A stretch of DNA of 36,992 nt from Acidobacteriaceae bacterium (lineage in GTDB: Bacteria > Acidobacteriota > Terriglobia > Terriglobales > Acidobacteriaceae): assembly GCA_003142935.1 (NCBI GenBank), contig PLOG01000139.1, forward strand, positions 1-36,992, given 5' to 3'. The notes beneath the pieces are model-generated. The model saw nothing but the letters and a program-made list of their open reading frames with translations, was not told the DNA's origin and did not search any database. Position numbers and translations under genes: made by a program. Shown here piece by piece: positions 1 through 36,992 of this stretch (position 1 is the first letter of the stretch; each line of letters begins with the position of its first letter).

Positions 1-51
1 GTAGTCCGTGATCCGGGCACCCGGAGGGAGTTGGGCAACCGTACGCGCCAT
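1..51 (-). CDS. IS4-family transposase, N-terminal tip (cut by window edge)
   Basis: The first 17 codons of a minus-strand gene are visible, reading MARTVAQLPPGARITDY, which I recognise as the usual opening of a family of IS4-type transposases. A textbook ribosome binding site (AGGAGG on the minus strand, plus positions 58-63) sits 6 bases from the ATG at 51-49. The rest of the gene lies outside the window. The family call rests on a very short stretch, so the start is well supported while the name is moderately so. Confidence 0.6.
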   Translation of the reverse strand, partial: MARTVAQLPPGARITDY

Positions 52-172
52 CTGCGGCCTCCTGTCTTTGTCCCATACAGAATGCCACAACTTTCGTTAA
101 GTGAACAGTATTACAGCTAACCCGTGAAACGCGAGTAGCATACTTGATGAGAAGCAAGAATGGAGATTGTCC

Positions 173-2656
173 GTGAAAGTTAAGAGACTCCGTCTGTTAT
201 TGCGCGTTCCTGCGGTTTTGGTGATGGCCCTCTGCGGCGGGTCACTGGGTGCCTGGGGCGGCACACCTGTGAACTTTGGCTCCGTCAATGTTGGCAGCAG
301 CACGACGGCGACGGTAACGGTCACCTTCCAAAGTGCGGGCACACTGGGTAGTATTTCGGTGCTTACGCAAGGAGCTACTGCCCAGGATTTCACAAATGCC
401 GGAGGGGGAACCTGCGCAACGGGGAATGCATACGCAGGCGGTGCCGCCTGCACGGTTACCGTATCATTTGCGCCAAAGTTTGCCGGAACCCGGTATGGTG
501 CGGTGTTGCTCGAAGACGGATCGGGCAACGCACTGGCAACCGGCTATTTGTACGGCACTGGCACTGGCCCGCAGTTGATCTTTGCAGACACCACACAAGG
601 GAATTATGCCCCCAGCACTCAGGCCAATTTGGGCAGCGGCTTCAACAAGCCTCGTGACGTGGCGGTAGACGGGGGTGGGAATGTCTTCGTTGCGAACTAT
701 CAAGGTGTGATGGAGATTCTCGCTGTTGGCGGTTATAAGACTGTTAACTGCCTAAGGGATAGCAATTGCCCCGGAGGGGGCGGCTATCTCTTTTCCGAAC
801 CGTATGGCATAGCGGTGGATGGTAGCGGGAACGTCTTCGTGGCTGACTACGCCAATAGCGCGGTGTACGAGATTGCGGAGGCGGGCGGCTATACAACCAT
901 CACACCGCTGGGGGTCGGAGTCTTCAGTTCCCCGACTGGCGTGGCGGTTGACAGAAGCGGGAACGTCTTCGTCGCTAACTTTGGAGTGAACGCTGTGGTG
1001 GAGATTGTGGGAGGGGCCGGTGGTGCAACTCTTACGCTGGGCAGCGGCTTCAAAACTCCCGAAGGCGTGGCGGTGGACGGGAGCGGGAACGTCTTCGTCG
1101 CCGATACCGGCAATCATGTGGTGAAGGAGGTTTTGGCGGTCAACGGCAGTATCCCATCCAACCCCACCATCAACATATTGGGCAGTGGATTCAGTGCTCC
1201 CATACAGGTGGCGGTGGACGGGAATGGGAATGTGTTCGTTGTAGATACCTTCAACAGTGGCGCGGCCGGATCTGGAGCGGTAAAGGAGATTGTGGCTGCC
1301 GGTGGTTACACAACCGTCCATACGCTATACACCGGGTTTCCCAGTGGCGCGTCTGTTGACGGGGCTGGTAACGTCTTCGTCAGCGATGCCAGCGCGAATG
1401 GGGTGTACGAGTTGAACTTCGCTAGTCCGCCGTCCCTGACTTTCGCCTCGACCCAGGTAGGCAACATCAGCAGCGACAGCCCGCAAACTATAACGGTCTC
1501 GAACTTTGGCAATACGACGCTGAATTTTCCTTCTCTTTCGACAGAAAACAATCCGAGCATCGCCGCGAACTTCACCCTTGACAGCAGCGGGGGTACGGCC
1601 TGCCCGCTTGTTAGCACAAACTCATCAACAGCCGGAACATTAGCAGCGGGCGCTTCTTGCCAATTGCCTATCAGTTTTGAGCCGACAACAGCGGGAATTC
1701 TCACCGGCTCGCTTGTTCTGGCTGATAACAATCTAAACGCAACAGCGCCAGGTTACTCCACACAGAGCAGCACGCTGGGCGGCACTGGTATTGGTAAAAC
1801 CACGCCGACGGTTTCAGTGACGCCATCCCTATCGAGCATCACGACGGCACAACCGTTGACGGTGACGGTTGCAGTTAGCGGTGGAAACGGCAATCCGACA
1901 CCTACCGGCTCGGTGACGTTAACTAGCGGCTCCTACACCTCTGCTGCCACGGGACTCAGCGGTGGCGGCGCGAATATCAGCATTCCCGCCGGATCGCTGG
2001 CCGCTGGCACCGACACGATCACGGTGAGTTATGCAGGTGACTCGAATTACAACGCCACCAGTGGCACCGCCTCAGTTACTGTAACGATCCCACCATCGCC
2101 TGGGTTGACGGTAAGCGGCACGGCGGTCACTGTCTCACCTGGAGCAACCACGGGGAACACCTCCACTATCACAGTGACGCCCAGCGGAGGCTTCACCGGC
2201 AGCGTAGCGCTGACCGCTGCCATCACTTCCAACCCGGCAGGTGCCCAATACCCGCCCACCTTTAGCTTTGGTCCGACCAGCCCGGTGAGCATTACCGGCA
2301 CCTCTGCGGGGACGGCCACGCTCACTATCACAACCACAGCGGCAACAAGCGCAGCTCTAGTCCTTCCCAAACGCAACGGAGTTCCCTGGTACGCGGCGGG
2401 TAGTGCGGCTTTGGCCGGTATCCTTCTTTTTGGCATACCGGCACGGCGGCGTAGCTGGCGAACAATGCTCGGAATGCTAGTGTTCTTCGTGGCTCTCTCT
2501 GGCGGTGTGCTCGCCTGTGGCGGCGGGGGTAGTGGTAGCGGAGGAGGAGGGGGCACCGGCAATCCAGGCACTACGGCGGGAACCTACACCGTGACCGTAA
2601 CAGGCACTTCAGGCACCACCACGGCTACGGGAACGGTCGCCCTCACCGTGCAATAG
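173..2656 (+). CDS. Secreted NHL-repeat / choice-of-anchor-D / Ig-like protein
   Basis: About 827 residues. The GTG at 173 is preferred over the TTG at 167 because GGAG (162-165) lies 7 bases before it. A Sec-type signal peptide covers the first ~29 residues. An ASH/choice-of-anchor-D domain (to about residue 130) is followed by six NHL-like repeats (core VAVDGSGNVFVAD, about residues 160-420), a second ASH-like domain, then an Ig-like repeat domain (about 545-640) and another beta domain. Near the C-terminus two hydrophobic segments separated by PARRRSWR form a possible membrane hairpin, followed by a Gly/Ser-rich stretch and a final Thr-rich strand segment. NHL propellers usually mediate protein or glycan contacts; no catalytic residues are visible. 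It is probably a surface or periplasmic structural or adhesion protein, of a kind common in Acidobacteriota. It shares no operon with its neighbours. Confidence 0.85.
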   Translation: MKVKRLRLLLRVPAVLVMALCGGSLGAWGGTPVNFGSVNVGSSTTATVTVTFQSAGTLGSISVLTQGATAQDFTNAGGGTCATGNAYAGGAACTVTVSFAPKFAGTRYGAVLLEDGSGNALATGYLYGTGTGPQLIFADTTQGNYAPSTQANLGSGFNKPRDVAVDGGGNVFVANYQGVMEILAVGGYKTVNCLRDSNCPGGGGYLFSEPYGIAVDGSGNVFVADYANSAVYEIAEAGGYTTITPLGVGVFSSPTGVAVDRSGNVFVANFGVNAVVEIVGGAGGATLTLGSGFKTPEGVAVDGSGNVFVADTGNHVVKEVLAVNGSIPSNPTINILGSGFSAPIQVAVDGNGNVFVVDTFNSGAAGSGAVKEIVAAGGYTTVHTLYTGFPSGASVDGAGNVFVSDASANGVYELNFASPPSLTFASTQVGNISSDSPQTITVSNFGNTTLNFPSLSTENNPSIAANFTLDSSGGTACPLVSTNSSTAGTLAAGASCQLPISFEPTTAGILTGSLVLADNNLNATAPGYSTQSSTLGGTGIGKTTPTVSVTPSLSSITTAQPLTVTVAVSGGNGNPTPTGSVTLTSGSYTSAATGLSGGGANISIPAGSLAAGTDTITVSYAGDSNYNATSGTASVTVTIPPSPGLTVSGTAVTVSPGATTGNTSTITVTPSGGFTGSVALTAAITSNPAGAQYPPTFSFGPTSPVSITGTSAGTATLTITTTAATSAALVLPKRNGVPWYAAGSAALAGILLFGIPARRRSWRTMLGMLVFFVALSGGVLACGGGGSGSGGGGGTGNPGTTAGTYTVTVTGTSGTTTATGTVALTVQ

Positions 2657-2704
2657 TCAACTGCTCGTCTTGCCGAAGCTGAGTAGTGAACCAAAAGGGG
2701 AGCC

Positions 2705-3520
2705 ATGGCGAAGAGGGAAGAAAAGGATAACCAGCGGAAGCCGCTCAACCGAGAGACTGCGATGTTCTTCGCGAAAGACCTCCGTACCGCGCGTCTTGCC
2801 GCGTTAGCCGACGCACAGGCGTTCGATAAGATTGTCCACGCGGTAGAAAGGCTCGGAAACTACATTGAAGGAAAGCAAGGAACACTCAACAAATACCGCG
2901 AGGCGCTCGTGTGCCTTTCAGAAAAGTCGTCGCTGGCTGAGGACATTCCGAAAGAGTTTAGGGGCCTCATGGCGCCATTTGGTGAACTGTACGAGCATGT
3001 GAGGATAGCTCGGAACGACGCATTGCATCAAGGCGCCTTTGCCCGGCACCTGACAACGCATGCGATCGATCTGGCGATCGTCTTGGAGGACGCTTTGAGT
3101 CATTGCTTGGAGTCAAAAGTTTCGGATTTCATGGTTCGAAGCCCAGTCTGCGCCGAACTCTGGCAACCGGTGGCATTCATTCGTCAACAGATGCTCGCGA
3201 ATTCCTTCTCTTACCTGCCGGTGCTTGAGGAGGATGAAAAGCTGACCGATGGAGAGGAGTGGTGCGTCGTCTCGGACAATGCAATTGCCATCTACTTGGG
3301 ACCAGAGAGGGACGGGTCAACCCGCAAAGAGCGCCTTGGGACGACCCTTAAGAATGCCCGCGAAGAAGGTCTAACCGTCTTAAAGCCCGTCAAGACGTTC
3401 GAAGAGAAGGCGACAGTCAAGGACGCATTGGATCACTTCAAAGCCGAACATGTGCTTTTGGTGAGGGGGCCAACCCGTGGAAGCCTACTTGGCATCCTCA
3501 CGGCCTTCGACCTCCTGTAA
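2705..3520 (+). CDS. HEPN-like domain fused to CBS-pair protein
   Basis: 271 residues starting at ATG 2705 behind AGGGGAG. The N-terminal half is all-helical and carries R103-N-D-A-L-H108, an R-x4-H motif with a polar residue after the arginine, which is the signature of HEPN ribonuclease domains. The C-terminal half (about 138-271) looks like a CBS pair: a first unit from VSDFMVRSP to SFSYLPVLE and a second ending GSLLGILTAFDLL. CBS pairs bind adenine nucleotides or SAM and regulate the domain they are fused to. The inferred reading is a nucleotide-gated RNase or toxin-like regulator. No antitoxin is evident next to it; the AraC remnant lies convergent, overlapping at 3498-3520. The CBS call is firmer than the HEPN call. 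Confidence 0.7.
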   Translation: MAKREEKDNQRKPLNRETAMFFAKDLRTARLAALADAQAFDKIVHAVERLGNYIEGKQGTLNKYREALVCLSEKSSLAEDIPKEFRGLMAPFGELYEHVRIARNDALHQGAFARHLTTHAIDLAIVLEDALSHCLESKVSDFMVRSPVCAELWQPVAFIRQQMLANSFSYLPVLEEDEKLTDGEEWCVVSDNAIAIYLGPERDGSTRKERLGTTLKNAREEGLTVLKPVKTFEEKATVKDALDHFKAEHVLLVRGPTRGSLLGILTAFDLL

Positions 3521-4502
3521 CGGTTAAACTCCAACAAAGGGGTCCAAGCCCTAATTTTTTGACTAGAGGCCCAAACCAAAATCTTCTCCTAGCTCCTGCT
3601 TCGGCGCAATCTCCCGCTGCGGCGTGACCGCCTGCTCCTGTTTCTGTTCTGGCTTCATCTCCGGCGCATGGGCGCTGCTGTGCGAAAGATGATGCCCCAG
3701 CCCGAACCCAGCTTCTCGCGGTCGTTGGTGAAGATTTGCGCGTCGTATGCGCTACGCGAGACAGCCGCAGCGAATTGCGATATCTACGCATCGGAACACC
3801 AAGTTGACGACTAAACATCCTGCTCAAGTAGGCCTTGCTCGCTCCACAAGCCTTTGCCAACTCACCTATATTCTGCGCCGTGTCGCCTTCGCTCAAGAGC
3901 TTAAGGGCACGACGCACCACCGGATGCAAGTCGGTGGCGTCACGTGTTCCCTTCCCCGTGAGTTGACTGCGCCAGCACTGCAACAGCAGATAGTGAAGCC
4001 CAGCGTTCAGTCCATCCGCATCGCTATGTTCGAAAATGAAATCTGACGATTGCCCGAAGCCAGCCTCCCTATTGAGCAGGTCCGGATCCAACGAACCTTG
4101 CATAAGCGAATCCATTATTTTGCGGATTAGATCGAAGGTGTCTGGCTTAAGCAATGTGCTCAGGACGCCGACTTTTTCATTGGAACTTCGCTTTAAGCCT
4201 TCATAGGCAATTGAGCGGCAGGATCTTCTTATAAGTGTTGGTTTGAAAACTGCAACATAGAATTGCGCATCGTCCGATCGATCCGCCATTTGGTGTTCCT
4301 GTTGAGGAAAGAGCCAAAGTAATGTTCTCGGCGAAAACGTGAAGCGCCGGCCATCGACAACATAGGTAATAGTTCCTTGGACAATCAGGTTCACCTCGAG
4401 CTCAATATGGTGATGGCTTTGGAGCATTTGAAGATGCCGAGCGGTTTCGGCCAAGTACAAAAGGCCGTCGTAAGCTTTGCCGAGCTTGAGGTTTACCAGC
4501 AT
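3498..4502 (-). CDS. AraC-family regulator with replaced (broken) C-terminus
   Basis: The N-terminal part has a cupin-like sensor segment (HHHIELEVNLIVQG) and a middle region typical of AraC regulators of sugar genes. The first helix-turn-helix is visible (IGELAKACGASKAYLSRMF). A normal AraC protein would continue about 45 residues with a second helix-turn-helix, but after RYRNSLRLSR the frame runs into a low-complexity R/A/T-rich tail ending at 3498 with no recognisable second motif. Translation in other frames over 3563-3783 gives sensible protein, so the 3' end has been replaced by foreign sequence. I use ATG 4502; a TTG at 4562 is possible, but would leave only 29 bases before the divergent galM gene. 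DNA binding is probably impaired. It was likely the original regulator of the galM operon. Confidence 0.6.
   Translation of the reverse strand: MLVNLKLGKAYDGLLYLAETARHLQMLQSHHHIELEVNLIVQGTITYVVDGRRFTFSPRTLLWLFPQQEHQMADRSDDAQFYVAVFKPTLIRRSCRSIAYEGLKRSSNEKVGVLSTLLKPDTFDLIRKIMDSLMQGSLDPDLLNREAGFGQSSDFIFEHSDADGLNAGLHYLLLQCWRSQLTGKGTRDATDLHPVVRRALKLLSEGDTAQNIGELAKACGASKAYLSRMFSRQLGVPMRRYRNSLRLSRVAHTTRKSSPTTARSWVRAGASSFAQQRPCAGDEARTETGAGGHAAAGDCAEAGARRRFWFGPLVKKLGLGPLCWSLTVTGGRRP
3563..3783 (-). pseudogene. Out-of-frame fossil of an unrelated gene 3' end
   Basis: On the minus strand, outside the AraC frame, one frame reads SAYDAQIFTNDREKLG and a second then reads on through GLGHHLSHSSAHAPEMKPEQ to an E/Q/P-rich tail ending GEDFGLGL and a TAG at 3565-3563. 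Joined by one frameshift near 3715 they give a continuous charged C-terminal tail. This looks like the end of another gene fused to the AraC gene by a rearrangement. I cannot name the family. Confidence 0.35.
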
Positions 4503-4591
4503 TTGGACAATATACGATAACTTTTCGTCACCTGTCGAGATGACAATTATCCGATCGGACAATAAGATGATGCAGAGTATTTCGCTACCCT
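4503..4591. promoter_or_regulatory. Divergent promoter region araC-like / galM operon
   Basis: The 89 bases between the chosen AraC start (4502) and the galM start (4592) must hold both promoters. The sequence is comparatively AT-rich (ATTATCCGATCGGACAATAA), and ATTATCCGATCGGACAATAA itself contains a partial dyad, ATTnTCCGATCGGAcAAT, around 4547-4564, a candidate operator. No experimentally anchored boxes can be assigned by eye. Confidence 0.35.
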
Positions 4592-5659
4592 ATGGTCTTT
4601 CCCCTGACCTCGCGAGTTTTTGGCATCCTGCCCAATGGAGCGTCCGTGGAGGCTTGGACACTCAGTGGATCTGGTGGCCTGTTGCTCGAAATCATCACAT
4701 ATGGCGCCACTGTCACGCGGCTTCTGGTGCCTGACCGGAATGGACGCCTGGCTGATGTCGTCCTGGGCTTTAACAACCTCGACTCTTACAAATCGAGTCG
4801 TGCGTACTCTGGGGCAATTATCGGAAGAGTAGCGGGACGAACAACTGGCGCCCGGTTCAGCTTGGAGGGAAATACATACCAGCTTGCGCGCAACGATGGC
4901 TTAAACCATCTCCACGGGGGCATCGAAGGATTCGACAAGAAGGTCTGGTCAGCTTGCCCCATAGAGAATTCGAACGGCGCGCCGTCTCTGCGCCTCACCT
5001 ATCGGAGTCCCGACAGAGAAGAGGGCTATCCTGGAAATGTAGATGTCGCCGTCACCTATACTGTCACCGCCGACAATGTCTTTTTGGTTGAGACCGAGGC
5101 TGTCTCGGACCGCCCCACGCCATTCAGTCTGACGCAACACTCATACTTCAACCTTGCCGGAGATGCTGCCGGCTCAATCGGCGATCACGAACTCCAGATC
5201 CATTCCGATGCGTTCGTCCTCACAGACGAACGGATGACCCTGCTCGGAAGAATGAGATCGGTGAGTGGCCAAGCAAATGATTTCCGCGACCTTCGCAACC
5301 TTGGAGATGCCATCCCGGCACTGTTTCAAAACCACGGGGATCTCTATCTCATACGCAGAGCGGAGCAGAGCAGTGCTGAATTGAGGCCAATGCCAGCTGC
5401 CCGGTTGGTACATACGGGCAGTGGACGTGTGCTTGAATTGTCCACGACTGAGCCCTATGTACAGCTTTATACGGGTACCGGTCTCGACGGACTATTAACC
5501 GGGAAGTCCGGAAGCAACTACGGACGGCACGCCGGCGTTTGTCTCGAATGCGAACGTTACCCCGACGGAGCGAATTCTCCGAGTTCAGGCAACAACATTC
5601 TGCGGCCAGGAAAGCCTCAACGTGATATCACGACTTACTCCTTTTCAACGCTGCCGTGA
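4592..5659 (+). CDS. galM: Aldose 1-epimerase (galactose mutarotase)
   Basis: 355 residues, the usual length for this family. It interconverts alpha and beta anomers of free aldoses in the cytoplasm or periplasm; no signal peptide is seen. Family hallmarks are present: ITYGATVTRLLVPDRNG near the N-terminus, NHLHGG with His108, the catalytic-acid loop QHSYFNL with His183, and the catalytic base region CLECERYPD with Glu319. The C-terminal consensus for PxxxY-type ends is replaced by TTYSF. It is the first gene of a plus-strand set, 63 bases before the oxygenase fusion, which supports a sugar or cyclitol catabolic role for that operon. No clear Shine-Dalgarno precedes ATG 4592. Confidence 0.93.
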   Translation: MVFPLTSRVFGILPNGASVEAWTLSGSGGLLLEIITYGATVTRLLVPDRNGRLADVVLGFNNLDSYKSSRAYSGAIIGRVAGRTTGARFSLEGNTYQLARNDGLNHLHGGIEGFDKKVWSACPIENSNGAPSLRLTYRSPDREEGYPGNVDVAVTYTVTADNVFLVETEAVSDRPTPFSLTQHSYFNLAGDAAGSIGDHELQIHSDAFVLTDERMTLLGRMRSVSGQANDFRDLRNLGDAIPALFQNHGDLYLIRRAEQSSAELRPMPAARLVHTGSGRVLELSTTEPYVQLYTGTGLDGLLTGKSGSNYGRHAGVCLECERYPDGANSPSSGNNILRPGKPQRDITTYSFSTLP

Positions 5660-5722
5660 ACCAATGTTTTTCCGAAAGCGGCACCTGAGAATGCAAGACA
5701 TATTCTTAAGAGGTAATTGATT

Positions 5723-8005
5723 ATGGGTACCAGTGCGACCGTGCTCGACAAATCGCCGATCTGCCAGGACTATAGCCTGACCGGCGTCAACTCTCAGCTT
5801 GCCATCGAGAAAGGCCTCGCCGAAGCCGACTGGTATCAATGCTCCGTGCCGCGCGAAACGATGCGCCAGTTGCTGGTTCGCCGCGATGGACCCGCAATCC
5901 GCGACACTGTCCTCTGGTTTGCGCTCATCATCGGCGCTGGACTTGCAACCTGGAAGCTCTGGGGTTCCTGGTGGGCGATCGTGCCCTATGCAATCTATTG
6001 CGCGCTTTACGCATCCACTTCCGACTCACGCTGGTATGAGAGCAGCCACGGAACTGCGTTCAAGACGGACTGGATGAACAACGCGCTTTATGAAATCGCC
6101 TCGTTCATGGTGATGCGGGAGTCGACAGTCTGGCGCTGGAGCCACAACCGTCATCACAGCGACACCATCATTGTAGGCCGCGATCCTGAAATCGCCGTGC
6201 CCCGACCGCCCGATTGGAGAGCAATCGTTCTGACGTTCCTCGGCGTGCGCGCTTATCCGAATTATTTTCCTGCCGTGATAAGGCACTGCATTGGCCGCAT
6301 GTCCGCCGCCGAAAAGACCTTCATTCCCGAGATAGAATTTCCCAAAGTCTATCTAAGAGCGCGCATCTACTTCCTCATCTATACCTCTGTCATCGGGATT
6401 TCAATCTACGAACGCAGCTTTCTCCCGCTCATGCTCGTCGGGCTCGCCAATCTTTTCGGCTACTGGCTCATGCCCATTTACGGGATGACGCAGCATGCGG
6501 GCCTCGCTGAAAATGTGCTCGACCACCGTCTCAACTGCAGGACCGTGTACATGAATCCGATCAACCGCTATTTCTACTGGAACATGAACTATCACGTCGA
6601 GCACCACATGTTCCCTCTTGTTCCCTATCACGCCTTGCCGCGACTGCATGCAGTCGTCAAGGACGACTGTCCCACACCGTACGCCGGCATTTCCGCCGCG
6701 TGGCGCGAGATTGTTTCCGCCCTGTTCAGGCAGATGAAGGATCCTTCCTATCATGTCAGGCGCCAGTTGCCGCCGCCAAAGACGCGCATCCGTGAGGCGA
6801 TCATTGCGTCCAAGGCCGAGGCCGATGCTCAAGGCTGGATCGAGATATGCACGGCAACCAGTTTAGGGCGAGGCGACGTCGTCCGCTTTGATCACGGCAA
6901 GAAGTCATACGCACTCTATCGCGATCAAGAGGGTAGCTTGTTCGCGACCGACGGATTCTGTACGCACGGCAATACCCATCTCGCCGACGGCCTTGTGAAA
7001 GGGAAGATTATTGAATGCCCCAAGCATAACGGGCGCTTCAATCTGATTGACGGCTCGCCGGCGCGCTCGCCCGTCTGCCGGGGGCTTGCGACCTATCCGG
7101 TCGAGGAGTGGAACGGACGAATTCATATCAATGTAATCCATCCCGGGGGCGCAGGTGCACGCTCACAAGAAACCTTCAAGTTCCGAGTGGTGAGTAACCG
7201 CAGCGTTGCCACGTTCATCAAGGAACTTATTCTTGAACCCGAGAACGGCAACGAAAAGATCACTTTCGCTCCCGGGGACTATCTGCAACTCGACATTCCC
7301 GCCTATGACTCGATCCGCTTTCGCGATTTCGACATCCCTGAGCCCTTCGCGACAGTGTGGAAGAACCAGCATGTCTTCGATCTGGTAGTGCGCAATCCCG
7401 AGGCAGGCCGTCGAAACAATTACTCGCTTGCGAGCAATCCGCAAACTGAGCGCCTGCTACGCTTCAACGTCCGCATTGCCACGCCTCCGCCTGGGCAGGA
7501 CTGTGCGCCCGGCGCCGGTTCCAGTTACGTCTTCTCGCTTAAGCCCGGCGACACGGTCTCCGCCATCGGCCCCTTCGGTGATTTCCATATCAAGCCGACG
7601 CAACATGAGATGGTTTATATCGGCGGTGGCGCCGGTATGGCTCCACTGCGCGCACATCTAGCGCACTTGCTTGAGAGCCAGCCGACCGCGCGCAAGATCA
7701 GCTACTGGTACGGCGCGCGCTCAAGACAAGAGGTTTTTTATGAAGAGTATTTCCGCGATCTCGCAGCCGTTCACCCAAATTTCACCTTTCACCTGGCGCT
7801 CTCTTCGCCGCTCGCAGAGGACAATTGGATCGGCCATACCGGCCTTATCCACGACGTCGTTCTCGAGAGCTATTTGCGCAAACACCACGCTTCAGCGGCA
7901 CTGGAATACTACCTGTGCGGACCGCCCATGATGATCAAAGCCTGCAATCGGATGCTCGCCGGGCTTGGCGTCCCAGCACAGCAGATCGCCTACGACGAAT
8001 TCTAG
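5723..8005 (+). CDS. MocD-MocE-MocF-like fusion: di-iron oxygenase, Rieske ferredoxin and NADH reductase in one chain
   Basis: 760 residues from ATG 5723 (RBS AGAGG; the TTG at 5717 is unlikely). Three modules are seen in order. (1) About 60-330: membrane fatty-acid-desaturase/alkane-hydroxylase fold with hydrophobic helices and His boxes (His109; HNRHH 142-146; HVEHH 291-295). (2) About 373-472: Rieske [2Fe-2S] domain with C413-x-H415 and C432-x2-H435. (3) About 483-760: NqrF/ferredoxin-reductase type FAD domain (RNNYSLASNP) and NAD domain (VYIGGGAGMAPLRAHL, YYLCGPPMMIKAC). In rhizobial rhizopine catabolism MocD, MocE and MocF are separate proteins needed for O-demethylation of 3-O-methyl-scyllo-inosamine. 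A self-sufficient oxidative O-demethylase for a methoxylated sugar or cyclitol is the inferred role. Hydroxylation or desaturation of a lipid is the alternative. Confidence 0.87.
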   Translation: MGTSATVLDKSPICQDYSLTGVNSQLAIEKGLAEADWYQCSVPRETMRQLLVRRDGPAIRDTVLWFALIIGAGLATWKLWGSWWAIVPYAIYCALYASTSDSRWYESSHGTAFKTDWMNNALYEIASFMVMRESTVWRWSHNRHHSDTIIVGRDPEIAVPRPPDWRAIVLTFLGVRAYPNYFPAVIRHCIGRMSAAEKTFIPEIEFPKVYLRARIYFLIYTSVIGISIYERSFLPLMLVGLANLFGYWLMPIYGMTQHAGLAENVLDHRLNCRTVYMNPINRYFYWNMNYHVEHHMFPLVPYHALPRLHAVVKDDCPTPYAGISAAWREIVSALFRQMKDPSYHVRRQLPPPKTRIREAIIASKAEADAQGWIEICTATSLGRGDVVRFDHGKKSYALYRDQEGSLFATDGFCTHGNTHLADGLVKGKIIECPKHNGRFNLIDGSPARSPVCRGLATYPVEEWNGRIHINVIHPGGAGARSQETFKFRVVSNRSVATFIKELILEPENGNEKITFAPGDYLQLDIPAYDSIRFRDFDIPEPFATVWKNQHVFDLVVRNPEAGRRNNYSLASNPQTERLLRFNVRIATPPPGQDCAPGAGSSYVFSLKPGDTVSAIGPFGDFHIKPTQHEMVYIGGGAGMAPLRAHLAHLLESQPTARKISYWYGARSRQEVFYEEYFRDLAAVHPNFTFHLALSSPLAEDNWIGHTGLIHDVVLESYLRKHHASAALEYYLCGPPMMIKACNRMLAGLGVPAQQIAYDEF

Positions 8006-8016
8006 AAAGGCCAGAA

Positions 8017-8943
8017 ATGAAACCCCATACCGGTTTTCTAAATGACGGTTCAGCAGATGCTCCAAAGCTCAATGTTTATTTAAACCTGGATAATCTCGTC
8101 GATCTGCGTGCGAATAGCTCATGGCCTCATCTCGACGGCTTGTCCGGCTACCAGCTGCTAATTGCGGATGGTTTTGAAGGTGTTCAGCTCACGACGGATG
8201 ACCCTCCGATTGCAAATGCGCCCATGCCACACTGCGGCCTGGACCGGATCAACACACCTGCAGAGGCGGATCAAGTCGCCGCCAAACACGCTGAGCGTAG
8301 CGATCTTTGCTTCACAGTTCACGCTGGCTGGGGCCTGGAAGACGAGGATGAAACCTTTCGGCTCGTCGAAGCGATACTTACCGCCTCCGATCAATACCAT
8401 CTACCCATCTTCATCGAAACACATCGCGCCACGATTACCCAGGATTTGTGGCGAACCGTGCAGATCACGAAAGCATTCCCGGAAGTTCGCTTCAACGGAG
8501 ACTTCAGTCACTACTATTGCGGGCAGGAACTTGTCTATGGCGACTGGAAAAGCAAGCTCGCATTCATGGAACCCATTTTCGATCGGGTCGGATTCATTCA
8601 TGGCCGCATCGCGAGCTCCGGCTGCATGCAAGTGCCGATCGATTCGGACCTGACTGCCCGACCACGACAAGCACACGGCGATATCGATTATCTTGCCCAT
8701 TTCAAAGAACTGTGGACGCGCGCAATGCTCGGATTCCTTCGAGCTGCCCGCCGAGGAGATGTGCTCATCTTCGCACCCGAACTTTTAACGGGAAGACACT
8801 ACTACGCCCGGATGTTTCCAAATCCTTCCGGTCAACTTCTCGAGGAGTCCGACCGCTATGCGCAAGCCCTTCTCTACAAAGACCTGGCCCGGGCATGCTT
8901 TGCGGAAGCCTCGGAGCTCGTGTCAAGGAGTGTGACTGAGTGA
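8017..8943 (+). CDS. Xylose-isomerase-like TIM barrel protein (sugar phosphate isomerase/epimerase family)
   Basis: 308 residues from ATG 8017, 11 bases after the oxygenase stop, with AAAGG as binding site; the longer open frame upstream lies inside the preceding gene. Segments such as CFTVHAGWGLEDEDE, PIFIETHRATITQD, RFNGDFSHYYCG and VGFIHGRIAS show the alternating strand/His/Glu/Asp pattern of AP-endonuclease-2/xylose isomerase-like barrels that bind a divalent metal. These enzymes isomerise, epimerise or dehydrate sugars and inositol derivatives. The operon context (epimerase, oxygenase, sugar permease) suggests it acts on the demethylated product. The exact substrate is unknown. Confidence 0.78.
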   Translation: MKPHTGFLNDGSADAPKLNVYLNLDNLVDLRANSSWPHLDGLSGYQLLIADGFEGVQLTTDDPPIANAPMPHCGLDRINTPAEADQVAAKHAERSDLCFTVHAGWGLEDEDETFRLVEAILTASDQYHLPIFIETHRATITQDLWRTVQITKAFPEVRFNGDFSHYYCGQELVYGDWKSKLAFMEPIFDRVGFIHGRIASSGCMQVPIDSDLTARPRQAHGDIDYLAHFKELWTRAMLGFLRAARRGDVLIFAPELLTGRHYYARMFPNPSGQLLEESDRYAQALLYKDLARACFAEASELVSRSVTE

Positions 8944-10304
8944 ATGTGCCTATCAATTTGCGCTATGTTGTTTTTTTGGGCAGTACCGCCGCTCTGGGAG
9001 GCCTGCTGTTCGGGTTCGACATCGCTATCATCACTGGTGCGGGTCCGTTTATTACCCGTGAATTCGCATTGAGCGATATCGGCCTCGGGTGGGCCTTCAG
9101 TTCATTGCTGTTTGGCTGCGTGCTGGGTTGCTTTATCGCAGGAAAGCTTACAGACAAGTACGGACGCAAGAAGCTGCTGCTGGGTGTCGCAGTGCTATTT
9201 GCTTTGACTTCTATCGCCACAGCCTTGGCGTCCAGTTTTACTGCCTTTGTTACTGCTCGCTTCCTGGGAGGGTTGGCGGTAGGCGGCGTCTCCCTGTTGT
9301 CTCCCATGTATGTGTCGGAGGTTTCCCCTCCTTCTATCCGTGGTCGCATGGGAACTCTGTACCAGATGTCGATCATCACCGGCATCATCGTGTCCTACGG
9401 CATCAACTACCTCCTGAGAAATACAGGGCCGAATAATTGGAGATGGATGTTTCTAACCGGAGTTGTGCCATCGGCGGTGTTTTTGATATTCATCGCACTC
9501 GCTCCCGAAACTCCTCGGTTTCTCGCGATGACAGGCAAACTGCACGAGGCATTTGCCTTGCTTGAACGTATAGGTGGCGCCGAGAGCGCTCGCGCACAGA
9601 TATCGGAGATCGCGGCAACCCTTCACAAGGAACCGCAGACCTGGCGCGCACTCATGCGACCAGGTGTCCGCCGCGCGCTATTGGTCAGTGCGGGCCTTGC
9701 AATTCTTATCCATGTCTCGGGGATCAACACCATCGTTGACTACGCTCCAGCGATCTTTCAGTCGGCCGGTTGGAGAGTGGATGGCGCTTTAGCTTCCACA
9801 TTCATCGTTGGCCTGACGGAGTTTCTCTTCACGATCATCTCCTTCTGGGTTATCGATCGGTATGGCCGCAAGCCGCTCTATATTGTTGGGTCGCTTGGCA
9901 TGGCGCTGTCTTTACTTATGCTCACCGCGACAGTGATGGCCGGCCGTTTCCACGGCGCCCTCGTTCTGGCGCTGATATTGACCTATCTGGCTTTCTTCGC
10001 ATCCTGCATAGGGCCTGTGTTTTGGACGCTCATTCCAGAGATATTCCCGAACGATGTGCGTGGGATGGCAATGACGGTACCCGTGCTTATCCAATGGGTA
10101 GCCAATGCTATTGTCGTGCTCCTGTTTCCCTATGCGTTTCATGTCATTGGCAAAACGTTCACCTTCAGCTTTCTCGCGGCGATGGCGCTTGGACAGGGGA
10201 TCTTTGCATGGCTTTGCGTACCAGAGACCAAGAACAAGCGATTGGAGGAAATCGAAGAATATTGGAACAATTCGGGGCAAGCCGCATCCGCAAAGTCTGT
10301 CTGA
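8940..10304 (+). CDS. MFS sugar porter (sugar/inositol:H+ symporter family)
   Basis: 454 residues, starting at GTG 8940 which overlaps the previous stop by 4 bases (GTGA); AAGGAG lies 9 bases upstream. Twelve hydrophobic helices and the complete sugar-porter signatures are visible: DKYGRKK after helix 2, RFLGGLAVGGVSLLSPMYVSE with the following RGRMG, PETPRFL at the end of helix 6, DRYGRKPLY, IPEIFPNDVRGMAM and the terminal PETKNKRLEEIE. Relatives transport xylose, arabinose, galactose or myo-inositol with protons across the inner membrane. It is translationally coupled to the TIM barrel, so it presumably imports the substrate of this operon. Confidence 0.93.
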   Translation: MNVPINLRYVVFLGSTAALGGLLFGFDIAIITGAGPFITREFALSDIGLGWAFSSLLFGCVLGCFIAGKLTDKYGRKKLLLGVAVLFALTSIATALASSFTAFVTARFLGGLAVGGVSLLSPMYVSEVSPPSIRGRMGTLYQMSIITGIIVSYGINYLLRNTGPNNWRWMFLTGVVPSAVFLIFIALAPETPRFLAMTGKLHEAFALLERIGGAESARAQISEIAATLHKEPQTWRALMRPGVRRALLVSAGLAILIHVSGINTIVDYAPAIFQSAGWRVDGALASTFIVGLTEFLFTIISFWVIDRYGRKPLYIVGSLGMALSLLMLTATVMAGRFHGALVLALILTYLAFFASCIGPVFWTLIPEIFPNDVRGMAMTVPVLIQWVANAIVVLLFPYAFHVIGKTFTFSFLAAMALGQGIFAWLCVPETKNKRLEEIEEYWNNSGQAASAKSV

Positions 10305-10430
10305 AGAACAGGCACGCATTACGAAGCGGTGATTGAGTACGGATGAATATCAGGTTTCGATGATTGCTGTATGGATCTTCCTGATAGCGAACACGTTCAA
10401 GGGGTTGACCTTAAAGCGCCGTGGATACGC
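10305..10430. other. Convergent intergenic spacer
   Basis: This lies between the stops of the sugar-porter operon and the corrinoid operon. I see no strong hairpin with a T tract, so the terminator for either side is not evident. Confidence 0.4.
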
Positions 10431-11708
10431 TCAGCTAGTTCCATTGAATTCATGTATTGCATCGAGCATGGCAACAATATTCTCAACCGGTGTTGCTGCC
10501 TGCACATTATGAACGGTATTAAACACGAACCCTCCATTGGATGAGAATATCTCGCACCTTTGCAGAACCTGTTCTCTGACTTCAGCTGGTGTTCCGAACG
10601 GAAGGACTCTTTGCGTGTCGACTCCCCCTCCCCAAAAAACGAGACGATCTCCGAACTCGGATTTCAATTGCCTGGGGTCCATTCCTGCCGCGGAACACTG
10701 CACCGGATTGAGAATGTCGAACCCAGCCTCGACGAGAGATGGAAGAAACTTGAAGATTGCTCCGCAGGAATGTTTGAAGGTCTTCCATTGCGTGTGCTTG
10801 TGAACCCAATCATTGACTTGTTTGTAGTAAGGAAAGTACAAATCATTGAAGGTTTTTACAGAGCAGAAGGCGGACGTCTGAGTTCCGAAATCCGTGCCGC
10901 AGATGAAGGCCGCTTGTATGCTGTTGCCGATTGCCGCATGAATTTTTTCAAGATTCAGGATGGCTGTCTCGCATTGGCGTTCAAATACCTTATGGATATA
11001 ATCCTGCCTGCTCCTGGTGGAGACGTACCACTCAGCGACGTCGCGAATGCCCCTGGGGTGCTTGAGCGAAGGGCCCGGCACCAATGCGATATCGCCGAAT
11101 GCAGTGCCGCCAAAGGTGGCGATCACTCCACGGCCCGTCAGGGCGGCCGCATGCGTGGCTCGAACAATATGGTCGAGGTCGGCCTGCGAGATCAGGCCAT
11201 ACTCCTCCAGATTATCCTCGGGATTTAGTCTTTCTTCGTCGATTGGGTCCTGGCGGACGATGCAGTCGAAGAAATGGCCGCCACTTGGCATGCGCCCGCT
11301 CGGAGCAACCGTAGTGTCGCCTTCCGGGTAGATCAGAGTGCCGCCGTCAGAGTCCATCGAGGTGTTGAAGTCCCTTGCGACCTGCACGTCGAGTCCGTTC
11401 AATCTCCACGGTTTCCATTCATCCGCAGGAAATCCAAACATGGTATTGCGCGCGAAGACGCCGACCACATCAAGCCGCATCGCCTCGATCAGATCTTCAT
11501 CCAAGAGCCCCAGCATCTGGAATGGCTCGTGGACCCGCACGGGGCGCTTTTCAAGTCCGTAATAGTCACGCAGCGCAGCCACGCAGCTCACATGCATTCC
11601 AGTCGTTGGCGTTCCTCCGAAGTCAATTGGAATTCGGTCGGGCTGCGTGTGGTTGAGAGTTGCGATGATCCGCTCAAGGCTTCCTGTCTTCTCGATCGTG
11701 GCAGTCAT
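10431..11708 (-). CDS. MtaA/uroporphyrinogen-decarboxylase-family methyltransferase
   Basis: 425 residues. ATG 11708 is chosen over the GTG at 11717 because AAGGAG lies 7 bases upstream of it and overlaps the GTG. The fold markers are those of the URO-D superfamily: PDRIPIDFGG at the start, FICGTDFGTQ, and a C-terminal VFWGGGVDTQRVLPFGTPAEV. FKHSCGAIF (His313, Cys315) matches the H-x-C zinc motif of MtaA/CmuA-type methylcorrinoid methyltransferases; a clear third ligand is not identified. These enzymes move a methyl group between a corrinoid protein and a second acceptor (CoM in methanogens, probably tetrahydrofolate in bacteria). It is the last gene of the corrinoid operon, 42 bases after the activator gene, and so is the expected second-half-reaction enzyme. 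It is not the heme-pathway HemE. Confidence 0.8.
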   Translation of the reverse strand: MTATIEKTGSLERIIATLNHTQPDRIPIDFGGTPTTGMHVSCVAALRDYYGLEKRPVRVHEPFQMLGLLDEDLIEAMRLDVVGVFARNTMFGFPADEWKPWRLNGLDVQVARDFNTSMDSDGGTLIYPEGDTTVAPSGRMPSGGHFFDCIVRQDPIDEERLNPEDNLEEYGLISQADLDHIVRATHAAALTGRGVIATFGGTAFGDIALVPGPSLKHPRGIRDVAEWYVSTRSRQDYIHKVFERQCETAILNLEKIHAAIGNSIQAAFICGTDFGTQTSAFCSVKTFNDLYFPYYKQVNDWVHKHTQWKTFKHSCGAIFKFLPSLVEAGFDILNPVQCSAAGMDPRQLKSEFGDRLVFWGGGVDTQRVLPFGTPAEVREQVLQRCEIFSSNGGFVFNTVHNVQAATPVENIVAMLDAIHEFNGTS

Positions 11709-11750
11709 TGTATTCACTCCTTGCTCTTATCTTTTTCCTGACGCGTATCG

Positions 11751-13298
11751 TTACCGCTCGCGTGTGTCTGCAATTTTCGAGTTGTTGTATGTCTCCGCCT
11801 CTTGGCTATGGTCATCCGCCGCGGGAAACCTCATGCAGTTCGCGAACTCGTCCTGGAAATCAATGTCGGTGGCGAGGCTCACGTGCTCGATCGGAGGCAG
11901 CGCGCTTTCCCTGGAGGCGACCAGGAGCATTTTTGCCCCTCGGAGCGCAGTGTTGCCGGCCGCGTAAACCCGTTCGCGGTGCGCCTCGAGCAAGCCGATA
12001 CGGAGTGCGCTTTCAATTTGCACATAGTTGCCAAAGGCGCCCGCGAGATGGATGCTCTTGAGATCGCCGGCAGTCGCGCCGAGGCGTTTGAGAAGCAGCT
12101 TGAATCCCGAGGCTATCGCGCCCTTTGCCAATTGCAGTTCGCGCACGTCGGCCTGACAAAGAACGACGGGGTGGGCAATGGGAAAGAGTTTTGTGCCGTT
12201 GGCGATCCGTCCAGAAGGAAGAATAGCCCCGGTGCGAAGGCCGACAGCGATGGCGTCGACAAGTCCGCTGCCGCAGATGCCACGCGGCTCGACGTCGCCA
12301 ACGACATCTGCATGGATCTCTTCGCCGCAAAGCGACACGTGAGAAATGGCGCCAGTGGCCGCGCGCATGCCCATCCGAATGCATCCAGCTTCAAAGGCCG
12401 GCCCCGCGGCGGCAGAGACGCAAACGATGCCAAAGCGGTTGCCGATAGCGATTTCACCGTTTGTTCCGAGGTCGACCATGGCCATGAGATGGTCGCTTTG
12501 TGCAATGCCGGTTGCGAGGATTCCGGCAAGGATGTCAGAGCCGACAAACCCTCCCAGACAGGGTGCGAAGCGAATTTTGCAGGTTGACGGCAGATGCCAG
12601 CCGAGATCTTGCGGGCAGAATGTCTGACCTCCAAGATTTGGTGAGACGAAGGGGGCATGCGAGAGCGGTTCAACGTCGCAGCCGGAGAACAGATGATGCA
12701 TTACGGTGTTGCCGACGAGGATGACCTCGGCAACCTCCGGCTCGCGGCCGCGGGCCAGGCGCATGACGAGTTGCCCGAGGAGTACGCGAAGCATCTTGGT
12801 CAGATCATCGCCCTGGAGCGTAGCCCGAATTCTGCTCATGACGTCGGAGCCGAACGAGGCCTGGGGATTGAGCTCGGTTTCCACTCCCAGAACTTTGCCG
12901 GTAGCGAGGTCAAGGATTTGCGCGGCAATGGTCGTGGTGCCGAGATCGATCGCGATGCCGAGGCCGTGTTTTCCGGAACCGATGAGGCAAGCATCGTCGG
13001 TGAGGACATCCATGCGCCACTGGCAGCACTCAAGGACCAGAGGCATGAGGGCGCGCGCCTGACAGGCGAGACGCCAGCCAAGCGCAAGCTGCTCGGGCAG
13101 GAAGGCCGTGCGGTCTGGGTCGGTGACAGGAAGGGAGCCGGAAAGGACGCGAACTGCGCACCCTCCACAGGTTCCGGTGCCTCCGCAGGGAAATTCGATG
13201 CCTTGGCCTGAGAGTGCCTTGATGAGCTGCGTGCCGACAGGCGTTTCGATTTCCAACGCCAGCGGCTCCAGGCGAATGCGGACTTGATCCCTGCTCAT
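11751..13298 (-). CDS. RamA-like ATP-dependent reductive activator of corrinoid proteins (2Fe-2S + ASKHA)
   Basis: 515 residues. ATG 13298 overlaps the stop of the upstream DUF1638 gene (ATGA), so upstream starts are rejected. Residues 1-90 are a plant-type ferredoxin domain with C38-x5-C44-x2-C47 and C79. The rest is an ASKHA ATPase-like domain (the DUF4445/RACE type): GIAIDLGTTTIAAQIL, VGNTVMHHLFSG, MVDLGTNGEIAIG, ICGSGLVDAIA, LAGAFGNYV and AGNTALRGAKMLL. Members use ATP and an electron donor to re-reduce inactive cob(II)alamin to cob(I)alamin on corrinoid proteins such as MtaC. The gene sits next to the corrinoid and methyltransferase genes, which fits that function exactly. Confidence 0.92.
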   Translation of the reverse strand: MSRDQVRIRLEPLALEIETPVGTQLIKALSGQGIEFPCGGTGTCGGCAVRVLSGSLPVTDPDRTAFLPEQLALGWRLACQARALMPLVLECCQWRMDVLTDDACLIGSGKHGLGIAIDLGTTTIAAQILDLATGKVLGVETELNPQASFGSDVMSRIRATLQGDDLTKMLRVLLGQLVMRLARGREPEVAEVILVGNTVMHHLFSGCDVEPLSHAPFVSPNLGGQTFCPQDLGWHLPSTCKIRFAPCLGGFVGSDILAGILATGIAQSDHLMAMVDLGTNGEIAIGNRFGIVCVSAAAGPAFEAGCIRMGMRAATGAISHVSLCGEEIHADVVGDVEPRGICGSGLVDAIAVGLRTGAILPSGRIANGTKLFPIAHPVVLCQADVRELQLAKGAIASGFKLLLKRLGATAGDLKSIHLAGAFGNYVQIESALRIGLLEAHRERVYAAGNTALRGAKMLLVASRESALPPIEHVSLATDIDFQDEFANCMRFPAADDHSQEAETYNNSKIADTRER

Positions 13299-14041
13299 AC
13301 TGTGTCCACGATGCTGTCGCCGAGTGTTGCCCGGATGGTTTCGCCGGGCGCCACAACCAGGAAATGGGCCGCGTCCCATTCGTGGTCGACCAGGCGCTGG
13401 ATCAGCTTAAGAGTGCCCTTGATTTCGTCGAAAGCCCAACCTTCCTTGCCGGCCTCGGCGCGTGCTTTGATGCGGCTGGGCTCGTCAGACGGAACGGCTG
13501 TGGAGATATAGGTGAGGCCTGAATAGTGACTGCGAAAGGCGTTGAATTGCTCGAATAAATAGGCGCCGTTTTCCTCGCCGTACTGGGCGGTCAACTCAGC
13601 GAGAGTGCGGCGCTCTCCAAGCGAAGTTTTTTGCGAGGTGAATGCAGGTTCGAGCATCATCCCTGGAGTCTGAAACTCAATCCATCCGGGCGAGCGATAG
13701 TAGACGCCAGGGTGATTTTGAAAGTAATCCTCATAGGTGGGATGGCCGCCCATGAGCAAGCCGATGCAATCGTGCACGCGGGGAAGAACCAGTGGCGTTT
13801 TTCCTGCGCGCAACCCTTCAGTGCCGCGGCCGCAGAGCGCGTAGCCGAGAAGGATCGCGTCGAAGCCGGCATTGTCGGCTGCGTCGATACGTTCTTGCAG
13901 GTGTGGGCGCATGCCTACGCCAAGATCGTGCAGGCCCATTGGCACAATCTCGATTTCGATCGAATGGGGTGAGCGGGAGACAACGCGCTCCATCTCGCGC
14001 GTGAAGACCTGACATGTGATGGCTTTAAAGCGCATGTTCAT
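13295..14041 (-). CDS. DUF1638 family protein
   Basis: 248 residues from ATG 14041, with GGGGAG 7 bases upstream. The family markers are FDAILLGYALCGRGTEGL, VLPRVHDCIGLLMG and YYRSPGWIEFQTPGM; conserved Cys/His pairs (HDC) suggest metal or cofactor binding. DUF1638 proteins often lie in clusters with corrinoid methyltransferases and activators, but no reaction has been assigned to them that I know of. Here it lies between the MtaB-like and activator genes and overlaps the latter by 4 bases, so it is probably translated together with it and may help corrinoid loading or repair. Confidence 0.85.
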   Translation of the reverse strand: MNMRFKAITCQVFTREMERVVSRSPHSIEIEIVPMGLHDLGVGMRPHLQERIDAADNAGFDAILLGYALCGRGTEGLRAGKTPLVLPRVHDCIGLLMGGHPTYEDYFQNHPGVYYRSPGWIEFQTPGMMLEPAFTSQKTSLGERRTLAELTAQYGEENGAYLFEQFNAFRSHYSGLTYISTAVPSDEPSRIKARAEAGKEGWAFDEIKGTLKLIQRLVDHEWDAAHFLVVAPGETIRATLGDSIVDTV

Positions 14042-14096
14042 TCAACGTCTCCCCATCGGCGGTGCCGTCGGGGCATGGAAGACTGGCTCGCCACGC

Positions 14097-15491
14097 CTAC
14101 AGCCCATAACTCGCTTTGTCGTACAGGCTGCCATATTGTGCTTCGAGATCGACCAAGAGCGCGTCCTCTTCGGCCGGAAATCTCTCCAAGGCTTCGTCAA
14201 TGCGCGCAAGCCATTGCAACTCTTTTCGGGAGAGATGGAGTTTTTGCTCCGCAACGCCATCCTTCAGAACTTGAACTGCGGCTTGACCGGCGGCAATTAC
14301 GCGATGATAGGGCGTGTCCGTTGCGACGATTGCGGCGGCGATACGAATTATCGCGTCAGGCGAGAGAACGGCAGCTTGAGGGCTCAGCCACTCGTCCGAT
14401 GCCACCATCCAGTTGCGCAATTGCAGGGCTCCGCCCGGAGCGCAGGCGGCCGTGTTCATCAACCGGCAATCGTAGGCAAGTAGTTCGGTATAGGCTTCAG
14501 GCGCGTTGCCGGAAAGCAAGCGCACATTCTGCACCGACTCATTGCTCCACAGGTCGCACATCGCGGCGGCGATGTTGCCGACGGGGCTGAAGTGCGCGCA
14601 ACTGGCCGACTTGCCCTCCATTGCGATTGGGCGGCCTGTGATTGCTTTGAGGATCGGGCCTTCGTAGGCGCAATCTTTCGATGGACCAACTGCGCCCTGC
14701 TCGAAGGCAGAAAGACTGCGCACTGCGCTCATGGCTCGGACCACGGCGGCGAGCACTTCGGGAAGCATTTTCTGGTGGGCGAGTTGCATGGCCGTATTTG
14801 CGAATCCGCATGCGGAGTCGCCGCCACTTACAACGCCGGGATGCGCGGCGCAGATCTGGCCAATCTGGGCCCACAGCCAGGACATATCTCTTGGGGCGAG
14901 GACTCCGAGGGCAAAGACGATGCCTGAGAAATCCCCGTACATCAGCGCCTGGTCGTGGACCTCTTTGCCGCCAATCGATTCGATGGAGAGGATGTCGGCA
15001 CCGGCTTTAGCGCAGAGCTCCAACGATTGCTTGAGCTGCCGCCATGGTTCGCCTGTGCGCATCAGCGGCGGTTTTTGCTGATCGCGAATATCGGTGGGCG
15101 TGACGCGCAGAGCGCAGGGTAGATGATATTTCTCATGCGCGGTTGCGAGATGCCGCTTGAGGACCGCGGTGATCTCTGCCCCCCACACCGGATGGTCAGT
15201 CATGGGCGGCAGAAGTTCAAATTCAAGGACGATGCCGTGAACACCAAGGGAAACAGCGCGGCGCAGAATTTGCGATGCCATCTCGTCGTAGTGGGCCACA
15301 ACAACCGGCCAAGTCCCGGACTCGATATTCATGGCGGGCAGAGTGAAGTTGACTTCAGGGAAAACTTGTCCTGCCCCGATCGTCAAGCCAAGGCCACAGG
15401 CAAGCGGAAGTGGACTTACGCCGTACAGAAGGTCATCGGGACGTTGGATGGCGAGCGTTGAGTATTTGAGGACAGTCTCGGTGATCATCAT
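14097..15491 (-). CDS. mtaB: MtaB-like methanol:corrinoid methyltransferase
   Basis: 464 residues, against 461 in methanogen MtaB. The start ATG ATG at 15491/15488 directly abuts the TAA of the corrinoid gene. All three zinc-ligand motifs are present: SIESIGGKEV (Glu171), GGDSACGFANTAMQLA (Cys228) and VGPSKDCAYEGPILKAITG (Cys274), spaced as in the crystallised Methanosarcina enzyme (Glu164, Cys220, Cys269). MtaB activates methanol and transfers the methyl to Co(I) of MtaC. Having the intact zinc site and the matching partner gene makes true MtaB chemistry likely. Another small methyl donor is possible since bacterial members are little studied. Confidence 0.92.
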   Translation of the reverse strand: MMITETVLKYSTLAIQRPDDLLYGVSPLPLACGLGLTIGAGQVFPEVNFTLPAMNIESGTWPVVVAHYDEMASQILRRAVSLGVHGIVLEFELLPPMTDHPVWGAEITAVLKRHLATAHEKYHLPCALRVTPTDIRDQQKPPLMRTGEPWRQLKQSLELCAKAGADILSIESIGGKEVHDQALMYGDFSGIVFALGVLAPRDMSWLWAQIGQICAAHPGVVSGGDSACGFANTAMQLAHQKMLPEVLAAVVRAMSAVRSLSAFEQGAVGPSKDCAYEGPILKAITGRPIAMEGKSASCAHFSPVGNIAAAMCDLWSNESVQNVRLLSGNAPEAYTELLAYDCRLMNTAACAPGGALQLRNWMVASDEWLSPQAAVLSPDAIIRIAAAIVATDTPYHRVIAAGQAAVQVLKDGVAEQKLHLSRKELQWLARIDEALERFPAEEDALLVDLEAQYGSLYDKASYGL

Positions 15492-16130
15492 TTATGCCAC
15501 TGCCAACAGACTCTTGACCAGGCCGACCGCGCCGTTGGCATTCTCACTGTAGCCGTCAGCGCCAATCTCTTTGGCGTACTGACTGGTCACGGGCGCACCG
15601 CCAAGAAGGACCTTTACCTGGGTGCGTACGCCAGCCTTGCTTAGCGCGTCAATGGTTGTCTTCATCGCGGGCATGGTTACGGTAAGCAGCGCCGACATGC
15701 ACACGATATGGGGTTGACGCTCCTTGACGGCTGCGACAAACGCCTCTGGCGAAACATCCGCGCCAAGATCGATCACTTCGAAGCCGCTGCCCTCGAGCAT
15801 GGAGGCCACAATGTTCTTGCCGATATCGTGGAGGTCACCCTTGACTGTTCCGATGATGACGCGGACAGCCATTTTCTGCCCGGAGGCGACGAGCAGCGGC
15901 TTGATCAGTTCCATGGCGCTCTTCATGGCGCGACCAGCAAGCAAAAGCTCGGGGACAAAGTACTCCTCGGCTTCAAAGAGCTTTCCGACTTCGTCCATGG
16001 CGGGCACCATGGAGTCGGCAATCAGCTGCATTGGTTCCGCGCCCTCTGCCAGAGCCGTTTCGGTGGCAGCGTGTGCCCTTTTCGCATCGCCGTTGAGAAT
16101 CGCGTCGAAGAGTTCTTTAGACAGTGCCAT
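15492..16130 (-). CDS. mtaC: MtaC-like corrinoid protein
   Basis: 212 residues from ATG 16130, with GAGGAAG upstream. Residues 1-85 form the helical methionine-synthase-like cap domain; residues 88-212 the B12-binding Rossmann domain with GTVKGDLHDIGKNIV (D99-x-H101-x2-G104, where His101 is the lower cobalt ligand), MSALLTVTM and LLGGAPV. It carries the methyl group between MtaB and the second methyltransferase. It is encoded directly before mtaB with no gap and its start overlaps the DUF6580 gene by 14 bases. Confidence 0.95.
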   Translation of the reverse strand: MALSKELFDAILNGDAKRAHAATETALAEGAEPMQLIADSMVPAMDEVGKLFEAEEYFVPELLLAGRAMKSAMELIKPLLVASGQKMAVRVIIGTVKGDLHDIGKNIVASMLEGSGFEVIDLGADVSPEAFVAAVKERQPHIVCMSALLTVTMPAMKTTIDALSKAGVRTQVKVLLGGAPVTSQYAKEIGADGYSENANGAVGLVKSLLAVA

Positions 16131-16728
16131 ATTCTTCTTCCTCTAAACTGAATTCGCCGGGATCATTCGGTCCATGTAAACGCGCTGCCGGTATGATTCT
16201 TTGGATGGCATGGCCGAGGGTAAAAATCATCACGCTGCCGATCGCCTCGGAGATTATGCTATTGCGAAAAAATGGAAGCGCCGCAGAGTAGCAGGCTGCG
16301 AGGCCACCTGGAGTCCTGGGATACATGCCCCATTCAGCCCACACAGTAAAGTTGCTCACCACAAAGAATGAAATCGAAGCAAACAAAGAAGACCCGAGCA
16401 CCTGGCTGGATGAAATGGAACCACCCAGGACCGTGCCGCCGAGGAACAAGGCAACCAGGTACCAGGTCCAGGTGACGGCATGACCGGCAGTGAGTGCAAA
16501 GCCGTACTGGTGCGTGGTTAAAAAGATGTCGACAGCCACAAGAGCGAGAAGCGGGATGCCGAATTCCCGCCTGGGCCTACACGCTCCAAAAAAGAGAAGG
16601 CATGAGAAAACAGGTATCAGGTTATTGGGGCAGATGAGACTCAAACGAAGCACTGCGGCCCCTGCGATGAGAATGTACGGAAGGACCACAAGTTGTTTTC
16701 CACTGAGACGCTTGATCGTGAATATCAT
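16117..16728 (-). CDS. DUF6580 family membrane protein (putative transporter component)
   Basis: 203 residues from ATG 16728 with GGAAGG upstream; the 20-residue upstream extension (to 16788) is rejected because it reads through a strong hairpin. About five hydrophobic helices are seen, with the family features FFVVSNFTVWAEWGMYPRT followed by GLAACYSAALPFFRNSIISE. DUF6580 proteins resemble S-components of ECF vitamin transporters. As first gene of a corrinoid-enzyme operon it is a candidate cobalamin, cobalt or corrinoid-precursor importer; this is inference from context. The C-terminal tail (SLEEEEYGTV) overlaps the start of mtaC. Confidence 0.8.
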   Translation of the reverse strand: MIFTIKRLSGKQLVVLPYILIAGAAVLRLSLICPNNLIPVFSCLLFFGACRPRREFGIPLLALVAVDIFLTTHQYGFALTAGHAVTWTWYLVALFLGGTVLGGSISSSQVLGSSLFASISFFVVSNFTVWAEWGMYPRTPGGLAACYSAALPFFRNSIISEAIGSVMIFTLGHAIQRIIPAARLHGPNDPGEFSLEEEEYGTV

Positions 16729-16900
16729 GAATTCCTTCCGTGCCACTCTCGGGCGGCCTTTTGGCCGCCGCTGAATGCGGCCTTGCATTCTCGTCGCTTA
16801 GCATTGCGCCAGACCCTCGACGGGCCGCTCGCTGGTGCGACAGCGCGAGGCAACCCAGCCGAGAAGATGCTCAGTTAAGTGAGATACTAACCCCAAACTA
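16729..16900 (-). promoter_or_regulatory. Structured 5' leader of the corrinoid operon
   Basis: On the minus strand three hairpins precede the start. The first (plus 16751-16768) has stem GGCGGCC and GGCCGCC around a four-base loop, 22 bases before the ATG. The next (about 16774-16791) pairs GAATGC with GCATTC around six bases. A third, near 16830-16850, pairs CTCG..CTG with CAGCGAG. The first hairpin lies just upstream of the ribosome binding site, so it could control translation initiation. I do not see a B12 box or another known riboswitch core. Confidence 0.4.
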
Positions 16901-17311
16901 CAGATCGCTAACTTGGATGTCTTCTCCATTCGTGTCTAATAGTGGTTAATTCTTGCGCGATCCTCGAACGAGCCCAGCGTCGCGACAACTGCCAGGCAGG
17001 TCCGGAACAGATGGATTGCCAAAGCCCCTTTGAACCGCGTCAATTGTCTCTTCGATGGGTCGCCCCGCCCCTTGATTGAAATTTTCGTGTCCCGCATTGG
17101 ATTAGTTCGAGACAGCTACCGCCGCTAGCGGATCCCAGCCTCCGAGCACTGAACCCCACCTCCTTCCGGGCGCGCCTCGGGGGTAGAATGACCTCTTCGC
17201 TACGCTCCAGACGTCCTTCTACCCTGCATACTCAAAATCCTCCCCCCATTCACCCGGTTGGTTTTACTCCGCCCTAGACCGAGGATGTCTTCACGCTTTT
17301 CGTATACGAAA
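16901..17311. other. Intergenic region without a recognisable gene
   Basis: These 411 bases lie between the corrinoid operon leader and the end of the glycosidase cluster. Apart from the palindrome at 17181-17224 I see no coding potential on either strand and no RNA gene. It may contain the operon promoter on the minus strand near 16900-16950, where the sequence becomes AT-richer. Confidence 0.45.
17181..17224. repeat. Imperfect inverted repeat (REP- or terminator-like)
   Basis: GGGTAGAATGAC (17181-17192) and GTCCTTCTACCC (17213-17224) form a 12-base stem with one mismatch around a 20-base loop. It lies 3' of the minus-strand glycosidase operon (which ends at 17312), so it may act as terminator or be a dispersed repetitive palindrome. 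No T tract is evident. Confidence 0.5.
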
Positions 17312-19594
17312 TTAGGACGAATGCGGGTACAGTGTCTCGATCCTTCCCCCGGGCCCTTTCACGCGATCATTTCCTTTACGTTTGGTTTCCGGGGGATGCC
17401 GCAACGTTACGGAAACGGAATCTGTCGTTGGCGACAAGGTGACGATTCCCTCCTCGGAATTGACGGTTCCTGCATTCGCTGCAGCAATGTTGCCCTTGAA
17501 GGCAGGCAAGTTGAACAAGACGTCTCCGTTCCTTACATCTCCCCAGATCCGCAGCTCAATTGTGGATCGACCTGAGGCGATCCTGAAACTGATCCTGCGG
17601 CCTTCATTCACATTCACATTTGCCCACTCTACAACGTTTCCCGGTTCCAGCCAGTAGTCTGGAATGCCGCGGCCGATGATGACCGTGCCGTCGATCTTGA
17701 CGGAGGCGCACATCTGAAGCAATGCCTGCTTGGTAAAGCTGGCTCCCCAGCTATCAAGATTTCCATAGCTTACGGGTGGTACATACATCCCGACCCAAGC
17801 GTCCCTCCCCTTGTATTCGAATGCCTCAGACCAGTTGTACGGCGCGCACTGGTTCTCAAGCTGAAACTCAAGATTCTTGACCACCTCTGTCCTGTATGCG
17901 TCGGAGTATAGACACTGCAGCCCGGCACTGCAGTTGTAGGCGGTCCCGTAAGTAACTTGCCCCCACCACGTGCCCCAACTTCCTTCGGGAATTCCTTTTC
18001 TATCTCGCACCTCCAGGGCGTGACGAATGGAATCGTCAAACTTTTCCTTCCAGAATCCGCCTAGATCAAACCCTTTCAAATACGCGCCCCAGGGAAATGT
18101 GCTTAACGCTCCCGAGTAAGGGACCCAGGAGTAATCGGAATCACCATATCGCTCTAATGTGACGTCGTCGAATCCGCCCTCGTAATAGTCAATATGCCGG
18201 CGTGCAGAGGTCTGGCTCAGAGCCCTGTTCACGCTATCGTTCAAATCAACCATCTCCTTGGCGGCCCACTCCGCTTCGTCCATCTCGCCCAGACGCCTGC
18301 ATATATGTTGATACGCCTGAAGCCCATGAAGTGCCGACCAGTTGTCGCAGAGCAAATAGTCTCCATCATCCGCCCAGTTCTCAAAATCCTGCGATTTCTT
18401 CATCAGCCCATAGTGCTCTTTGTCGTTGAATGACCTCAACGCATGAATGTTGCGAACGGCTTTCTTGAGTTCTTCCCGAACCGACACGGTGAAGTAGGCG
18501 AGGTCTCCGGTGCACCGCAGATACTCGGCGTATGGAATGAGATACTTCCCGAGCGTGTCTTCGTAGATGGGATCCGTCGCCTCCCGGCCTCTCCAAGTGG
18601 TACTGTTTGAGGCCTTGAAATACTTACTGGCCAACATCCTTTTTGCAATGTCGAAGTCCCCCTCTCTCATATATTGATCGACATAGTTTGGAGCATCGTG
18701 GGAAAAGGGCTGGTCATAGTTGTCGTTGTTGAAAGGATTCCTGGGAGCCGCGTGAATCTCATAGTCCTCCCCATTCTTAACCATGTTTTCCCAAGTCGTG
18801 ATTTGAATGGATTTGTACATTTCGACCATTCCGGCAACGGGAAGGCTGATTGGCTCCGCCAGGCCTGCCATGCGGCCGTTCCAATACTTCGCCATGGCCT
18901 CGTAGTTGGAATCGAACCCACCTGCCGATTTCAACACCGCAGGATCAACCGGAGAGCCCGCGGCAAATGCCACGAAATCCCTCGTAACCGAATCCCCTGG
19001 GTTTACGGAAATATCGAAGTACATGTCGGTATTGCTCTGGCCTGTGCACTCTCCTGAGAGCGGTATCTCTATATCGGGGCGTGAACTGACGTTGAGCCGA
19101 ACAACCTTGGGAACCAAGCCTGTGCCTGTAACGCGGACGCGCGAGTATACCGCGGTTAGATGGTCAGCAAGGACACGATTGGCGAAGTGCTGAATCTCCA
19201 CGCGAAACGTCCCGGCCATCCACTGGGAGATGGGACATGGAAGGTATCCATCCCGCAAGTACCACTTGATCCGCGATTTACGGTCCAGGGCGAACTCGTC
19301 CGGGGTATAAGTCGCTCCATCGACTGTAACCGTGTACTGGATAAGGTCTCCCAGGCCCGGCGCCACTCCTCCCCCCATGAATGTCCACGATTTTGGATGA
19401 TCGTTCTCCCATCCGATATACAACCATTTCAAAAGATCATAGTCGTAAAATGGCGATCTGCCTGCACGATTAGGCTCTTCCTGGCCAGGCTCTGGTAGTG
19501 CGGTTTCAGACACCGCGTTGGCACGTTGAGCCCGGACAACGAGGCCAGCCGCAATGGTCTGTAACCCGCACTTCACGAATCCGCGTCGGTTCAT
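17312..19594 (-). CDS. Tat-exported putative glycoside hydrolase, (alpha/alpha)6-like, family not recognised
   Basis: 760 residues from ATG 19594 with GGAGG 6 bases upstream. The N-terminus MNRRGFVKCGLQTIAAGLVV is a Tat-type signal ending near ANA. An N-terminal beta-rich region (about 60-230) is followed by a helical region (about 250-640) with Trp/Tyr/Asp-rich motifs spaced as in six-hairpin glycosidases (NNDNYDQPFSHDAPNY, FENWADDGDYLLCDNWSALHG, GSWGTWWGQVTYGTAYN, NQCAPYNWSEAFEYKGRDAW) and a small C-terminal beta domain. This layout is that of clan GH-L/GH-M or GH63/GH94-like toroid enzymes. I cannot assign the family. It is the last gene of the glycan locus and presumably works in the periplasm. 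Confidence 0.7.
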   Translation of the reverse strand: MNRRGFVKCGLQTIAAGLVVRAQRANAVSETALPEPGQEEPNRAGRSPFYDYDLLKWLYIGWENDHPKSWTFMGGGVAPGLGDLIQYTVTVDGATYTPDEFALDRKSRIKWYLRDGYLPCPISQWMAGTFRVEIQHFANRVLADHLTAVYSRVRVTGTGLVPKVVRLNVSSRPDIEIPLSGECTGQSNTDMYFDISVNPGDSVTRDFVAFAAGSPVDPAVLKSAGGFDSNYEAMAKYWNGRMAGLAEPISLPVAGMVEMYKSIQITTWENMVKNGEDYEIHAAPRNPFNNDNYDQPFSHDAPNYVDQYMREGDFDIAKRMLASKYFKASNSTTWRGREATDPIYEDTLGKYLIPYAEYLRCTGDLAYFTVSVREELKKAVRNIHALRSFNDKEHYGLMKKSQDFENWADDGDYLLCDNWSALHGLQAYQHICRRLGEMDEAEWAAKEMVDLNDSVNRALSQTSARRHIDYYEGGFDDVTLERYGDSDYSWVPYSGALSTFPWGAYLKGFDLGGFWKEKFDDSIRHALEVRDRKGIPEGSWGTWWGQVTYGTAYNCSAGLQCLYSDAYRTEVVKNLEFQLENQCAPYNWSEAFEYKGRDAWVGMYVPPVSYGNLDSWGASFTKQALLQMCASVKIDGTVIIGRGIPDYWLEPGNVVEWANVNVNEGRRISFRIASGRSTIELRIWGDVRNGDVLFNLPAFKGNIAAANAGTVNSEEGIVTLSPTTDSVSVTLRHPPETKRKGNDRVKGPGGRIETLYPHSS

Positions 19595-19678
19595 TTCAAT
19601 CCTCCAAATGGTGAAATTGACTCAAGGCCCTCAGTAAACTCCGGCAAGCCGGTTGATGTTTTCGGAGTTGTTTTGATC

Positions 19679-21010
19679 TCAGCTTCGCAAAAAGCGTTCA
19701 TTGAGCGTGCGATGCCACTGCACGTCCTTCCAATTTGCGAACTGCGGTTGGGCGTAGTTGAACGGCGTCCAGCCCCAGAATTTGCAGGCAATTGCATCGT
19801 CTACAGACCACTTTGCCCAATCCAGCAGCCAGCCCCAGTCCAACCTGGGGTCATCGATGTAGTACCACGTGGCCCACGATTCAGAAGTCGTCAACGGCAT
19901 GCCGCGCCGCTCAGCCCATCCGGCAAACTGCGACGCCTTGAATCTCTGGCGCGCGCGTAACATCGGCGCCATGGCCGCTGCGGTCTTGATCGAGCGATCG
20001 GAAAACTCCTTGAACCAACGATCATTTCGGAATATCCCGTCATCGACAAACTCATCGAAGCGCGTTCGCTCAGTCCAGCGCGGGTCGGCATCGGCATAGA
20101 AGTGCACATCGAGGCAGTCGAGTTCAAGCGGCACGTCGAGCCAGCGCAAGTCCCCGTGAATTGAAGTGGTGAAGCGCAACTCTGGAAACTCCCGCCGCAA
20201 CAGACCCAAAGCTTTGTTGATCTCACCTGCGAGGAAGGAAATCTGGGCTGGGGAGAAGATGTCGCCCTCATTGAAGCTTGCGCCTGTCTCTTTTCTCAAT
20301 CTTTCTTGCAAGTCTGGAAAGAAGTATGGCGTTTCATTGGCAATGTCGACATAGATAATTCGATCCAGACCGAATCGCTTCTTCCACTCGGTCAACGTGA
20401 CAGCCCACATCTCCGCTCCTTCCGTCATGTTCGCGGGCTTGCGAAGAGCAGCAGGCACAGGGGGAGATGTTGGAGATCCTGGCATGAACCACCAGCCGCT
20501 CAATGTGTAGTGAAGCGAACTGCGCTTCTGCAACTTCTCTATGAATTCCATGATCCAAAGTGCCACCGGGCCTTTCACCGCTGTATTCCAATTCCATGGC
20601 ATATAGGGCTCGTGCGGATCGGGCCATTCCAGGATGCGCTCGGGTTTGCTGAAGTCGAGCCACTGCGGCATCGGATCAATGCGCAGGGTGTTATAGCCCC
20701 GCTCGACTGCCTCATCCAGAACACGGTCATAATCCGCGAAGCTGCCGCCGGGCTGATGACGTAGCGCGTACGCCACATCCCACATGGCAATAGTCAATCT
20801 CCTGGGATTTAGATGATCGCGCATGTCGTAGTCATCAATCCGACTTGTCGCGGCGTGGGAAGACCTATCGCTTGCTACTTGCATAGGTATTTGAGCGAAG
20901 ACCCGGGCACTTTGCGCGGTCTCTTGGGCAGCAACATCCCTGCCGCTGGTCAACGCCGTCAACGCGCCAGCTGCTCCGTATGCAATGAGTTCACGCCTCG
21001 ATACGGGCAT
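19679..21010 (-). CDS. Cellulase-like TIM-barrel glycoside hydrolase (clan GH-A type), exported
   Basis: 443 residues from ATG 21010. It begins PVSRRELIAYGAAGAL, a Tat-like signal. Features of a GH-A (beta/alpha)8 barrel are seen: YVDIANETPYF with Glu226 after Asn as the acid/base, and TTSESWATWYY with Glu377 as the candidate nucleophile; CLDVHFYAD and KFWGWTPFNYAQP are substrate-strand motifs. Families related to cellulase-like, endoglycosidase or beta-glycosidase proteins are possible; the exact family is not recognised. It lies between two helical-toroid enzymes in the locus. Confidence 0.72.
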   Translation of the reverse strand: MPVSRRELIAYGAAGALTALTSGRDVAAQETAQSARVFAQIPMQVASDRSSHAATSRIDDYDMRDHLNPRRLTIAMWDVAYALRHQPGGSFADYDRVLDEAVERGYNTLRIDPMPQWLDFSKPERILEWPDPHEPYMPWNWNTAVKGPVALWIMEFIEKLQKRSSLHYTLSGWWFMPGSPTSPPVPAALRKPANMTEGAEMWAVTLTEWKKRFGLDRIIYVDIANETPYFFPDLQERLRKETGASFNEGDIFSPAQISFLAGEINKALGLLRREFPELRFTTSIHGDLRWLDVPLELDCLDVHFYADADPRWTERTRFDEFVDDGIFRNDRWFKEFSDRSIKTAAAMAPMLRARQRFKASQFAGWAERRGMPLTTSESWATWYYIDDPRLDWGWLLDWAKWSVDDAIACKFWGWTPFNYAQPQFANWKDVQWHRTLNERFLRS

Positions 21011-21142
21011 TTCCTTGTTCTCCTTCTTTCTTCAGTGCATTCCTGCGAGATAGTTCAAATCGAATGATTGTAGTTCCTATGCCAGTGCTCAAAAGGTCTC
21101 TAAGAAGTTCCACGACTCTATCAACCGCGAGCACCGCGCAAT

Positions 21143-23197
21143 CTAAACAGGCTGCGGCTTTACTGTAACCTTTCCCCCGGTAGACGAAATGGTGTAAAGC
21201 CTGCCGCCAGCTGGTACGTTGCGCAACTCCAGGTTCTCTGTCAACATCTCGTTCTGCAATCCAAAGGGATGTCCGCTGGCGTCGATATCATAGAGAGCTT
21301 CAATGCCGATCTGGCAGAGCAGCGCCCCCCAGGTGTAGTGAGGATGATCGTCGCCGGTTCCGTCTGTGCTGCGGTAGTTCTCATTGCATGTGCCACGTGC
21401 TTGCCAGTTGCGCATGAAGAGGCTTACGCTGCGACGGGCGAACTCGGCTTGCTGCAGCGGCGTGCCATAGCGCCGCAGCCCCTGCCAAATTAGGTAGTTC
21501 ACCGGCCCCCAGACGTGGCCTTTCCAATACTCCTGCGTTGCGTATTCAGGATCGTCATAGGGCAGAGTCGGGATCAACCAGGGTCCCCAGAATTTCCCGG
21601 GATCGGTGAGAGTCTGCAGAACGCGCTGTGCCCGCTCAGAATCGGGGGCGCCACATATGAGTGGATAGAAGTTCATCGGTGTAATGCGAGTCAAGAAAGC
21701 CCCCGGCTTGCTGTCTTCACTCCATAGGCGCGTGCAATAGAGCCCTAGCTCGTCATTCCAGAGCGAGGCATTGATGCGTCGATTCATTTCCAGATGCTCG
21801 GCATGAAGCCTCTGCGCATCTGCCGGCCGGCCGAGCGCAACCGCCATTTTCGACAGGATCTCTGCATCGAGCGACCACAGGGAATTCAAGTCCACCGCAT
21901 CGGCCGTCATCTGTCCCCGCTCAAACCCGGCTCCATCGAAATGCGGCGTGTCATCCCACCCGGTCGCCAACCGGGCTAGCGTGAAATCAACCTTTGAGCC
22001 CCACTCCAGAAGGCCGTTCTTATTCCCATCGCTATGTTTCGGCCACCAATCATGCCAGCGCAGCAATCGAGGATAGACCTCTTGCAGAAACTGCTTATCA
22101 CTCCAGCGCTGGTAGAGTTTCCATGCGCAGAGCGACGTAACTGGAGGATTGGAGCAGGCTGAGTTGACGAACGATCCCGTACCTGTAGGCCACTCAGTCA
22201 CCTGCGAGATCATGCCGTCTGGCAGCTGGTATCGAAGTACGGTTCGTATCGTCTCCATGGCTGTCGATGGATCTTCGATGGAGGCCAAGAGCCCATTGAA
22301 CGAGCTGTCCCATGTGAAGTAGGGAAGAAAGTCAGGGTCTTTGACGAGCCAGCCGCTTCTCCCGATGACATTGCCGACCCGTTTCGTCAAGCTACTGTAG
22401 AGCCGGTTGTTGTTCAGATTGTCGGTAATTGCGCCGACGAAATCTCCCCAGGCGCCATGCGCCTGGGCGCGATGGGCCGAATAGCGGGAGCAAGCAAGAT
22501 CGATGGTCGCGTCGACCGTACTGAGGGCGGGCAAAGCGGAAAAGCCCGCGACAAAACAGGCTGCATGATCTCGCGTTATCTGCAATTCTACGGACGAATC
22601 TCTGTCCAGATGAACTGCGTGATGGGATCCAGGATCGATCCGTAAGCTCCACAGGATGTACTCTCCATCGAAGGTGATTGCGTAAGCATCCAGGCCATCG
22701 GTCGCGGCACGAACGTCATGAAAAAAGGGCCGCCACGGATTCGCGGGGATTTTCATCTGGAGTTTTGCATTGCGATCGGCGCGAATGCGAAACACCGCAG
22801 CCTCCGGGCCCACTCGTCCCCATTCGACAGTGAGATTGGCGCCGTCCACTTGAATGTTCCATTTACAGTACGAAAAGTCCGGCGCAGCAGAGCCGGGGCG
22901 GCCCGTACTGTCAGATCCGATGTCGAGAACAATTCCTGCCTGGTTGTCTCGGATAAAGGCAACAGCTCCGGGAAGAAGCGCATGGACGTTGCCAATGAGC
23001 GTGCGATCTCTGACCACGAGAGGTGGCTGGTGAACGCTCCCCTCCATGTTCTTCGCGGCAGCTTCCGGAGCGGCAATTGCCGAAGGCTGCACTTTGCCGA
23101 AAAGCCGCTGCGAAAGCAACGAAGCGGCTGCACCGGCAAACGCTGAACCGAGAAATCCACGCCGTGACACGCGTCCCAACGTTCTTTTACTTGCCAT
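21143..23197 (-). CDS. MGH1/GH63-like (alpha/alpha)6 glycoside hydrolase, Tat-exported
   Basis: 684 residues, ATG 23197. VSRRGFLGSAFAGAAASLL is a clear Tat signal. An N-terminal beta domain (to about 250) is followed by a six-hairpin domain with the signature set of the mannosylglycerate-hydrolase/trehalase/GH63 group: FTWDSSFNGL, LPDGMISQVTEW, ARLATGWDDTPHFDG, AVDLNSLWSLDAEIL, TPMNFYPLICG, EYWKGHVWGPVNYLIWQGL and GDDHPHYTWGALL. The Asp in WDDTP and the acidic residues near DGTGDD are the usual catalytic-acid region. It would hydrolyse alpha-linked glycans. The next gene downstream starts 132 bases later. Confidence 0.82.
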   Translation of the reverse strand: MASKRTLGRVSRRGFLGSAFAGAAASLLSQRLFGKVQPSAIAAPEAAAKNMEGSVHQPPLVVRDRTLIGNVHALLPGAVAFIRDNQAGIVLDIGSDSTGRPGSAAPDFSYCKWNIQVDGANLTVEWGRVGPEAAVFRIRADRNAKLQMKIPANPWRPFFHDVRAATDGLDAYAITFDGEYILWSLRIDPGSHHAVHLDRDSSVELQITRDHAACFVAGFSALPALSTVDATIDLACSRYSAHRAQAHGAWGDFVGAITDNLNNNRLYSSLTKRVGNVIGRSGWLVKDPDFLPYFTWDSSFNGLLASIEDPSTAMETIRTVLRYQLPDGMISQVTEWPTGTGSFVNSACSNPPVTSLCAWKLYQRWSDKQFLQEVYPRLLRWHDWWPKHSDGNKNGLLEWGSKVDFTLARLATGWDDTPHFDGAGFERGQMTADAVDLNSLWSLDAEILSKMAVALGRPADAQRLHAEHLEMNRRINASLWNDELGLYCTRLWSEDSKPGAFLTRITPMNFYPLICGAPDSERAQRVLQTLTDPGKFWGPWLIPTLPYDDPEYATQEYWKGHVWGPVNYLIWQGLRRYGTPLQQAEFARRSVSLFMRNWQARGTCNENYRSTDGTGDDHPHYTWGALLCQIGIEALYDIDASGHPFGLQNEMLTENLELRNVPAGGRLYTISSTGGKVTVKPQPV

Positions 23198-23323
23198 TTA
23201 CATCCCCTTGCAGATCATAAGAGATTTGAAGGGATTGGCCGCGCGAGGTTTATGCGCCAATCGATACCTTGGTCTGTAGCGCGCGAGGTCGAACTAGACC
23301 AACTGCCAGTGTGAGTTGCGATT

Positions 23324-25420
23324 TCATTTCCAGAGTTGAACCTGGGTTGCTCCCGCCGGGAGAGAAACGTCCTCGATCCCATTGCGCCCGGTGCCAGCAG
23401 TCCCCCACAACGTTTTTGGGTGTAGTCCGGTGGGGACAGTCATGGCACAGTTCGCGGGCTGTCCCCCGCTATTTGCGAGAATCGTCAGATAGGCGCTCTC
23501 TTTCTTCAGAACACGCAACAGGCAGTTCGGCTGCGGCTGCACAAAATTGAACGGCACGGCAGTGAGCGCGGGCTGCAGTGTCGAGTGAAGATAGTTGGCC
23601 AACGGTGCTGGGTCCCCCAGCCATGCGCCTAGCCCAACCAACGATGGAATCCAAATCACCCTGCCACCTCCGGCTACGTTGCGAACCGTTGCTGTTGTCT
23701 CTCCCTGCCAGGTTGCAATTGGTTTGGCTTCGAGATTGTGAATCGTCCCCAGCCACAGATGTGCCGGTAGGGATGGTTCCGCATTGTTCCATTCAATCTG
23801 CGGCGCAGTCGGCAGCAAAACCTCCTTGAGCTCCGCTCCGGTTATCTCCGCCAGCGGAAAGCCCGCCAGTGGCCATGCCTTCCCATATGGATCGTAGAAG
23901 CCGGTCAGCCCGGTTACGATCAGCGTGTTGCCATTGTGAACAAAGGCGTTCAGTTGATCTATTTGTTCAGTTGAGAGCGCCCTCACGTCGGGCAGGATCA
24001 CCGTTCGATGAGCTGGTTCTGCCTGGCTCCAGGCAACGTCGTCGAAGTGCTTGATGCGCGGGGGCACTCCAGACTCGGCTAGCGCCCGATAGAGACCCAG
24101 AGTTTCCAGCACCTGCGCATTGCGGTCTCTCGCCGGGTCGGCACTGTGGGCAAGGTTGTCTTCCAATGTCATGGTCTCAAGGCTCAGCACCAGCGTCACG
24201 TCGGGCCGAACGGCCTGGCTGCCATCGAAAAAGTCCTTGTTGTTTTCCAGGATTTGAGCAATCTGCGATGCGGTTCTCAGCCGGGCGCTGGGCTGCTGCT
24301 GGAAATCGAGCAACGACCACTCTCCAGCTTCCACACCGCTCGTGCGGGCATTCAAGAGCCAGAACAGGATGCGGTCTGCGCCCGCGCCCAGGCTGGTCCA
24401 CACCCACTGGGCCACATCATCCGCCGTTGGATCGATTGGCCGAGTGCCGCTGGCGATGTTCGTGCCCCCTTGTAGTTCCGTAACCCAATGGCGTTTCGGC
24501 TCGATGCTCCCGTCGACCAGATCGTTGACATAGGAAACCCCGAGAGCGTATTCGTCCGGATTCAGAAGTCCGAAGTGCCACGCAGGATGTATCGAACAAC
24601 CGAGAGTGTCAAGAAAAGACCGCCATGAGGGAAGGTCGTCAGACGACTTGGCAAGATTCCCAACCAGGGAATGCGGGTTCATATGCAGCGGATGCTTTGC
24701 ATCGTTGATGCGCACCTGTTGCGCCAGCCATTCCAGTTGCTGTGTCTGATAGCCCCGCCAGAAGGTCATCCAGTCGATCGAGACAGTCTTGTTCCATGAA
24801 TTCGGTTCTTCGTCAGGAGTTGCCTGCTGACACGAGGAGTAGTTTTTTCCCCATGCAAGATTCAGTCCATCCACTGTCTTGTAGCGATGGGAGAGCCATG
24901 ATCGAAATCCGGTAATGGCTAGCGGCTGTGGCGAAGCAGCCTGGCCAGGTTCATTCATCAGTATCCAGGAATCAAGCGCCGGGTTGTCGCGATAATGGAT
25001 GACAACGTGTGCGATGTAATCGGTCGCAAGGCCTTGTGCAGCTTCGGAGCCTGTGACAGAATAGCCCTGCGTTCCATCACCGCCCAGGAACGGCGGCGGC
25101 CCACCTGGCGTCAAGGTGGCGACAATGCGCACGTGATACTTCTCTGCCGCCTTGAATGCCTCGTCATAAAGAGTGAAGTCCCAGACATCCTTCTTCGGCT
25201 CCAGATCGGGCCACATCAGAAAGAGCCTCGCCACGGGCATATGCGCATCCCTGAGCTCGCGAAACCATCCATCGATCTGCGCCGGCGTCTGGCCAGGCTC
25301 TATCCAGATTTGAGCACCGATCAGAGGTGTCTCCGCTGTCCCCGTGAGGGTGCTCAACAATAGCGCCAGCACTACAACGATCAATTGCATCCCACTTAGA
25401 TTAGGGGTCTTGCTGCCCAT
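23324..25420 (-). CDS. GH42-like beta-galactosidase, secreted
   Basis: 698 residues, ATG 25420, with GAGG 8 bases upstream. A Sec signal peptide (residues 11-28, MQLIVVVLALLLSTLTG) precedes a TIM barrel: VARLFLMWPDLEPKKDVWDF, DSWILMNEPGQ (Asn156-Glu157, acid/base) and HWVTELQGGTN (Glu315, nucleophile), as in GH42/GH-A enzymes. A Rossmann-like trimerisation domain (about 420-600) and a short beta domain follow. It releases beta-linked galactose or related residues in the periplasm. It is the second hydrolase transcribed after the beta-helix gene. Confidence 0.82.
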   Translation of the reverse strand: MGSKTPNLSGMQLIVVVLALLLSTLTGTAETPLIGAQIWIEPGQTPAQIDGWFRELRDAHMPVARLFLMWPDLEPKKDVWDFTLYDEAFKAAEKYHVRIVATLTPGGPPPFLGGDGTQGYSVTGSEAAQGLATDYIAHVVIHYRDNPALDSWILMNEPGQAASPQPLAITGFRSWLSHRYKTVDGLNLAWGKNYSSCQQATPDEEPNSWNKTVSIDWMTFWRGYQTQQLEWLAQQVRINDAKHPLHMNPHSLVGNLAKSSDDLPSWRSFLDTLGCSIHPAWHFGLLNPDEYALGVSYVNDLVDGSIEPKRHWVTELQGGTNIASGTRPIDPTADDVAQWVWTSLGAGADRILFWLLNARTSGVEAGEWSLLDFQQQPSARLRTASQIAQILENNKDFFDGSQAVRPDVTLVLSLETMTLEDNLAHSADPARDRNAQVLETLGLYRALAESGVPPRIKHFDDVAWSQAEPAHRTVILPDVRALSTEQIDQLNAFVHNGNTLIVTGLTGFYDPYGKAWPLAGFPLAEITGAELKEVLLPTAPQIEWNNAEPSLPAHLWLGTIHNLEAKPIATWQGETTATVRNVAGGGRVIWIPSLVGLGAWLGDPAPLANYLHSTLQPALTAVPFNFVQPQPNCLLRVLKKESAYLTILANSGGQPANCAMTVPTGLHPKTLWGTAGTGRNGIEDVSLPAGATQVQLWK

Positions 25421-25593
25421 CGGGATTCCTCTCTATCTTGGTCCTTCTCAGATCTCAGTCCGAGCGCCGCATCTGCTAAATCGGAAGACCGCCTGGATTG
25501 GTCCATCTCCGAAACAAATAAGCAGTTTCCCAGGTAAAATCCAGGCCTGCGGTGCTTCTCGCAGCCAAAAGTAGCAACTCCCCACCCTTCGGG

Positions 25594-28290
25594 CTAAGGT
25601 GCAAGTGGAACGCCGCTTGTATTGAAGCCCGCAGCAAACGCTGGCGAATTCTGCTGCAGTGTGTAATCGCCGCCGGCGGCATTGGTGAACAACGGATCGG
25701 TTAGCAGTGTGTTTTGATCCAAAACGACGCTACCGAAGATCGGGTCCGACGCTATGGAGAAATTCTGAAACAGAACGTTGTAGTTAATGGTTCCTGGATT
25801 GGGGTCCATGTAGCCCGGACAGGAATATGAGGTCCAGTCCCAGAGATCGCTATTTTTTCCGCCGTTTCGGTAGACGATATTGTGGGTAATTGTGAAGTTC
25901 GTCGGCATCAGATCGTCGCAGCCTCCCACAAACCCATAAGCGCCGATCGAGCCGGGGTTCGCTTCGGGGGCCGGAATCGACACGGCGGTGTTGTTCACAA
26001 AAAGGGATGCATAGTTCAAGGCGGTTGTGGACGCGCCACTGGTTACGCCGTTGACCAGCGCAATCCCGATCCGATGAATTTGATGAGGTGTTAACGCAGC
26101 TTGAAAGACATAGTTGGTAAGCGCGCTGGACGCCGTGCCGCTGCCAATCACGACGCCATCGGCCTGCACATTGAATTGAGCGCTCGCCCCCCCCATCGCT
26201 GTGCTGGAAAGGTGAACGACGATCGTGCTCGTGGCCACGCTGTTGGGAAAGTACGATGGCAGGAGGTCGATGCGCGTAGTCCCGTTATACGGCATATATC
26301 CTGAAGATGCCGTAATGCCGTTCGACCCCTGATCATAGAGCGCCGGCGGCTGTAAAATCACCACATTGTTGCTCGCCGCGTTGCTTTTGCAACCACCACA
26401 GAGGTAAACTCCCTGGCTGCTGCCCGCCTCGATCACGTTTTTGGTAATCGTCACTCCGCTCACGTGGTCGTCCATCATAATGCCCCGGGCCAATCCCGCT
26501 TGTACGTAGTTTCCCGAGCCGTCGCGGTCCAGGCCGCCGACATTCTCGATACGATTCCCGGTAATCGTGGTGTTCTCCACCACGTGACCCGGGATGTTCC
26601 CTGCATAGGAATAGATCGTGCCGGTATCGTTGGTTTGCTGATTGGTGTTTTGGATAGCGTTATTGGAGACTACGTTTCCGGTGAGAGAAACGCCATCCGA
26701 CGGGTACAGATCGATACCCCACCGTCCGGAACCGTTGATGGTATTGCTGTCGATGGTGTTCGAAGCGCTGTTCTCGATGTGAATTCCGGTTGACCCCGCG
26801 TTAATACTTCCCAGACCGGTCAGGATGTTTTTTGTAATGCTGTTGTTATTGCTGTTGGCCACAAGAAAGATTCCCGATCCACCGAGTTGATTGAAAGTGT
26901 TCCCGGTGATCGTGTTGTTGGACGAGCCACTCAACGAAATCCCATTTCCCACATTAAGAAAGGTGTTTCCGCTGATCGTGCTCTTGCTCAGGCCCACACC
27001 CTTGATCGCCGCCAACTGATCGGTGAAGGCGCCTGAATAAGGATTCTTGTCGGAAGTGGTGGCGGAAAGAGTCAGGCCGCTGATCGTAATGCCGGAAACA
27101 TTTGTGAACGAGATCAACGTGCTGAGTTGCGAGGCAACCACGGTGCCTGTGGCCGGAGCCCCGGAGCTCGCTGGCAGAAGATAGACCTTGGAAGTGGAGG
27201 GATCGTAGGCGAACTGCCCTGCAACACTGAGATCCGCCGGATCGTTCAGCACTCGCCAACTCGAGGTATGCCCCGGCTGGTTGCAGTTCGCTCCATCGCT
27301 GATGGGGTTCGCCAGCGTAATGGTGTTATTGGCCGCATCTGCGCTCACAATGGTCGTAAAGTTGTCACTGTAGCGATGATCGCTGATCACCTGTACAACC
27401 GCTCCAGGCTTCACGGAGGCGCTCAGGTCGGCAGGCAACACACTGATCGTGGCGCCGGTGGTGCATGACTGACTTGGGTTTACAATCCTCCAGCCTGATG
27501 TGTACGGCTGGAGGGGATTGTACCCAATGTCGGCCGCAGTCTGACGGACATCCGATATCGCGAGGTCCAGTCCCACCGGATGGGCAGCGGTTGCCGAATA
27601 GATCCCGTCCCCCTGGCTGGTCCATCCGGTGAGAACTTCTCCGCCGCTCAACACGGCATTCGCTCCGCTGGCGGCTTGCCAGGTTTCACCGTTATCGGCT
27701 GAAGTAAGAGCAAGAGGGGCGGTGAGGTAGTAAGTGCCCGCATCGATTATCGTGGTCTTGGTGGAGGACTGCTGCATCGCCTGCTGCGCACGCGCCGGCG
27801 TAGCAAAGGGGTTCGCTTCGGAGCCGTCCCCTGTAGTATCGTTTCCGTTGGGATCGACGTAGAAAGTGGTCGGCACAGACGACGCCGTTACAGTGAGCAT
27901 CACGGTATTGCTGGCAGTGTTCCCCGCGGAGTTGGACACGACCACGCCGAACATCGCTCCGTTATCGCCCGCCACCGTCGCAGGCGTAATGTAACTGGAA
28001 GCCGTCGCCCCAGTGATGGCTGCCGAATTCTTTTTCCACTGGTAGCTCAGCGTTCCTGTGCCTGTTGCTGTCACCGAAAAAGTCGCAGTTTGCCCAAGCG
28101 TCACAGTTGCGCCGATGGGCTGAGACGTAATCGTTGGCGGTATACCGCCGCCTACCGGCGGTGCGCCGCTTCCTGCCTGCCCGCAGCCAATCAACAGCGC
28201 AACGAACAGACTAAAGCTTCCCAGGCATTGCATTGAGCGAACCTTGGCGGACACTCTTGTTAAGCGCGCAACACTCATCGAAAGTTTCAT
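25594..28290 (-). CDS. Lipoprotein with Ig-like domain and right-handed parallel beta-helix
   Basis: 898 residues if started at ATG 28290; a TTG at 28314 and other Mets are possible. The signal ends in the lipobox LLIGC (Cys36), so it is probably lipid-anchored. An Ig-like domain (about 50-140) precedes TFYVDPNGNDTTGDGSEANPF, the start of a pectate-lyase-like beta-helix. Many NTITGNTFNQLGGSGIFL-type coils follow, typical of PbH1 repeats of carbohydrate lyases, hydrolases and epimerases. No catalytic triad can be assigned. The locus setting suggests a surface polysaccharide-degrading or -binding protein. It is the first enzyme-type gene after the TonB receptor. Confidence 0.82.
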   Translation of the reverse strand: MKLSMSVARLTRVSAKVRSMQCLGSFSLFVALLIGCGQAGSGAPPVGGGIPPTITSQPIGATVTLGQTATFSVTATGTGTLSYQWKKNSAAITGATASSYITPATVAGDNGAMFGVVVSNSAGNTASNTVMLTVTASSVPTTFYVDPNGNDTTGDGSEANPFATPARAQQAMQQSSTKTTIIDAGTYYLTAPLALTSADNGETWQAASGANAVLSGGEVLTGWTSQGDGIYSATAAHPVGLDLAISDVRQTAADIGYNPLQPYTSGWRIVNPSQSCTTGATISVLPADLSASVKPGAVVQVISDHRYSDNFTTIVSADAANNTITLANPISDGANCNQPGHTSSWRVLNDPADLSVAGQFAYDPSTSKVYLLPASSGAPATGTVVASQLSTLISFTNVSGITISGLTLSATTSDKNPYSGAFTDQLAAIKGVGLSKSTISGNTFLNVGNGISLSGSSNNTITGNTFNQLGGSGIFLVANSNNNSITKNILTGLGSINAGSTGIHIENSASNTIDSNTINGSGRWGIDLYPSDGVSLTGNVVSNNAIQNTNQQTNDTGTIYSYAGNIPGHVVENTTITGNRIENVGGLDRDGSGNYVQAGLARGIMMDDHVSGVTITKNVIEAGSSQGVYLCGGCKSNAASNNVVILQPPALYDQGSNGITASSGYMPYNGTTRIDLLPSYFPNSVATSTIVVHLSSTAMGGASAQFNVQADGVVIGSGTASSALTNYVFQAALTPHQIHRIGIALVNGVTSGASTTALNYASLFVNNTAVSIPAPEANPGSIGAYGFVGGCDDLMPTNFTITHNIVYRNGGKNSDLWDWTSYSCPGYMDPNPGTINYNVLFQNFSIASDPIFGSVVLDQNTLLTDPLFTNAAGGDYTLQQNSPAFAAGFNTSGVPLAP

Positions 28291-28389
28291 CGGATACTGT
28301 TCAATCTTCCACAATTTGAATTACACCTGAGCGTGGATCGGAGGTATCTCCGCCGGCCACGTGCTGTACTCAAGGGCGGTCAAAAGGGC

Positions 28390-28414
28390 ACGTGCAGGCG
28401 AGAGGCCTGCACGT
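28390..28414 (-). terminator. Candidate terminator of the TonB receptor gene
   Basis: A perfect 10-bp stem ACGTGCAGGC (28390-28399) with GCCTGCACGT (28405-28414) around a five-base loop lies 26 bases past the receptor stop, and on the minus strand it is followed by GCCCTTTTG. The stem and short T run suggest partial termination, so that the receptor is made in larger amounts than the enzymes downstream. Confidence 0.65.
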
Positions 28415-28439
28415 ACCATGGTTAGGGGTAATGCGCGAA

Positions 28440-31400
28440 CTAAAACTCAAACCGCGCGCCTACCTGGCCTCTGCGATTCCCAGAGACACCCGTAACATTG
28501 CCGAACTGCGGGCTCGTATAACTTTCGTTGATTCCTGAGTACTGGTGACGGTTGAGAAGATCGAAGAACTCAGCGCGAATGCTTGCCTTGAAACGGCTGT
28601 CCGAGCCGAAGGCGAAGTGCTTCACCGCGGAAAGATCCTCGTTATAGTTCGCAAATCCACGCCAGGTGTTGGAGTAGGGGAGCTGATTCCCAAGTTGCCC
28701 ATACAGCGGATTGCTGGTGTTCAGTGTCTGGTCCGAGAACGCGGCCGGGCTGAAGTACTGGTTGCTGACATCGCTCAGGTTGGCGAGGTCCAGATGCTTG
28801 AAGTGATTGGCAAGCGACACCCCGGTAGTGTTTCCGAAAGTCTGAGCCCAACCGGGATACGCGTTTGCGGCTTGAACAGCGGGCATTGGCATGCCGCTGT
28901 GGTAATTGACATCGCCACTCAGCGTCCAGCCGCCTACCAGGTAATCCAGGTTTCTGCTTTCCTGCAACCAACGTCCATTCCTGCCGAACGGTAAATTGTA
29001 GGAGACATAGCCTTTCACCTGATTCCGCACATCTCCTGGCGAAACCAGATTCTTGAACTGGCCGTAGCTGTACGGATCTTGGAACTCGGAGCCGCCACCC
29101 CCAACGACGTACTGGCCCCACTCGTCAACCTGATTCACGCCAAGGACATTTCCCTCTGCCTTGGATAGGGTGTAGCTCAGATCCATGGACAAGCCGTTTC
29201 CGGCCCTCTTCTTGACTTCGACAATGGCGGCGTTGTAGGAAGAGCTGCCAACAGGGTTGCCTGTTACCTGCAACGCACTACCCCAGCAAGCGTGCGTCTG
29301 TGGATCGAGATCGATCGCGGACACAGCGGAATATCCTCCACACCCGCCTTTCATCGCTGGCAGGAACGGATACCACGGTACCCCCGCGGCTGCGGCGGAC
29401 GCCTGACTGTTAATGTTGTCCCCTGCATGGCCGCTCATCAGCAGTGGATAGTACTGGCTAAAGGTGGGAAAGTTCTGTGGAAACAAATTTCCGTCGTGCA
29501 GATCGTAGCCCGTGTTCCCCATGTAACGTGCGTCCACTACTGTATTCGCATTGATTCCATATTCCACACCCACGTTCCAGTTCTGCGTGCGGCCAAGCTT
29601 GAGCGTGTCTGGAGTGGAATAAACCTGTCCCCAACCGAAATCGGGGGCATTCGCGTTTTTAGCTGCCGGGATCGCTACGCCGGGATAAATGTTCGCGTCC
29701 CACTGGAACGAAGGATCGACATTGGAAGCGCCGGGCGCCGATTGGTTGGAGCCAAAGCAGTTGAAGCAACCCTCACTCTCATAAGGGACTCCGCCCCACA
29801 TGTTCTGGCCGATCGGAACGTAAAACAAGCCCCATGCTCCGCGCAGCACCAGCTTATGAGAAAGCTGATAGGCGGCGCCCACGTGCGGGCTGTAGAGGCG
29901 GTAATCTTCCAGCGTCTCGAAGCTGCCACCAGGGCCGGCCAAATAGGAAATGTTGCCTAAGAGACCTGGATTGCCGCCCGCAGCTACCCAATTCGGATTC
30001 TGCGCGTTGAAGTCCCAATTCGACTGATTGCCGTTCTTTTCATGAAGTCTGCCGTTCAAGTCCCAGCGCAGGCTGACATTCAGCGTCAACTTGTTGGTGA
30101 CCATGAACTGATCGGAAACGAACATGTCGACGCCCGTACGAGTGGTGTTCGATCCTGTTGTGACACCCTGACTGGCCGAAGCGGCATTCCCGGCCATCAT
30201 GTTCGCAAAGCCGTATCCAAGGCTATTCGAGACGGTCGTGTTATTTGCCACATTCTGAGGCAGACCGGTTAGGTCGTTGAAGTTGTAAGAGAGAATTCCG
30301 CCCGGATTTTTATTGAGCTGATCATAGGCGGTATACTCGCCGCCGAACTTCACGACGTGCTTGCCACGCACCCATGACATACTGTCCTTGAAACGCCACT
30401 GCTGCCAACGTATGTCGTCGTTGAAGTCCTGGCCGACGGTGCTTTGACCGACTCCCAGGGATGAGGCATAGCTGAGGTTGGGGTAGGTGGAACCTGTGGC
30501 GCTGGAGAAGCTGCCACCGGCAGGCGCGGGTGTAACGTCGGCTTTGTTGTTCCAGTTAAAGGCAACAATGAAGGTGTTAAGCACTGTCTGGGTCAACGTG
30601 TAATTGTCCGTGAGGTGAACGGTCGCGAACTTCTGCGGCGCTCCCTGCGCGTCGGCAAATGGGCCGCCCGTCGATGATCCGCGCTGCCAAAGATTGCCGC
30701 TGTTGTGGTTTCCGAGGCCGACGCTTTCGCTCTCGGCCCAGTTGATCGAGCCGCTTACGTGGTGCTTCTCTGAGAAGTTGTGGTCAAGCTTGGCGTCGAG
30801 GTTTTGCACCTCGTTGGTGCTGCCGGAGAATCCCCAGTAGTTGTTGATCAGGTTTGAATTCGTGGGAGCGTAATCCTGCTTGTAAATGTTAATGACGCCC
30901 TGCGCCAGGGGGCTTATGCTGCCGGAGGGAATCGTGTTGCCGGGAAACACCGTGCCGGGCATTGCGGGGTTGAAGATAGCTCCGTAGTAGATGGGATTGC
31001 CGACGGCGTCAAGATAGCCGGTGGGGCACGGTTTGCCGGCAGATGTGTACGAAGCGCACGAGCCGGTGCCGCCTGTAGCCTCGTTCGCCGTAAGCCCGGC
31101 GACACCGGCATAGGTGAGTAGCTGGCTGAAATCCCCCCCCAGCATGCTGGTCGTCGGAACCGTGGTCTCATTGGCTCCCCACGCCATGGTGTTCTGGTTG
31201 TAGCGCTCATAGGCGCCGAAGATGAAGGTATGCCGCTTCCAGATGGGTCCGCCTCCACTGAAGCCCCAGTCCTTCAAACGATCTGTCGGCCTGCGATACA
31301 GTTGTTGGTAGCCTTCCGCAGACGGCGCTGTCGAAGTAGCCGGCACGGCGGCTGGGCATTGCGCACTGGAACCCGCGCCCGCTGCATGGCAGTAAGCCAT

Positions 31401-32279
31401 CCAGTAATTGTTAGACCAGCTGTTGGCATCGAATGCCTCATTCGTCAAGAAGCCGAAGGCGCTGCCGTGCAGCTTGTCGGTGCCGGACTTGAGTTCGTAC
31501 TGCAGCGTGCCGCCGCCTGTCTGCGATGACTCGGCATCAATTCCGCTGGTCTGCACCTGCACCTCGCGGACGGCCTCCACGCCAGGGGATGCACTGCCCC
31601 AGCCAGAACTGGCGGCCCCGCCGCCTTGATAACCCGCATCCGAATCGACGCCGTCGACCATGACGTTGTTGGATTGCGACAATGAGCCGCCGATGCTGAT
31701 ACCCGACGATGCGTCCCCGTTGACGCCCGTACCGACATTAACCGAGGGGACAACCATGACTGCAAAAGCCTGCGCATTGCGGCCACCGGCGATCGATAGC
31801 GGCAACTCTTGAATGGCCGAACCTGCCACGCTTGTGGCTTCGGTGCTTGTGTAGCTATCCAGCGCGGCGGCATCGCTGGTGACGGTCACCGTCGCTGAGG
31901 TGCCGCCGACCTGGAGATTGACATCGACCTTGGCTTCTTGTGAAGCCGAAACGGTGACGCCGTTCCGGTCGTACTGCTTGAAGCCTTCCATCTTGAACAC
32001 GAGCGAATATTTGCCAACCGGGAGATTCACGATCTGGTAGACACCGCGGTCATTTGTCGTGCTGCCGGAGTAGCCAACCCCCGTGGCCGTGTCGGTGACC
32101 GAGACCCGGACGCCAGGAACTACCGCTCCCGTTGCATCCGCGACCACGCCGCTGATGGATCCCCTGTCAGCCTGTCCCCAGCCATAGGGGCAGGAGAGGC
32201 CCGCGAAAAACACCAGGATCGCGATGAAGGCAATCGTAATGTGTCTTCTGAGTTGCGTCCCTTTTCTCTCTGCTGCCAT
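28440..32279 (-). CDS. TonB-dependent receptor, Oar-like, with N-terminal carboxypeptidase-regulatory domain
   Basis: 1279 residues from ATG 32279, with GGAGG 5 bases before it; an in-frame ATG at 32306 has an equally good site, GGAGG, so either could be used. The signal peptide is followed by a CarboxypepD_reg-like domain (DRGSISGVVADATGAVVPGV, YQIVNLPVGKYSLVFKMEGF), a plug (SQSNNVMVDGVDSDAGY) and a very long beta barrel that ends GQVGARFEF, the aromatic C-terminus of outer-membrane porins. Such receptors import oligosaccharides energised by TonB. There is no susD homologue in the window, typical for Acidobacteriota. Frequent Asn/Thr/Gly-rich loops suggest big extracellular loops. It heads the glycan locus. 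Confidence 0.93.
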   Translation of the reverse strand: MAAERKGTQLRRHITIAFIAILVFFAGLSCPYGWGQADRGSISGVVADATGAVVPGVRVSVTDTATGVGYSGSTTNDRGVYQIVNLPVGKYSLVFKMEGFKQYDRNGVTVSASQEAKVDVNLQVGGTSATVTVTSDAAALDSYTSTEATSVAGSAIQELPLSIAGGRNAQAFAVMVVPSVNVGTGVNGDASSGISIGGSLSQSNNVMVDGVDSDAGYQGGGAASSGWGSASPGVEAVREVQVQTSGIDAESSQTGGGTLQYELKSGTDKLHGSAFGFLTNEAFDANSWSNNYWMAYCHAAGAGSSAQCPAAVPATSTAPSAEGYQQLYRRPTDRLKDWGFSGGGPIWKRHTFIFGAYERYNQNTMAWGANETTVPTTSMLGGDFSQLLTYAGVAGLTANEATGGTGSCASYTSAGKPCPTGYLDAVGNPIYYGAIFNPAMPGTVFPGNTIPSGSISPLAQGVINIYKQDYAPTNSNLINNYWGFSGSTNEVQNLDAKLDHNFSEKHHVSGSINWAESESVGLGNHNSGNLWQRGSSTGGPFADAQGAPQKFATVHLTDNYTLTQTVLNTFIVAFNWNNKADVTPAPAGGSFSSATGSTYPNLSYASSLGVGQSTVGQDFNDDIRWQQWRFKDSMSWVRGKHVVKFGGEYTAYDQLNKNPGGILSYNFNDLTGLPQNVANNTTVSNSLGYGFANMMAGNAASASQGVTTGSNTTRTGVDMFVSDQFMVTNKLTLNVSLRWDLNGRLHEKNGNQSNWDFNAQNPNWVAAGGNPGLLGNISYLAGPGGSFETLEDYRLYSPHVGAAYQLSHKLVLRGAWGLFYVPIGQNMWGGVPYESEGCFNCFGSNQSAPGASNVDPSFQWDANIYPGVAIPAAKNANAPDFGWGQVYSTPDTLKLGRTQNWNVGVEYGINANTVVDARYMGNTGYDLHDGNLFPQNFPTFSQYYPLLMSGHAGDNINSQASAAAAGVPWYPFLPAMKGGCGGYSAVSAIDLDPQTHACWGSALQVTGNPVGSSSYNAAIVEVKKRAGNGLSMDLSYTLSKAEGNVLGVNQVDEWGQYVVGGGGSEFQDPYSYGQFKNLVSPGDVRNQVKGYVSYNLPFGRNGRWLQESRNLDYLVGGWTLSGDVNYHSGMPMPAVQAANAYPGWAQTFGNTTGVSLANHFKHLDLANLSDVSNQYFSPAAFSDQTLNTSNPLYGQLGNQLPYSNTWRGFANYNEDLSAVKHFAFGSDSRFKASIRAEFFDLLNRHQYSGINESYTSPQFGNVTGVSGNRRGQVGARFEF

Positions 32280-32329
32280 TTCAACCTCCATTACCGTTTC
32301 TGCCATTTCTTCCTCCACTAGCGTTTCTG
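32276..32329. repeat. 27-bp tandem duplication of the receptor RBS and start codon
   Basis: Two imperfect 27-base units (32276-32302 and 32303-32329), each containing GGAGG plus ATGGCAG on the minus strand, place two in-frame starts 27 bases apart (32279 and 32306). The decayed second copy of this region at 34568-34594 has only one unit, so the duplication arose after the larger duplication or was lost in the other copy. Confidence 0.7.
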
Positions 32330-32649
32330 TTGAAGTTCTTTTCCGCACACAGGATCGGTGCAATCCCATTTTTGTTTCTTCTTCGCCCGGGCTGGCTCTT
32401 GTCCTGCCTTTTCGCTTCAGAAGAAGCCTTTCTCCCGCGACATCGCATTGATACGCATCTGCTTCAGTGCATCGCAAGGTCCGATACGGTCTTTCACGGG
32501 ACGTTAAGGCTCTAAGGTGTTGATACGATTGATGGAATTACTGCTTTTCTTCACCGTATAGCACTGGTAAGTGCGACCCGATTCATTGACAATCGACAGA
32601 AACGCTAACTATAGTTCGACTGAACCCCAAAGGATGAGCGTTTCAGACA
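32330..32649. promoter_or_regulatory. Divergent promoter/leader region of receptor and regulator genes
   Basis: About 320 bases between the receptor start and the regulator start. It is partly open on the minus strand in frame with the receptor (to 32477), but the good RBS/start at 32279 and 32306 and poor protein character make that extension unlikely to be translated. The sequence is repeated, diverged, at 34595-34915, so it is probably conserved regulatory DNA. No confident -35/-10 pair is assigned. Confidence 0.5.
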
Positions 32650-33849
32650 GTGACCGCCTTCACCCATATACAACGGGAAATCGCACTGGAAGGGCTCGCA
32701 CACGTCCTGGAGAGCGAGTATTTTCGTGGCAGCCAGAGGTGTTGCCATTTTTTGGATTATTCCGTCCGTTACGTTCTGGACGGGAGGCCAATTGACGAAC
32801 TCAAAGAGCGCACTCTTGGCATAGAGGTCTTTCACAAGGCGGGAGATTACGATACGGCGCAGGACAACATTGTCCGCGTCACCGCCAATGAAGTGCGAAA
32901 GAGGCTTGCCCAGTACTATGGGGACGATCATCGCGATCGAAAGCTAGCCATTCAGCTTCCCTCGGGCTCATATGCGGCCAGTTTGCACTGGACTGTGGAG
33001 GATACACCTGAACAGGTTCCTGCCGCTTTAGCAAATGAGGCAAAAGCTCAAGTCCCTGAAAAGAATCAGACGGGTGGTATTCCCCTGTCACGGACAGTCT
33101 GGCAAATCGCTGCGCTGTGCGTTCTTGCGGTTGGCATTGCAGTGGCTGCGATTTTCTACTGGCAGATACGCTCGAGAGATATGCTCCGTGGTGTCTGGTC
33201 CCCTGTCCTGGAGAGTCCAAAGGTGGCGGTCATCTGCATTTCGCAGCCAGTCGCTTACCGCCCAATGTCAAACATGGATGTTCCAGTGGGATCGGAGGAC
33301 CGCATGATGCCGGTGCCGGATGCGTTCGTGGGTACGGGCGACGCATTCGCTCTGGCTGATGTCGCCGGTCTCCTGAGCAAGCTTGGTAAAGATTGGCAGT
33401 TACTCCCCGGGAACTCGACGCCTTCCAATACGCTGTTAGCAGGCCCGATCATTCTCATTGGCGTTCACGCAAATAGATGGACCCCTACCATCACGAAGAA
33501 CTTGCGGTTCTTTTTCGGCGTCGAGAACGCAATTTATGATCGGTCGGATCCAAGAGTCAAGTGGTCGCTGGACCAACTCACTCCGGACTGGAAGACCAAC
33601 GAAGACTACGCCTTAGTATCGCGCTTCACCAACCCCGGTAGCGGCCAGCCTGTCATTGTAATTGCCGGCTTGACAAACTTCGGTACCCAGGCAGCTGGAG
33701 ATTTCCTTACAAATCAGAGTCTCCTATCGGAAGCGCTTCAGAAAGCTCCAAAAGACTGGAAGCATAAGAACTTTCAGTTCGTTCTTCATACTCAGATCAT
33801 CGGAAACTCTCCCGAGCGACCAACAGTGATTGCATCAAATTATTGGTAG
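32650..33849 (+). CDS. Putative membrane-anchored regulator of the TonB receptor locus
   Basis: 399 residues from GTG 32650 (conserved in the second copy). Residues 1-115 form a conserved helical/winged-helix-like domain (QREIALEGLAHVLESEYFRG, ELKERTLGIEVF, NIVRVTANEVRKRLAQYYGD, IQLPSGSYAASLHW), found in many Acidobacteriota genes beside Oar-like receptors. A single transmembrane helix follows (about 148-170), then a periplasmic domain of about 230 residues that I do not recognise. Layout is cytoplasmic DNA-binding-like domain plus membrane plus sensor, as in ToxR/CadC-type one-component regulators. It is divergent from the receptor, which fits regulation of that locus. The function is inference. 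Confidence 0.65.
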   Translation: MTAFTHIQREIALEGLAHVLESEYFRGSQRCCHFLDYSVRYVLDGRPIDELKERTLGIEVFHKAGDYDTAQDNIVRVTANEVRKRLAQYYGDDHRDRKLAIQLPSGSYAASLHWTVEDTPEQVPAALANEAKAQVPEKNQTGGIPLSRTVWQIAALCVLAVGIAVAAIFYWQIRSRDMLRGVWSPVLESPKVAVICISQPVAYRPMSNMDVPVGSEDRMMPVPDAFVGTGDAFALADVAGLLSKLGKDWQLLPGNSTPSNTLLAGPIILIGVHANRWTPTITKNLRFFFGVENAIYDRSDPRVKWSLDQLTPDWKTNEDYALVSRFTNPGSGQPVIVIAGLTNFGTQAAGDFLTNQSLLSEALQKAPKDWKHKNFQFVLHTQIIGNSPERPTVIASNYW

Positions 33850-34244
33850 CAGATTTTGCAGATTGGTCCATTTTCACGGGACCAATCTTGCCGTTCTAGA
33901 GCGGTTTCGCTTTTACTGCAGACCGGCTTTGAAAGGGCACGGCCGGGGCACCCTCTGGGTCGCCGTGCCGCAAAACGCCAAGCCCGAATTTCAGTTTTCA
34001 AACTGAACGGCCTCACCAGGCACCGTCGCATTTCCATCAAATTCCGAAGGGTTCGCAACCATGACAATAAGCGGCGCACAACATCGTGTCTTTGTGGTCG
34101 CCACATCAGAAGCCGGGGCTTCGATGTCGCCATGCTGTAGTCATTATGGAGTGACCGGTTCGATGCGCTGGTCCCGGGTTAGGCTGAGGTTGTTTGAGGA
34201 ACCTTGGTCCGAGCCACAAGGGGAGGGAACCAGTCAGGAGAGAG
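33850..34244. other. Intergenic region with no intact gene
   Basis: About 395 bases after the regulator. It holds the hairpin at 33936-33969 and possibly the non-coding left end of the decayed IS110 element. A short open frame around 34061 carries no recognised protein upstream of the transposase fragment. I see nothing else. Confidence 0.45.
33936..33969 (+). terminator. Hairpin after the regulator gene
   Basis: GGCACGGC (33936-33943) pairs perfectly with GCCGTGCC (33962-33969), 87 bases downstream of the regulator stop. Short internal pairs extend it. It is followed by GCAAAA, not a T run, so it may be a Rho-type or repeat-derived terminator. GGCACGGC..GCCGTGCC-type palindromes are, as far as I know, frequent in Acidobacteriota genomes. 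Confidence 0.5.
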
Positions 34245-34321
34245 AAGATACGATTTTGGGCTTGGATGTCCACGCCGAAACGATAGCCGTGGCTGTAGCG
34301 GAGCCAGATGGCGCAGATTGA
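34245..34321 (+). pseudogene. IS110-family transposase fragment
   Basis: The frame reads TILGLDVHAETIAVAVAEPDG and then stops. This is the N-terminal DEDD-RuvC-like strand of IS110/IS1111 transposases, with the first catalytic Asp in GLDVH. Everything downstream is missing; the next base run is homologous to the TonB receptor. It is therefore a truncated IS110 end at a recombination point. Confidence 0.7.
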
Positions 34322-34323
34322 CG

Positions 34324-34570
34324 ATTTCGCAGATTCCGAGGTCGTTGGTTGTGCTACCGCAGTAGCCGACCTTCGTAACCGAGTAGGCAATCGATGCTTG
34401 GACGCCACTGACGGCCGTGCCCGTTGGATCGACGACTGTACCGCTTATGGGTCACCTGTCAGCTTGTCACTGCCATTAGGTGAGGACATGCCGCCGAATA
34501 GTACCAGGATCGCGATGACAGCACTCGTAAGGTGTCCTCTGAGTTGCGTCCCTTTTCTCTCTGCTGCCAT
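34324..34570 (-). pseudogene. Decayed 5' fragment of a second Oar-like TonB receptor
   Basis: From ATG 34570 (preceded by AAAGGATGAA) the frame reads MAAERKGTQLRGHLTSAVIA, a signal peptide nearly like that of the receptor at 32279. A one-base insertion near 34477 and a TGA in place of the Gly codon follow; homology resumes as SGTVVDPTGTAVSGV and GSTTNDLGICEIVNL and ends at about 34324 against the IS110 fragment. It is non-functional. It shares about 80 percent of bases with 32030-32279 by eye. Confidence 0.8.
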
Positions 34571-34915
34571 TTCATCCTTTATTATCGTTTCTGTTGAGGT
34601 TCTTCTCTCGCGCACCGGACCGGTGCAATCCCATTTTGTGTCTCTTCATCGCCCGGACTGTTTCTTGTACGGTCTTTTCGCTTCAGAAGAATCCTTTCTC
34701 GCGCCGCATCGCATTGATACGCATTTGCTTCAGTACACTGCAAGGTCCGATACGGTCTTTCACAGAGCGTTAAGACTCTAAGGTATTGAAACGATTGAGG
34801 GAGTTGCAGCGTTTCTTCACCGTATGACACTGACCGGCCGGTGTCCAAGTCCGTTGACAATCAGCTGAGACACCAAATCTAGTGTGACGGGACCGCAAAG
34901 GATGAGCGTTTCAAC

Positions 34916-35107
34916 AGTGACCGCCTTCACCCAGAAACAACGGGAAATCGCACTGGAAAGGCTCGCACACATCCTGGAGAGCGAGTATTTCCGTGGCAGC
35001 CAGAGGTGCTGCATTTTTGGATTATTCCGTCCATTACTTTCTGGACGGGAGGCCAATTAAGAGCGCACTCTTGGCATAGAGGTTTTTCACAAAGCGGAAG
35101 ATTATGC
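34916..35107 (+). pseudogene. Decayed N-terminal fragment of a second regulator gene
   Basis: GTG 34916 opens a frame MTAFTQKQREIALERLAHIL, nearly identical to the regulator at 32650. It shifts frame after SQRCC through loss of T bases in the poly-T run, and has a further deletion near 35060. Homology ends at about 35107. Confidence 0.75.
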
Positions 35108-35123
35108 TACTTTCTGTCGAATG

Positions 35124-35492
35124 TCAGCACTCGTCGCGCACCAGGACCACATGTAGGAGGCGCGGTCCGTGAACGCCCTTGATGCGCGTCATTTCAATGT
35201 CTGCTGTGGCGCTGGGCCCAGAGATGTACGTGGCGAGCCCTGGCGTCTGCTTACAGCGGCCGTAGTACTCAGGCAAAGTCTCCACCACCTGGCTGGTGCG
35301 GAGAACGCATAGGTGCCAGTCTGGCAGTAACGTCAGCACCCGACGTGCTTCAGCGGCGGAGTGATGAAGCACGATGGTACCGGCGTTGCCGACACGCGGG
35401 AGATGAAACTTCTGCCTGCCAATGCCGCCGCCAACTCGCTGACTCGCTATGTCCGCGAAGCGGACGCTAACGGCAATAATATACTTGGCTGA
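35124..35492 (-). pseudogene. LUD-domain (LutC-like) protein, C-terminal remnant
   Basis: About 122 codons are open but without a credible start: a stop at 35493-35495 and no RBS precede it. The end reads LATYISGPSATADIEMTRIK and then GVHGPRLLHVVLVRDEC, the conserved C-terminal motif of LUD/LutC lactate-utilisation proteins; AGTIVLHH is the upstream strand. The N-terminal half is absent and the first 30 residues look unrelated. The gene's lutA/lutB partners are not in the window. Confidence 0.72.
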
Positions 35493-35509
35493 CTATCTAC
35501 TTTAGTACG

Positions 35510-36409
35510 TCAATCGGGAAGATTCACTGGAGGGAAGGTCAGGCTATTTAAATAGTCTTCTACGACAGTTCCGATATGGAGATACTTCGCAATACCAACT
35601 AGTTCATTCTTGCCAACTTCTTTGCGATAAAAAGGATGAACAGAATCGGTTAGTTTTCCCAAGTGAGACCACGCTAGACCCTCCCGATGGGGAGTTAAAC
35701 GGCGATGATGCGCCCACGCGATCATATCCGCCAACTGAAGCGGGAGAGCATTCCGCATATCAGCCGGGGCCATCTGCTTGATGATGTCCCAGTGATTGTA
35801 AAGACCTGACCAACTTTTCTTTTGGCATTTCGTAACGAGAGTTCGGAAGGGTCCGATAAATCGCTCGTTCTGATCGAAGGTGTAATAGAGTTCCGCTAGT
35901 TCCCACTGGCTAAACTTGTCCAGATACCACTTAAAGATCGCCTGCGGGACGAATTTGTTGCATATTCTCGAAACTGAAGGCAGATTGAATCCTTTGTCAC
36001 GTATGTGACGGTACATACGCATATCAATCGAACAGATGAAGGTGCAAAATTTTCTTTTGTCCAGTTTCTGGGAGAACACTAAGCAGTCTTGGACCAGTTG
36101 CACGCGTTTCGCATCATCCCACCCATTTTCATCTCTAAATGGTCCTTTCCCGAGCACAATTTCTTTCATGTGCAGGTATGGTGCGATGGGATATCTATCA
36201 CGCAAGATGCGGCCCCATTCATTCTCAAAGAACGCCCATTCCGATTCCTCGGAAGTAACCCCAGCCAAGACGACGAAGGGAGAAGTGTCCGCGTTCCCGC
36301 TCCCATCACAGAAGGCCTTCATTGCAACCATTACCTCTCTGCCGTGGAATACAGATTTGCACGACGCTTTCGCTACGGAGCTGAGTTGACTCTGGGCGCA
36401 AATCGACAT
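35510..36409 (-). CDS. DUF3800 family protein
   Basis: 299 residues from ATG 36409, with GAGG 8 bases upstream; ATG 36331 or 36322 nearer the conserved core are alternatives. MKAFCDGSGNADTSPFVVLAGV carries the conserved Asp and Gly-Ser at the start of DUF3800, and NALPLQLADMIAWAHHR is the C-terminal LQLAD motif. The family has an RNase H-like fold with acidic residues and is often found in mobile or defence contexts; its role is not established. It is divergent from a small gene 32 bases away. Confidence 0.82.
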   Translation of the reverse strand: MSICAQSQLSSVAKASCKSVFHGREVMVAMKAFCDGSGNADTSPFVVLAGVTSEESEWAFFENEWGRILRDRYPIAPYLHMKEIVLGKGPFRDENGWDDAKRVQLVQDCLVFSQKLDKRKFCTFICSIDMRMYRHIRDKGFNLPSVSRICNKFVPQAIFKWYLDKFSQWELAELYYTFDQNERFIGPFRTLVTKCQKKSWSGLYNHWDIIKQMAPADMRNALPLQLADMIAWAHHRRLTPHREGLAWSHLGKLTDSVHPFYRKEVGKNELVGIAKYLHIGTVVEDYLNSLTFPPVNLPD

Positions 36410-36441
36410 TGTGCTATCCTCATTTCTAGTGAGGGTGCACC

Positions 36442-36636
36442 ATGCCGAATCTGCCGACCGATCCCGCGAAGAACGTGACCGGCAACTCGGAGAACTTCAC
36501 AAATTTTATGCGGAGGCTTGTTGCTGTGCCTCACGCTGAAATCAAGGCCCGATTAGATGCTGAGAAGGAAGCCAAGCGAACGTCTAAGACTTCCGCTTCC
36601 CGCGCATCTGCCGTTCAATCCATACGGCCAAGTTAG
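36442..36636 (+). CDS. Small conserved hypothetical protein, divergent partner of DUF3800 gene
   Basis: 64 residues from ATG 36442, with GAGGG upstream. PAKNVTGNSENFTNFMRRLV, then VPHAEIKARLDAEKEAKRT, is a short amphipathic helix pair followed by a basic Ser/Thr tail. No membrane segment is seen. Similar small proteins beginning with a KNxTGNxENF-type motif occur beside DUF3800 genes, so the pair may act together as a two-gene unit. The stop overlaps the transposase stop region by four bases on the opposite strand. Confidence 0.7.
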   Translation: MPNLPTDPAKNVTGNSENFTNFMRRLVAVPHAEIKARLDAEKEAKRTSKTSASRASAVQSIRPS

Positions 36637-36992
36637 AACGCTTCCGTTTCTCCCACCTTGCCGGTCAGTTCTGCATAGGTCAGTCTCTTTCCCTGAATCT
36701 GCGATACTGCCAGCGTAAAGCGGTCCGCATCATTGAGAGGATTGTCTTTGGTTGCACGATTATTGTAGCGGAATACCTGCTCAGTCACGTAACGATCAAG
36801 GTGGAATGGCTCTACAGCGATATAGGTTCCGCCAAGAGATCGCTTGAGTAGACTCCAGAAGTTTTCAATTCCCTAAGTGTGGACTTGGCCGCGCACTTAC
36901 TCATTCAGATGGTTCACGGTCTCGTGAACGAACTCCTTAGTACGCAAGTGATCGTATCCCGGCCAGCCGTCAGTGTAGATGGTTGATTTCCC
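36633..36992 (-). pseudogene. IS1595-family (ISXO2-like) transposase, 3' part with two in-frame stops
   Basis: The minus strand reads STIYTDGWPGYDHLRTKEFV then VNHLNE, stop, VRGQVHT, stop, GIENFWSLLKRSLGGTYI and on to EQVFRYNNRATKDNPLNDAD, ending at TAA 36635-36633. This is the DDE C-terminal domain of IS1595-type transposases, including the DGWxGY and ENFWSLLKR motifs. The stops are TAA at 36899-36897 and TAG at 36875-36873, each one base from a sense codon expected in the family. The N-terminal part lies beyond the window. It is inactive unless suppressed. Confidence 0.85.

Follow-up and report, generated by a model that had tools for sequence, protein, structure and literature searches.

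Six minus-strand genes, all open frames, lie close together at positions 10431-16728 of the window, that is, of the whole 36,992-nucleotide stretch of Acidobacteriaceae DNA that was analysed. In the direction of transcription they encode DUF6580, a corrinoid protein in the MtaC position, MtaB, DUF1638, a RACo-type activator, and a UroD-like protein (UroD_A), with intergenic gaps of -14, 0, 55, -7, and 33 bases; the value of -7 between DUF1638 and the RACo-type gene is counted from the frame start at 13301 and becomes -4 from the ATG at 13298. The open frames, the gaps, and Pfam scores far beyond chance bear out the original prediction of six tightly packed genes. Searches of seven sources returned no cobalamin riboswitch at gathering score in or near the operon, the sole match being one tRNA. 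A sugar-porter gene, the last of an adjacent sugar module, is convergent with the operon, with 126 bp between them.

Table 1. Features of the operon and of the adjoining sugar module, in window positions.
Feature	Positions	Strand	Evidence
AraC-type regulator beside sugar module	3498..4562	-	PF02311 34.5 bits
Aldose 1-epimerase (galM-like)	4592..5659	+	PF01263 237 bits; TIGR02636 247 bits, below cut-off
Fused desaturase-type oxygenase, MocE-like Rieske, and NAD(P)H reductase (MocD-E-F-like)	5717..8005	+	PF00487, PF00355, PF00175
TIM-barrel sugar isomerase/epimerase-like protein	8008..8943	+	No Pfam match; weak tblastn matches
Sugar-porter MFS transporter	8940..10304	+	PF00083 367 bits
UroD-superfamily protein (UroD_A)	10431..11717	-	PF01208; below MtaA cut-offs; HxC plus His motif
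RACo-type corrinoid reductive activator	11751..13298	-	PF00111, PF17651, PF14574; PDB 3zyy, 4c1n; cysteines
DUF1638, presumed corrinoid-reactivation partner	13295..14041	-	PF07796; genetic link reported in Phaeobacter (PMC5764234)
MtaB-type donor:corrinoid methyltransferase (MTI)	14097..15491	-	PF12176; 2i2x_A; zinc ligands
MtaC-position corrinoid protein	15492..16130	-	PF02310, PF02607; DxHxxG
DUF6580, small hydrophobic protein, first operon gene	16117..16728	-	PF20221

The MtaB-type protein matched PF12176 with 516.7 bits (cut-off 25) and the Methanosarcina barkeri structure 2i2x_A with an E-value of 5.5e-95, and was 39% identical to M. barkeri MtaB. Residues E164, C220, and C269 (M. barkeri numbering), which we take to be the zinc ligands, were kept in all 30 aligned rows (M. 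barkeri, 2i2x_A, and 29 sequences from bacteria), in agreement with the three ligands originally read from the sequence. The protein fell under the cut-off of NF040651, the NCBIfam equivalog for the methanogen methanol enzyme (428.2 vs. 720 bits). A scan of genome contigs recovered 26 MtaB loci, close relatives only, the closest to the host copy being from Acidobacteriaceae MAGs; five of the 26 named homologs had bog, fen, or palsa in the isolate name. Plasmids and viral contigs yielded no MtaB, and the PDB yielded one MtaB only. The MtaB tree, in which M. barkeri was the sole outgroup, cannot test the origin of the gene; the outgroup sat on a very long branch, and bootstrap values had not settled. 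With the same proviso, the tree rejected a single clade for the MtaB copies linked to Moc-type genes.

The corrinoid protein combined PF02607 with a B12-binding domain (PF02310, 108.1 bits, cut-off 32.1) and a DxHxxG motif at residue 99. It scored below both NCBIfam methanol MtaC equivalog cut-offs (135.6 vs. 450 and 129 vs. 420 bits) and was matched better by MtgC/MtbC models, and by MttC types as well; the best of the NCBIfam models, MtgC_2, reached 204 bits, still under its cut-off of 370. The activator displayed an N-terminal plant-type 2Fe-2S domain with cysteines C39, C45, C48, and C80 (numbered from frame start 13301), a Raco middle domain, and a RACo C-terminal domain (RACo_C_ter, 200.4 bits, cut-off 27), and matched PDB 3zyy (E 6.5e-69) as well as 4c1n. 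An activator had been predicted correctly, but the label RamA-like gives way to RACo-type, the methylamine activase (RamA) model TIGR04270 being missed with 130.6 bits against a cut-off of 500. In a sample of 395 other genomes of the phylum, 69 had RACo but no MtaB, and the activator is therefore not specific to MtaB. Both proteins of uncharacterized family that had been named at the outset were confirmed, DUF1638 with 109.2 bits to PF07796 and DUF6580 with 99 bits to PF20221 (cut-off 27 in each case). The predicted fold of DUF1638 had a pLDDT of 76 and matched no PDB entry at E 0.001 or better; PDB sequence searches with this protein and with UroD_A likewise gave nothing usable. DUF6580, which had only one hydropathy segment over a strict threshold, had homologs upstream of MtaC in four relatives (L004, L027, L030, and L031).

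MtaA zinc ligands consist of an HxC plus a third Cys. In UroD_A the HxC was present and His took the place of the third Cys of MtaA-like relatives in four of four UroD_A rows, a position that is approximate in an alignment spanning 14-25% identity. The URO-D domain (PF01208, 58.6 bits, cut-off 23.9) was matched in the C-terminal half only, and all three MtaA/CmuA-type NCBIfam models that matched UroD_A did so below cut-off (41.2 vs. 244, 32 vs. 235.4, and 19.4 vs. 400 bits), so that the UroD-like half of the proposed MtaA/UroD-like assignment holds and the MtaA half is no more than a label. The predicted fold of UroD_A (mean pLDDT 48) was too low for use. We regard it as a candidate second methyltransferase or a candidate second donor-specific methyltransferase. 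A protein with HxC plus Cys, UroD2, was found in L004, L006, and L027 and with the host's C46 copy; the window operon is without UroD2, and its second methyltransferase is therefore uncertain. UroD proteins with HxC sites scored weakly on thiol (CoM) methyltransferase models. In the host genome (97% complete), PF00809 matched only FolP (dihydropteroate synthase) and MetH, and no pterin-binding MtgD. Methyl transfer to tetrahydrofolate, as first envisaged, is thus unproven and, given the UroD-like protein in the operon, unsupported as stated.

Six relatives kept the order MtaC, MtaB, DUF1638, RACo (L004, L006, L007, L009, L014, and L027); in four of them, L004, L006, L009, and L027, the order was interrupted by genes of UroD type or of other kinds. 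A genome of the same genus, G345, encoded RACo, DUF1638, the corrinoid protein, UroD2, and UroD without MtaB, and MtaB thus seems to have been plugged into a pre-existing corrinoid core.

Two genes of the host genome matched haem-copper oxidase subunit I strongly, and these support oxygen respiration as a genetic capacity, but aerobic life, which had also been assumed, does not follow from genes alone. MetH was complete (1694.5 bits, cut-off 1497), a homocysteine methyltransferase/MTHFR fusion was also present, and there were nine B12-binding matches, eight of them over cut-off. The check on cobalamin synthesis suggested earlier found no match to CobS in this 97% complete genome; together with MetH and the B12-binding matches, this indicates that the host uses cobamides and probably imports them. 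Open frames in the genome numbered three for MtaB, four for MtaC-type proteins, and two for RACo, and five operon-type loci were seen. Four were reduced: C165, C169, and C202 had, as assembled, truncated genes or fused remnants, and C46, where a RhaT-like symporter and an SDR accompany MtaB, lacked the activator.

MocDEF demethylates rhizopine. The MocDEF-like fusion of the sugar module carried histidine and Rieske motifs and was ~52% identical to annotated rhizobial desaturase and MocE gene pairs (tblastn), and fell under the MocE family cut-off (TIGR02377, 114.3 vs. 136.15 bits). The weak tblastn matches of the TIM-barrel protein were to plasmid genes named sugar phosphate isomerase/epimerase, and its homologs (40-72%) adjoined Moc-type fusions in L115, L121, L122, L126, and L127. 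One of three rhizobial regions opened around fusion homologs contained FolD, PurU, inositol dehydrogenase, and sugar ABC genes, and in G345 the fusion was followed by MocA/IolG-like and xylose-isomerase-like genes. Of the 395 other genomes in the phylum sample, seven had the fusion, and all seven were without an MtaB match; seven MtaB genomes from the wider set, the host's own included, had the full fusion, which in five of them was on another contig than MtaB. Sugar-module genes were near MtaB in three other genomes (L005, L007, and L008), with porter homologs 217 bp after MtaB in L008 (86%) and 118 bp before it in L005 (73%). A GH2 gene directly followed MtaB in L022 and L025.

The idea that MtaB loci generally carry sugar genes was rejected, with no enrichment claimed, since 38 proximal ORFs and 36 distal control ORFs gave family lists that looked alike: GFO_IDH_MocA 2 vs. 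2, xylose-isomerase-like TIM barrel 3 vs. 1, and sulfatase distal only. These lists comprise the best 25 of 28 (proximal) and 25 of 29 (distal) families, matching ORFs not being assigned, and the ORFs came from a mechanical picker that is error-prone in GC-rich DNA. Scanning covered 48 of the 90 proximal ORFs (10 + 38) plus two of L017, the rest being shorter, doubtful, or known operon genes. The large proteins of L007 and L008 were likewise rejected as one glycosidase family, a blastp match between them being absent.

The enzyme type is already known; its partners and setting are unusual. Attribution of such systems to methanogens and acetogens, as in the original prediction, is incomplete: mtaB expression by peat Acidobacteriota of Stordalen Mire has been published, with methanol measured in peat (PMC10805028), an MtaB homolog was noted in an Opitutaceae genome in 2008 (PMC2474590), and aerobes, too, are known to use a RamA-like protein in B12 methyl transfer (PMC5764234, PMC12478193). 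The systems described so far resemble the present operon only in part. The M. barkeri MtaBC (2i2x) shares the MtaB family, the zinc ligands, and the pairing of MtaB with a corrinoid protein, but its MtaB is 39% identical to the host's, and the host operon has a corrinoid protein that scores higher with MtgC/MtbC/MttC types, a UroD-like protein below the MtaA cut-offs, DUF1638, and a RACo-type activator. The acetogen mtaABC (Moorella, Acetobacterium) likewise pairs a bacterial MtaB with a corrinoid protein; however, the Moorella MtaA is described as a second methyltransferase of 29.7 kDa with THF as its methyl acceptor (PMC13391211), whereas here a UroD-family protein is found, the PF00809 genome search gave no dedicated pterin methyltransferase, and the host has terminal oxidases. 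The split MetH/MtgBCD of roseobacters (PMC5764234, PMC12478193) also has a separate corrinoid protein, a RamA-like ferredoxin-domain protein, and DUF1638 in an aerobic host, compared with oxygen-respiration genes here; the donor protein here is MtaB and not the MttB-family MtgB, and MtgD is absent from the PF00809 matches. In Phaeobacter, an alphaproteobacterium with aerobic growth, DUF1638 and a RamA-like protein are reported to be needed for B12-dependent methionine synthesis (PMC5764234). The rhizobial rhizopine mocDEF (PMC10107442) is made up of the same modules (desaturase, MocE ferredoxin, reductase), which here form a single fused protein, a neighbour of the operon and not part of it. 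The Stordalen Mire study concerns the same gene in the same phylum, its available text covering mtxB markers and transcripts rather than the present operon or its sugar neighbours (PMC10805028).

Gene content and order, metal-ligand residues, conservation, and linkage are the observations from which we infer a donor, an acceptor, a direction of transfer, and co-regulation. Judged from sequence, methanol or a comparable O-methyl compound is the probable source of the methyl groups removed by this vitamin-B12-dependent gene set of a soil or peat acidobacterium, which lies beside genes for the uptake and possible demethylation of a methylated sugar. The reading that we prefer, with a probability of roughly 0.55, is that the operon would provide an oxygen-independent entry of O-bound methyl groups into C1 metabolism, the adjoining sugar module handling a methylated or methanol-yielding carbohydrate. 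At its zinc site, MtaB would take a methyl group from a small O-methyl compound, for which methanol from methylated plant glycans is the conservative choice, and place it on the Co(I) cobamide carried by the protein in the MtaC position. After oxidation by oxygen or turnover, the RACo-type protein and DUF1638 would restore Co(II) to Co(I) with reducing power and ATP, which would suit an oxygen-respiring host, and UroD_A, or UroD2 from another locus, may pass the methyl group to an acceptor, possibly a thiol or possibly tetrahydrofolate. The AraC-type regulator, aldose epimerase, fusion, TIM barrel, and porter would serve the carbohydrate, the MocDEF-like oxygenase acting as an oxygen-dependent counterpart of the corrinoid route. 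We count in favour the MtaB family and zinc ligands, the corrinoid motif, the RACo domains, the conserved gene order, the MtaB-free core of G345, the UroD2 copies, and the sugar-module genes near MtaB in three other genomes, together with the terminal oxidases, MetH, MTHFR, the Phaeobacter requirement for DUF1638 and a RamA-like protein, and the peat mtaB transcripts; we count against it the MtaB score of 428 vs. 720 bits, the absence of UroD2 from the window copy, the mostly unlinked fusion, the distal control that looked alike, and the occurrence of RACo in genomes without MtaB. If the operon works, an enzyme treated as a marker of anaerobic methylotrophy is in use in some soil and peat Acidobacteriota whose genes allow oxygen respiration. 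They may then share methyl sources such as methanol and methylated glycans with methanogens, and labelling every MtaB as the methanol enzyme of anaerobes would be unsafe. It also poses the question of which methyl acceptor is used, given no pterin-binding methyltransferase beyond the FolP and MetH matches.

The direct donor could tentatively be a sugar or cyclitol methyl ether, MtaB (perhaps also UroD_A) then being a corrinoid O-demethylase that shares its substrate with the MocDEF-like fusion. The adjoining fusion, porter, mutarotase, and TIM barrel are consistent with such a donor, as are the genes of this module found close to MtaB in three further genomes, the C1 and inositol genes of one rhizobial region in three, the G345 neighbours of the fusion, and the symporter and SDR beside the C46 copy. 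However, the zinc site of MtaB is unchanged, the linked copies are not one clade, the fusion occurs both without MtaB and unlinked to it, linkage could reflect shared regulation alone, and no homolog of MtaB is known to act on a sugar ether. It is doubtful that MtaB was recruited as a sugar- or cyclitol-ether O-demethylase paired with the MocDEF-like demethylase, so that one locus would serve with and without oxygen and the methyl group would move onward via a UroD-family protein, with no pterin-binding methyltransferase.

Improbable in our estimate is that the module serves not methylotrophy but the supply of methyl groups for methionine or some other methylated thiol, with the UroD proteins methylating a thiol: their HxC sites and weak scores on thiol (CoM) models, and the absence of a dedicated pterin methyltransferase from the PF00809 genome matches, fit this, but with a complete MetH and the homocysteine methyltransferase/MTHFR fusion in the genome, methionine synthesis needs no extra route. 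That the loci are decaying, now functionless relics of a transferred anaerobic system is very unlikely, even with four of the five genome loci truncated, fused, or without an activator, as all six genes of the window copy are open frames, the genome retains several open MtaB, MtaC-type, and RACo frames, and orthologs keep the gene order across genomes.

The operon contained six tightly packed genes and an MtaB retaining all three zinc ligands, as the original prediction had it: gaps between the minus-strand genes were -14, 0, 55, -7, and 33 bases (the fourth being -4 if RACo starts at ATG 13298), and the zinc ligands aligned in 30 of 30 MtaB rows (29 bacterial plus M. barkeri). All six proteins passed their Pfam cut-offs. 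In a PDB sequence search, M. barkeri 2i2x_A matched the window MtaB (residues 9-455, E 5.5e-95), and identity to the M. barkeri protein was 36.5-39.7% across the 29 bacterial rows and 39.2% for the window MtaB. Methyl transfer from a donor to the corrinoid protein is well supported at the sequence level, with methanol or an O-methyl sugar as the predicted donor. This portion of the earlier interpretation was retained, while tetrahydrofolate as the acceptor was not, as nothing in the analysis shows it.

The operon parts differ from the classical methanol set. The corrinoid protein scored below cut-off against every model: 204 bits for MtgC, 196 for TIGR02370, 179 for MtbC, and 129 and 135.6 for the methanol MtaC models; its nearest PDB entry was 1y80, with 2i2x_B at rank 12 of 25. 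For the UroD-like protein (UroD_A), a candidate second methyltransferase, the MtaA half of the initial MtaA/UroD-like label was not borne out: its scores against all three MtaA-type models fell short (41.2, 32, and 19.4 bits; cut-offs 244, 235.4, and 400). UroD_A has the HxC motif but, when aligned with the other UroD groups (14-25% identity), carries His where Cys is found in UroD2, another member of the superfamily, and in the MtaA-like protein of locus L009. The latter operon has a clearer MtaA-like gene, at 153 bits, yet still under the cut-off of 235.4. UroD2 lies between MtaC and MtaB in loci L004, L006, and L027 and in the C46 copy of the window's own genome (G000), persists as a remnant in C165, and is absent from the window operon. 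PF00809 matched only FolP and MetH in G000, and so turned up no stand-alone pterin-binding methyltransferase there. A related operon in a same-genus genome, G345, has no MtaB in that stretch, nor was one found anywhere in the genome; a UroD protein is probably the donor-specific enzyme there, and UroD_A of the window may be donor-specific too.

The window activator combines a plant-type 2Fe-2S N-terminus with RACo domains. According to PMC5764234, mutant fitness data indicate that B12-dependent methionine synthesis in aerobically grown Phaeobacter depends on DUF1638 as well as on a RamA-like protein that carries a ferredoxin domain; the authors offered no specific role for DUF1638. A related aerobic system in Ruegeria demethylates glycine betaine (PMC12478193). 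Because of these parallels, the activation half of the operon looks like that of aerobes, although RACo is widespread in the phylum (70 of 396 sampled genomes, G000 counted).

The G000 assembly (5.2 Mb, 219 contigs, 97% complete, 4.1% contaminated) encodes three MtaB, nine B12-binding matches (four MtaC-type, at 105-110 bits), two RACo, two strong COX1, MetH, MTHFR, and a homocysteine methyltransferase/MTHFR fusion; CobS had no match in this 97% complete genome. Going by its closest relatives, G000 probably belongs to the Acidobacteriaceae. The simplest reading of its loci is that the operon was amplified and then suffered deletions, with activation retained at two loci, and the DUF1638-RACo joint in C165 is apparently a deletion scar in a second copy. 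The pruned copies may instead stem from misassembly. A phosphohexomutase of the C202 type adjoins the UroD2-containing set in L004 and L027. The GbcA-like protein of C165 scored 320 bits, under its cut-off; its pairing with MTTB is another case of oxygen-dependent and corrinoid demethylase types occurring together.

Features of the window and of related loci
Sequence	Positions	Strand	Content
Window	10431-16728	-	In transcription order: DUF6580, corrinoid protein, MtaB, DUF1638, RACo-type activator, UroD-like protein
Window	17312-32477	-	Second glycan-type locus: 760-aa protein without Pfam match, cellulase-like, GH63-like, GH42, beta-helix protein, large outer-membrane beta-barrel protein
Window	34917-35111		Partial duplicate, 68% identical to residues 1-69 of the protein at 32650-33849
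G000, C46			DUF6580-MtaC-UroD2-MtaB-RhaT-SDR-DUF6786-UroD_A-UroD3; no activator
G000, C165			MTTB and GbcA-like Rieske, then DUF6580-MtaC-(UroD2 remnant)-MtaB-(DUF1638 start fused to RACo end)
G000, C165	777-1040	-	DUF1638 start joined in frame to RACo end
G000, C165	4941-7675	-	Adjacent GbcA-like Rieske oxygenase and MTTB-family methyltransferase, upstream of mtaC-mtaB
G000, C169	7592-9817		MtaC, final 69 codons of MtaB, UroD_A
G000, C202	13531-16416		C-terminal ends of MtaC and MtaB, then DUF1638, RACo, phosphohexomutase
G345, L136	499-6592		RACo-DUF1638-corrinoid protein-UroD2-UroD
L022 (other acidobacterial genome)	2275-4170		GH2 glycosidase gene directly 3' of MtaB
L025 (other acidobacterial genome)	3482-5392		GH2 glycosidase gene directly 3' of MtaB
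L121	13028-15174		Phage-type integrase just beyond sugar porter homolog by fusion
L123	10892-11947		Phage-type integrase just beyond sugar porter homolog by fusion
L058 (Rhizobium bangladeshense plasmid p2)	1-5785		Desaturase-MocE genes a few genes from cobalamin biosynthesis cluster

G000 was the single genome with an MtaB match among 396 sampled from the phylum. A named collection supplied 26 MtaB genomes (by title, 25 Acidobacteriota and one planctomycete), each with one MtaB, split into two pieces in two of them. In the MtaB tree, eleven sequences, including the three from G000, formed one clade (100/100), and the planctomycete sequence grouped among the remaining bacterial rows. According to earlier studies, Acidobacteriota of bog and fen express mtaB and methoxy-compound genes, and peat from palsa, bog, and fen contains detectable methanol (PMC10805028); 1.6% of Slate River MAGs carry mtaB, and Acidobacteriota hold other corrinoid methyltransferase genes (PMC11264602); and MtaB is mentioned in Verrucomicrobia (PMC2474590, PMC4842900). 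The presence of mtaB in this phylum, and beyond methanogens and acetogens, is thus already known, and the original attribution of such systems to those two groups was incomplete. Within the open-licence PMC literature, we found no paper on MtaB with a DUF1638, RACo, or MocDEF-like neighbour.

A sugar module lies 126 bp from the operon in convergent orientation and comprises AraC, aldose epimerase, a MocDEF-like desaturase-Rieske-reductase fusion, a TIM-barrel protein, and a sugar porter. MocDEF takes the O-methyl group off 3-O-methyl-scyllo-inosamine. The mocDEF genes are part of rhizopine catabolism (PMC10107442). The first two parts of the fusion are ~52% identical to rhizobial desaturase/MocE pairs. 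Next to these pairs, each of the three regions examined carries an FAD oxidoreductase plus a PanB-like gene; one of the three further encodes FolD, PurU, IolG, and a sugar ABC system. At E 1e-100 or better, the fusion was present in 8 of the 396 genomes, G000 counted; it was full or nearly full length in six of the 26 MtaB genomes, with a contig-end piece in one more. The entire module follows the mta operon in genome G399 (L007/L127), a TIM-barrel gene cut by the contig end and a porter gene precede MtaB in L005, and a porter homolog (86% identity) follows MtaB in L008; modules or portions separate from MtaB were seen in L115, L121, and L122. We read the module-MtaB linkage as real in four genomes, which is no proof of a single pathway. 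Across the wider set, sugar genes stood out no more clearly around MtaB than in distal controls. The integrases near the fusion in L121 and L123 hint at mobility.
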